NCBI GenBank assembly: GCA_963576785.1
Contig: OY756147.1
Location: 248,001-312,000, forward strand
Source: Chlorophyllum brunneum
Lineage: Eukaryota > Basidiomycota > Agaricomycetes > Agaricales > Agaricaceae
Length of the DNA: 64,000 nt
Reading direction: 5' to 3'
Made by a program: the position numbers and the translations under genes. Of this stretch, positions 1 through 64,000 are shown one piece after another. The notes below the pieces were generated by a model, which ran no database searches, was not told where the DNA came from, and was given only the letters and a program-made list of their open reading frames with translations. Within the stretch, counting starts at the first letter, position 1, and each line of letters starts with the position of its first letter.

Positions 1-2
1 CA

Positions 3-2141
3 CCCAAATCCGTAAAAGACGTCGAAAAATTCCTGGGTTTTGCAAACTTCTACCGACGATTCATACAAGACTTCAGTAACATAGCAACACCCCTACATGA
101 GCTGAAGAAGAAAGATGTGCAATGGTCATGGTCAGAATGACAACAACAGGCATTTGAGAAGATCAAGGAAAAAATCACGAGCGAACCAGTGCTAGCAATG
201 CCTCAAGACAAAGGCCAATACAGGGTAGAAGTGGATGCATCAAGATACGGAGTAGGAGTGGTATTATCACAAAACCAGAACGACCAGTGGCACCCAATTG
301 CCTTTCACTCGAGAACAATGACACCGGCAGAACGAAACTATCAAATCTACGACAAAGAACTACTAGCAATCCGAGAAGCAATCAAAACGTGGAGATAATA
401 CCTACTTGATGCCGACAAACCATTTGAGATATGGATGGACCACAAGAACTTAGAATACTTCAGAAAACCACAACAACTCACAGGATGACAGGCAAGATGG
501 CAACTGGAATTACAGGAATATTGCTACACACTAAAACACATACCTGGGAAGATGAACACGAAAGCAGATGTGCTATCAAGACTAGCAAAAACAGACACAA
601 CCAGAGACAACACAAATATCACGCTATTACCTGACCACCTATTCGATAATACTATCACCGAGATCAGACAAATTTGGGAAATATCGGGAGAAGAAGACCT
701 GAAACACCAATTACGAAAGGAGCAAAGAAGAGAAATACAATGGCTGAGAGAAAAAGAGAAACGACCAGAGGAGATATGGGAAACTGATGGTTTACCTATG
801 TTTGAAGGAAGAATATATGTACCACCAAACACCGAGTTACGCCAAGAAATACTCCAACAACACCACGACAAAATGGACGTAGGACACCCAGGACAGCACA
901 GAATGATTGAACTCCTCAAAAAAACATATTGGTGGCCACAAATGTGCAATGATGTTAAACGATACATCAAGGGATGTGACACATGTCAGCAAAACAAGAT
1001 ACTCCGGACATGGCCTACCACACATCTCCATCCACTACCGATACCCACCAGACCATGGGAAGAAATATCAATCGACATGATAGGACCACTGCCAGAATCA
1101 GATGGATATGATGCAATACTCGTCATCATTGATCGTTTCAGCAAAATGATCAGACTACGTGCAGTTAACACCACCCTATCATCCGAAGAGTTAGGAGATA
1201 TTTATTGTGACAATATATGGAGACAACATGGGATACCCTACAGGATCATCAGTGACAGAGGCCCACAATTCGCATCAAAGTTCATGGCAGAACTTTGCAG
1301 AGCAACCGGCACCCAACGTAACCTATCCATGGCATACCATCCACAAACAGACGGACAGACGGAGCACATCAACCAGGAGGTCGAGGCATACCTCAGAAAC
1401 GTAATCAACCATGTGCAGAACAACTGGAAGAAATGGCTCAGCACAGCAGAATTCCAGTATAATGATAAAATACATAGCACCACAGGACATTCACTGTTCC
1501 AGATAGTATACAGATGACATCCATGGAAAGGAGATATCTCAAACACAGTCAAGGCACCTGTGATCACGGAGCAAATACAGGAGTTACAGGACATACACCA
1601 AGAGACGATCAAAATGCTACAACAGAACCAAACGCAAATGGAGAAACAGAACAGCACAAAACCAGAACATGAGTACAGGGCAGGAGACCAAGTTTGGCTT
1701 GAAGCAGATAATATTAGGACAACAAGGCCAACAAAAAAACTTGATCACAGGAGATATGGACCATTCTGGGTAAAAGAAAAAATAGGTGAAACAAGCTACC
1801 GACTGGAGCTACCTGAAACATGGGCGATACACGACATGTTTAACAGTAGACTTCTCTCCCCCTATCACAAACCCGAGTATGACAGCCAGTGCACTCCACC
1901 ACCACCGATCCCCGAGATAATCAATGATGAGGAACACTACAAGGTAGATGAAGTCCGAGGACACTGCACAAAGGGAAAACGAAAACAGTACCTAATACAC
2001 TGGAAAGGTTATACGTCCGAAGAAGATACATGGGAAGATGAAGCAAATCTGGAAAATGCCAAGGAAGCAGTACAAAAGTTCATGGGCAAGATTACGAGGA
2101 CGAAACCTATAAAAAGGGGAGGTAGAAAGCAGAAATTATGA
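3..2141 (+). pseudogene. G1 pol: RT tail, RNase H, integrase, chromodomain
   Basis: One reading frame runs from position 3 to 2,141, broken only by point stops: TGA 138-140, TAA 396-398, TGA 486-488 and TGA 1,515-1,517. No frameshift is seen. The order is the RT C-terminal tail ([12 protein letters not shown]), RNase H (EVDASRYGVG, about 225-560), an HHCC integrase finger (about 855-1,000), and the integrase core with Asp in SIDMIGPLP, Asp in IISDRGPQF and Glu in HINQEVEAYL. A chromodomain with HWKGYTSEEDTWE lies at about 1,945-2,090. The chromodomain marks a chromovirus, a group known to target heterochromatin. At three of the four stops the family expects Arg or Gln, so C-to-T change of CGA or CAA is the likely cause. 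The copy is inactive. Confidence 0.9.
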
Positions 2142-2238
2142 ACAACAGACCTCGCATTCCAAGCAACCACTATACTCAAAGCATCACTCACTGTATCCAC
2201 TTCACCCTCGACTTTGCCAACTATCTTTATAACACACC

Positions 2239-3075
2239 ATGCCTGCCGAATGCCAACTTACTCCATACCCCTACCTCAAAGAGTTCGATGAACTCGTCCC
2301 AGAAAGGACCAGCCACGAGGAACTTGTAGAGGGAGAAACCCTAGTCGACACCATGATACTATTGGGTGCAGCAATGAAAGCAACCCAAGAAGGTGCATCT
2401 AAAATAATGGATACCTTATCCGATGCCACTCCAAGACTCAACCAGTTTATCATCGATGAAGGAAGGAGAGACCAATTGGAGAGACACTTATACGAAATCA
2501 ACGATGACCTGCAACTTATCATCATCTCCAATATGCGAGCTCGGATGCACAGCATCCTCGTAGCCCTAGCCAAATGACTCAACACATACGAGTCAAGGAG
2601 TACAGACAATCTCTCCCACCATATCGTCAACCGACTACTTGCTAGTAACGACCCGTTCCCCATCCAACATCACATCTGTCATAAATGCGAACAAAAGACA
2701 CAAGAAGCAACAGCCGCTGACCAACTACTTCACCCTGACATCGAAGAAGAAGTGGCCCATCTACAAACCATCCTCACCATGGTAGTACCCCCCATCACAC
2801 CCATGACCTTCCACCCACTGCAAGGATATAGCACATTGAAATTGGAAGGCGAAAAAGACAACGAATACTGGAGGAGCATAGTGCATAAGCTCTTAGGCAA
2901 TCACACCAATGATAACACCACGTACAATAATCACACTCACTTCCTGTTCAAAGAAGGACTGCCACATGCACCCCTCTGGATTGGCTTAAGACGTGTCGAC
3001 AAAGCACCTCTCATCAGAGGAAACAAGAAGGACTTGGCCAGGGCTCTGGGAGTGGCCGTACCTATGAATGAGTAA
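2239..3075 (+). pseudogene. G1 ORF3, extra ORF after the chromodomain (LTR1 family)
   Basis: A 278-codon frame starts about 100 bp after the pol stop and ends about 100 bp before the 3' LTR. It is interrupted once by TGA at 2,575-2,577. The N-terminal part looks helical (residues 1-110), followed by a HHICHKCEQ motif that could bind metal, an acidic DIEEEVAHL stretch and a conserved C-terminal part with PHAPLWIGLRR. I do not recognise the family. No signal peptide or membrane segment is visible, so an envelope role is not supported. The tail of a second copy is at 13,290-13,729 and matches it residue by residue, including DNEYWRSIVH against EENYWEEIVH and PHAPLW against DHAPFW. This argues for real coding sequence. 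Confidence 0.7.
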
Positions 3076-3182
3076 ATTCTCATCGCGTTTTCCCGTCTTC
3101 TCCAAATTCCGTATGCTTTATTTTACAAAGGACCTTTACAGTAATACACATCATGAGGACATGAAGCTTGAAAGGGAGGTAT

Positions 3183-3476
3183 TGTTACAAACTATAGATA
3201 GACCATTCATTCCTATCTTGCGCCCGTCACCTTGTGTACCCTCATACTTGTTTCACTTCTCGTTTCACTCCCTGTTTCACCCCTAGAGGCTATGCCTCCC
3301 ATCTGACTCATTTACTCCTCTCCCTTATTATTAGCTGTCACCACTGGTATATAAAGTGTAGTAATACTTGATGTATTCCTTACACTTTACCAATCGTATC
3401 ATCCCTTACTCCCTTCTCTACTTCCTTGTCTTTATCCAAAGACTTGCAACCTGAGTCCCAGACTAAGGTCGTAATA
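3183..3476 (+). repeat. LTR1 copy 1: 3' LTR of G1
   Basis: A 294-bp LTR beginning TGTTACAAACTATAG and ending GTAATA. It carries a TATA box (TATATAAA, 3,348-3,355) followed by a pyrimidine-rich initiator region. Related copies are 7,740-8,033 (inverted), 13,773-14,077 and a fragment at 50,239-50,485. Confidence 0.9.
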
Positions 3477-6190
3477 TGGATGAGCTTCCTCTACCAATTG
3501 GGATGGAGAATAGGACTTGGGTGGATTTCTCTCTCCTTGAGATGATGGAATCGCTTAAGGATACCTCGAATTCTTCTGCCCCTGGCCCTGACCACATTTC
3601 CTGGTCCCACCTCAAACAGATCACCGCCATTGATACTTGCACCGACCTCCTCCTCAGAATCAGTTGCACTTGTCTAAACCTTGGACATTGGCCTACGCAC
3701 TTCAAAAGTCAACATCGGTTATTATCCCCAAACCCAACAAGCCCGACTACTCCACCCCAAAGGTGTTCCAACCGATTGTCCTTCTCAACATGCTTGGCAA
3801 GCTAATAGAAAAAATGCTAGCCAAACAACTTCAATTCGAGGCAGTGAAATTCAAAGTTCTCCACCTTCATCAATTGGGAGCCATCCCACAATGATCCACT
3901 GAGGATGCAGGGCTCTTCCTAACTCACATCATCCAGGGAGCATGGACAAAGAAGAAGAAGACATCGGTGCTTGCATTCAACATTGCCCAATTCTTCCCCT
4001 CTCTCAATCACAACCTCCTTATCGACATACTCGGTCGACAGGGATTCTCCCCCCAAATTGCGGAGTTCTTCAACAATTACCTCAAAGAATGCCACACTAC
4101 CTATTGGTGGAACTCCGAAAACTCCCCAGAATTTGACGCAGCAGTGGGAGTGGGTCAAGGCTCAGCTCTGAGTCCCATTCTCTCTGCTCTATACCTCGCC
4201 CCTCTCCTTCGAATCTTTGAAGTCTGTATGGAGGAACTCTGTGACAGATGGGACTTTGACATCCTCTCCTTTGTAGATGACGGCACCTTAGTAGCGCAAT
4301 CCCCGTCCCTTGAACGGAATGTAGAAATCCTCCAACACATGTACTGTGAAATGGAGTGGCTCATGAATGAATTTGGCCTTGAAATTGAACATAGTAAGTC
4401 CGAAGTCTTTCACTTTACACATGCAAGACAAGACTCCAATCCCTCTATTGATTTGGGATCCCCACCATTCACTGGCCACACCCCTCTCAAGCCGAATGCC
4501 CACTGGTGCTATCTCGGTTTCTATTTCAACCAGACGTTAACTTTTAAAGAACATGTTCGCTACTACTCCGCCAAGGCAATATCAACGGTCAAGACAATGA
4601 AAATGTTAGGGAACTCCATATGTGGCCTGTCCCCTAGCAACAAAAGGCTACTATACTGTTCGTGTGTCGTACCGGTGGCAACATACGGATACCGACTCTT
4701 ATTTCACGACAAGTCCCGGACAAAAGGGACTTGTGAAATCCTCAACAAAATGCAGCGAAGGGCAGCCCTCTGGATTACCGGTGCCTTCCGTACTTCTCCC
4801 ACTGGCGGCGTCGAGTCCCTCGCAGGGCTCATGCCCATCAAACTCCATCTCCGAAAACTAGCTGAATGACAAACATCAAGGCTTCACACATTGGACGATG
4901 AACATGCATTGGCAAGATTGACGAAAGAGTATCATTCTTCCCCCCACCACCTTCACATCAAGAATTTCACGGAGATTCAGAAGAAGAAGACACTTGGAGC
5001 TGTGATGGATATTTTGCGACCCACCCCCGAGACTCGTTATATAGAACATTTTAACTCTGTTTCTAAATCCTCTTGGCCTGGACATAGATTACTTGACCGC
5101 TTTCCTGCTAATGTAACTTTTATAGGATTCAACTGGGACAACCCTCACCTCTCAAAGACACTTTGGGACAATGTCACAATGAATGCAATGACAGACTTCA
5201 AGTCCATCATTATTGGCACGGATGGCTTGGTCCACTCCAACCCCAACCCACTTGCTAGCCAGTTTACAGTGGCAGCCACTATTCGACATTTAGATGGAGG
5301 GAGCTCTATCATGAAAAGGCTCGGTGGAACAACATCTACTGACATGGAACTGGTAGTGCAATACTTAGGGATTACCAAGGTACTTGCCACCAATGATTAC
5401 GACCAAGTCGAGCATATTCACATATTCACTGACTCCATCACTGCCTCTCGGCTTCTTCTTGATTGTTTACCACACTCTTGCCAACAACAATCTATACTCA
5501 CATCAAAGGCTCTTCTGGCTTGGTTCGACAAGTCAGACCAACATTGCCTTTCGTTCTACCATACTCCATCGAAGTGCAAGTATGGGATACAAAAAGCCAC
5601 ACATGACTGGATCCAAACAGTCGCCTGGCCGAACTGGGGTCGAAATCACCGAGTCCCTAACTCCATTGACTTTCTACGCAAAAAGTCCGCCGAACGAGCT
5701 GTTCACACATGGCAAGCCATGTTTGGATTCAAAAAATACAGCGGTAGCTCCTTCCTCCACCTACCAGTATGAGCAAATGGGGCCTCTGCTGTGCCATCAC
5801 ACATCAAGTCCAGTCCATGGATACAAGAATGCGGCTACTAGCCTCAGCTCTTTGCAAGAGCATGTCACGCCATCTTATGCCATGCCCCAATTGGCAAATA
5901 CCGACTATGGTTTTTCCCCAATGAGGATCTATCTTGCCACCACTGTAATAATCAAATGGTTCAAACTAGGTTGCACATCCTCTATCGTTGCAATGCTTTC
6001 AATCATCATTTTGGCATCGACACCATCAAGACACTCATTAACTTCTTGCATCATAACTCCGCTACATTCAGCTTCCCCCCCGGAGCCTGATCGCTCTTGT
6101 ATCCACACCAGTCCAATACCCCCGCTACATTGTCATCAAGTTTGTCAGAGGTTTGGGTCTGTGCCTGTGTAGAATCCTTTTCTCTTTTAA
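3477..6190 (+). pseudogene. LINE ORF2: reverse transcriptase, RNase H, C-terminal Cys/His segment
   Basis: The readable protein starts at the insertion edge with the RT motif SSAPGPDHISW (about 3,567). A frameshift lies near 3,705 in an A run. The frame then continues with IIPKPNKPDY and the catalytic FVDDGT (about 4,270). RNase H follows, with IIIGTDG (about 5,210), MELVV and IFTDS supplying an acidic triad. The end carries CHHCNNQMVQ with a following His and Cys (about 5,940-5,995), as in many LINE C-termini. Stops include TGA 3,892-3,894, TGA 4,867-4,869 and TGA 5,770-5,772. A slip in the C run near 6,075 moves the C-terminus into another frame, where it matches the truncated copy at about 47 kb. 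The endonuclease part is outside the window. The copy is inactive. Confidence 0.85.
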
Positions 6191-6637
6191 ATTTTTCTTG
6201 TGCTCTCCCAGTTATGGATTTCATTTTCATTTCTCTATCTCTCCATTCCTCGCTCATCTACTATTTTAAATAGTTTTCATTCTCTGTCCATTCTTCCCAT
6301 GGTGCCTGGGTAAAAGCCCTCCCATACGCTAGTACCGTTTGTTGTTCTCCCTTGTGTTTGCGAGTTGGTAGTTTCTTTCTATCAGTCTCTCTCTCTCACT
6401 CTCTCTCTATCCGATTTCCTCTCCCTCTCTTTTTCTCTGCTCAACTTAGGTACCAAACATCTCTCTAGTGTATGCACTAGACAGCGTCGAGTCTCGTGGG
6501 GTTAGTTTACTAATAGTTTACTTTCCTTGCTCTGAACATTCTGTACATTCTGCCTTTGTATGTATGTACATGCGGACTGTGATTGAGCACCGCTTTATAA
6601 ATTGTTGAATTAAAAAAAAAAAAAAAAAAAAAAAAAA
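3477..6637 (+). mobile_element. LINE (non-LTR retrotransposon, Tad1-like), 5' part cut off by G1
   Basis: It contains a reverse transcriptase, an RNase H domain, a C-terminal zinc-knuckle-like segment, a 3' untranslated region of about 420 bp with CT-rich tracts (about 6,375-6,440), and a run of 26 A at 6,612-6,637. Immediately after the A run, LTR2-family gag sequence resumes, so the LINE is inserted in that gag. The same 3' end recurs inverted at 46,581-47,140. The clade is assigned from the RT plus RNase H plus C-terminal Cys/His layout and is an inference. Confidence 0.88.
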
Positions 6638-7140
6638 CTCAAAGAAGCAGTAACCCCCCAGGCTATGGTCCCATGGACATTGACCACATCCTCAATCAGC
6701 AGCTCAATAATCTTTATCCAATGGGAGAAGGATCTGATGAAGAAGGAGAAGAATCTGAGGAAGAAGCATCATCAGATGATGATGAATATTCGAACACAAC
6801 TACCCAGCAAGTCACCCACATGGCCACAAAACTTGCTACAGCCCAACTCAATGCGATCTTATCACCCAAACTCTGGAAGTTATACAACAAGCAAAAATGT
6901 TTCACATGCAAATCCACTGGACATTTCTCCAGAAATTGCCCACAATGAAGCCATGGAAAGAACCATGCCAGTATGTCCAAGAATGCTGCTTATAAGTCCA
7001 AATGCTTCGACTGAAGTAAGCGACGATTCAAGTCTACCCAAATCATGAATGTAATGGAAGACACCTCTGATGAAGAGATAGAAGAACTCTTCAATGTTAT
7101 AGAGAGTCATCCCAATGAAGACTTAATCAAGTCTTTTGTC
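6638..7140 (+). pseudogene. G2 gag C-terminal part with CCHC zinc knuckle
   Basis: The readable frame has an acidic linker rich in Glu, Ser and Asp, followed by the nucleic-acid binding knuckle CFTCKSTGHFSRNC (about 6,895-6,940, spacing CX2CX4HX4C). A TGA stop at 6,946-6,948 follows at once, where Arg is the likely original residue. A closely similar sequence is on the minus strand at 39,285-40,443 and shows the missing upstream retrotransposon-gag domain. The LINE poly-A tail directly abuts this fragment. Confidence 0.8.
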
Positions 7141-7285
7141 TGAAGAGACTAGCTACTGCATCTAGATCTCAAACTATAAAGAAACCGCAGATTTCTTATT
7201 CAATACCACAACATAATGACTATCCCCGACCCAATCCACCTTGCAAACCTGACACTGAATGAATTGCCACTGTTAACATTGTTCC

Positions 7286-7739
7286 AAAGAACAATACTAT
7301 CTATGTTCCAACTACTGTCCACTTACCCACCACGACTACCAAACACCTTGCCCTCCTAGATTCAGGAGCAGCCGGAAATTATATCGACCCATCTCTTGTA
7401 GAACAATGGAATCTACCAACCTGTCCACTTGATACACTAGTCACCATCCTTAATGCTAATGGAACCACTAATAGACAAGGATAAGCCACCCATGATGCTA
7501 TTCTTAGACTCACCATAGATGGACAACAAATGATTCTGAAACCAAGAATCATTGGACTAGGAATGCCATGCCTAATCTTAGGAATGCCCTGGCTATTGCA
7601 ATTCAACCTGAAAGTTGATTGGTCAAGGAAAACTATGAAATGGAGAACCTCATTTATCGACAACCCCCAGCTCAACTGCCTTGTCACCTCGATGGATGAC
7701 AGTACAAATGAAGCCAAACAAGTAAACCACATCTACCTT
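7286..7739 (+). pseudogene. G2 retropepsin-like protease
   Basis: The frame shows the aspartic protease core ALLDSGAAGNYIDP (catalytic Asp at about 7,358) and the later LILGMPWLLQFN motif that packs against it in retropepsins. A TAA lies in the middle of the domain near 7,482. The frame is cut at 7,739 by the solo LTR and resumes after the duplicated ACCTT. Confidence 0.75.
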
Positions 7740-8033
7740 TGTTACGACCTTAGTCTCTGACTCAGGTTGCAAGCCTTTGGATAAAGGAAAGGAAGTAGAG
7801 AAAGGAAGAAGGGATGATACAATTGGTAAAGTGTAAGGAATACATCAAGTATTACTACACTTTATATACTAGAGGTGACAGCTAATAATAAGGGAGAGGA
7901 GTAAACGAGTCAGATGGGAGGCATAGCCTTTAGGGGTGAAACAGGGAGTGAGATGAGAAGTGAAACAAGTATGAGGGTACACAAGGTAACGGGTGCAAGA
8001 TAGGAATGAACGGTCTATCTATAGTTCGTAACA
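7740..8033 (-). repeat. LTR1 copy 2: solo LTR, inverted, with 5-bp target duplication
   Basis: The reverse complement of the LTR1 sequence (294 bp) runs from TGTTACGACC to GTTCGTAACA. It is flanked by ACCTT at 7,735-7,739 and again at 8,034-8,038. The perfect duplication shows that a full element inserted here and later recombined between its LTRs, leaving one. The host frame is the G2 protease/RT join. Confidence 0.95.
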
Positions 8034-8038
8034 ACCTT

Positions 8039-9510
8039 GAACCTGCCACATTCAAAGAAATAAACTTCAAAGCCAACGCCTCCCAGTTTATTGCCCAGCA
8101 ATATGGAGAGAAAAGAGAGACTGACCCTCTGAAGATCATACCAACCAATTTTCATGACTACCTCGATATATTCAGCGAGCAAGCTGCCTCACAATACCCA
8201 CCTACCCAACCATGGGATCACAAGATTGAGATGAAAGACTCTTTCGAACCTAAAGCTGGACCAGCCTATCAACTATCATCCCAGGAGACCAATGAACTTG
8301 ATAAATTCATTGAAGAGAACCTAGCCAAAGGTTATATTCGACAATCAAAATCACCTATGGCCTCACCTTTCTTCTTTGTAGGGAAGAAAGATAGAAAACT
8401 CTGCCCATGTCAAGACTATCAATACCTCAATAGTCACACTATTAAGAATGCATACCCGATCCCACTCATTTTGTCATTACTCGACAAACTCAAAGGATCA
8501 AATTGGTTCACCAAACTTGATGTATGCACTGGATACAACAATATCCACATCCAAAAAGGCAATGAATGGAAAGCCACATTCAGAACACCAAAAGGCCTAT
8601 ATGAGCCAACTGTGATGTTCTTTGGGATGTGCAACTCCCCAGCCACTTTCCAGTCCATGATGGACCACATATTCTGCCCCTTGATTGATAAAGGAGGAGT
8701 CCTTGTATACATGGATGATATTCTCATACATGCCAAAACACAAGAAGAACTCCAATGCCTTACCCATGAAGTATTAAAATTACTTCGTGAACATAATCTA
8801 TTTCTCAAGCCCGAGAAATATGAATTCGAGAAACAGTGCCTTGAGTACCTCAGTGCTATAATCTCCCCATCATCCATTGAAATGGATGCAGCCAAACTCG
8901 AAGGAATCAAGAATTGGCCAGTACCCAAAACAACCCATGATATGCGAAAATTTATTGGATTCTGTAACTTCTACAGAAGATTCATCAAGAATTATGCACA
9001 ACATGCTGCACTGCTAAATTCCCTCATGTCCACGAATGTTAAATTCCATTGGACCAATGAGCACCAAACTGCCTTCAAAGATCTGAAGAAACACTTCATG
9101 GAGAAGCCTATCTTGATTGTGCCAGATCCTGATAAACCCTTTGAAATCGAAACCGATGCCTCCATATATGCCTCAGGAGCCATCTTCACCCAATGCGATG
9201 ATAATGGAGTAAAGCACCTGATTGTCTTTATCTCCAGAGCATTCAACTTGACAGAACAAAACTACCATTGCTCAGAGCAAGAATGGCTAGCTATCATATG
9301 AGCCTTAAAAGAATGGTACCACCATTTGGAAGGAGCCAAACACGAATTCATTGTATGGAGCAATCTGAGAACTTATCCCAATTCAAGGAACCCCAAACCC
9401 TTAATTGATGCCTAGCCCATTGGGCAGCCTATATAGAATGCTTCAAACCTCAGCTGAAGGTTAAGCATATACCCGGCCGAAAGAACGGCCTAGCTAATGC
9501 ATTATCACGA
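8039..9510 (+). pseudogene. G2 reverse transcriptase and RNase H
   Basis: The RT region has QSKSPMASPFFFVGKKD, the substrate-binding stretch WFTKLDVCTGYNNIHI and the catalytic YMDDIL (about 8,708). RNase H has EIETDASIYASG and SEQEWLAII. TGA at 9,299-9,301 interrupts it. Between 9,301 and about 9,400 the frame changes by one and the family-conserved region after HEFIVWS is garbled. HIPGRKNGLANALSR ends the domain just before TGA 9,511-9,513. It is inactive. Confidence 0.9.
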
Positions 9511-9549
9511 TGACCTGACCACACTTCTGATGACAAAGACAACCAGGAA

Positions 9550-10983
9550 GTGACTGTATTCGACGGTACCATAGTGCACCTCCTTACTGAGGCTGATCTT
9601 GACAAAGTACGTCAACATCGTGATATAATCAACCCTGACCTTGACGAGATGCCCGATGGTGATCTCCCACACAATGCCGACCAAGTCATCATTCCAAATG
9701 ACCCCAGATTAAAACACTGGATTACTGAATGCACCCACAATACCTTACCAAACCTCCATCCAGGAGCAGCAGCTACCTTATCCAAGATACTGGACTATGC
9801 CTATTGGCCAGGAATCAAGGACTATGTCTGCGAGTATGTCACTGGATGTCCAAAATGCCAGCAATTCAAGATTAACCATCACCCGACAAAACCACCACTA
9901 CAACCTATTCCTGCACCCAAGTCGACCCGTCCATTTTCCCAAATATCAATGGACCTTATCACTGATCTCTCCCCATCCCGAGAATATGATTGTATTTTAT
10001 CCATAGTGGACCATGGATTATCGAAGGGGATAATTCTAGTGCCAACTACCAAAAGCACCAATGCACAGCAAATTGCACAACTATTGGTTGACCACCTCTT
10101 TGCCAAATATGGCATACCTAACAAAATCATCTCTGACTGAGATCTGCAATTTACCGCCAAAGTGATGCAAGAATTCTATAAACTACTTAACATCGACCCT
10201 GCCTATTCAACAGCCTATCACCCACGAACCAACAGATCAACCAAACAGATCAATCAGGAAATTGAGCTATATTTAGCACTTGCCACTTCAGCTCAACCAA
10301 ATGATTGGGCAAAGTTCCTCTCACTCTATGAATTTGCTCATAACAACCATCCCCATGCTGGACAAAAGGAGTCACCTTTCCAGCTACTCTATGGCTATGT
10401 ACTGAAATCATTTCCCACTACTCTGGAACCAACAAACGTCCCTGCCACCAAGGATCACCTCAAGAAACCATCCAATGCCCGACATCAAGCCCTCGAAGTG
10501 CACAACCACACCCGTGAAATCATGGCCAAACAAACCACAAATTATAGGTTACCAAACTTTAATAAAGGGGATAAAGTTTGGTTAGAAAACAAACACCTGC
10601 CAATAAACTTTGCAAATAGGAAAATCGCCCAAAGAAGGAAAGGACCTTTCACAATCGTCAAGAAGATCTCACCCATTGTGTTTCAGCTAAAATTACCTGA
10701 AACATGGAAGATCTATAACAAGTTTCATGCCTCTCTCCTTACCCCTGCAATTGAAAACATGATCTATGGACAACATACATCTCAACCCCTCCCTCTCCTT
10801 GTTGATGATCAAGAAGAATACGAAGTTGAGGCTATTCTTCACCATAAAAGGGTAAATAATTATTTCAGATACCTAATCAAGTGGAAAGGCTACCACACTT
10901 CCGAAAATTCATGGGAACCTGCATCAAACCTCCAAAATGTGAAGAATATACTTGAGACCTATAAAAGAGCTCACAACATCTGA
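9550..10983 (+). pseudogene. G2 integrase with chromodomain
   Basis: The N-terminal finger ends in YVTGCPKCQQFK. The core shows Asp in SMDLITDLSP and Asp in IISD (a TGA at 10,138-10,140 follows, where SDRD is expected). The third acid is Glu in QINQEIELYL. A chromodomain with LIKWKGYHTSENSWEP ends the protein at about 10,815-10,975. Only one stop interrupts 1.4 kb, so the frame is well preserved. As in G1, the chromodomain is followed almost at once by an extra ORF. Confidence 0.9.
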
Positions 10984-10990
10984 GCTCCCC

Positions 10991-12800
10991 ATGTCTCTCA
11001 ATGCTTCCAATACCCACCCAGCCTCAGCACCAGCCATTACAGCTACCGTTATCAATACTACCAAAATCGCTGCCAACATCATCAATGGACTGCCTGTATC
11101 ACCAGACCTTGATGATATCCTCCACTCATTGCCCAAGTATTCCATCACCCTCAACAATGAGGAATTTATCCAGCCTATTGGATTACAGCTGCATACCATC
11201 CCTCCCCTACTTGATATCGAATCCGCATGCAACACCACCTGCCTACAACTTCGAAACACTATCAAAAGATGACTATCCAATCGCTACCCCAATCTACGAG
11301 GGGATAACACATCTGTTGCCCATTGCGACAAATGCAGGAATTTGCTTGCTGCTTGTCTTTATAATATGCGAATGCTTAGTTGATACACCTATGCCATACA
11401 GCAAAGCTACGACATCCTTACTAGCCGTACTCTACTCAATGGAGTACATGAGGATTTGCAATGCATCCAACACTCCTATCGACTTCTCTGTCACTCAATC
11501 AGCACTACCCTTAGTGCACACAGCCGAGGCAGCCCTCTATTGACTCCTGACATTCCCTAACTACCCACTCAAAACAATGACTAGTCTCAAGAACCTCTAT
11601 CAGAGCCTCGCCCCATATATCCCACATTGAGAATCCCTTGAGGCCTTCCTTTCCATGATGCCACTAACAATGGCAATCCAACTCATCAATCAACTCCGGT
11701 TCAGACTAACGCCTGAATGGAGCATAGACTCGTCAAACCTGTGCCTGTCCGAGACCACCCTGCATGTCATGACCCACCTCAATATGAGCATGAACTACCT
11801 GCAGTTCCACTCAACTATTACCAGGCTATCCAAGATCATCACCGGTATTATGACCATGAAAACGAAAGGCTATCATACTATTAGGCTCAGGCCTCCCCAT
11901 CCCAATGGACACTGGCACTCCAGAACTGCCACCACCAGGGCCCAAAGTGGCATCTTGCCCCCTTTACCATTTGCCACCTCAACCTTACCACCCTACCAGG
12001 ATAAAGGCCATTACGAGGATCCCTTCTCAGATGTTGGAAGCAGCCAATCACATTAGATACTGACCCACCGAACTATATGGAGTAGAAGAACTCCCCAAGG
12101 ACAGTTCTTACTACCGACCACCCAAGATTGAATGTAATGAAATGGAATTCATTACTAATGAAGGGAATAATGTTATGTCTGAACCTTGAACCTATGTCAG
12201 AGGTTACGACAAGTTTCCAGAAGCAATACCACTTGTCCCACCACCACGATCCAATGACACCATTATCGACTCTCTACTTTGACTAGCCTGGAAATACACA
12301 CCATACTTACACGTATGCAACACCAATGGACTGTACTTATGTACCATGGAGAACAACCTCTACGGCACCTGGAACAATGGTTGGAAAGCATGACCAACCA
12401 CTGAAGAAACTATGCAGTACATTCACCCTTACATGTATACTCGTGGTCCAGCACTCGAAGCACTCATTCACTAACAAATCGCCAATGGAATCTACTGCAT
12501 AGAAATATGACCTAAAGACTTATCACCAGACGACAAACCAGTAGTGACAGCAACAATTCTCCTCATCTGCTATTGCAATCTACTTGAGCCTTTGTCGAGT
12601 CACCTGAGTCCTATCTCTCTGAAGAACCAATCATATCTATGTCATCCCTATCATCTAACTCCAACCATCCTATGGATGCAGTTCTTCCATCACCACTGTT
12701 GTCATCATTGTCTTCTACCACTTCATCCTACATGTCTTGCGACTGTAACTGTTCTAATGAATCTCCATCATCATTATCAGAGATCTCTGAGGATGAGTAA
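10991..12800 (+). pseudogene. G2 ORF3, long extra ORF that runs into the 3' LTR
   Basis: An ATG lies 8 bp after the pol stop. The readable protein begins with an Ala/Thr-rich segment and a possible metal site (VAHCDKCRN, about 11,325). It continues through stops that fit TGA from CGA or TAA/TAG from CAA/CAG (11,270 and several later). After a frame change near 11,880 it reads Pro-rich sequence, crosses the polypurine tract and the LTR start without a stop, and continues in the LTR. Landmarks there are TYVRGYDKFPEA, LAWKYTPYLHVC, GLYLCTMENN and a Ser/acidic tail ending SEISEDE, stop 12,798-12,800. A 10-bp deletion near 12,555 shifts this copy; the inverted copy at 41.7-42.8 kb lacks it and keeps the frame. 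The function is unknown. Parts are conserved in three copies. Confidence 0.6.
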
Positions 12801-13289
12801 GCACTCATCTATTTCACTGTCATCAGTTTCACTTCACTCTATGTTTAGCTGTTTCATCTTTATCAGTTTCACATTTATCTTTAGTACCTTGAAGTTTCAT
12901 ATCTATCAGTTTCACATTGTGAAACATGTTTCAGTCTCATTATCTATACTCTATAGTATTTATAGAAAAGAAGTAGTTAGTATAAATAGCCAACTGTATT
13001 GGGAAGTCAAAGCTTAAGCTTTGATCTTCTACAGGGATAGCCTTCTTGATTGCCCAAGAAGAGTTTCCATTGACAGTTGCTGTCAATCAATAGAAGATTG
13101 CTAAACTGCTTATTCTCTACTTGCCCTTATCACTCAGAGCTACAAAATAAACGGGATTCCCATTTCTTGGTTAAGTAATGACAGTTTGATAACATTTGCT
13201 TATCCGGTTACTTGGCTGAGATAGGTATTAAGGCCATACCCTAAAAGTTGCATTCTCTTCGATTGCCCTTAGTAGCCGAATCCGTAACA
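12171..13289 (+). repeat. LTR2 copy A: 3' LTR of G2 (1,119 bp)
   Basis: The edges are TGTTATGTCTGAACC and GAATCCGTAACA, preceded by a purine-rich tract GAAGGGAATAA. The first 630 bp are coding-like (tail of ORF3) and the rest is non-coding with a TATAAATAG-type promoter near 12,980. Copies B (41,677-42,798, inverted) and C (50,487-51,446, inverted, truncated) share the left edge exactly, which fixes the boundary. Confidence 0.85.
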
Positions 13290-13729
13290 CCTTACCCAAC
13301 AAACCACTCTACCACAAAGATGACAAACAGGCACGGTTAGATGAAGGAATAGAAGGAATCGACAAATCAGTCCTAGACCATCTAATGGAACCAGATATGT
13401 GAGATGAGGTAGACCACCTCCTTATACAACTACCCAACATGGACCCACCATCCAAACCAATGATATTTAACCTGCCACCATCTTACCTCACACTCAAGAA
13501 CAGAGGACAATTCGAAGAGAACTACTGGGAGGAGATAGTACACAACCTTGTCACTACAGAGACTAATGACACTACTACATTCCGAGGACACACTATAGCC
13601 CTCTTTAGGGGAGGACAAGACCATGCCCCCTTCTGGACCAGATGTCAATACAAGTCAGGAATGCTGATGATTGGCCCTACTAAACATCAACTCATCAATG
13701 CCTTACACAAAGAACAAGACAACAAGTAG
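13290..13729 (+). pseudogene. G0 ORF3 tail (LTR1 family)
   Basis: The frame opens right after LTR2 and ends in TAG at 13,727-13,729, 43 bp before an LTR1. It matches the C-terminal half of the G1 ORF3: LDHLMEPDM with DEVDHL, PPSKPMIF, EENYWEEIVHNL and DHAPFWTR. A TGA at about 13,399 stands where an Arg or similar is expected. The rest of this ORF was displaced by the G2 insertion and lies before the window. Confidence 0.75.
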
Positions 13730-13772
13730 ATCATAACACTTCATGGGGTCATGAACATAAAAAGGGAGGTAT

Positions 13773-14077
13773 TGTCATGAACTATAGATAGACAGTACAT
13801 TCCTATCATGTACCTGTCATACTCATCATTCCTATGTATCTGTTTCATTCCTTATTTCATCCTTTATGGCTGTACTCTTACTAACTCGTTCTACTCATCC
13901 CCTATGACTCCCTTACTCTGTTCCTTTATTATTAGCACTCACCACTAGTATATAAAGTATAGTAATACTTGATGTATTCCTTACACTGTACCAATCATAT
14001 CATCCCTTTCTCTTTTCTCTACTTCCTTGTCTTTATCCAAAGACTTGCAACCTGAGTCCTAAACTAAGGTCATAACA
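13773..14077 (+). repeat. LTR1 copy 3: 3' LTR of the outermost element G0
   Basis: A 305-bp LTR from TGTCATGAACTATAG to GGTCATAACA, preceded by the polypurine tract AAAAAGGGAGGTAT. The right flank is ACCTC. Its partner LTR would lie before the window. Confidence 0.9.
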
Positions 14078-14295
14078 ACCTCAGAGGCACCAGACTCCAT
14101 TCCAGCTTCAATATCTGCCTCCAATCCTGACAGTCTGGTAGTAGATTCTGTGGAGGAGACTACTCTGGCTCTCTTCTGCTCATGTTTCAATTGTAATCTG
14201 AACTTGTTACTGGGGCCAGTAACAGTCCCATAAAAGGACTCAGAGGGTATCTCCTTATCCCAAGGTAGGTTAGGGGTACTAATGTTTCTAGACAT
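14078..14295 (-). pseudogene. Fragment of an unrecognised ORF cut by the G0 LTR
   Basis: A minus-strand frame starts at 14,295 (MSRNISTPNLPWDKEIPSES) and runs into the LTR at 14,077. It is polar, with Ser, Glu and Arg. I do not recognise it. The abrupt end at the LTR suggests that the element inserted into a once longer ORF, possibly another element's gag. Confidence 0.35.
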
Positions 14296-16468
14296 AGTGT
14301 AGCTAATCTCTCATCCATGTCAAGTACTTACCTAAAAGAAGAAGGTGGTGGTAAGAGATCAAGAAGGGATAGCTCAGGAATTCTTTGCACTCTTTTGTAC
14401 CTTTGATACTAATACAGGTGTCTCAATCCCATTTGTCTAGAAATTGCACACTGTTATGTGTATTATAACCAGTTTGAGGCTAATAACAGGTTAGCTTTGA
14501 TGATGTATACAACCATGGGACTATTGGTACATAGGTACCAAGGAATAAAGATGCAATATACATACATAAGGTAAGTTTGATAGAATAACTTGGCTAACCA
14601 ATTGTATCTCAAATTTTTTCTTGACATTTCTGGCCAAAATTCTCATCAGACAAGTGTAAAACACTAGTTTATGGAAAGAATCCTATCTTGAACCCATCAG
14701 TAGTGCATGTGTCATGAAGTAGAAACTGGGGCCCAGGATCAACTATTGGAATAGTTGAGAAACATTGGTTTGAAAGAGGATATTGTTGAACATTGCTCAA
14801 TCCAGTATTTGTGAGCCTCCTGACTGGAAACTTAACAATTTAATATAAGTAGCACATTGTATTGTATATGAAGATAAGTTTGTATAGAGATGTGGATTCT
14901 GCATGGAATAGGGAGAGAAGGCAGATGATAATTATGTAGATGTGCAGGTGATTAGATAGAGGAGGGCCAGTGCAGATACAAGTCATGTGGAAGCTGCACA
15001 GGGACATTGAGCAGTTGTTTTAGGAGATGGAAGACAGGACTAAACAAATGTTTGTTTTGCGAGATAATTCATAGCAGGCATGATAGATCATTGTATGTCA
15101 CACACAGGGCCTGACAAAGGAGTGGATGATTTACAGAGATCCAAAGGGAAATCACAGTGGAACAACCAGTAGCTATGGGCTATATGAGGAGTTACCAAGC
15201 CAAGATAAAGTTGGTGGTTGATAGTAACATACTTGTCTACTCAGATGTCCAGAGTCAAATGATGCACTATTTTCTGGAAGTTATATTCACAGAGACATGT
15301 ATGCCAAATCCTTGTTACCACCAAAACCCTTGGTTCATTAGAACAGTGTTTGGTACTTGTAGAAGTTACACTCAAGTTTGAGTTGATACTATCAAGCTGG
15401 ACAATAATTGTGTCAACCTATTCAAAGAAACTAGAAACCCATGCTTTAACACATTCCATAAATTTGTTGGTGCTATCTCATGCAACTTAGTGCTAATACC
15501 ATATATGTGATGCTATATGTACATCCACAATATTGACAACACCAGAAAAGAAGCTAGCCCTTTAATGAGACCAAACATACCAATTTAAAACTAAGGGTTT
15601 TGAAATGACATAGTTAATACTTGGACAAGGTCCAGTCTTCCATATGAACTATTGTTACATAAGATATCATGGATAATACCAATAAACTCATGTCAAAGCA
15701 CATCAATTAATTCTTGGTATAGTATCTCCTTAAAAACATCAATAAAGCACTCCACAGTCAGTGAATAATATACAGGATCCATTTCAAATTTCCCCAAGAG
15801 TATCTCCCCCACATTGCAGGTTGGGAACTGGGTTCCAGGATCAATGTTTTGCATATTTAGAGGTCAATGCAGTACCCAGGAACTGTTGAAAGAAGATAAT
15901 AATAGTATGAGTATACACACATTCAGTAACCAGTCCCATTAAAAATTGCAAGCCATCTAATATCTGCCAATAATAACAGTAGTAATGACAAAAAAGTATT
16001 AACATGATATAACAACAGAGTCTACACACAGCAATTCCAAGTCTCAAATAATCAAAGACCAGACATAAGTCAGCCAGCAATATTGATCCCACAATATATT
16101 CCAAGTCATTGTTCCATAAAGACAATGTCAAGTATCAAAGAGCAGATATCAAGGACCAGAGGATTGAGAAACAAGTAATTGATGATTAATGAACTTCCAG
16201 ATCATTAACACAAGTAAGTGATAATCATACATCCTTGAAGAACATTTCCTACCTTCAGTCAAATGGCCAGCCCATCACAAAAATATCTCAAGCCACAGAA
16301 TGCAATGTCAATCTCACCATCAAGGCTGCAAACAAAGTATTCAAAACAATCCAAAAGCAACAACCTCATATGTTCAACTTCAAACCACCTCTCTAAAAAT
16401 CAACAAACAGCAACAATCTTGTCAATCATAATATAAATCCATAGTGACAACTCAACCATCACATAATA
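14296..16468. other. Region without a recognised gene
   Basis: About 2.2 kb of AT-rich, CpG-poor sequence with short ORFs only. No domain, LTR edge or tandem repeat could be supported. It may be decayed repeat. Confidence 0.4.
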
Positions 16469-19400
16469 CTACCTTCCCATACACAATGGGAAACAATAAG
16501 AAAAGACATATGTCCACTCAGTCACACCATTCTTTGGATCAACAAAATGATACTGTACATAGCCCTGCTTTCCGAGGTCTAAGGGAATGAAAACAGTAAC
16601 AAGATCATCCGGAGACCAAGTCTTCGCACTTTCCAAATGATGGAAGAACCGTTTCGAGCAGTTGCATCTGTCGTCCTGGTAAAAATAGCTTGACCAATCA
16701 TGGTCTTGGTCTTCTCTGTAAGCCCCAAAGCGGCCATGCTACCCAAATTCAGTCAATGAGTGATGGATAGCCATGCAAGGACCCTACTCACTTTGCAAAG
16801 TGGGTCCCATGGATCAGGGATGATAGCTATGGTCGCAGCAGGACAATTGAATCGATACTCAACCAACAATTTCCTTGGGATATTGGGAATATGGAGTTTT
16901 CCAATGGGCATCTCTTCGAGTACATCGTGCTCCATGAAGTCAGATCTCTGAGACTTGTCCTGAGGTATGGTTTCAATGATGTAGGAAGAATACAAACAAA
17001 GAACGACATACAAACAAAACCTCACGGAAATTTGGCACACTCATCAGAGGCGACCCATCAAACGCACTTAAGGCATGAATGAAAAATATGTCCTGAAATA
17101 CTGGTATCTTCTTGGTGAGCCCAATGACGGCGCGTTTTATTGCATAGCGGCAGATTAGGAGCTTCATAGTCTTATTGTCATTCAGTGGTTGGCATGGCCA
17201 TGAAAGTGATATATCGTCAGTGATGCCAGTTCCATTGTTCAGAGTGCCTGTATATGCGGAGCTTCAGATAATACGTTTGATGGAAGTCAACTGATCATAC
17301 CATTTAGTGTCTCCTCGAGAATTCTGTGTGCGCATAACAAATCAAGCTCCTGAGTTACACTATTGATATCCGAAGAAAACCTTGACCGCTCGTGGTTCGC
17401 GAGATAGTCGGTGAATGATTTATGGAAACATTCAAGGTTCCTGGTATGCGCCTCGTCCACTGTGGGTACATCAAGGACCGAGCGTAAATAATGAGTGGCA
17501 CCATAGGCAGTATTCCTCGTCATCCCCAACCAATTACACACCTCACTCATGACCTTAATCCATGGAGACCAGGAGCCATCAATCATTAGCAGAAGCAGCT
17601 TTCGAGTGTCAGCCATAACATCGGCAGGTACCCTGGAAAGAATACGGTCGTATAGTGCATCTAGGAGAGCCATCGGATGTGATTTTCCCTCCACAAGCCA
17701 CTTCGGATTCATATCAATGACATCCAACACCTGCTCGAGTTGCAATACAGGGTTATTGTAGGCCGGATCATCGATGAACCTGACCACCGTGGAAGCGTAG
17801 GCAAATAGCCCTTTCGAAGCATAAGCAAGCTTCAGAAAATCCTGTTCCGTGGGCCACTGGTGGAGGCCGTGGAGTGCAGGTGAATTCATTTGGATTTCCT
17901 TCAGCTTGCTGTGGAGGAAGCGCTCGACATCCTTGCCAGCTTGCTTCGAATCAACCCTGATTTCTTCTTTCTCGTATGCCAGCATGACTTCAGCACGAGA
18001 GAAAAATGACGTGATTTGAGGCTCTGGGCAACTGGCGATAATCCATATGAGAGGCGAGGTGGGATGTGTGATGCAGAAATTCGAGATGAGCCTCAGAAGC
18101 TTGGATTGGTCATGATGTTTATCGCACTCATCCAGGCCGTCAATAAGGATGAAGAAACGGGGGTGATGAGGGTTCGAAAATCGTTCAACGAATGGCTCAA
18201 CGATGAACTTCTCGAACTGGACAGTCATCGCTTTTTGTAGCAGCGATGGATTGTCCCTTATCTCACCCTGGACGAACTGACGATAAGCGGTGTAATTGAC
18301 TGCGAGCTGATAGGCGAGGGTTGTTATGGCCTTCGATCCATCGGCCCGTCCTTTGATGGAGAAGAAGATAGACGCGCCAAGAATGACCTTCTTGGTGGCG
18401 GATGGGGTCTCGGCAGTGGTCTACATAATTGCTGACTTTCCGACTCCGGCTGGGCCAAAGATCCAGAGCATCTTCTTCCCGTCACAATTGGCAATGAAAT
18501 CCTGCGTCCAGTTCACAACGGCAACTCGAGTTCCAGGGTGACAGCGCGGGGGAGGGTCACGATCAGAGTCATCGAACACTGCTCCAGGTATTGTTTCCTT
18601 GAAGAGCTTTGACATGACTAAAAGAAAATATGGTCAGTATGTGAAGCGGGGCTGGGAGACTTTCTAAACCCTACAATCATCGGAGTTGATATTGTCACTC
18701 AAGATGGCTTTCTTGATGATGAAATCATGAGCGCCATTGAAGAAATGTTCCCCTTGATGGGGATGTTGCAACCGCTGATGCAAATGCTGCTAACGACGTT
18801 TCAGGCTTCCATATATAAGGTCAAAATGAACTACTCACGCTCGGCGGTTGAAGGGCAGAAGACGAGCTCGAACCGGTATCGGGTCTGCTACACACGACAT
18901 GGGATGGGTATTTGGCCCCAGAGCCAACGCTTAATATTTTCGGAAGATGGTGGGGTAAAAGAGAACATTGGCTGAAGAAGGTCGAGTGCGGGTGAGCTCT
19001 CTGTCCCAGGAAATGGTGCTGGTTGTTGAAAGATTGGGAGAGGGAGACGTGCCCAGAGGGTTGCGTGTTCACCGGAGGCTCTGGATGAGGGATATTATTC
19101 TCCACAGGATATGGAGGTACCAAGAAACCAGGCTGATAGTAGAGCGACTGTGTAGGTAAACCCCCAGGAGGTAGGGTGTATGGATATAAGCCCTGCGGGG
19201 GCGGCGCTGGGACCTCAAATGGTTCACTTGGGGTTAAGGGATGCACTACCGGACTGGAGAAAAGTTGATTCGTGAAGAGGTTGGTAGGATGCATGGCGGA
19301 TCGTGGTTTATCATTCGCGGAAGGGTCCTGGAGATGAGGGGGACTATGATGATATGTAGAGGGAAAAGACGGAGTTGCCCTAGATGAACTGGCGGTCAAG

Positions 19401-19852
19401 GGTGTGGATTGGGCGTCAGGAACAACAGTTGGTGTGTTTGGAGAACGTCGAGGTGTCGGGGAATGTTGAACACGAGTGTATGCATGAAACCTTCGTCTGG
19501 GATGGCTCTGGTCATTGGATGGTCTAGGGAAGAGGGAAGTGCATGCAGGGGGTTGCTCGGCACACGGAGATGCATTCATTGGAACCTGTGGATGAGGGAA
19601 ATGATTCTGCATGACGTAGTGGGAAATAGAGAAACCATCCTGATCATAGTGCAGTTGTGAAGGAGATCCCGCAAGGGTGCGACAATGAGACGGACTACAT
19701 TGATGCATGGGGGAAACAGAGGGAGGGGAGGTGGGGGAAGTGGAAGTGGGGAGATCGTCAATCGGCAGGGGTGGAGGGGGCGTGGAAAGCTGTTGCATCC
19801 AGGCAAACTCGCCGGACAAGTCCTGAGTCCCAAATGCTTCAGAGCAATCCAT
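16469..19852 (-). pseudogene. N1: NACHT (NLR-type) NTPase, disabled by nonsense changes
   Basis: A gene of several exons read right to left. A Pro/Ser/His-rich N-terminal exon starts at 19,852 (MDCSEAFGTQ, like N2 and N3). The NACHT exon at about 18,615-17,287 has Walker A GPAGVGKSAIM and Walker B FFILIDGLDECDK. Three C-terminal exons follow: ISLSWPCQPLND, then SDFMEHDVLEEMP to IIPDPWDPLCK, and last CNCSKRFFHHLES to WTYVFSYCFP, ending TAG 16,469-16,471. Two stops break it: TGA 18,821-18,823, where N3 has CGA, and TAG 18,421-18,423 in Walker A context, where N3 has CAG. NACHT proteins in fungi are thought to be self/non-self sensors. Exon edges here are approximate. Confidence 0.8.
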
Positions 19853-20923
19853 GGCAAGGGACCCCATTGAGTGGACAAGTGAAAAGAAAGAGTATTGGCA
19901 ACAGGGTGCAGGTTGCACCGGATGGAATGCTATGAGTTATGGTAGGCTGGGAAGGCTGTGACTATGCTGTTCAGGCCCCTCGATGACACAGCCACCTGTT
20001 GGTGCAGGACAACTCTCTTCTACGTCCATTCTATGCATGTGTTTTTCCCTTTATCTTTAATCACACAAGGCCTGTACAAATTCTAGCATGCAACATCACT
20101 CCTTGTATCTCGTGCGAAGCCACTCAACACCATTTATATCCCACAGACCTCAACGTAGCCGCTACCAATGGTTTCTTTGACATGTGTCTGGTTGGGGGAC
20201 CTCATTAGAGCACGAATAATAATGCTCTGGATTGCATCCAGGCGTATTTTCCAATTGAAAATACCTCAGAGCTCAGACGACCTCGAGGCATCCAAGCTTG
20301 GATACTCAGTACTTCTTCATCGCTTCACATTTTCCGCTGTATGCGATGCAGTTGCCAATAACGAAAATGGATCCAAACTTACGAGAACCATCACCCTATA
20401 AGATACACAGGTATAAGAGAGAAGCTCTGAGAGATATTATCTGGCAGAACCTGTTGTCAGCCCAACCGCGGGCCACCCTTATATCTCCCCCAAATCCTTA
20501 CCACGGCCATCTCTGTGAACATTTACAAGTATGCACCACATAATATTTCGTTTGCACTGAGACGCCTTTGTACTGTTTTACGTTACAGTATATCATCCAA
20601 GAAGCCTTGTGCTTCGTGGTTATGGAGAGGTAGATGCAGGGTGTGGAGCTTTGGAACCATCGTTGTCTGCGACAACTTTAAGCATTGAGAGTGGAGAATC
20701 AAGTAGCGAGTAAGTCGGGGGTTGGGAAGTAGGCAGAGTAACAATATACTGCCTCGACGAACTCCATGATCAACACAAGTGATAATCACCCTACCCCTAC
20801 TACACCCTCGAAGCTACATACGTCCTAACGCAGAAACCCCATGTGTTCAACTTTGTACTACCCCTGTAAAATCTATGAGCTCAACGGAGCCGGTCCATTC
20901 AAAATATCCATAATGATATAATG
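19853..20923. other. Spacer between N1 and N2
   Basis: No gene recognised. It contains a small inverted repeat, TATTTTC-CAATT-GAAAATA, near 20,249, and no LTR edges. Confidence 0.4.
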
Positions 20924-21108
20924 TTACATTCTCGTACATGACGGGAAACAATACGGAAAGATGTACGTCCACTCAGCCACACCATTCTCCGGATCGACAA
21001 AGCAATACTCTACAAAGCCATACAGAGTTACAGGGATAAATACCATAACAAGATCATCTGGAGACTGCGTCTTCCTGCTTTCAAGATGGCGGAGAAAACA
21101 GCTTGGGC
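20924..21108 (-). pseudogene. N2 C-terminal exon, part downstream of the copia insertion
   Basis: Read from 21,108 to 20,924, this gives FLRHLESRKTQSPDDL, FIPVTLYGFVEYCFVDPENG and EWTYIFPYCFPSCT, ending TAA 20,924-20,926. It is the last exon of N2, whose first part resumes at 28,421 beyond the copia element. It aligns with the last exons of N1 and N3. Confidence 0.8.
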
Positions 21109-21671
21109 TGTTGAAGTTTCGGACATATTCTAGAAATAGACTATGAAGTCATAATAGACTAATCCGTTACTTTCTAGTAACTTCATTCCGTAGTAACTTC
21201 CTATGAGTTGCTCTGCATACGATGAGAGTCATAAGTATTTGATAGATTATTCTACATAGTACCAATGACTAGATACTACGTTCCGCAGTACTCCGCAGGC
21301 ACTACGCCGCAGTTAAAGAGAGTCATAAGGAACAATCCATGCAATGCTAGTATTTTATGTAGTATGACTCGTCTATGTTACAATATGTATATAAACCCCA
21401 TGTAGCAGACCTAAGTTCTGCATCTTGTTTAATCGAACAACTTCTTCATCATTGCCTATCTCTTTGAGTACAACACCTCAATCGATTTAATCGACTTCGA
21501 CCTCTACTTAACTGACGTTAACCGCTTCATCAATAATATCTGTCTATCCGAACTACCTTACTACAGGTATCAGATAGAAGCTTATTATCTTGGTGAGTAG
21601 ACCCTACGTTCTCTCCCACTGCGTTTACTGCTGCCCCCAGCAAACAACTCGTTACGGTCGTTTCCTCAACA
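21109..21671 (+). repeat. Copia 5' LTR
   Basis: It starts TGTTGAAGTTTCGG and ends GTTTCCTCAACA. A TATA box (TATATAAA) is at 21,388-21,395, about 280 bp into the LTR. Confidence 0.95.
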
Positions 21672-21686
21672 GGTTATGGGCCCCGG
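21672..21686 (+). promoter_or_regulatory. Copia primer binding site, initiator tRNA-Met type
   Basis: GGTTATGGGCCCCGG begins right after the LTR. It resembles the complement of the anticodon-stem half of initiator tRNA-Met, the primer type known from Drosophila copia. The match is from memory of that site and not computed. Confidence 0.55.
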
Positions 21687-21830
21687 TAGCCTTACCGATG
21701 GTTAAACCATTATCATCCCCTCCAACCGAGATAGGATAATAGGGCTTTACCTGACAGAGTTATCCTTATATTTGATCATTGCTGATACAAGAATTTTCTT
21801 CTAGAAATAAATACACTCGACGAAGATATT

Positions 21831-24800
21831 ATGTCTACCAATAATATCGTCGCTGGTTTACCTAAGCTCAATGGGCCTAAGAACTACGTGTTCTGGTCTA
21901 GAAGGCTTCAGGATGCCCTAACCCTCATTTCTGTTACTGGTTCTGACCAGTCCGGATGGACTGTGACAGACCAGAATCTCTCTCCTGCGAATCCTACCAC
22001 CTTAACGGAGGAGGATAGAAGGAGAGAACAATTGAGAGAACAGGCATTGGCTGTTATTAATGGCACCTTACCTGATTCCCTGTTACTCCATGGGCATGAC
22101 GCTCCTGGATTCCTCTGGACTGATTTGAAAACCCGCTTTGGGACACCTTCTCCTGCCGCGGTGTATTCAATTCTCCAAAGAATGTTGCGAAAGCGCATTT
22201 CAGGAAATCAAGATCCAGCAATGGATCTAGCTGAATTGAGAACAATGGCTTCTCAATTAGAAACAGCTAAGGTAAAATTGCCAGAAGTTCTTGGCGCGAT
22301 GATCGCTTTGAACGCATTACCACCGGATTGGAATGCTGTGGCACAAACAACATTGGCGAATAATCACGATGTTGTAGATATGACCTGGGAGGTAGTCCAG
22401 CAGGCTATAAATGCGGAGTGGTCAAGACGTGAAGGGTCAAGACCTAACATGTCTAACCCCCAAGCATCCTTTGCCGCAACTGCCAACTACCAATCTTGCC
22501 CTCAGGGCAATATCCCCAGGACTCGCCCTGGACCACCCTGGAACCGCTTCCACCCTGGAGGCGATACCAGGGCCCAGCCTGCGTGAGGTCCACGCCACCC
22601 TGCCAATCCAAGTGGGCAGCCTCCTCAGCCTTCTCCCCCTTCTCCTACCTGGATTAACGTCCAGAAAAAGAAGAAGAAGCCCAAGAAGCGCCAGGGTAAA
22701 CCCCAGGCCCACATGGCGGGCTTCGCTGCTGCCATGGAACCAGTGGTCCGTCGTTTCACTGGTCCGGGGATGACCTCCTTCGACCTGATGAGGCACATGG
22801 ACGCGCCTCGACCCATTCCCACTCCCGCTCCTCTGACCACTCATGTACTTGTGAGTGAGAGACCAAAACCTCTTACTTGGGTTAATCCCAAGAAGGTCCA
22901 GCAGGCACGAGAGAATGCTCGTGCTGAGCTCGAGAAAAAGGTGCGTGCTGAAGCACGAAACTTATGTTTTACCGCCTTACTCGAAAACTCACTGTGGATC
23001 CAACAGGTGACCACCTGGCGTGACCGCGTCACTGGTCCTTCGCCCATGCAAATGGCGAAGAAACGTGCCCTCGATCGTTATGATCGACGGATGCACGAGG
23101 TCTCTCACCCCTGCGCCCCGAAAGGACGATCGGTGACACCACCCGGTGCACCTTTGGTTCCTTCTGGTCACCCCCCAGGTTGTACCTGTGAGGGACACAC
23201 GAGGGTAAGTAAATGGTTCACTAAAAATAGTAACCCCGATATTAACGCGACCTGCGTCCATTTCGCTTTTCTTTTACCTCATGATTCGCCTTACGCCTTA
23301 TTGATTTCTCCCAAATTTGGGAATAAACTCAATTTGGTTATGCATCATGTGGTAAAGATCCCAAGCATGGACTCCGTCGCCCGGGGCGACTCGCTTGAAC
23401 CCGGAGAGGTTCGGCCGTACTACCTTCCTCCTCCAGAGGAAATAGTAGCTCCGGCCGTCAGGACCTACGAAGAGGAATTCCCTCCTCTTCCTCGGGCCTC
23501 CCCTCCAATGGAGCATTTCCAGAGTAAGAGATACTCTCTTACTCAGAAGAACAAGACCGCTGATAGGTGTCCTGCCACACTTTCAGTGTTGGTAGACGAA
23601 GCCTTCAAATGGCTTGAGAGCAAGAAGGAGGTCGATGACCTCATGGCGCCGGCTCAGGATGTCGCCTACGACATCCGCGACCCCAGGAACCCTGCAAACG
23701 TCGCAGGACCCTCTTCTAGGTCTCTTCCGAAGTCTCCGAAGTCTGAGGTGTCACTCGGACTCTCGTCAACTGACTACGGGAGCGACTTCAAGAAGAAGGG
23801 AGGAGCTGGGTACGTGATCAAATCGATCTCAGATACTCTTACTAACCCTGATACACAGTCCTGTCACCAACATGCTGACCGGCTGTCTTCGCAAGAAGAA
23901 GGGCAAGGGCAAAGGGAAGGGACGTCGGGGGCCGGGCATGTAAATACACAATCGGGATCTTTAGGATCCCATAATAATGTATTTTCTTTGTGCGAATCGA
24001 TGAATGAGAAGTGTCTTAATACTTCTCAATTTTCTTGTTTCTCTACGCACATGCCCGATCAGTATTTAAGAGTACCAGATCAATTTAGATCTCGATCGCG
24101 AAGCAATGATCAAAGCATAACGCCACTAGAAGAATATAGTGACGTATGGTTATTAGACTCAGGGGCATCATGTCATTACACCCCTTATGCGGAAGACTTC
24201 ATTAACTTCGAAGAACTCGAAGTTTCGATCCCAATTAAGACTGTAGGAGCACAAAGCCCCTACCTTAATGCAGTTGGTCTTGGTGTAGTTATGCTTAAGC
24301 ATAGAGTCTATAACGGGAAGACTGACAGCGTTCAACCAACGCAGATATTAATATATCCAGTCTTCCTTCTAAAAGAAACCTCTGAACGACTAATGTCAGT
24401 GGGACAGTTATGCCAGGATGGCAAAACTGTTAGAACAGATGCCAACGAATCAGTAGTAGTTGATAGCGAAGGAAATGCTATTCTTCAAGCATATCCTTCA
24501 GCAAGTCGCAATACTACTTTACATTTTGTTAACACAAAAATTGTACACTCGGAACAAGCAGCTATGACTGCGGATCCGATCGTTGGCTACAAAGTTGTAC
24601 ATGCGAGATTGGGACATCCCTCTAATCGTATCCTCAATCACTTTGAGAAAAATACGATTGGGTTTACTCCGGTGCAAATTCCCGAGCAAAAGCCAGTCTG
24701 TGACGGTTGTGCCAAGGGAAAGATGCACCAAAAACCCTTTAGAGAGAACCCTACACACGCAAAGCGTCCATTCGAAAGAATACACTCGGATTTAGTTGAA

Positions 24801-27800
24801 CTTCCGATTCTTTCTTACCATAAATTTAAATGGGTCATGACCATAATGGACGACTTTTCCTCCCATGGATGGATTCGCTTCCTCCATAAGAAATCAGAAG
24901 CAGCAGAAGAAATGAAAAATTTCATTGCCTTAATTCAGACTCAATACGAGACTAAATTAAAATATCTCTGCACTGATAGAGGAGGAGAGTATGCAACTGA
25001 CGAGTTGCAATCTCATTTGCGCTCATTAGGGATTATACATGAGACCAGTGCACCGCACATACACCAACAAAATGGTCGAGTGGAACGCTTGAACCGAACC
25101 CTAATGGATAAAGCAGAAGCCATGCGGCATCATGCTTGTATTCCTGATGGTTGGTGGGAGTTTTCTATAGATCATGCGATCCATATCTATAATAAAACAC
25201 CGGTATCACGGCTCATGTGGAAAACACCATATGAAGTGTTGAATCAGAAGATTCCAGACATCTCCAAAGAGAGAGTCTTTGGCTGCGGTGCTTATGTCTT
25301 CCTCCCAAAAGAGATAAGAGACAATAAACTGACAGTGAAGTCAGAACTCATGATTTTCCTTGGTTGGACATCAGACAGGAAAAATTATCGTTTCATGAGG
25401 CACCTAAATGGAAATGTAATCTATACATCTCCAACAGCTGTATTCAGCGAAGAACACTTCCCTAAATGTGTTGGGAAGAAGCGAGAAGAATGGATGAACC
25501 AACCATCATCTTCTACTTCTCGAAGTACACCTTCGGAAGTTATCGTCTTCCATGCTCCAGATCTATCTACTGGTTTACCTATTGATAAACCACCAAGCCC
25601 TATTCCCCGAACTTCTACTGGAAGTTCTCCGGAAGATAGGACTTATAGATCTGTACATGGACGAATTCCAACTCCTTTCCCTGAACCTAAAAAGAATAAA
25701 GGAAAGGGAAAAGCACCGAATATCGATACTGATGTTCAGGAGGAGTGGAATGGTATTGTGCAAAATATTCTCTTTCCACCAAGAGAAACACAAACATGAG
25801 AAGACGATGACAGTGATGGATTATCTTATGCTGATCTACCTAATCACCCTGAAGGTCCGAACCATCCGCCTTCTCAAAGAGATGATCCAGATGTACAACC
25901 ATTCATACCCTATACCCCTGTCGAAGATGATCGGGATGCTGGTCCTTCTGTACCACGAGGTCACTCGGATCAAATACTGGTTCCTGAAATACCTCAGAGA
26001 CCGCAAAGAACCAGAAAAGTACCTGAACGTCCAGGAAACTTCTATGGTTCTACAAAGCATCCGACCAAAATACTCCAGGACTATGAGATGTTCCAACCTC
26101 CTAAGTCGAAATTAACAAGTTCTACAAGTAGACTTGTTAGACAAATTCGATCAGAGGCTTCCAAACCTGGAATAATCGATAGACGTTCTCAGCATGAAGC
26201 TTCTACATTAGAAGACTTATGCAGAGAAGGAGGAGTAGGGATGATCGATTATCTGTGCGCTCAAAAAGTCGAATCACCATTAGTTCCTATTTCTTTCAAG
26301 GATCTAAATCAACTACCATCAGAAGAGAAATCTAAATGGTGGAAAGTGTGCTTAGAGGAGTTAAATTCACTCAAAGAAAGACATGTTTATGACTTAGCTA
26401 AACTTCCGCCTGGAAGAAAAGCTGTCAAAAATAGATGGGTCTTTACACCCAAATCAGATGGTCAATACCATGCTCGACTAGTAGCAAAAGGATTCTCTCA
26501 GATAGAGGGAATTGATTACAATGAACTATTTTCACCAGTAGTCCGTTATGAGACAGCACGACTCATATTTGCAGTCGCTGCCCTCAACGATTGGGAGATG
26601 CTCAGTTTAGATGTTAAAACTGCTTATCTCTACGGAAAACTGGATGAAGAACTCTATATGGAACTTCCAGAAGGTTTCAATACAGGTCGTGGTAATTTGG
26701 TTTGGAAATTAAACCGAGCCATTTATGGATTAAAGCAATCTGGACGACAATGGTGGAAGGAATTGACTAAGTCAATGACCGACCTAGGATTTGTCTGATC
26801 CAAACTAGATGCTGGAGTCTATTATTACTATGACCCTGAAACCAAAGAGCTTATTATAGCTCTGGTCTATGTAGATGACTCAATGTTCATCGGAATTAGA
26901 GGCTCTAGACTTCTATATGAGAAGCGAGCACTCTTTATGAAGAAATGGGAATGCCGAGACCTTGGTCCAACCAAAGAGTTTCTTGGTATGAAAATTTCGC
27001 AAAATCTTATAAACCGATCAATCACCCTAGACCAAATGGATTATCTAGGAAAAGTTCTTGATCAATTTAATATAATTGGAAAGGAAGAAATACCATTACC
27101 AAATGGATTTATCTTCGAATCCAATACAGGAAAAGCAACACCTGACTTCATAAAGAGGTATCAACAATTAGTAGGATCAGTTATGTATCTGATGATAGGC
27201 AGTCGGCCCGAGATAGCTTTTGCCACTGTCAAACTATCACAACATATGACCAATCCAACTAAAGCGCATTACAATGCAGGCTTACATTTGCTAAAGTATC
27301 TTAATGCTACTCGCAAATATAGAATTACCTATAATGGAAGTTCTATGCAAGGCCTGAATGCCTTTTCCGACTCTGATTGGGCTGGTGATCCAATTAGTCG
27401 TAAATCTGTAACTGGATATTTCTGTTTGTTAGCTAGCGGAGCTATTGCTTGGTTAAGTAGGAAACAGAAAACTGTGGCATTATCTTCCACTGAAGCTGAA
27501 TATATGGCTTTGTCAGATTGCAGTCGACAACTTGTTTGGACTGTTAATTTATTGGAAGAAATTGGTATCCAATCATTAGCCTCTTATCTCTTTGGTGATA
27601 ATGAGGGTTCAATATTTTGGGCCAAAAATCCAGTAACAGAAAAACAATCAAAACACATCAACGTCAAATACCATTACATCCGTGATTTGGTAGAAGACGG
27701 AAAAATTGAAATATTCTCTGTGAAAGGCACTGAAAATCCTGCCGATATTCTCACAAAGAATTTAGACAAAATTAAATTCAATCTATTCCGACCTCACCTT

Positions 27801-27818
27801 GGCTTGATGTTTGAGTGA
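21831..27818 (+). pseudogene. Copia gag-pol polyprotein, one frame with three TGA stops
   Basis: A single frame of about 1,995 codons. Gag is at about 21,831-22,580. A long unrecognised segment follows (about 22,640-24,140). Protease has LLDSGASCHYTP (24,153). The integrase finger has HARLGHPSNRIL and CDGCAKGKMH. The integrase core has Asp in IHSDLVELP, Asp in CTDRGGEY and Glu in GRVERLNRTL. RT has NRWVFTPKSDGQYHARLVAK and YVDDSMF (26,871). RNase H has FSDSDWAGD, SSTEAEYMAL and a final copia tail. Stops are TGA 22,584-22,586, 25,797-25,799 and 26,796-26,798; no frameshift is present. Each could derive from CGA by one C-to-T change. No CCHC knuckle is visible in gag. Confidence 0.93.
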
Positions 27819-27838
27819 TTAAAACTCTATATCAATAC

Positions 27839-27852
27839 AGAGCAAGGAGGAG
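27839..27852 (+). promoter_or_regulatory. Copia polypurine tract
   Basis: AGAGCAAGGAGGAG lies directly before the 3' LTR and would prime plus-strand synthesis. Confidence 0.75.
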
Positions 27853-28415
27853 TGTTGAAGTTTCGGACATATTCTAGAAATAGACTATGAAGTCATAATA
27901 GACTGATCCGTTACTTTCTAGTAACTTCATTCCGTAGTAACTTCCTATGAGTTGCTCTGCATACGATGAGAGTCATAAGTACTTGATAGATTATTCTACA
28001 TAGTACCAATGACTAGATACTACGTTCCGCAGTACTCCGCAGGCACTACGCCGCAGTTAAAGAGAGTCATAAGGAACAATCCATGCAATGCTAGTATTTT
28101 ATGTAGTATGACTCGTCTATGTTACAATATGTATATAAACCCCATGTAGCAGACCTAAGTTCTGCATCTTGTTCAATCGAACAACTTCTTCATCATTGCC
28201 TATCTCTTTGAGTACAACACCTCAATCGATTTAATCGACTTCGACCTCTACTTAACTGACATTAACCGCTTCATCAATAATATCTGTCTATCCGAACTAC
28301 CTTACTACAGGTATCAGATAGAAGCTTATTATCTCGGTGAGTAGACCCTACGTTCTCTCCCACTGTGTTTACTGCTGCCCCCAGCAAACAACTCGTTATG
28401 GTCGTTTCCTCAACA
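27853..28415 (+). repeat. Copia 3' LTR
   Basis: 563 bp, the same length as the 5' LTR, with seven transitions between them. Four are at CpG sites (for example GACGTT against GACATT, and TTACGG against TTATGG). Confidence 0.95.
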
Positions 28416-28420
28416 TGGGC

Positions 28421-30654
28421 AGTTGCATTTTTCAACCAAGCAAAATTCACCCATCCAATAATCATCCTGAACTTCCTTGTAATTCCACACCTGGTCAACT
28501 AGATGCTACCCGTGTTTCATGTATGAGTGAGGGGAAGACACGAAAAAGCTAAACTCACTTGACAAGATGATGACCATGGGGTAGCCGGTGTGTCCGTTGT
28601 TGGGGAACACTTAAATCGATAGTCGACCGGGGTGTTTGCTGGGGTGTTCTGGATATCAAGCATCTTAAGCGGCATCCGCTTCAGTACACTGTGCTCCATG
28701 AAATCAGATCGCCGAGATCTATCCTAAGATGCGGTTTCAAATATGCAAAAAGGATAAGGCCAAAGAAGACTTACGAACAGAAACGGGTGAAACTTGTCAT
28801 TCCCAATGCAGTTAACCCATGAATGAAGAATGAGTTCCAAAATGCCGGTATTTTTTCGTGGAGCCCCCTGATGGTCTGCACGGCTGCAAGCCAATGGCAC
28901 CAGGCTCTCATACCATCATTGACCCCCGGCCCTTGGCGTGGCCATGAGAGCGATATATTGACAGAGGTGTCTGGACCTGCCAGGACAGATCTTCAGGTGA
29001 TGCATTAGGACGTAAGACAGCTGATCATACCATTCAGGACTTCCTCAAGAATTCTGCGCACACACAAAGAAGTGAGCTCCTGAGTCGCACTAACGATATC
29101 CAACAGAAATTTGACCGCTTAAAATCCTTGAGGTAGTCGATGAACGATTTATGGAAACACTCAAGCTTCTTGGTATGAGCCTGGCGTGGTTCTGGGACGC
29201 GAAGGACCGAGCGGAGGTGATGAGTGGCGCCATAGGCAGTATCCATCTTCATTGCTAACCAGTTGCACAGCCCCGTCATGCATTCAAAGTTACCCACCCA
29301 TGAGTCATCCATCGTTAGGAGTAGTAACTTTCCGGTGTTGACCATAACATCAGCGGGAACTCTGGAAAGAATACGATTGTATAGCGCATCGAGGAGTGCC
29401 ATTGGATGCGACTTCCCCTCCACAAGCCAAGTCGAATTGGTCTCAATGACGTCGAGCACCTGCTCAAGCTGCAATACTGGGTCACCATAGGCCGGATCAT
29501 CTATAAATTTGGCCACCGTGGAAGCGTAGGCGAATAGTCCCTTTAAACCATAGGCAAGCTGTAGAAAATCACGTTCTGTGGGCCACTGGTGGAGGTCTTG
29601 GAGTGCAGGTGATCGTCCTTTGATAGAGAAGAAGATAGACCTGCCCAAAACGACATTAGGGGCATCGGTGAATAGAGTCTCAGCAACGGTCTGCATGATG
29701 GCGGATTTTCCAACTCCGGCTGGGCCGACGATCCAGAGCATCCTCCTCTTGTCGTCGTGTACAGAGGAGTCAAACGCTGCTCCGGGTATTGTTTCCTTGA
29801 AAAGCCTCGACATAACTACAACGACAATAGGTTGAGCACGTGGAAATGACTGAGAGATTGTGTGGTATCTTACAATCATCGGAGCTGCCATTATCATTCA
29901 GGACAGGATTATTCATGACGATATTCTGCGCGTGCGTGAAGAAACCTTCCCCACTACCGAGGTGCTGAGTCCGTTCATAAAGACCTGACTGATGCGGTTT
30001 CAGATGTTTTCATACAAAGTCGAGACGAATCACTGACATTTGGCGGTTGATAGATAGGACGCCGCGTCGAATACTGCACGGCCAGTGCAGCATGGGGTGA
30101 GGATGGAGTCCCTGTATGAACACTTGGCTCATCAGGAGGACCTTGGGATACAGGGGTATGTCGAGATTGGGCAGGGTGTTGATCGATCAAATGCAGAGGA
30201 GCCCTCTATCGGGGACGGTTCCGGCGATTGGAGCGTTGCATTGGATGAGGTGCATTCATTGGAGACTGTGAATGACAGAGGGCACTCTCCACGGGGTATT
30301 GAGGGACCGAGAAAGAAGGTTGATAGTAATGTGGAAGCGTTGGGTATGGATACGAGTTGTGTGGGAGCTGCGCAGGGAGCCCAAGTGGTCTGCTTGCAGG
30401 GGTGGAAAACTTCTGGTTTACGAAGAAATTCGTAGTGTGCATGGCGGACCGTTGGGCATTGTTCACAGGAGAGTTTGTAGGATAAGCGGATGAACAGTAT
30501 GGATACGCTAAGGGATGAGAGGGAGCTGTAGTTGGAAAATTGGTGGCCACCGGATAGGTGAGGGGTACAATTGTTGGAGGGGCTGTAGCATAGACAGCTG
30601 AGGCGCCATCCATGCATTATACTTGTTGGACGACTCTTGGGTCCTGGGTTCCAT
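28421..30654 (-). pseudogene. N2: NACHT NTPase, main part, broken
   Basis: A paralogue of N1 and N3. It starts at 30,654 with MEPRTQESSNKYNAWM. The Pro-rich N-terminal exon then shifts frame against N3. The NACHT region (29,897-29,034) keeps Walker A GPAGVGKSAIM but has lost about 190 residues between SIKGRS and PALQDLHQWP, including Walker B. A second small deletion lies just before Walker A, after AAFD. C-terminal exons include ISLSWPRQGPG (about 28,930) and SDFMEH (about 28,700). The last exon is cut by copia at 28,415/28,421. It cannot act as an NTPase switch. Confidence 0.85.
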
Positions 30655-30790
30655 GGAGAAAGCTCGGTGGACAGAACAGCTGGGTGGGAGTGGTCAAAAG
30701 AAACAAAGAAGTATGCCTGTGATGGAAACATGCAGCCTGTGCAGGTCTACGCAAGTAGCCGAAAACGACATGAGGCTGTGGCTTGCTCAC

Positions 30791-30974
30791 TGTAAGTCTG
30801 GGACTTACGAAGCCAAACAAGAAACCATAAGACGGATTCGGATGCATATATATAGGGACAGATAGACAGGAAATGTAGTTTCCCCCCCACGACTTCAGAA
30901 TACCATCTCGAGTTCACTGTATCTTCCCGTCCCTTCTCTGTCCCCCAGTGAGGCTGTCAGGAGACAGCCTTTCA
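30791..30974 (+). repeat. LTR3 5' LTR
   Basis: 184 bp from TGTAAGTCTGGG to ACAGCCTTTCA, with a TATATATA box near 30,846. It contains six CpG dinucleotides. Confidence 0.88.
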
Positions 30975-31069
30975 CTTTTTTTTACAGTCCCCGCTCGAGA
31001 CCCTGACGCACATAATCACCGACCGCATATAATCACCCTTACGCCTCAGACCCTTCTGCCTCTGCCCGT

Positions 31070-31275
31070 CCCTGTCTGCCTCTGATTGTTCCTCTCTGCC
31101 TTACCTCGTCTAGTCAAACCACTCCTGAAACCCCACTGTCATAAAACCCTGTGTCTGGCTCTTTTCTGTCTGTCTCTGTTGAATCTCTGTCTCTGCCAAC
31201 ATCTCCGTGTCACACCTCTGTCTCTGCCAACATCTCTGTGTTGTATCTCTGCCTCAGCCACACCTCTGCAAGAAT
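31070..31275 (+). repeat. Degenerate CT-rich tandem repeat in the LTR3 leader
   Basis: Repeated units of the type CTCTGTCTCTGCCAACAT occur several times between about 31,150 and 31,270, within a longer pyrimidine-rich leader. No coding role is seen. Confidence 0.55.
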
Positions 31276-31729
31276 GTACAACTCTCTGTTTCCACTCTCA
31301 CATCTACTTCCCGCTCCAAATCTTCCATCCTGTCACAACACACTTGTTCCAAGACACTTCCGGAAGACCTCACTCCACCCTTAGACAGCGAACGTACTGT
31401 CAGACATCGCATCAGAACAAGGAACCTGGCCTCAACAAGTACTTCCCATTCCCCCCTACTGCATATAACTACTCCAGTAGTGTCCAACTCTGATTCAGAT
31501 AACAAAAACCTTCCAAGCATGTCCACAGACCCTTACACATTCATCCCACTTAGTCCGAATGATGCAAAAATCTCGCAAAATAATTCCTCTTCTCCCCTGG
31601 TTTTTGGTCATGGCAAAATCTCTATTGCTTCCCTCTTGTACTATGTCCATTTGTATCCAAAATAATTCATCATTTCGACCACAACAACATTCTTGCGTGG
31701 ACATCTGCTAATCATGCAACCCTAATTGC

Positions 31730-32560
31730 TGGGATGTTCAAAGATTTTATGATTGAATTCCGTAAAAGGTTCCTCCCTGACAACTGGGAGTTCCCCCTTG
31801 TCTGAGACATACAACAATACCAAAATAACCTTCCGTTCCATTAATAGGTTTCTGCAGTATGCACAGCAAATGCCCATCTTGAGGGTTCCCCAGAGAAGAA
31901 GAATGATAACTGGCTTTGGGAGCACTTCCGTTCGACAATGGACTTGAAATTGCATAACCACTACACAAACTTCTGCCTACATGAAAACCTGGATCATGTC
32001 TTAAACCTTGACAAATGGCTCAAGAAGGTTATGCCAATTGCTCAGAACCTAGAGGAAAAATGTAAGGCATGTAACAATTCATGGGTACAAAGCATGAGTG
32101 TTAACAATATTTTGACTTTTCCACAACTGTCATATCTGCAACCACACCTTCTCTGTTGAACTGCCTTAGCTCTACTGGCACCAACTCTCACCTACCTCCT
32201 TCCCCTCTCTGGTCTTTCTCTTCTAGTACCACTCTATCTAATGCCACTCTATACCACCCCCCCCCCCCTGGCCCTTCCTGTGCAATACCTGGACTCCCTC
32301 CTGAGGACAGCCCACAAATGCAGTAGCTTTGACTCACAACTACCCACCTCTTGTTGCTCTTTATGATACCTTACCACCCCATATTCCCTGTCCTCCCCCA
32401 TTAACTGAGGAAGTCCGACATTTCCTTCTTGATCACAGAGGATGTTTCTACTGCCATGACATTTACATTGACCATGTGTTCTTATCTTGTAATATGACAC
32501 AAAATATCAAGGTTGAGCATTGGACTCAAAGCTGGACAGATGCTAAGCTTGCTTGACTCT
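31730..32560 (+). pseudogene. LTR3 element gag remains
   Basis: Fragments of gag in changing frames. The clearest is a Cys/His motif, CFYC with six residues to His and four more to Cys (CFYCHDIYIDHVFLSC, about 32,448-32,495), at the place of the gag knuckle. The spacing is wider than the usual CX4H. A poly-C run lies at about 32,258-32,270. Confidence 0.55.
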
Positions 32561-32899
32561 GCCAAGCATGGTCACAATATTGCAACCAAATTGCTACTGT
32601 CCACACTCCTAATTTGGTTACCGCATCTATTAAAGAACTTGAAGTTGAATTTGAGGCTGCACAAGAGGTGAACTTCATTGATGGCTCCACTAAACTCCCT
32701 TTGGTCCTGTATGCCAATGATATGAGCCCTCTTGACCCTGAGGATCATGTCTTTGCAGGTACTGTATGGGCTGGTAGCCACCCCAACTCTCCCTTCATGG
32801 GTGTAGTTATGTATGATAATGATTGCTGCCCCAGTTGCATTCTGGAAGATGACAATGATAATGAGTACATGCCATCTCCTACCACCCCTCTCCCTCAAG

Positions 32900-33390
32900 A
32901 TTATATCCTATGGCCCTGCCTTGTGTACAGTCCCACTGCCCTATTTGCTTGTGTCAATGTGCTTATTGACCATGGGTACCCCACAGTTCTGATATTGAGC
33001 AAGCTTTGTGATAGCCTCATGCTTTGTTGACTCCCCTACACAAGTCTCTGGCCCTTGGTAGTGTTGGAGGAGATTCTTTTGCTTGTTCTGAATATGTTAA
33101 ACTGCATATCTGTTCACCTGACAATAATTGGACTGCCCATACCATGTATGCCTTAATTGTACCAGAACTTCATTTTGATATCATCCTTGGTCTTGAATGG
33201 CTACAAGCCAATAAGATTGTGGTAGATATGTCTGAGGGGTCTGTTACTGCAAAGGCCTCAGAATATGCACTTGTCGACTTGTTTGGCCCATCTCTAGGCC
33301 CCTCAACTTTATATGCCCCATCTCCATCTGCTACATTAAAATACTGTATCCTCTCACAAGCTGCTCCCTCAAAGGCAAAAGAATGACATG
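32900..33390 (+). pseudogene. LTR3 element protease remains
   Basis: NVLIDHGYPTVLI (about 32,957) looks like a retropepsin core with DHG in place of DSG or DTG. After a frameshift near 33,025, DIILGLEWLQANKIVVD supplies the second conserved block. It is inactive. Confidence 0.6.
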
Positions 33391-33689
33391 TTACAACCAT
33401 GGAAACTACCCATTATAACTTTGCCCAAGTATTAATACAATTACAACAAACTACACTCCAACTCTGTCCTTTCAAATCACTCCCAATCTCACTCCAAACC
33501 TTGCAGAGGCAAATTGCTGTGCTGGCTGCCACCCTACACCAAAAAAACAAACTTTCTGAGGTAGACCATTGGCTCAAGACTGAATTCAATGACCTATTTC
33601 CTGCTAGCAAATCTTTGGAGTTATTAACAAAGGTTCCTTTGCCATCCCACTCTCACAAACTAACAAGGCTGGCACCACATTAAAAATGG

Positions 33690-34940
33690 AGTTTGAGGAT
33701 CTCTTCCCTACCCAACTCCCATATGTATCACAACTTCCAGATGACATCCACCATAATATAATGGTTACTACAGCAAACAAGATTTGTGTAACAAGAGAGT
33801 ATTCATACTCCCTCAAAGAGTCATTGACTATTACAGACTAAATACATTCACTGTTCCTGACTATTTCCCACTCTCACAAATTGACGACATCCTTGCTGAC
33901 TATGCAAAAGGAAAAATTTGGGCTAAGATCAACATGACAAATGCATTCTTTCAGGCATGTATGAACCCAGACCACATTAAATATACAGCTTGCCAGGCAC
34001 CATTTGGACTCTACAAGTGGACTGTCATGCCAATGGGTCTTCAAAACTTACCTTCAACTCAACAATGTTGTATGATAGTGGCCTTTCAACACTTGATAGG
34101 CAAAATCTGTCATGTATACTTAGATGACATCATTATTTGGTCTTCTACCTTCAAAGAACATGCACACAATGTGTGCTCTGTGAAATAACTACCTTTTCTG
34201 TTCAATGAAAAAGTCACAATTATTTCATGATGAAATCATTTTTCTTGGCCACCACATCTTGCAAAATGGCATACAAGCAGACCCAACTAAGGTTAACAAG
34301 ATCCTCAACTGGCCAGTCCCAAAATCAGCAACAGAAGTGTAACAATTCCTTGGACTTGTCAAATTTGTTGCACACTACCTACCAGATCTTGCTAACCACA
34401 CCCAAGCTCTATACCCCTTAACTACAAAAATGGCTGATAAAGTATTCCCCACTTGGTTGTCCATGCACCAGTCTGCTTTCAATACTATTAAGGCCCTTGT
34501 AACAAGTAGACAATGCCTCACAACTATCAACCATGATAATCCTGAAGAGAACAAGATCTTTGTGACTTGTAACACTAGCATTCCTGGAACTAGTACTGCT
34601 CTAAGCTGGGGACTAACATGGCAATCCTCTAGACTAGTAGCCTTTGACTTCCAATAATACACAAACATACAGAAATACTACCCCACATATGAACAGGAGC
34701 TGCTGGCCATTATTTGTGCTCTCAAAAAGTAGCATTCAGACTTGATTGGAATGCATTTTGAGATTTTTGCAGACCATAAAACACTGTTGAATTTCAATAC
34801 CCAAAAAGACCTCTCTTAATGTCAAGCCTGCTGGATGGAATTTCTGTCCCAATACAATTACCGGATCAATTATACCACAGAAGTACTTAACACTCCAGCT
34901 GATGCACTCTCATGTATTTATGAAAGGTCTCTTCACAAAG
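33690..34940 (+). pseudogene. LTR3 element RT and RNase H remains
   Basis: RT is recognisable from VIDYYRLN, WAKINMTNAFFQ, APFGLYKWTVMPMG and the catalytic YLDDIII (about 34,117). The thumb follows in other frames. RNase H has YEQELLAIICALKK, FADHKTL and TPADALS near 34,900. There are several frameshifts and stops, most of them TGA, TAA or TAG. Confidence 0.8.
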
Positions 34941-35209
34941 ATCCTATGCTTGTAGTGGCCACATTTCTATCACAATCTGCTAATATGGTGCCTATTATTC
35001 AGTCAAACTCAGTCACTCCTACACTCCACTTATAGGTGGACAACAGTCTAATACAGACTATCAAAGAAGGATACATTGCAGACCCATTTGCAAAAAAAAT
35101 TTGTATACTTCTCAATATAAAGAGCATACTGAATCTACTGTTTTCTGAGAATAATGGCCTAATATACCATGGTGAATGACTGTTGGTCCCAAATCACAGT
35201 TCTCTGCAA

Positions 35210-35980
35210 GAATAAAGTTTTCTTCTTACCCATGATTATCTGGGGCATTTCAGGTTTGATAAAACTTATGCCAACATACAAGACTCCTTCTATTGGCTGA
35301 ACATGCATCATGATTTGGAACAGTCATACATTTCTGGATGCAAAGCTTGTCAAAGAAACAAATCATTGATGACTTGCAAATCAGGATCTCTTCACTGCCT
35401 TCCTATACCAGACAGCTGATTTGAATCAGTTGCAATTGACTTCATTGGCCCATTACCTGAAGACAAGAGTTGTGACTATCTTACTACTGTGACCAACAGG
35501 CTGGGTGCAGACGTCAAGTTGATACCCTGCTATTCAATGGTTACTGCAGAAGAATTTGCATTGCTATTCTTTGACTACTGGATTTGTGATAATGGTTGCC
35601 CTGCTGAGATTGTGTCTGATTGTGATTGTTGTTTTGTTTCCAAATTCTGGCATGCTTTGACAAGGGATGTCCTGGCTGCCAAGATTGTACAAGCCCATTA
35701 TGCAAATGAATACCAGAATGATGACCCTCTGTTTGAAATTGAGGACTGTATCCTGCTAAACACTACAAATCAAAGGTGCAATTATGTCAAAAAAGAATCT
35801 GGAAGGGTGGCAAAGTTCATGCCACAATATAATGGACTATTCTTGATTACAAAAGCCCATCCCAAAACCTCATCATACATCTTGTCTCTACCACTATCTT
35901 CAAACATTCACCCCACCTTCCACATCTTCCAACTCAAGCAATATATACCAAATCAAGACAAGATCTTCCTTTCCTGACAA
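35210..35980 (+). pseudogene. LTR3 element integrase remains
   Basis: The finger is GCKACQRNKS (about 35,340). The core shows AIDFIGPLPED and then EIVSDCDCCFVSKFW, with the conserved DRG replaced by DCD. The stretch up to the C-terminal domain is shortened, and the protein ends HPTFHIFQLKQYIPN. No chromodomain is left. Confidence 0.75.
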
Positions 35981-36078
35981 AGACAAAACCCAGATCCTGT
36001 ACTTATATCAGAAAGGAAATAAGAACATATTGTTGAAAATATTGTGACCTACAGACAATTCTATAAAAGTGGGAAGAT

Positions 36079-36272
36079 TGTAAGTCTGGGACTTATGAAG
36101 CCAAACAAGAAACCACAAGATGGATTTGGATGCATATATATAGGGATGGATAGATAGGAAATGTAGTTTCCCCCCCTTCTTTCCCTACAACTTCAGAATA
36201 CCATCTCAAGTTCACTGTATCTTCCCATTCCTTCTCCATCCCCCAGTAAGGCTGTTAGGAGACAGCCTTTCA
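36079..36272 (+). repeat. LTR3 3' LTR
   Basis: 194 bp, with a short insertion against the 5' LTR. All six CpG sites of the 5' LTR read TG or CA here. It is preceded by the purine tract AAAAGTGGGAAGAT. Confidence 0.88.
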
Positions 36273-36555
36273 CTTGTGAACTACTCATTGGTCCCCAATA
36301 GCATGCCACTAGGAAAGTATGGTAGAGGGCAAAGGGGAGCTTTGTTATATGACTGTATTTATGCTTTGAAAACTAGAAAATCATGGCAAAAGGTCCAGAG
36401 GCTAAGGCAAAAAGACCAGGCAGGTACCCTAAAGTCAGAGGACACACTGCCTTCTGGAAGTTGGTAGCCCACAGGTTATACTCATGGAATTCACAGTAAC
36501 CCTTCTGTTAGATTTCATAACCCATAACCTATGACTTCCCTATATTGCATCTTAC
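36273..36555. repeat. Duplicated NLR upstream region
   Basis: This aligns by eye with the region upstream of N3 (about 55,150-55,320), for example CCAGAGGCTAAGGCAAAAAG against CCAGAGGCGAAGGCAAAAAG, followed by GGACACAC against GACGACACAC. It is the continuation of the N2 5' flank beyond the LTR3 element, heavily CpG-depleted. Confidence 0.65.
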
Positions 36556-36790
36556 CTTTAAGATATCCTCAATTGCATATCATATATCACAAACTACACA
36601 AGATTTCATACCCAGTTCAACTGGTCTGTGCACAGTAACATTGGCCAGGAAAGCTCCTCCATTGGAAATTGTAATACCTTCTTGAAGTCTTCAATGAATG
36701 AAGAATGGGCACCATCTCTTGTTGTATTGGATGTTTCTTTGTAGAGCACAGATACTTCAATTACTGTGTTACAAGTGTTCAAGATTGTTA
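36556..36790 (-). pseudogene. Dienoyl-CoA isomerase relic 1
   Basis: Read right to left, this matches exon 4 of the intact gene at 61,656-62,803. It includes the upstream intron acceptor (TAACACAG), SNTTRDGAHSS against SDTTRDGARAS, and further on CVVCDI with YAIEDI against CSCDIRYAAENS, with a TGA in place of CGA. Because intron sequence is included, it came from genomic duplication and not from a retrocopy. Confidence 0.7.
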
Positions 36791-39284
36791 AAGAGCTTTC
36801 CATAAAATTTCCAGGTTCTTCTACCTATACAAAAGCACTAACTCTCAAACAATACCTGAACAAATACACAAATGATGCTAGAGGTTATGACACTTGCTGG
36901 TTTGTCCTCTGTTGGCATATATTCTGTGCCTGTACTTGTGTCTATTTAACCTAGTTGAATATGAGGATAGAGCAATGAAAGTACAAGATCTCTGCTGGAG
37001 CTTTAATCTGCAAAAAGGATGAGGCTACAATAGCTGAACTGACTCCCAAGATACCTACAACTTACTAGTGAGACCCACTATACTTGTTCTTAGGCCTATC
37101 CTCACTAACCAACACTTCTCTCTTGATCAGTGTCATAGCTCAAGTATTTCATGGTTACCTTAACAAATGTATCCTATTTTGCTCATGAATGTCTTAAGCT
37201 TTGAACAGAGAGAGTGGCCTACATGGTAATATAATGGATAGGCTCAGTCAATGTATAGAATGAACTTGTTATGCATAAGACTTTGGACAGCAGCAACATG
37301 TTGGGTTGGGCAAAAAGCACCAATGTTACTATACTCTGATTTGTCGGTGGAACACAGACATTGGAAGGTGTCTTTGATGACTATGTTGGTGATAGGCAGA
37401 GCATTCACAGAAGAGTATCATACACAATGAGATAGTAAATTCTTATCCCTACTTGTTTACATCCACACTCCATATCTTACTCATCATGACCCCTGAAAGG
37501 CATTATTTGCTACTGGGCATAGACACATCATTGGTCTCAAACTGGTTGTGATGCACACAAGAGTGAATTTATACTCCTATTTTCTACTAGCATATTAACC
37601 TGTATAGTGGTCTGATTGCAGATCAGCTTGTTTACTCTCCCTCAAAAAGCTACTCACAACCCTCGTTCATTGAGGAACTCATATAAATGGCCCCCAATTT
37701 CTAGACACATTCTAGAAGGGGCATGAATTTTCACCTTGGAATTAGGAAAAATAAGGCTAGTTACAGTAAACAGTAATTATTTAACCAAGAGGCCATTGAT
37801 TGGGGCATATGCCAACCTGAGATATGACTCAGATTCAATGTAGAGTTGTTTTGTTTGTGATACAAGAGTGTCTCCATATGATACCACTGATGCAGATCTG
37901 ACTTTGATCAGGAATAGTGGGTATATTAGTATATTAGAATTATATGTTAAGTCATTACTGCAGAGCTTTTGCAATGCATGGGCAGTGAGGTTAAGAGGTA
38001 CAGAAAGAACTGGGAGGAGGAAAGGATGTCTGCATTTAGTAGAGACATGTGTGGGATTTGTATGGGGTAGAATAGATCAAGAGCAAGCACTGTACCAGGT
38101 TAATAAGTGGCTGTGTCAACAAATGGACAGAGTCACCATGTGTAAAAACATAATCACAGTACTTCTGCTGCCCTCCTACAACTCCAATGGCTGCAACAAG
38201 TGAGGCAGGGCTTCAGTTGTTTGCATGGACTTCTTTTCTTCAGTCTATTAGCTAGTAGGGCATCTACTGGGTATAGCAACAGTCAACTGCTTTCCTGTCA
38301 GCACTATCCTTCAAACAGGCTAATTGTTTGTTTTGGAGGTCCAGACATTGCACTTGGAATGTCCATGATCAATTTTCTACCATTAACCATTGTTTGTAAG
38401 TACTTTGTTTTGGCATTGTTGTCATTTTTCCCAACAACTATAACCCTAGATGCTATTGCAATCCTCCATTACAACCCCACCTTCAATGACGGATCTACTC
38501 AGCTACCTATGCAGCCACCAGCCCTTCCACAGTCACTCCATTTTATTTGCTCATCTTTGAGAACCCTCTACTAGTCTGACAGACAAGCCTCTGTGGACTA
38601 TTCTTGTGCACCTACAAGCAGACCACTTGAGATTTCTTTGCAACTCCTATACAACTCATATCTATACCTCCCCTCCATGGGATCACCCATGCATCCAGTC
38701 AGTCACCAACCTGCTTTTTTGGTGTGTTCACATACCATGTAGAGTCTACATCTCTAGACCAACAGATTTTTTGTATAAAATATGACATATTATTCTCAAC
38801 CATCCAACAGTCTAGGAGCACTTGATTAATCAACACCAGATTCATGCAATATGTTGGGATCCTCCCTTCTTCACTCTTACATGAAGCTACAAAGTGCAAA
38901 GAGTTTCAGTTGATTGAGTTATTTGTTTGAGCTCAAGGGGACACATTTGTGGGAAATAGGAAGGATGGCCTACTTTATGGGAATGCTAGGGAGGTGGTAG
39001 TGTCAGTGTTTTATTGTATCAGTGTGAGTAATTATGCTAGATTATTACTACTTCGAGCACAAATCTCTGAGCTTCAATGAAAACTGTATTGATTAACACA
39101 AAGTAGCAACATTGATCCAATCTGGAACTCCTCAAACCATGGCTGTATATGTTCCAATTATCCCACTGAAGCTGTAAATCAAGGTGTGGAGAGCGATGTT
39201 TAGCTACCACTGAACTCTTACATTGACTCCAAAGAGTTTTTTTGGATCAAAAATCTTGGAGCTATTATGGATTTGGCTACTAAG
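36791..39284. other. AT-rich region without a recognised gene
   Basis: About 2.5 kb, almost free of CpG. The longest frames (37,868-38,203 and 38,200-38,574, plus strand) have no recognised motif. It is probably decayed repeat. Confidence 0.4.
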
Positions 39285-41360
39285 GCTTTATTGCAGGCAA
39301 TTTCTGGAGAAATGTCCAGTGGATTTGCATGTGAAACATTTTTGTTCATTGTATAACTTCCAGAGTTTGGGTGATAAGATAGCATTGAGTTGGGCTGTGG
39401 CAAGTTTTGTGGCCATATGGGTGATTTGCTGGGTAGTTGTGTTTGAATATTCATCATTGTCTGATGATGCTTCTTCCTCAGATTCTTCTCCTTCTTCATC
39501 AGATCCTTCTCCCATTGGGTAAAGATTATTGAGCTGCTACTCAAGGATGTGGTCAATGTCCATGGGACCATAGCCTGAGGGGTTACTGCTTCTTTGAGTT
39601 GGCTGGTAAGGTTTTGCATAAGACATCGAACTTGATGCTTTCAGAGTGTGATATTTTGAGCAATGAAAGGTATGTTGTACTGAGCGATGATGTCCTGTTG
39701 AGCTAAAATTCTGTTGTAGGTGTGCCATTGTTGCTACATTTCATGCAGCTGTGTACCAAGCATTGATGTTGTTCAGGGTAGGGTTCTGACTATAGACAAG
39801 CCTTTTGTAATATAGATCCAGTCCTTTAATGAAGAACATGATTTTGGTCTCTGCATGGGTGATTCCAGCTCAGGTACACATATTCTTGAATTGCTCAACA
39901 TAGACTACGGTAGGGCATCTATTTTGGGTGACATTAGATAGTTGATCAATGGCAACAAGGGTGATGTTTGTGGGTAGAAACAAAGTGTCAAGTTCTGTGA
40001 AGAACTGTTCAATGGTCTGGGTGGGGCTGAAGACATTGTTGGTGGTGTGTGAGATGGTATAGGCTTGTTTCCATTCTCTGGCTGATCCTTCCATGCTAAG
40101 GAGGGCATACATGATCTTGGACTTGTCATTTGGTAGATTGTTAGACTGTGATGTGAAGTAGATCTGGAGGTTCTGCTTCCAGTTGGGATAGTCAAGCGGG
40201 TCACCATAGAAAACAGTGGGCTTTGGGAGCTTGTGGTCTGGCATGTTTGATCCTGTGGGTGAGTTTGGTAGCAAGCTTGCTGGGGAGTTTGATGGGGACA
40301 ATTGGCGGATTTGTGGCTATTGGGTTGTCCTGAGTGTAATTGAAGGTCCTGGTGCTCTGGTCATCTGCTGGTAGGTACTGGCAGCGTGGGTTATCTGGTA
40401 GTTGGTTGACTGATAGTTGGTTGTCTAGTTGGTTTGACTTCATGGAGCTTCCTTTTCTCTTTGTTCTCGGAGTAGCTGGAGGGCTCTAGCAAGTGGGTTT
40501 GGTGAGTTTAATATGTTGTTATCGGATTTATATTGGGGCTCAAGTTCTGGTATCTGGGGTAGTGGCTCTTCAGAGTGCTCACTTCCATATTTGGGGTACT
40601 CAGGGTTATCTGAGTATTCAGACTTGGTAGAAATGGTTTCTCTGTACTATTGGTCAGACTGCTGGGATTTCTGGGATTGCTGTGATTGTTATCTTGAGAT
40701 TGCTTGTTGTGTCCAGTTGGATTGCATATAAGTAGGTGTCTGATAAGACTCTGAACTCTGTCTTGGAGCAGATTCACTGGTTCTAATCCTACTAGCTGTG
40801 GCACTAGTCAAGGGTCATTCAAAGAGTTGGGAAGTGGTCGAGGTGGACCATTAGATGGAGGCTGGTGGGGAATATTGAACTGGTTCTGGGTTTCACTGGG
40901 AGGTTCATTGAGTAGGCTCAATACTGTAAGGCTCTGCAGCCTTAGATTGCGATCTAGTCCTGTAGACCGGAGGTGCGGGTGGAGTAGTCTCCTTTTGCTT
41001 CGTGCAACATTGGACTTGTTCAATCTTGACTGAGTTGCACCTTTATCTCACTAACAATTATTTGTGACTTCTTCCTGTACTTTCTGGGAATACACAACAG
41101 GTTTTGAGGGCATCCTCTACTAAGTGCTCTTGCTTTTCAAGGAAATCTGTTACTGGCATAACAGTGACAAAGTGTGATGTATCTTCACAGTTGCTAGTAT
41201 CATCTGGCTGACTAGATGGCAGCCACTCAGTTTAGCTTCTCTATGGATGGCTTTTCCATAGCCCAGTGGTTGTGACCTTCCATTTCCTCTGGGTCTTCTT
41301 TCAACTGGAGTACTTCTCAATGGGAATCCAGAGGTGGGACACGTGGTAGGCAAGTTTCTC
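39285..41360 (-). pseudogene. LTR2-family gag, inverted copy
   Basis: Read right to left from about 41,360, this shows a Pro/Ser-rich N-terminus, then a retrotransposon-gag domain (VFYGDPLDYPNWKQNLQIYF and SKIMYALLSMEGSAREWKQAY, about 40,200-40,050). The acidic linker and the knuckle CFTCKSTGHFSRNC follow (about 39,300), almost identical to G2. It breaks off after the knuckle at about 39,285, so pol is missing. Stops include TGA and TAA. It begins about 320 bp after LTR2 copy B in the same orientation, as expected for a 5' end. Confidence 0.8.
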
Positions 41361-41676
41361 TTTTTCTCAAGGAGGAAACCACAAAGTTGGTTGATAGCGT
41401 ATGTTCTATGAGCAGGTCTTTGTGCTTAGTCCTACTAACTTAAGGGGTACTCCAGGTACTGGCAAGTGCAGTGTGGGTCCTATGTGACTAATAGCAAGTT
41501 ATGCTCCTCTACAGCAGATAGGCACTGTGTACAACTCTTCTCGGCTTCCTGTAACAGCGATAACAGCAATGATGCAGGAAGATGTTATTTTTGTTCAACA
41601 ACAATAGCAATGATGCAGATAACACTAGAGTTCTTGTTCCCTACACTGAAATGACTCAGTGGAAGCTTTGATCTAT

Positions 41677-42798
41677 TGTTATGGATTCAGCTACTAAGGG
41701 CAATTGAAGAGGATGTGACCTCTAGGGTATGGCCTTAATACCTATCTCAGCCAAGTAACCAGATAAGCAAATGTTATCAAACTGTCATTACTTAACCAAG
41801 AAATGGGAATCCTGTTTATCTCATAGCTCTGAGTGATAAGGGCAAGTAGAGAATAAGCAATTTAGCAATCTTCTATTGATTGATAGCAACTGTCAATGAA
41901 AACTCTTCTTGGGTGATCAAGAAAGCTATCCCTGTAGAAGATCAAAGCTTAAACTTTGACTTCCTAATACAGTCGGCTATTTATACTAACTACTTCTTTT
42001 CTATAAATACTATGGAGTATAAATAACAAGACTGAAACATGTTTCACAATGTGAAACTGATAGATATGAAACTCAAGGTGAAACACTACTAAAGATAAAC
42101 ATGAAACTGATAAAGATGAAACATAGAGTGAAGTGAAACTGATGAAGGTGAAACAGATAAGTACTTACTCATCCTCAGAGATCTCAGATGATGGAGATTC
42201 ATTGGAACAGCTGCAGTAGCAAGACGTGCAGGATGAAGTGGTAGAAGGCAATGACGATAATGGTGATGATGGAAAAACTGTATCTATAGGATGATCGGAG
42301 TTGGATAATAGGGATGACATAGATATGATTGGTTCTTCGGAGAGATAAGACTCTGGTGACTCGACAAAGGCTCAAGTAAATCACAATAGTGGATGGGGAG
42401 AATTGTCACTGTCACTACTGGGTACAGTGGGTTCATCGTCTGGCGGTAAGTCTTTAGGTTGCATTTCTATACAATAGATTCCATTGGCAATTTGTTGGTG
42501 AATGAGCACTTCGAGTACTAGACCACAAGTATACATGTAGGGGTGGATGTACTGCATAGTTTCTTTGGTAGTCAGTCATGCTTTCTAACCATTGTTCCAG
42601 GTACCATAGAGGTTGTTCTCAATGGTGCATAAGTAGAGTCCATCAGTATCGCATACATATAAGTATGGTGCATATTTCCAGGCTAGTCAAAGTAGAGAAT
42701 CGATAATGGCATCATTGGATCATGGTGGTGGGATGAGTGGTATTGCTTCTGGAAACTTGTCATAATCTCTGACATAGGTTCAAGGTTCAGACATAACA
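41677..42798 (-). repeat. LTR2 copy B
   Basis: 1,122 bp, inverted, from TGTTATGTCTGAACC (at 42,798) to CTGAATCCATAACA (at 41,677). The ORF3 tail inside it stays in frame from the LTR start to the SEISEDE end, with TGA and TAG in several codons. It has ORF3 sequence upstream and gag sequence downstream. Confidence 0.88.
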
Positions 42799-43058
42799 TT
42801 ATTCCCTTCGTTAGTAATGAATTCCATTTCGTTACATTCAATCTTGGGTGGTCGGTAGTAAGAACTGTCCTTGGGGAGTTCTTCTACTCCATATAGTTCG
42901 GTGGGTCAGTATCTAATGTGATTGGCTGCTTCCAACATCTGAGAAGGGATCCTCGTAATGGCCTTTATCCTGGTAGGGTGGTAAGGTTGAGGTGGCAAAT
43001 GGTAAAGGGGGCAAGATGCCACTTTGGGCCCTGGTGATGGCAGTTCTGGAGTGCCAGG
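42799..43058 (-). pseudogene. LTR2-family ORF3 segment upstream of LTR2 copy B
   Basis: About 260 bp nearly identical to 11,912-12,170 of G2, including the purine tract. It stops abruptly at about 43,058, where unrelated sequence begins. Confidence 0.8.
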
Positions 43059-43904
43059 ATCAGGACATTATCATAAACATCTCAAAGTCAAGCCTTCTGT
43101 CCCTATTCCCTATTTCTATACCTCCTCCATTTCTATTTCATAACTGTAAGCTATCCCCTTTAAGTCTAATTGTAGGTTTACACCATAGACAATCATCTAG
43201 GGAAAGTCTCAAATAAATAATGTATTCTGCCTAACCTCTTCCTACCTTCTTTCTTATCCATCCTACCTTTATAGTATAAAAACATTATCAATCCATTTGT
43301 ACCTAGTCCCCTATTGTTTTACATCTTGTTCATAGATGATTACCTTCATTTTTCTTTCCTTTTTTTGGTCTAATTACTTTACTAAAATGTACCTTGGCAT
43401 ATTTCTTTCACACTTCTAAAACTGGGCCATATTCATGTATGTATATAAGTAGTATGTCTTTGGTAGGAAAGGCAGTGGAATACAAATCACTATCTAAATC
43501 CTCTCAGAGTCCCTAAGCCATTTTGTCTCTTATCTACCTTAACTCCTTTAATTACTCAAACTTAATCTTTATTTTTCTCAATCATTTCCTGGTCAATCTC
43601 TCTCAAATCTTTGACACTCTGTACTACTAGTTGACCCCTTTTGGTTGGAAGCAAAGCAGTTGTTGGATTTGGCTGTACTCATTAACATGTTTGCTTACCA
43701 GCCCTTACCTTTGTTCTATAACTAGAGCCCACCACAAAAGGCTTCAAAAACTGAAATTGTTGCTTAGTACTTTCTCAAGCATTACCAAACAAGCAACCCT
43801 ACTCCTATACAACATTTCTAACACCCCATCTGCTCCCCTCTGATATCTCTACCTACCCATATATCACCTCCCAATCCAACATCTTCTCCCATATCAATTA
43901 TCAC
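43059..43904 (+). other. Probable leader or LTR region of G5
   Basis: Non-coding, AT-rich, with a TATATAAG box near 43,441 and pyrimidine-rich stretches before the gag start. It could be the 5' LTR and leader of G5, but no matching 3' LTR was found. Confidence 0.35.
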
Positions 43905-46250
43905 ATGGCTGACCAGAACAAGCCAGGTGCAAACATACCTCAGAACAATGACCCCCAACTGGCTGGAGACAACCCAGGAGCCGTCTTTGGTCTTCCCCCC
44001 TACCAAGCCCAATATTTCCCACCTAGAGAAGGAAACCATCCACTAGGCTTTATCCCAACTCAATTCTCTAGTCCAAATCCACTTGGACAGCTACCTCACC
44101 CCCCTAATCCACCTCAGAACCCTCTATATATTGTCAATCAATACAACCAGCCTCATCATATGCCTTCATGTTATGATAGGAATACTCCAAAGTTTGATGG
44201 AAACCCTTGTTCACTTGGGAGGTTCTTCAAGAATATTGAGGTAATAACTCAAGATTGTGACATTGGACCTCATGAACAAATTGCACAGACACTTTGTTAT
44301 CTTGATCAGTCTGACTATGAGGCCTAGAGAAGCCATCTAGGAGCTATAAGAGATGATTGGGACCAATTTAAGAGAGAAATTATGGGAATATATCCAGGAG
44401 CAGAGGACAACTCACTTTATACTATAACTGACCTCAAAATCTTTGTCAAGTGCAATACTGCTATTCCCATGTAAGACCGATTCTAGTTTGGGACCTATTA
44501 TCGAGAATTCTTGGCCTGAGCTGACTGGTTATTGCACTGTCTTTTAATATCACATTGGGAGCATAAGAAACTTTTTATCAATGGGTTCTATATTGATTTT
44601 TGCAACCAGCTTCACACCCAGCTTTGTCTTCAGGACCCACTTCATCCCCTTAATGAACCTTGGGATATTTTGGTCATAGAGGAAGCAGCTTGATTTCTAC
44701 TGGATGGACAAATAGGAGGAAATGTTCTTGCCTTATCTATACCCTCTCTCTATCCTCCTCCTCAAATCCCACCTGCTCCTATAGCTACATTCACTCCGTT
44801 ACCTTGGGAAACATTTGATATGTCTTCGATTGAACAAATCTTGACTTCAGATGCATTTCTCAATTGCTTGGCAGGAAAACTCACCAATCCATGTACCAAT
44901 ATATTCCAACCTTCATACCAACCACCTCCCTAGCAAAATACTCAACAATAATGCACTAGATGGCCCTGTGGGTTCTGCTCAGACCCAAATCATATGTTTA
45001 GGCACTATCCAAAGCTAGATGAGTATATCTGATGAGGTTTATGCATTTGGGACACTACAAACTGGATCTGTATGCCTGACAGTATCCCAGTATCCCCCCA
45101 GATTGCACCTGGATGAAATATGATGGAACAAATTGATAACTGGCATAAATCATACTCACCTCCAATTCCCCATGCTTAAGCCAACATCCTAGAGGTATCT
45201 CAATTGCACCAGCTCACTCCAAGCACCAACAGCATTCCTAACACTTCAGCCATGCCATATTCCACCTTTCTCAGCTCCCAGGGTGAAGAAAAGATTGTCA
45301 GGCTTGAAGCAGTTGCTTTAGCAGCTCTCAAACATCAAGAGGAGATTATAAAATGTATTGAGAGTAGAGAAAAGGCAAAGAACTCACCAGGTGCTGCAGG
45401 ACAATCCCCGAGGTCTCCAAACACCTCCCAAAATGATCTTGCTAGCTCTCCAGCTCACCCATCTACCCAAACTATACCAGCCTCCAAACCTGTCCCTTCA
45501 AACATGTCTCCTACCCACTCTGCTCCACAGTAACCCCAGTATCAATTTTCTTCACCAATTGAAGACCCTAGAGCAGTCCAGCAGGTCATACAATGAAGCC
45601 TGGATGGAATAGTCACTCTCACTCAAAGGGAACTCTATTTCATTGCTCCAGATGTCAGAAAACATATGAAGGAGCAAGTAACTACTCACTGAGTGCCCAT
45701 CAGAGTACTAGCAACATCCTTTATGCTTGACCAAGGCTAATCTGAGACCTAATATCCTTCTTTATCCTTACTTCATCACCATCTCTTATCACTATCTAAT
45801 CCAATCATTGTTGCAAATAATGTTGAAGAACTGCACACCATACCTCTTGAGCTTGATGGAAAGATGATAATAGATGCTATACTGGATGAGGATTTGCAAA
45901 TTATAGGGGTTGTACAAGATATATAGGAGAAATTAGGCCTACCTCTGCTAAAAGAGCAGAACATGTTGATGAAATCTGCAAATTCAACAAAGAAAATGAT
46001 TCTGGGACTCCTTCAAGACCTCTCTGTTTGCATTGGCAGCAATATCTTCTATCTCCAGGTCTAGGTGTTCAAAAATGTGCCATATAAGATGCTCCTTGGA
46101 CATCCATTTATGGCTCTTACCCAGTCTAAAACATGTCACTACAGCAATGGGGATTCAGATATTACACTCTTAGACCCAAATACAAAGGAACTACTTACCA
46201 TTCCAACCATAGTACAAGTCTGGTCTGCAGTCCAACCAGGTACAGGTTTT
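43905..46250 (+). pseudogene. G5 gag and protease-like region
   Basis: It starts MADQNKPGANIPQNNDPQ and is Pro/Gln/Asn-rich, then DRNTPKFDGNPCSLGRFFKN as the gag core. A knuckle CGFCSDPNHMFRHY (about 44,974) has Tyr where the last Cys is expected, a one-base change. A second block reads MIIDAILDEDLQIIGV (about 45,868) and PYKMLLGHPFMAL (about 46,083), as in the protease of this gypsy group, with the catalytic motif altered. Many stops are TGA, TAA or TAG. Confidence 0.65.
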
Positions 46251-46567
46251 TGAATATCAATAATTTGGTCCTACACAACCAAGGAGACATCCTACCATTG
46301 TTATCACAGCCACCAATCCAATTATGTTGGCTACCTTCCTTTTCAGGTCCTTGCCTATCTTGTTCCATGATTTTGACTCTTGTCTTCACCTCTGCACCAT
46401 TTGATCCCATCCACCAGCCTCGAGAAATATATGAAGTTTCAATTCCTGATCTTGTACACTATGTCTGAACATCTGAAGTATCAAGCTACACCTATAAGAA
46501 GGTTGCCAACTGAATCAAGCCTATTGCCACTACACTCCCAGAAAACTTCCAAATTGTCTGCTGTATC

Positions 46568-47154
46568 CCTTGCAACCCTCTTTTTTTTTTTTTTTTTTTT
46601 TTAAATCAACAATTTATATAGCGGTGCTCGAACGCAGTCCATGTGTACATACATACAAAAGCAGAACGTACAGAATGTTCAGAGAAGGGAGAGTAAACTA
46701 CAAGTAAACTAACTTCACGAGACTTGTTGTCATCTAGCGCATACACTAGAGAGATGTTTGGTACCTATGATGTTCAGTGAAAAGAGAGAAGTAAAGGAAG
46801 TTGGAAAGAGAGAGAGTGAGAGAGAGAGAAATTGATAGAAGAGAAACTATCTACTCGCAATCACAAGGGGGAACATCAAACGGTACATAGCATGTGGGTG
46901 GGTATTTACCCAGGCACCATGGGAGAGATGAAAGTCGAATGAAAACTACATAAAATAGTAGATAAGTGGGGAGAGGGGGAGATAGAGAAATGAATTGGAA
47001 ATCCATAACTGGGAGAGCAAAAGAAAAAAGAAGAAAAGAAAAGGATCCTACGCAGGTGCAGACCCAAACCTCCTTTGGACTTGATGACGATGTAACGGTG
47101 GAATTGAACTGGCACGGATACGAGGACGGTCAGGTTCCAGCCTTGCAACCCTCT
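46568..47154. repeat. Target duplication around the LINE copy
   Basis: CCTTGCAACCCTCTT is found at 46,568-46,582 and again at 47,141-47,155, directly flanking the LINE. The last two T of the left copy merge with the poly-T run. A 13-15 bp duplication is typical of target-primed reverse transcription. Confidence 0.9.
46581..47140 (-). mobile_element. 5'-truncated LINE copy in G5
   Basis: A poly-T run (the inverted poly-A tail) is followed by the complement of the LINE 3' end also seen at 6,050-6,637, with matching C-terminal codons (VPVQFHRYIVIK against TPVQYPRYIVIK). It is about 560 bp long. It keeps many CpG sites, unlike the sequence around it. Confidence 0.92.
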
Positions 47155-47159
47155 TGAAT

Positions 47160-48957
47160 CAATACTAACCCTTCCTACATACCCACCTAACTTTGTTCCA
47201 GGCCCTTGCTATACTAGTGACTACATGGAATCCATGAACATCAACCCCAATGGCTTTTTATGGCCTAAGGAAGAGAAATTGGTCCACCATCTCATCAAAA
47301 TTCAAGAACTTGGTTTTGCCTGGACAGAAAATGAGAAGAGGAAGTTCTCAAGTGAATAATTTGACCCAATTACCTATCCTAATAATAGAACATGTCCCCT
47401 TGGTCATCCAAAACATTCCTATTCTACCTGGCATCTTTTATCAAGTGGTCAATATAATCAAAGCCAAGATTATGGCTAGAGTTTATAAACTATCAAGCTC
47501 ATCTTACTGGTCTTGTCAGTTTTGTGTGCTCAGGAAAGATGGGAAATCACTTTGTCTCATTCACAATCTCCAACCTCTGAATGTAGTTACTATTAAAGGC
47601 TCCGGAGTTCCTCCTATCATTGAGTAATATGCTGAGTCATTTGGTGGTTGGGGCTGCTATGGAATATTTGATTTATTTGTAGGCTTTGATCAGCATGCTC
47701 TGGCCTCAGAATCTTGCAACCTAACAACATTCCAAACCCCTCTTGGAATACTTTGACTCACATCAATTCCCATGGGCTACACCAACTCCATGCAAATCCA
47801 GCATGGAGATCTCACATTTCTCCTTCAAGACAAAATCCCTAACATTGCTGTACCTTTTGTTGACAATGTCCTAGTCAAAGGATTACAAACACAATATAAA
47901 ACAGTAGATAGCTTCAAAACTATTCCCAAAAATCCGAAAATTTGTTGATTTGTTTGGGAACACATCCAGAATGTAAACTGAATCATTCAGCACATCAAGC
48001 ATACTGGTGGAACATTCTCAGGACCCAAGTCTTGCATCTGTACACCCTTAGCAATGGTTGTTGGCCATCTTTGTACCTATGAAGGACAACTTCCAGACAC
48101 TTCAAAAGTTCAGAAAATCATTGATTGGCCTCTCTGCTCCAACCTTACTGAAGTACGAGGGTTCCTTGGCACCTTGGGGACTATCCGCATTTTTATCCGA
48201 AAATTTGCTACTATTTCGAGACTGCTGGTTAGACTGACAAAGAAAGGGGTAGAATTTCACTTTGGAGAGGAAGAACAAGCAGCTATGAATTTCTTGAAGG
48301 ATCTAGCAAGGAATTCACCATGTATTCAGGCCCTGGACTACTCCAGCAACAACAAGGTTATTCTGGGTGTCAATATCTCACAAATTGCAGTTGGCTACAT
48401 TCTACAGCAACTAGGAGATGATAATCAACAATATTCCTCAAGATTTGGGTCTATCACACTCAATAAACATGAATCTTGGTACTCACAAGCAAAATTGGAG
48501 TTATTTGGGCTGTTTAGAGTACTGAAGGATATTAGGATTTGGATTATTGGAGTAGAGAACTTGGTAGTTGAGGTAGATATGAAGTATATTAAGAGTATGA
48601 TCAATAACCCTGATATCCAACCATCCACAGCTGTCAATCACTGGATTTCAGCAATATTACTCTTTGACTTTTGTCTCAGGCATATCCCAGACAAGGACTA
48701 CAAGCCCCAAAAGACCTGGAAATCAATGATGATTATAAGGAGTGGATAGACATATCCAATGGCTTCTCACTCTCATATTTCAAACCATATCTTTCCCATG
48801 CATTTCCAAATGACTTACTGGATGATTCCTGATGGACCTAGACCTCCAATACATTCGCTATCAAAATCCTGAATGAAATCACACCAGTCCAAGCTGCAGT
48901 ACACTCTCTGGGACATTTAATAACCACCTCCAATGTTTCTAGCATTGCTCCAAAGTG
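47160..48957 (+). pseudogene. G5 reverse transcriptase and RNase H
   Basis: RT is readable from RKDGKSLCLIHNLQPLN through GWGCYGIFDLFVGFDQ to VPFVDNVLVKG (about 47,855), where FVDD would be the catalytic motif. The connection has VRGFLGTLGTIRIFIRKFA. RNase H-like sequence follows (ILGVNISQIAVGYILQQ, HESWYSQAKLELFGLFR). The C-terminal DDYKEWIDISNGFSLSYF is near 48,735. Several stops are present. The changed catalytic Asp alone would inactivate it. Confidence 0.75.
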
Positions 48958-49004
48958 AGTATGGTTCTTCTATGTTTGTTCCTTACTCATTGATTGAGCT
49001 TGGG

Positions 49005-49268
49005 TAGCATAGCTATCATGGAAAATATGGGAAGAGTGGAGACCAGGATTGGACAAGCAGACTTCAGCTGAACAAAAAATACAGCTACCAGAAACACTTC
49101 TTCCATTATTGGAAGGCCCAGTGTCCAGATGATCTGGTCATGGTCTTCATCCCCTTAGACCTCAACAAATATGGCTATATAGAATATTGTTTTTTTGATC
49201 CAAAGAATGATGGGACTGAGTGGATGTACAATATCATTTACTATTTCCTATTATATACAGGAATGTAG
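49005..49268 (+). pseudogene. Relic of the NLR last exon, plus strand
   Basis: SGDQDWTSRLQ, CPDDLVMVFIPLDLNKYGYI, EYCFFDPKND and GTEWMYN match the last exons of N1, N2 and N3, ending TAG 49,266-49,268. It is the only copy on the plus strand, next to the end of G5. The Cys/His part is changed. No NACHT part is seen nearby. Confidence 0.7.
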
Positions 49269-50238
49269 GATTGGACATTTTTATAAGTTGTTACTACCAT
49301 ATATTTTGGAATAATGTAGCATATAGCTTGTTGATTCATTCAGACACACACAAAGGTAGATGAAAGGGCAGTTTGTTGAAACAAGATATTTACAAGCCTC
49401 TGGAGGCAAAGAAGAGAAATAGGAATAACTGGATACTTTTTACTACTTTTTGTAGACAAAGTACATTTGTATTTGTACAAAAGTCAAAATATATCCTATT
49501 AAAACCTTGTTCATAGTCTGTATGTACTGTAGAGCCATTTTGAATAGAAAAGTTGAGTCCAAAATGGTCTGAATTAGAAATTATAGAAAGATTGTATAAA
49601 ATAAATGAAAAGGTACATAAGAGATCAAAAAATTTCATACTTTTGGTAGCAATCATTCTTACATGTTCAGGGACTTGAATATAATTGTATTATCAAGAGA
49701 GTACTAGCTGGTGCAGCAAATGGAGAGCAATGTTGGAATAGAGGGTAAAGTAGTTAGGCCCAAAGACCTTTGCCCTTTTTGAGTCTATAAGGGCTGATGC
49801 CCATCTTGCTGGCATTCAAAACATGTCAACTGTCAAGTCCTCAGCCTTGTCTTCTTTCATTGGATGAGTGGGATGTTGTAGGTATATATATAAAGAGGGC
49901 TAGTGGGAGAAGAGTAATGGATAGCTGTTTGAAGGCCTAGCTATTGTCCAATCTCTACATTTCTGGGGTACTTTTCATACTAATGTTGAGGAAATGACTG
50001 TAATAAGTTGTTGCAGCAGACAGCAGCAGTAAACACAATGGGAGAGAACATAGGGTCTACTCACTGAGGAAATATACTTCTAAGAAGTATCTATAGAAGG
50101 ATAATTCAGATAGGCAGAGATTGTTAATAAAGTGATCTAACTTAGTATTGCAGAGGTCAAAGTTGAGTAGATTGGTGTTTGAACTGTACTGGAGAATGTA
50201 GGTAATAATAAAGAAATTGTTTGATTGAACAAAATATG
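49269..50238. other. AT-rich region without a recognised gene
   Basis: About 1 kb, CpG-poor, with short ORFs only. Confidence 0.4.
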
Positions 50239-50485
50239 TGTTATGAACTATTCTTAGTTGTTTCATTCTTATCATGTACCTGTTACCTCATGTACTATCT
50301 GTCTCACCATATCTGTTTCACCCTCTGTTTATATCTCACTATGACTTATGTTACTTGTCTTTTCTATGACTTTTTTACTCTGTTCCCTTATTTTTAGTAA
50401 CTACTACTAGTATATAAAGTGTAGTAATACTTGATATATTCCTTACACTTTACCAATTGTATCATCCTTTTCTCTTCTCTCTACA
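50239..50485 (+). repeat. LTR1 copy 4, truncated
   Basis: It starts TGTTATGAACTATTC and runs through the TATATAAAGTG box to TCTCTCTAC, where the LTR1 3' end is missing. The next base belongs to LTR2. Confidence 0.8.
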
Positions 50486-50486
50486 A

Positions 50487-51446
50487 CCTCTAGGGTATGG
50501 CCTTAATACCTATCTCAGCCAAGTAACTAGATAAGCAAACATTATCAAACTGTTGTTACTCAACCAAGAAATGGGAATCCCATTTATCTTGTAACTCTTG
50601 AGTAATGAGGGCAAGTAGAGAATAAGCAGTTAAGCAATCTTCTATTGATTGACAGCAACTGTTAAGGAAAACTCTTCTTAGGTAATCAAAAAGGCTATCT
50701 CTGTAAAAGATCAAAGCTTAAGCTTTGACTTCCTAATATAGTTGGCTATTTATACTAACTACTTTTTTTCTAGAAATACTACAAAGTATAGATAAAGAGG
50801 TGAAACAGATGGATGCTTACTTATTCTCAGAGATTTCAGATGATGATGATAGAGCTTTGTCAGAGTACCTGCAGTTACAAGATATACAGGACAAGATAGT
50901 AGATGTTTATAATAATGACAATAGCAGAAATAGAAGAACTGCATCTATCAGATAATCAGAACAGGAAGAGAGTGATGACATTGATGTAGTTAGTCCTTCA
51001 GAGAAGTAAGATTCTGGTGAGTTGACAAAAGCTTAAGTAGATCATAGTAGTAGGTAGGGAGAGTTATTGCTATTACTGCTAGGTATAGCAGGTTTATTGT
51101 CAGGTAATAAGTTTGGTTGTATTTCTATCAAATAGATTCCATCAGTGATTTGCTAGTGGATGAGCACTTTGAGCACAGGGCCACAAGTGTATATATCTGG
51201 ATAGGTGTACTGCAATGTCTTCTCAGTAGTGAATCAAGCTTTCTAGCTATTGTGCTAAGCACTGTACATGTTGTTCTTAATGGTACATAGATAGAGTCTA
51301 TTGGTATCACATATGTGCAAGTATGGTGCATATTTCCAAGTGAGGTGAAGTAGGGAGTTAATGATAATTATGGTAGTAGTACAAGTAGTATTACTTTAGG
51401 AAATCTATTGTATCCCCTGACATAGGTTTTAGGTTTAGACATAACA
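50487..51446 (-). repeat. LTR2 copy C, truncated
   Basis: About 960 bp, inverted. The start TGTTATGTCTAAACC is at 51,446, exactly the LTR2 edge of copies A and B. The last 50 bp of the LTR are missing at the join with LTR1 copy 4. The embedded ORF tail is readable, with stops (LTWKYAPYLHIC, GPVLKVLIH, SEISENK). Confidence 0.8.
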
Positions 51447-51945
51447 GCCTTGAGAAGTCTAATTAGAGTTTTGATAGAAGTTCTGATCAGAACTTCTCAA
51501 CTATAATTAGTATACAAATATCACTTACATAAAGTAGATACTACTTGTAGTATATAAACTAGTTGAAACCACCATGTAGAAATATTGTTTCTACTTGGTT
51601 AGGTAGAAACTCAATACAAGTTTTTCTCTAAACAAAACTGAAAGCTTTAAGATCTTAACTACTAAGCTCTCTTCATTGTTCTCTGGGTTTAATAACTTGC
51701 TTAATTGACTTAGGCTCATTCAGAGTAATAACCATACAATTTACTAATGTATTAGTTAGGACTAAGAAGGAGTCCTCCTTTGGTATGATTTACAAGTCAG
51801 CCTGTTAATGTATACTGTCCTGGCTTAGGACTAGGCCAGGATCATAATAATACACTACTATAATAGTTTGCTGTAAATAAACAAGTTTAACATAAACTAT
51901 ACTTTCTAAAATACTTAGTAGTAAAAATTTTGAAATTCTACAATA
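51447..51945. other. AT-rich spacer with a 22-bp palindrome
   Basis: No gene seen. A perfect palindrome with the core GAAGTTCTGATCAGAACTTC is at 51,476-51,497. The block from GAGAAGTCTAATTAG onward, with TATATAAAC near 51,550, may be part of another LTR, but no second copy is present. Confidence 0.4.
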
Positions 51946-54900
51946 CTACATACCTGTACACGATGAGAAAATATAAGGAATAAGGTATGTCCATTCAGTC
52001 CCACTATTCTCTAGATCAACAAAGCAATATTCTACATAGCCCTTCTTGTTGAGGTTTAATGGGATGAAAACTGTGATGAGACTATCTGGAAAGTGGGTCT
52101 TGCCACTTTCAAGATGGTGGAAAAACTGTTTCCTACACTTGCATCTACTAGCCAGACAAAAATTGCTTGTCCAATTCTGATCCTCATCCATCCCAAATTT
52201 ACTATAATGGTAATGCTACTCAAGCTCAATGAGTTAGTGAAGAACAGATATAGAAGAATCATACTCACATTGCAAGTGGGGTCCCATGGATCAGGCATTA
52301 TAGCTATGATTGCAGTAGGGCACTTGAATTGATACATAACCAGTGCTGCCTTTGCAAAACTACTGGAAGTAAGGGTTCTAATTGGTATCTGCTTGAGTAC
52401 ATTATGTTCTAGGAACTCAAGTCACCAAGATTTGTCCTGAGGCCCAGTGTTATTCATATAAGGAAAATAAAGACAAAGAGGACTTACAAACAGAAGATTA
52501 CATAAATTTGTGCCTCTATTAGTTGAGTTATCAAATGCAGCTAACGTACAAATGGAGAATGGGTTCTGAAATGCCAATATCTTCATGGTGAGCCCTTCAA
52601 TAGTCTGGTAGGCTGCAAGGTCATAAATCCTGAATTTCATATCTTCATTCTCATTGTACGGCCATGAGAGAAATATATCAGCAACAGTTCCAGGACCATG
52701 TTCCAGGCTGCCTATATATGGAGATCTTCAGATGATACCTTTAGATAGAGGATGACTGATCATACCACTTGGGGCCTGCTCAAGGATTCTGCGTGCGCAC
52801 AAAGAATGAAGCTCCCAGGTTGCACCACGGATATCTGAACAGAACTGTGACCGCTCAAAGTCCTCGAGGTAGTCAGTGAATGATTTATGGAAATATTCGA
52901 GCTTCTTCTCGTGAGCCTCGTGTGGGGTGGGGACATCAAGGACTGAACGGAGGTGATGAGTGGCACTGTAGGCTGTATCCTTCGTTATTCCCAACCAATT
53001 GCACTCCATAATCATGTTTGGGAGGAAGCGGGTACTCTTGATCATTAGCAGTAGTAACTTTCGAGTGTCGATCATAACATCTGCAGGAACTCTGGAAAGA
53101 ATACGGGCGTATAGTGCATCGAGGAGCGCCATCGGATGCGACTTGCCCTTCACAAGCCACTTCGGATTCGCATCAATGACATCCAACACCTGCTCGAGCT
53201 GCAATACTGGGTTACCGTAGGCCGGATCATCGATATATTTGATGACCGTGGAACCATAGGCGAATAGCCCTTTCGAAGTGTCAGCCAGCTTCAGAAAATC
53301 ATGTTCCATGGGCCACTGGCGGAGGTCTTGGAGCGCAGGTGACTTCTTTTGGATCTCCTTGAACTCGCTGCGGAGGAAGCGCTCGACATCTTCACAGGCT
53401 TGTTTGGAATCGACCTTGACCTCTTCTTTCTCATATGCTGGGATGACTTCAGTACGAGAGAATAATGACGTAATGTGAGGCTCCGGGCGACTGGCAATAA
53501 CCCATACAAGAGGCGAGGCGGGATGTGTGATGCAGAAAGTTGAGATGAGGCGGAGGAGCTCGCATTGGTCGTGATATTTGTCACACTCGTCCAAGCCATC
53601 GATCAGGATCAAGAAACGCCTGCAGTCAGGGTTCGCAAGTAAATGAATGAATGGCTCGACGATGAGCTTGCTGAACTGTGCAGCCATCGATTTGCGCAAC
53701 AGCGATGGATTTTTCGTTATCTCGCCCTGGACGAATTGGTGATAAGGTGGATGGTTCACTGCTAGCTGATAGGCAAGCGTCGTGATGGCCTTTGATCCAT
53801 CACTCCGTCCTTTGATGGAGAAGAAGATAGATGCACCAAGAACGACCTGGGTGGTAGAGGCAGATGCGGTGACATTGACGGTAGAGGCAGGTGTGGTCTC
53901 AGCAGTGGTCTGCATAATCGCTGACTTTCCAACTCCGGCTGGTCCAACGATCCAGAGCATCATCCTCTTCCCATTGCAATTGGCGATGAAATCTTGCGCC
54001 CGGTCGACAATCCCCAACCGAGTTCCTGGGTGACATCGTGGAGGAGGGTCGCGATCGGAGTCATCAAATGCCGCTCCTCGTATGGTTTCCTTGACATAAC
54101 TAGAACGAAAGGCAGTGTGCTCAGTGCGCAGGATCGACCGGGAGAATGCATGACATCTCACAATGATCAGAGCCGTTGTTGCCATTCAGAACAGGATTAT
54201 TCATGACGATATTCTGTGCGCCTGTGAAGAAACCCCCTTCCCCACTACTTGGGCGCTGAGGCTGTTGATGAGGGCGCTGCTAGCGACTTTTGAGATCCTT
54301 TCATGTAATATCGGGATGAACTACTCACAATCGGCGAGTGACGAGCAGGGCGCCGGTTCGAATGGGGCACGGCTGATGTAACATGGGGTGGCGAAGGAGT
54401 CCCTCGATGGGGACCCGACCCACCGGGATGATGTTGGGGTATTGGAAGATGTTGAGGTTGGGTAGGACCTTGACCGATCAAGCGCGAGGGAGCCCTCTGC
54501 TGGGTATTGCTTTGGCCGTTAAACCATTGTGGGGAAAAAGAGGAGTATGTGGAGGGTCGGATTGTGTGCGGAGACATATTCACTGGAAGCGGTGGATTTC
54601 GCACGGGACATTGAGGTACAGAGACTGGAGGCTGATAGTGGTGTAGATGTCGGGGCTCTGTTGGAGTGGATGGTAGGTGCGGATACGAGCCAGGTAAGAG
54701 CGGATATGGGCTATGTAGGAATTGCCCATGGAGCCCAGGTTGTCCGATTGGGGTTGGTGGATAGAATGATGGATTGGAAAAGTGTTGATTTGTGAAGGGA
54801 TTCGTGGCGAGTATTCCTTGTGGGTCCACGGGATAACCACATGAACAATAATGATGCAAGGGGAATTGAAAGGGAGCTGTAGTTGGAAAATCGGTGGCCA

Positions 54901-55018
54901 CTGGATATGTGAGGGGTGGAGTTGTTGAACGTCGGTATAGCGCAGACAGTTCAAGGGGCATCCAAGCATTATACTCGTTGGTTGACTCTTGGGTTCCAGA
55001 TGCCTCAGCAGGTTCCAT
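51946..55018 (-). pseudogene. N3: NACHT NTPase with conserved C-terminal module
   Basis: The best-preserved NACHT copy. The N-terminal Pro/His/Ser-rich exon starts at 55,018 (MEPAEASGTQESTNEYNAWM). The NACHT exon is open at 54,185-52,728 (485 codons), with Walker A GPAGVGKSAIM (53,916-53,944) and Walker B LILIDGLDECDKYHD (about 53,580-53,615). C-terminal exons are DIFLSWPYNENED, then FLEHNVLKQIPIR to IMPDPWDPTCN, and the last one KQFFHHLESGKTHFPD to GTEWTYLIPYIF, stop 51,946-51,948. Damage: a 10-bp deletion at the NACHT exon start against N1 and N2 (about 54,090), and TGG TGA at 52,422-52,427 where N2 has CGG CGA. The NACHT part is CpG-rich and the C-terminal part CpG-poor. A shorter product from an internal ATG cannot be excluded. 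Confidence 0.8.
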
Positions 55019-55635
55019 GGGGAGGGATCTTGGTAGACAGGATGGCTGGGTGGTGGTGTAGGAAAGAAAGAAAGAGGTATGGGTGTGATGAACGACCACA
55101 CACCCTGTGGAAGTCGCCGAAGACGGCACGAGGCTGTGGTTTGCTCATGAATTGCAGATCGACCGCCCAAGAGGTGTGTTGCATGACCCTATTATGCCTT
55201 GAAACGGGGGGATCACAATAAAGGGATGTCCAGACTCCAGACTCCAGAGGCGAAGGCAAAAAGCCTGGCCAGTCGTCAGACGACACACCGCGCGTAATAT
55301 GGATTATTTTTAATTTCCTTGGCCCCACCAAGTCTTACGCCTACGACCCTGTACGAATTTTCTGTCATCAGGGTCAGCGCAATTTTCAATATTCCCTCTC
55401 TCAACCCCTGCAGATGCCGCGGCCCGTCCGTCATAATTCATAATCCATAACCTCACTTCATCCTGGAAGCCCGCCCAGATACAGCCGCAGATACGCCCAG
55501 TCCCTATCGGGCGGGTATAAGGGGTACTTTGTATGCGTCTGCTTTAGGAGACTAGTCCCTGTCGCCTCTCAGGTTCAAATCTTACCTTGTTCTTTTTCAA
55601 TGCAGTCTGATGCGCCATACACCGTCAACCGAAAA
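55019..55635. other. Upstream region of N3
   Basis: It holds the promoter region of N3 and matches 36,280-36,550. No gene is seen. A GGTTCAAATC motif at about 55,570 looks like a tRNA B box, but no cloverleaf could be drawn. Confidence 0.45.
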
Positions 55636-55639
55636 AGAA

Positions 55640-55900
55640 GACGGAAGATGGTAGCAATTTTAATTCTGCGTACTCCTTGATCCCCTGACCACGATCGGAC
55701 TCTTCCCTGCGATTATGTTTGTTGATTCTGGAGCGGCTTTGATCACTTCTTCTTCGCGACCACCGGTTGTCCACTCTCTTGTGCAGACAAACGTGTGTGC
55801 TGCGTATGCGAAGTCGTGTATGCTGCCAGCGATTGGAGGAAGGCAAGTGCACCGGTATCTTCCGCAATAAACCGATGAGCCATTTGGAAGAATACGCGTC
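55640..55900 (-). pseudogene. Dienoyl-CoA isomerase relic 2
   Basis: Read right to left: YSSKWL (as in exon 1 of the intact gene, AQYSSKWL), then sequence resembling FLPKITG, then GGREEEVIKAA and IIAGKSPI (exon 5: GGREEVIKAALELAKTIAGK). The middle exons are missing and frames change, so it is a rearranged fragment. Its position upstream of N3 mirrors relic 1 upstream of N2. Confidence 0.7.
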
Positions 55901-56184
55901 ACTAAGATGAGAAGACGAATTGTTTATACCTTCGCCGTTGGACACTCGACACGCGAGAGTCGAGATCATGCTCAGTTGAATCACCTGGTATCCCCCGCGT
56001 CTGTCCATAACCTCACAGTCAATCCCAACCGAAGACGAACAACTACTCCGTCTATCTTTCCCAGTACCGTCGAAAACGGATTAATAAGTGCAAAGTTCCC
56101 AAGTCCCATTAGTGAATGACACCACCGCGTAGCTGGTTGAGAGTCATGGTCAAAGACTCCGTCACATTCAGCTAGATATAGTGA

Positions 56185-58905
56185 CTACTTTATTTTCGCC
56201 GCTGGAACTGTCTCGTCCACCAAACTTTCCACTCCGCTCACATTCACATTGTTACATACCAATGCTCTTCCCTCTAACCCTGTCCACCTCTTACTCAAAT
56301 CCACTCCCCGTCGTTGAGCTTGCGCGTCCCCAAAACATTTCTACCATGCATCAGTACTTCCACATCACGATATTTTCAGAAATAGACCAACCTTGAATAA
56401 TGTGAACTTTTTCGAAAACAAGGACAGTGATGTCGATGGATCAAATAGCCCAAAGAAATCTGCATCGGCACCAACGTTCACATCGAATCCAGCGTCCATC
56501 TCCAAACACCCTCCGAATGACGCATCGGGACTAGTTGGTGGTACAACTGCATCGACTTTGTTTGTCTCTGTCGGAGCAGCAGCTGATGTCGAACCCGTCT
56601 TTGCACTGGTACTCTTAGCAGCCTTGGTTGTTGTCGTTTTCTTCGGAGCTTTTGTCGTAGTCGTTTTTTCCGCCACTGCTTTGGTGGTCGGTTTGGCATC
56701 ACCCCCAGTAACCTTCTTCACACCATCCTCGACCTTCCCAGCAACTTTCTTCACACCACTCCCAACAGCCTCCGCACCATCCTTAGCCTCCCCAGCCACC
56801 TTCTTCACCCCATCTCCAACCACCTTTGCTGCACTACTAACTCCATCCCCAACCTTCTTCGCAGCGGCCGTAACTCCATCTTTCACCTTTGATGCAGCAG
56901 AACTAACCTTGTCGCCCACAGCAGATGCCGCTCCCTTCACTCCATCCACTATATCCCCAAATCCAAAAGGTGAAGGCGAAGGAGATCGTTTCGTGAAATA
57001 ATGAGATCCGATTAGTCCTCTTCCTCTCGGTATCATCACTCCACGCATAGCTTCTTCATCAATAGCACCTGGTAGCGCACGGCGTCCCAAATTAACATCC
57101 TTCTCACCCGCTGTGGCGTCCACACTCAAAGTCATAGACGCCGACGCATCCAAATTCACAAATACCTTCGCCTCAACTATTCCGCCAATCGCCGATACCC
57201 CAAGATTTAGACTCGGTATCAAATGCGCTTCGACTGTACCTGTCGCTTTACCCGATGGCTGCGCAGAGAGTTTCAATGCTACGACAAATCCGAAGGTCAG
57301 CACAACATGTACAAATATTTTTGTTGGACTTACGGGTATCACCAGGATTAAACGTCCCACTCTTCTTCCCTCCCTTGGGAAAGACGAATTGTGCGTTATC
57401 GACATGATAACTCACACCCACAGTCATATCCACATCAAGCTCAAGCGTCGCTTTCGCGTTAGCATTAACTTGGAACGACGGTCCAATCGTCAACACGCTG
57501 CACACCTCATCAGCACTTCACGTCGAGAGGAAGAACATTAAATGACTCACCCAGGGAAATCCAACCCCGGAACCCCGACCTCGAAAATCGGAATATCCCC
57601 GGAATCCAACGAGCCACCCACACCAGCACTCATCACAATCGCTCCATTTATATCTGCCGTCATACCTACCACACCACTGTCAAAAACCCTTCTTCAAAAA
57701 AAACACAGCATGAACACTCACTGCTCGTGATCCCAAAATCCTCAATCTTCGGCGGCAGAAGCGTTCCACTAGCCGCAACTCCAACAGTCACAACCGCATG
57801 TGCCTTCGCGTCCACATCAATCTTCAATTTCCCATTCACTCCCACCGAAACATCTCCCTTCCCAACGTCCTTGGAACAATCAATACTCTGATCAATCAGA
57901 TTTACTGTCTTGTCCACATCGAGAGGTGTGAGTGTCTTGGTCTTATTAACATCGAAATCCCGTAATCCCGCTACAGTGTCTATAGCCCCAGAAACGAAAT
58001 CACCTAGACCTCTTTTCCCCTCCGAAGCGATGTAAATTCTTGATGATCGACGAGCCGCAGCGGTAGTAGAATTCCCGATTTGAATCATGGATGTATCCAA
58101 ATCCCCTTTTACTGCTGCCCCGGGTACATTAGCTCCTACCACCGCAAATCCCACTGGACCTCTTGTTTTAACATCTCCATCCCCGAATTTCGTATCAATT
58201 CGGACAGCTTTAACTGTTGGTGAAGTTTCCCCTGCGCGGCGGACGAGGCGTTTGGAGATGGAAGATGGGATAGATTGGTCTGTGGGTATCCATGCTTTGG
58301 AAATTCTTGCAAATGGTTGTTTTCCGCACTAAAGATACGTCGTTGAGGGGGAAGGAAGCTAGGAGAGGAATGGGGTGTACGTACATTTTGAGGTAAGCGA
58401 ACAACCTTCCCAACTGCGCCTTGTTCTTCTCCGTCTCCAGAAGATGGCAATGCAGTTCCTGACGTTTCTGGTGCAACTACCACACTAGACGCAACAGCAG
58501 CAGTAGCAGCTCTCACTTGAATAATCGAAGCTGAAGAAGGGGCGGATCCAGAAGGCGTGGAAAATAAATGCTGGCATCCACTTGTCTCGTTCCCACCTCT
58601 ACACACAATCCTGACATCCTGTTCAGTCGCATTTGGACTACAGCCTAGAATCTCCCAGCCAGCAGCAGGTGTGATGTCCGCTATGTCCGTGTCTGCGCCC
58701 CACTAATTGCATGGTTAGGATGATTTAGGGTAGTAGGTAGGGAGGGACGTACGATTTTGAGTGTACCAGAAGGACCGTTTGGTGTGTCAGGTAAATCGTA
58801 TGAACATACACCATTGAGACATGGTTTTGACCAGTCGTTCAAGGCGTGTGTGCCGGACGAGATGAGGAGGAAGAAAAAGAGTGAAGAGAATTTGATTGAC
58901 ATCAT
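56185..58905 (-). CDS. Secreted protein with LEA-like 11-residue repeats, intact seven-exon gene
   Basis: Exons (minus): 58,905-58,753; 58,702-58,385; 58,328-57,722; 57,665-57,551; 57,497-57,334; 57,278-56,392; 56,340-56,185. All six introns are GT-AG, 50-56 bp, and phases join, giving 2,400 nt or 799 residues. Residues 1-21 form a signal peptide (FSSLFFFLLISSGTHA). A Cys-containing N-terminal domain follows (CLNGVCSYDLPDTPNGPSG, GWEILGCSPNATEQDV), then beta-rich segments. About residues 562-645 are repeats of the type VTAAAKKVGDG. A Thr/Lys-rich stretch and a C-terminal domain with CLEMDAGFDVNVG and CFGDAQAQRR close the protein. Similar uncharacterised secreted proteins occur in Agaricomycetes as far as I recall. 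LEA-type 11-mers form amphipathic helices in desiccation proteins; that role here is inference. Signs of decay are absent. Confidence 0.88.
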
Positions 58906-59961
58906 TAAAAAATAAAATTGCAGATCAATGCAATGGAGGAGAATGGTTTTAAAAAAACGGAAATAAAGTATAACCTGTAGAAATGAACGAACGAAGGAAA
59001 TAAATGCAACGACGACTAGGTCGTTGTTTAGAAACCCAAGGAAGAAGAAAGAAGAACGGATAAAGTGCTCGTCATTCCTCCTCGCCTCATATATATCCCA
59101 TTTGCTTTTTCCCGTATGTCAACCTCTGACACCAAGTCATGAACTGAGATCCCACAGTAGCGGACTGAACCTGTGCGACAGTGTTACCAATTGATGCCCA
59201 GCTTGGTGACGGTGAGTAGCCCATCAGTTGCGATGACTCCACGTGGGTTTCTCATGATGCAAATGCAACCAAAGCACCCGTATTTTACGGTCCTACATTT
59301 TGAAGCTGCAACAAGGGGGGATATCTTGTGCACGAATAATCCTGTGAAAACTGGATAGGGACTATCGAAAGACGCTCACGACTTTCTGGTTGTTTTTGGG
59401 TTCCCAGTACACCCCACGGACGAACCACTGATAATCATAGCCCAGACTTATATTACAAGGGACAGAACCCCCTTGCATCCTGATCTGCATCAGCTTCTCT
59501 GACAACCACGCTACAGAGCCGTATATTTACTGCTAAGAAGTTCGTGATCACCGTGTGCATTGGTACCGAACAACCCTTGGCATGCCGCAACTGTCAGTTA
59601 AGCCTGTACGAGCGCCCAATCCACGCGACAACGGGTTGCGGTGCCGACATTTGTTGCAGAACGTAACCAATGTTGCTCCCTCCACGGATCAGCGGTGCCC
59701 ATTACATTCCATGGTTAGAAATCATTTCGTGTATATTTGGCGTATGTTGCTTCAACATGTACGGTACATGATTAACGATCTCGGCGTATCACACTGGAGT
59801 GGCAATGCAGATTCATGCTGAACAGCTAGCACTGATTGACAGGATGACCAGGGTGATCCTGCCGGCAAGCGGAGGCTGCCATACATCATGAAGATAGGTA
59901 GCGCCACCCAAGCAGTAGGCAATACGGTGGGCGCTCTCAGCTGGATTTTCGATCACGTGAG
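58906..59961. other. Intergenic region, no gene recognised
   Basis: About 1 kb between two divergent transcription units. Short ORFs on both strands carry no known motif. Confidence 0.4.
59087..59096 (-). promoter_or_regulatory. Possible TATA box of the secreted-protein gene
   Basis: ATATATATGA-type sequence about 185 bp upstream of the start codon on the minus strand. The position is plausible but untested. Confidence 0.3.
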
Positions 59962-61300
59962 GTGCACCACTGGTCCAAGCAAACAATTTGTCTCGAGATG
60001 TCTCTCAAGGGATCTCATCCGATGCCGCTAAAGCAATCGCTGGGACGAAATAAATCAAATAGGTACCACGCCCTCCAACCTCGGCAAGCCACTTCCAAAC
60101 AGCCAGCAGTTTTTGTAGTTCTGAGGAAGCATACCTCACCTCGGGGCTTAGACACCGGTTTTCCCACAGAAGTTATCTTTGAAATTCTCAAACATCTCAA
60201 GGACGACTTTGTCTCATTGCGCTTTTGCTCACTCATCAATTCTATCTGGCTTCCAGTTGCCCGAAGCTTCCTCTTTCACCAAGTCAACGTTCACGTCAAT
60301 GATCTTGGCTACTTCTTTCATCTCATTAAATCCCCTCGTTATACAATTGGGCATCACGTCCGAACACTCCGACTCCGTAACTTCCCGATTCGCGTTAACG
60401 TCAATGACTTTTCGGTGGCCGCAACCTCGGTCTGGGAGATTGGAAAATTCACGCGCAAATATAGCGCAGATCCCACATCTGTTGCCCAACGTGACCCAAC
60501 TCTGGCTTGCAGCATTTCCCTTGGCATCCATGGGCACTTCATTGCGTCGAAGATTTTATGCTGGCTTCGAGAATGTTGAGGCGTTGATCCTGAGTGGAGA
60601 TGGGGGAGCCCTCACTGACTGTGGATCGCATCTCATCGAAGAACAACTTGCCTCATTTCCGAAGGTCCGCCAGTTGGAATGTTGAGATGAGCATATCACC
60701 TTGGCCTTCAATATATCATTACCCGACTTGACCGAACTGACCCTTACTTGTCCGCACTCCCCTGTGTTGGAACTTATGAGAGCTCGGGTGGTCATTAAAA
60801 ACGTGCAAAAACTTACCCCGAACCCGCAGAAGGAAGATCAAGCACATTGCGATTCCGTAACATCCTTCCGTCCGTGACTTTTCTGTTCCCGCCAACTCAG
60901 TCCGGGAAATTGGAAAATTCAAGCTGAGTATAGCGAAGATCCCGCGCTTGTTGCCCAATGTGACCGAACTCTACCTCATATCCTTTCCATTGCGATCCAA
61001 GACGCCTCATTACGTGCAAAATTTTATGCTAGGTTCGAGAAAGTGAGACGTTGATCTTGAGTGAAGGCGATAAAAGTGTTGGGCTAAACGTCGCACGTGG
61101 AAATTCACCACATATCAGAAAATCCAACGCCTTGCCTTACGTGTATCTCTACCCGACTTGGACGAATTAACCTCAGTAATACACCCTCCCTTATGTTAGA
61201 ATTCACGAAGGATCGAGTACCCGTGGAAACCGTACCAAATTCAACCCTAATTTAACCCACTAGCGAACAAGTTGAATACGGGGGTATCATCGCCTCCACG
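59962..61300 (+). pseudogene. F-box / leucine-rich protein, frameshifted, with internal duplication
   Basis: An ORF from 59,962 has an F-box-like segment (FPTEVIFEILKHLKDDFVSL, SLINSIWLPVARSFLFHQV, about 60,160-60,290), as in the many Agaricomycete F-box proteins that select targets for SCF ubiquitin ligases. The F-box is followed by VRTLRLRNF. Near 60,450 an extra base (against the downstream repeat copy) shifts the frame; IAQIPHLLPNVTQLWL and FENVEALILSGDGG continue in the next frame to a TGA at 60,684. The region 60,357-60,780 is repeated with changes at about 60,838-61,240, also with stops. Expression as a shortened F-box protein is possible but not supported. Confidence 0.6.
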
Positions 61301-61655
61301 CTGCAAGAGATAGGTCCGGGTTTGGTTTATCTCAAACTCACACTAAATTGATCCAGGTGAAAACACACCTCTTGCTCTATTTGGATATCTCAAATAGCGG
61401 AGGCTCTGGACCCAGGGGGTAGGAGAGGGTGGAAGGAGAAGGGCATATTGAGAGTTCTGCACGACGCAGAATTCCGATAAACTTAAGGAGCATCCTCACA
61501 CCCTGTAACTGAAAGCTTGACTAGGGTAGTGATTACGATTTATGTTGCTTTTGGCTTCAGGGATGATTCCTCCTGGTGAGCCCTGGTATTTGAAGTTCAA
61601 ATTCGGTGCACGTGTAGTAGTAGCGAAGCTAGCCCAGGAGGTGATTTACCACATA
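61301..61655. other. Spacer before the isomerase gene
   Basis: No gene seen. It forms the 3' flank of the isomerase gene on the minus strand. Confidence 0.4.
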
Positions 61656-62803
61656 CTAGAGTTTCGACGAAATCTTAAGCCGCGGAAACTTGGGCACCCG
61701 ACGCTCCTTCACCGCATTCACACTCTCTGACATATCCTTTAGGCACACCATCAACCAAAAACAACCAGGACAAAAGATGACAATAAACTCACGTTCGTCA
61801 ACAATGCATGGGCATTCCAACTCTGCGTATATACCAAATTCTCCGAAACAGAATGATCCCTCGCGTGGCTGATCAACCTTTTTGACCCACTCACTCCAAT
61901 TGGACTCTTCCCTGCAATCGTTTTCGCTAATTCCAGAGCGGCTTTGATTACTTCTTCACGTCCTCCTTGTATAATCCTTGATACTAAACCGAGTTTCTCA
62001 GCTTCATGTGAGGAGAAATTGCGACCCGTGTATGCGAGTTCGCGGATAAGTGAGTGGTTGCCAGTGATCTTGGGGAGGAAAGCGAGGGAGCCGATGTCTG
62101 CTGCCATACCGATGTCGACTTCCTATATGGCACACAATATCAATACGTGAATATGAAAGAGAAGATCGAGCGCACTTTAATTGCAAACACGCTATTCTCA
62201 GCGGCGTACCGTATATCACAGCTACATAGAATGTCCACTCCAAGGCCAATAACGGGTCCGTGTGCAGCAGCTATGACGGGGAATGGTGCTCTCTCGGGGA
62301 TCGTAATTGCGTCTTGAAATTTTGTGATGAGCTTGTGCATGGCGAGGGAAGCACGGGCACCGTCTCTTGTCGTATCGGATGTCTCTTCGCCCAAAGCGGA
62401 TGCTTCGTTTACTGTGTTATAAGGGTGAGTGCAAGTTGAATTTGAGGAAGGATATGGAACGTACGGTCCAATCCTGCGGTGAAGATCCTTGGGAGACTTG
62501 AAGCAAGGACTAATGCACGGACATCATACCCGTCTTCGATGAGGTCGCCAAAAAGCTTGCCATAGGCCTTCCAAGACCTATAGTCAGCCTATGAGCCTCG
62601 CCTGGATACCTTTGCAGACTGTTGTTGCGTTGGATACGTACTCGCCATTGAAAGCGTTCACGGGAGGCCTAGGTTACAAACACCGGGGTCAGAAGAAACG
62701 AAAGAAGGAACGCGAAGCTGATAGTGCACCGAGAAAGTTCGACAAGGAGAACGTGAGGATGTGGTTCTGTGACCTTGAGCCATTTAGAAGAATACTGCGC
62801 CAT
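61656..62803 (-). CDS. Delta3,5-delta2,4-dienoyl-CoA isomerase, peroxisomal, intact six-exon gene
   Basis: Exons (minus): 62,803-62,730; 62,668-62,642; 62,577-62,465; 62,411-62,176; 62,122-61,793; 61,736-61,656. The five GT-AG introns are 53-64 bp and the phases fit, giving 861 nt or 286 residues. It starts MAQYSSKWLKVTEPHPHVLL. Crotonase-fold features are VNAFNGESW, the oxyanion-hole motifs FTAGLDL and AAHGPVIGLGVD, and the ECH1-type stretch CDIRYAAEN and EVDIGMAADIG, whose Glu and Asp correspond to the catalytic pair of mammalian ECH1. It ends SSKL, so the last three residues SKL are a classic peroxisomal targeting signal. The enzyme shifts double bonds during beta-oxidation of unsaturated fatty acids. 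Two broken relatives are at 36.6 and 55.8 kb. Start choice rests on the in-frame ATG and family length. Confidence 0.92.
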
Positions 62804-64000
62804 TGTGGTAGTTGCCTATGTCATTCTCGTCGGACTCTTGGACAACGGCAATCGAAATCATGCGTAGTTGCGCTCTATCACGTGGTACCTCCCAGGCCGA
62901 GTGGCACCGACTTCTGGTTGTTGCTGGATACCCCACAACGCCACGTCTCCGTTGGACTGACCTCCCGTAGTACGGGACAAGTTCCTTTTTTGCAATATCT
63001 GATATCGAGGAATTTGGTGGTCGCCAGCTCGATCCCGGGGTAAGCACGGTTCTAGAGTAGTATCAAGACCGCTACCTCCTAGCGGTTTCCCCATGCGAAC
63101 CGACTCTGCCCTACAGTCACTTCCTCGAGCATTCCACTGTGTCTGGGGTTCCGTGTTTGGTCCGAGGGGGTGGGGACACTGGTGCGAACGAAATACCACC
63201 GACTTGTACCCCGCCTCGCCCAGTCTCTCCGCTCGTCCGCAGATTGGAGTACCACGACCCGTTCGATACCACGTAAAATACCCAGAGTCCCCAGACAGGC
63301 TATTGCCTGAGCCGATTGAATGTCCGTCTACTCTTTGTATTGGCCTTTGTGGAATATTTGCGTGGAAGGACCCATGAACAGTATCTTGGTTACTTCGACC
63401 ATATCTTCGGTCATGCAAGTCAGGACAATGCAATCACAAGCTGGTCCCTTTGACTCCATTGTGCAAGTACCTTTGTCGCTGATACTAGTCTATGATCTGA
63501 TAATATCACTTTCAGCCTTCGGTGCCGAAACGCAGATTCCAACTTAGGGGTTTGTACTGAGAGTGGCAAAGAAAGCACTAGGCCAAGAGCACAAGAACAT
63601 GCACAAGAATCTTCTCTAATGGGGACTAAGGCTGAGGGGGGGCTTCTACTTGACGCAAGTTACAGGATTGCCGATCCCTCGTGAGCAGTTACGCGCGGCT
63701 TTGAATTCAAGCTTTGACACGCCCTACCAACGCTCAATACAAATCGGCAAGAGCACCATTTGAACCTTCCCGGCAGTCATCTTAGTTGTGGGATTTTCAC
63801 GGTATTCCGCTAAGCAGCCCAATTTACCTGGGATAGCAACCTTACGTGCTCGAACCTATCGATTCCCCGTGCTAGGTAAATGGGGAAGAGAGGTTATCTC
63901 ATCAGGAACCTCTGGGGTTTCTGCATTCCAAAAATGAAACATTTTGGAGATATTGCCTATTCCAATCTGACGCCAAGCCACCTCAGAGACGACGCAAGAT
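62804..64000. other. Right end, no assigned gene; long overlapping ORFs
   Basis: A 191-codon minus-strand ORF (63,433-62,858) overlaps plus-strand ORFs of 150 and 94 codons. The minus ORF is rich in Arg, Gly and Ser and shows no motif I recognise. The region is GC-richer and keeps its CpG sites. It may be non-coding or part of a gene extending past the window. Confidence 0.3.

Follow-up and report, generated by a model that had tools for sequence, protein, structure and literature searches.

The closest described counterparts of the locus analyzed here are endogenous retroviruses (ERVs) of the mouse. In ETn/MusD and IAP copies the gene-proximal LTR is unmethylated and the distal LTR methylated, a pattern which the accessible part of that report reads as euchromatin reaching into the element (PMC3491417). 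For basidiomycetes, the accessible parts of two further reports describe a C-to-T bias at CpG in transposable elements, together with Masc2/DNMT1-type enzymes (PMC4352252, PMC13297926). In this work, we analyzed a 64,000-nucleotide stretch of Chlorophyllum brunneum DNA (the window, to which coordinates refer) holding one LTR retrotransposon that is CpG-bearing at its left end and CpG-poor over the rest. It shares with the mouse ERVs a full-length structure, two LTRs of one origin and a spared LTR that is the one nearer a gene start. However, as far as that report is accessible, methylation was measured there in three copies whose LTRs are identical in sequence, the spared LTR was the 3' one and the genes were active, whereas here we deal with a mutational residue in a fungus, the spared LTR is the 5' one and the gene is now a relic (PMC3491417). 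With the basidiomycete elements it shares the loss of CpG to TG or CA, ascribed there to methylcytosine deamination, although the accessible parts of those studies give statistics over copies and here the putative boundary lies within one copy (PMC4352252, PMC13297926). No printed precedent for a CpG asymmetry of LTR pairs in fungi was recognized in a literature search covering parts of the sources, which is no proof of absence.

The element (30791-36272) is an old, dead LTR retrotransposon of the Ty3 type. Its 5' LTR (30791-30974) has TG..CA ends and six CpG; its 3' LTR (36079-36272) has none and carries a 10-bp insertion relative to the 5' copy, the LTR end having been fixed with the help of a related solo LTR, C6, which shows a CAAAG duplication. 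Between these direct repeats, and like them on the forward strand, Pfam matches mark a protease piece (RVP_2, 33015-33383), a reverse transcriptase piece (RVT_1, 33757-34185), an integrase zinc-binding piece (Integrase_H2C2, 35216-35416) and an integrase C-terminal piece (SH3_Tf2-1, 35420-35974), with a weak match to RNase H, under the cut-off, at 34343-34654. The order protease, reverse transcriptase, RNase H, integrase, the Tf2-1-like integrase end and the TG..CA LTRs are those of Ty3-type elements, with the qualification that RNase H is sub-threshold, that the integrase is represented by its zinc-binding and SH3 parts and that gag is unmatched in Pfam. The gag region was recognized by position and by eye as an open frame of 103 amino acids (31848-32156, forward strand), with no Pfam match over the cut-off and no match elsewhere in the genome. 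Judged from reading the translation, the integrase core ahead of the SH3_Tf2-1 piece appears shortened, and the element region holds many stop codons. Five-base target copies, as in Ty3-type elements, are seen at the C6 solo LTR. Unlike a typical member, the present element is dead, no second full copy of it was found, and its left (CTCAC, 30786-30790) and right (CTTGT, 36273-36277) target copies, both read on the forward strand, differ at three of five bases, all by transitions; the empty site in the paralogue described below reads CTCAT, and an ancestral CTCGT or CTCGC would fit both diverged copies. Genome searches with 31000-32000 and with the gag piece returned self-matches only, the interior (33600-35000) gave nothing beyond matches of 66-73%, and the LTR matches consisted of the pair and two relics, C5 and C6. 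The C5 relic was considered as a second full copy and rejected, the LTR piece alone being matched within the 10 kb examined.

On its left the element is flanked by the relic of a NACHT/NPHP3_N-type gene (28416-30654, reverse strand), which is CpG-rich and frameshifted, matches part of the NTPase model and is broken by a young copia insertion farther along. Its start codon, set by likeness to a paralogue, lies at 30652-30654, so that the element sits 137 bp upstream of it, head-to-head. The empty site is found in this paralogue, at 52.5-55.3 kb, whose 5' region (54831-55291, reverse strand) matches the left flank up to 55147 and the right flank at 55171-55291, with a local score of 64; the highest score among 200 windows taken from the CpG-poor block was 26, and 2000 dinucleotide shuffles reached no more than 36. 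The two flanks were thus contiguous before the insertion, and the element, with both its direct LTRs, represents one insertion near a gene start, as in the mouse. This disfavors an origin from two elements that recombined and exchanged flanks and, with no second interior copy found, upholds the earlier assignment of both LTRs to one element. An assembly misjoin at the CpG cliff was also rejected, as the 103-amino-acid frame crosses the cliff and the flanks are adjacent in the paralogue.

The first-pass annotation had stated that the 5' LTR keeps all six of its CpG sites and that the 3' LTR has lost all six. The split itself stands: the CpGs at 30808, 30833, 30839, 30890, 30909 and 30928 are all aligned with TG or CA in the 3' LTR (6:0; sign test p=0.031, chosen post hoc), and the C6 solo LTR has CpG at four of these sites, TG at one and a gap at one. 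"All six", however, counts only sites at which one of the copies has a CpG today. At 30859/60, CA in the 5' LTR faces TG in the 3' LTR, the relics C5 and C6 having CA and TG, respectively, which is best read as an ancestral CpG lost independently in each LTR. At 30939/40 the pair has TG and CA, and the TG present in both relics makes the ancestral state uncertain. The 5' LTR would thus have retained six of seven or six of eight CpGs, less exposed but not untouched; taking eight sites, retention is 6/8 versus 0/8 (Fisher p=0.007, again chosen post hoc). Aligning the LTRs and counting changes by context, as had been suggested, bore out the asymmetry: all 15 differences are transitions, ten derived in the 3' LTR, two in the 5' LTR and three unpolarized. 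A base-calling artefact was rejected, by inference, given that the lost sites at 30859 and 30939 pair TG with CA between the LTRs and that the region has many stops.

Within the element, CpG accounts for 28 of 202 CG+TG+CA dinucleotides left of 31934 and for 6 of 762 right of it (p=8e-15). Fitted with a single change point, the profile breaks best at 31933 (interval 31933-31974), in agreement with the drop near 31.9 kb noticed earlier. This point is some 1.28 kb upstream of the NACHT-type start codon; DNA towards the gene is CpG-rich, and the other side holds a CpG-poor block of 20.9 kb (31936-52790; ratios 0.007, 0.043 and 0.006 in three segments). A fit with two change points places them at 31115 and 31933, with ratios of 0.225, 0.093 and 0.010, and so delimits a half-decayed zone (31115-31933); the step near 31115 is softer than that at 31933-31974. 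The ratio at the element's left end is continuous with that of the left flank (0.17-0.27 in four bins from 28416), being 0.22 in the LTR and then 0.20, 0.115, 0.09, 0.095 and 0. The trend inside 30791-31950 reaches only z=-1.9, which counts against the methylation reading set out below. Decay confined to the right part, as first proposed, therefore holds as unequal CpG-to-TG/CA decay within one element, but not as an intact left end, the 5' LTR having decayed slightly too. Arginine codon use in the interior was also considered (CGN 2 and AGR 13 in the 1059 codons of pieces on the right, one of each in 73 codons on the left) and dropped, the left side having too few codons to compare. Beyond the element, the displaced upstream DNA of the relic (36273-36500) is devoid of CpG over its 228 bp, against 12 CpG in the corresponding 225 bp of the paralogue, and the right flank at 36276-38000 is nearly CpG-free while matching only itself in the genome.

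Taken together, these results point towards a methylation or chromatin boundary near 31.93 kb. We consider it probable that deamination of methyl-CpG eroded the right part of the element and the block beyond, while the zone by the 5' end of the gene escaped most methylation. After the single insertion, the element and the DNA beyond would long have been CpG-methylated, their CpGs turning into TG or CA, whereas to judge from the retained CpGs the zone at the gene's 5' end would have been largely methylation-free over roughly 0.46 kb and in part as far as 1.28 kb. The 5' LTR and leader would have landed in this zone and kept most of their CpGs, the 3' LTR losing all, and the gene's original upstream DNA, which the insertion moved 5.5 kb off, is now without CpG where the paralogue has many. 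This reading is supported by the 6:0 split, the all-transition divergence, the cliff and the CpG-rich left flank, by the weaker splits of five control elements and the recurring near-start cliffs described below and by the right flank, which is nearly CpG-free though it matches only itself in the genome; the two DNMT1-like genes and one DNMT5-like gene of this genome, with the printed reports on related fungi, add to it. Against it count that the gene is frameshifted, its activity after the insertion being presumed, and that among the paralogue CpGs aligned to the displaced flank one of five has TG and none of five CA there, CpG loss by deamination in that flank being a supposition. The pattern is probably a fossil trace of where DNA methylation stopped, and the process would be of a known kind, recorded here unusually clearly. 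Protection would then track distance from the gene and not the sequence itself; that distance from the 5' end alone set the limit, sparing foreign DNA within about 1.3 kb and stripping the gene's own DNA 5.5 kb off, we put forward tentatively, as somewhat doubtful.

The same split could reflect age instead of methylation if gene conversion or a double exchange had put a fresher left 1.1 kb into an already decayed element. The sharp cliff at 31933 fits such an event, as do the two LTR relics, witnesses of other copies once present, and the non-CpG changes: the 3' LTR has three derived ones against zero in its partner, an imbalance that a comparatively young 5' end would explain equally well and that weakens the methylation reading. 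We nevertheless find conversion unlikely, since the searches above returned no donor in the genome, the private deletions of C6 are absent from the 5' LTR, 31115-31933 is intermediate and not fresh, and the richness in CpG extends to the left flank beyond the element. LTR and leader are where such elements start transcription, and together they make up the retained zone; the element's own promoter might then have kept itself unmethylated, the adjoining gene being irrelevant. A second, ambiguous repeat pair (42.1-42.8 / 50.8-51.4 kb), also CpG-richer on its left (10/0), would agree with this, but in eight other LTR-like pairs of other families (C9:140-400 kb) the 5' copy is not systematically richer, and we regard this explanation as quite unlikely.

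A RIP-like, repeat-induced mutation that hit only the duplicated part appears very improbable: the C-to-T bias at CpG of basidiomycete elements, as given in the accessible part of PMC4352252, would suit it, but the nearly CpG-free right flank matches only itself, so that mutation is not confined to duplicated DNA (older, lost duplicates being conceivable), and the LTRs, which are a duplicated pair by definition, are not alike. Selection for the 5' LTR and leader as promoter of the NACHT-type gene, suggested by the head-to-head start 137 bp off, is scarcely credible for a gene that is frameshifted, partial in its NTPase match and cut by a young copia element.

The LTR pairs used for comparison were surveyed in 260 kb (C9:140-400 kb) of the 38.9 Mb genome. 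The internal split of five control elements there gave dLL values of 1.2, 2.6, 1.2, 2.0 and 9.4, against 30.8 for this element, and the eight other pairs had 5'/3' CpG counts of 4/4, 0/0, 3/5, 22/20, 10/12, 0/2, 0/0 and 0/2. The ambiguous pair, which lies in the CpG-poor block with 10 CpG on the left and none on the right (91:55), has no known adjoining gene and counts against a gene-linked reading. The C5 relic has no CpG although CpG-bearing flank is just 16 bp away, and a CpG-rich neighbor is thus not always protective. Related elements were considered for counting the lost interior CpGs and rejected as too diverged; three are CpG-poor (L007, L009 and L010, o/e about 0.1), and L008 has an o/e of 0.55, but its alignment covers just 247 bp without CpG. 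For one gene, which may be FunK1-like, the piece compared with Pfam gave no match.

As LTRs start identical, an unequal pair whose empty site is known makes a clean internal control, in which age and starting sequence are equal and mainly position differs, and such an old insertion may record where methylation stopped over evolutionary time. If distance does set the boundary, the locus would amount to a natural swap experiment on a DNA-methylation ruler, and in CpG-methylating fungi unequal decay would be expected wherever an LTR pair straddles the 5' end of a gene. Cliffs near start codons recur in this genome: one lies 304 bp from the start-codon equivalent of another NACHT paralogue, and in two near-identical copies of an unnamed gene the cliff precedes the start codon by about 280-380 and by 356 bp.

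The element at 30791-36272 is split internally in its CpG content. Counts of CG against TG plus CA are 28/202 to the left of 31934 and 6/762 to its right (p=8e-15), a stronger signal than the LTR pair itself. The single change point of this drop falls at 31933, with an interval to 31974, which bears out the boundary near 31.9 kb placed by the first-pass annotation. Two change points (31115 and 31933) improve the fit by 7.3 log units, with CpG ratios, CG/(CG+TG+CA), of 0.225, 0.093 and 0.010 in the successive segments; the trend within 30791-31950 reaches z=-1.9 only. To the left of the element the ratio carries on at flank level, and to the right of the cliff the CpG-poor block extends to 52790. 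Judged by its domains, the element is a Ty3-type retrotransposon with many stops: pieces matched models for retroviral protease, reverse transcriptase, integrase zinc-binding domain and Tf2-1-like SH3, the RNase H piece matching under the cut-off. LTR matches in the 38.9-Mb genome were the pair, a solo LTR on contig C6 (78%) and a relic on C5. In searches scoring the best candidates only, where a missed copy is possible, the interior at 31000-32000 and the gag piece had no other match in the genome, and 33600-35000 had four (66-73%), two on the same C11 stretch.

The 5' LTR (30791-30974) and the 3' LTR (36079-36272) both have TG..CA ends, fixed with the related C6 solo LTR, itself flanked by a CAAAG duplication. 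All 15 substitutions between them are transitions, and the six CpGs that the first-pass annotation had seen in the left LTR are indeed TG or CA in the right one at all six places. Polarised with the C6 LTR as outgroup, ten of the 15 are derived in the 3' LTR, two in the 5' LTR, and three stay unpolarised. Both 5' changes, with two of the ten 3' ones, fall where one LTR has CA and the other TG; a lost CpG would be the simpler reading there, which would mean CpG loss in the 5' LTR too. The claimed retention in the left LTR thus stands for the six sites, tempered by its own probable loss of one CpG at 30859 and perhaps a second at 30939, where both relics (C6, C5) have TG. Retention is 6/8 versus 0/8 (p=0.007) and the six-to-zero split gives p=0.031, modest statistics when taken alone, given the post hoc choice of sites.

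On its left the element is flanked by the 5' end of a frameshifted minus-strand relic of a NACHT/NPHP3_N-type gene, whose start codon, by likeness to a paralogue at 52.5-55.3 kb, would lie at 30652-30654. Many related places occur within C9:140-400 kb, the 260-kb stretch including the window, and the 3' part of the relic holds a young copia element (21109-28415; LTRs 98.8% alike; target copies TGGGC). The paralogue matches the left flank to 30789 (paralogue 55147) and the right flank, in the same direction, from 36337 (paralogue 55171); once joined, the flanks align with it through the junction, which shows that they were neighbours before a single insertion. The right-flank score of 64 was reached by none of 200 windows from the CpG-poor block, the highest at 26, and by none of 2000 dinucleotide shuffles, the highest at 36. 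Across the 260 kb, 4/519 windows scored at least 64: the flank itself twice, the paralogue once and 62193-62426 once, the last, at 125, matching a different portion of the flank (36564-36778). Nearby, 61882-62114 resembles 55677-55877, which lies farther upstream of the paralogue (score 104), so 62193-62426 may likewise be upstream DNA of this kind. The target-site copies are CTCAC and CTTGT, with CTCAT at the empty site; an ancestral CTCG target that lost its CpG in differing ways would fit. At 38611-38668, inside the CpG-poor block, a short stretch matches the N-terminal region of the NACHT-type genes in inverted orientation and may be a decayed paralogue.

The simplest account of the cliff would be that the right part of the element and the neighbouring block were methylated over a long time, with deamination of methyl-CpG, and that a zone at the 5' end of the NACHT-type gene was spared. 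Another NACHT paralogue has a similar cliff, 304 bp upstream of its start-codon equivalent, and two near-identical copies of another gene have theirs ~280-380 and 356 bp upstream of the start codons. The displaced upstream DNA of the NACHT-type gene has 0 CpG in 228 bp versus 12 in 225 bp in the paralogue, and only one of the five alignable paralogue CpGs is TG there. The genome has seven methylase matches, including two DNMT1-like genes, whose best solved-structure relatives are DNMT1, one DNMT2-like and one DNMT5-like gene; the solved relative of the last, 7r76, deposited as Rad8, we take to be Cryptococcus DNMT5. Agaricomycotina that carry two or three DNMT1-RFD genes have their methylation mainly at CpG (PMC13297926), Marasmius oreades repeats average ~0.75 methylated reads per CpG (PMC9674265), and CpG-biased decay is on record for basidiomycete elements (PMC4352252). 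In mouse, PMC3491417 describes three full-length ERVs near gene starts whose proximal LTR was unmethylated and whose distal LTR was methylated, and eight copies far from genes with equal LTRs in all but two. Methylation was measured there, whereas here the same logic is read as a mutational fossil in a fungus; the kind of process would already be known from mouse ERVs, to which the element appears to add an unusually clean internal control.

Age does not explain the cliff, unless part of the element was converted, because both sides are equally old; gene conversion inside the element could account for it, with low probability. Age is the best reading of the cliff at element G (C9:382244-388732, locus L023), a young, CpG-rich LTR element (LTRs 99.3% alike) with CpG-free 500-bp flanks. 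Several observations count against a spared zone beside the gene: the gene is broken; the C5 LTR relic (L004:1350-1566) has no CpG and ends at 1550, with a first CpG at 1566 and dense CpG thereafter, and so was not spared although beside CpG-bearing DNA; and the 3' LTR has three non-CpG changes, the 5' LTR none.

The controls, chosen by hand among the direct repeats in C9:140-400 kb, were nine further LTR-like pairs and one adjoining stretch. Duplicated genes and the remaining repeats were set aside; one such pair, 92% alike and located at 165.1/169.6 kb, is balanced, with CpG counts of 58 and 56. Strong-to-weak versus weak-to-strong changes (5' to 3') were 12:3 in the element's LTRs and 3:2, 6:6, 3:6, 3:4, 0:2, 9:5, 6:5, 6:10 and 18:12 in the nine pairs. 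Within the CpG-poor block, the direct repeats 41718-42798 and 50486-51446 are 89% alike over the first 310 bp and 70% over the remainder; that remainder, 42.1-42.8 against 50.8-51.4 kb, gave 91:55, the left copy having 10 CpG and the right copy 0. Given the 70% likeness against 89% in the adjoining stretch, it may not be one LTR pair, or may be a second lopsided one, and it counts against the element's pattern being unique. The internal split gave a dLL of 30.8 for the element, 1.2, 2.6, 1.2 and 2.0 for four Ty3-like controls and 9.4 for the copia element. Rows A (46.8, exceeding the element; its middle holds a CpG-rich gene), E2 (13.0) and F (10.7) are long or seemingly nested and were not taken as clean controls.

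Two mirror-oriented loci, C9:147106-152976 and C9:218448-224110 (within loci L030, L025, L012 and L013), each consist of a CpG-rich gene (ratio ~0.33) flanked by two CpG-poor relatives of itself. No Pfam model matched the tested piece of this gene, which may be FunK1-like.
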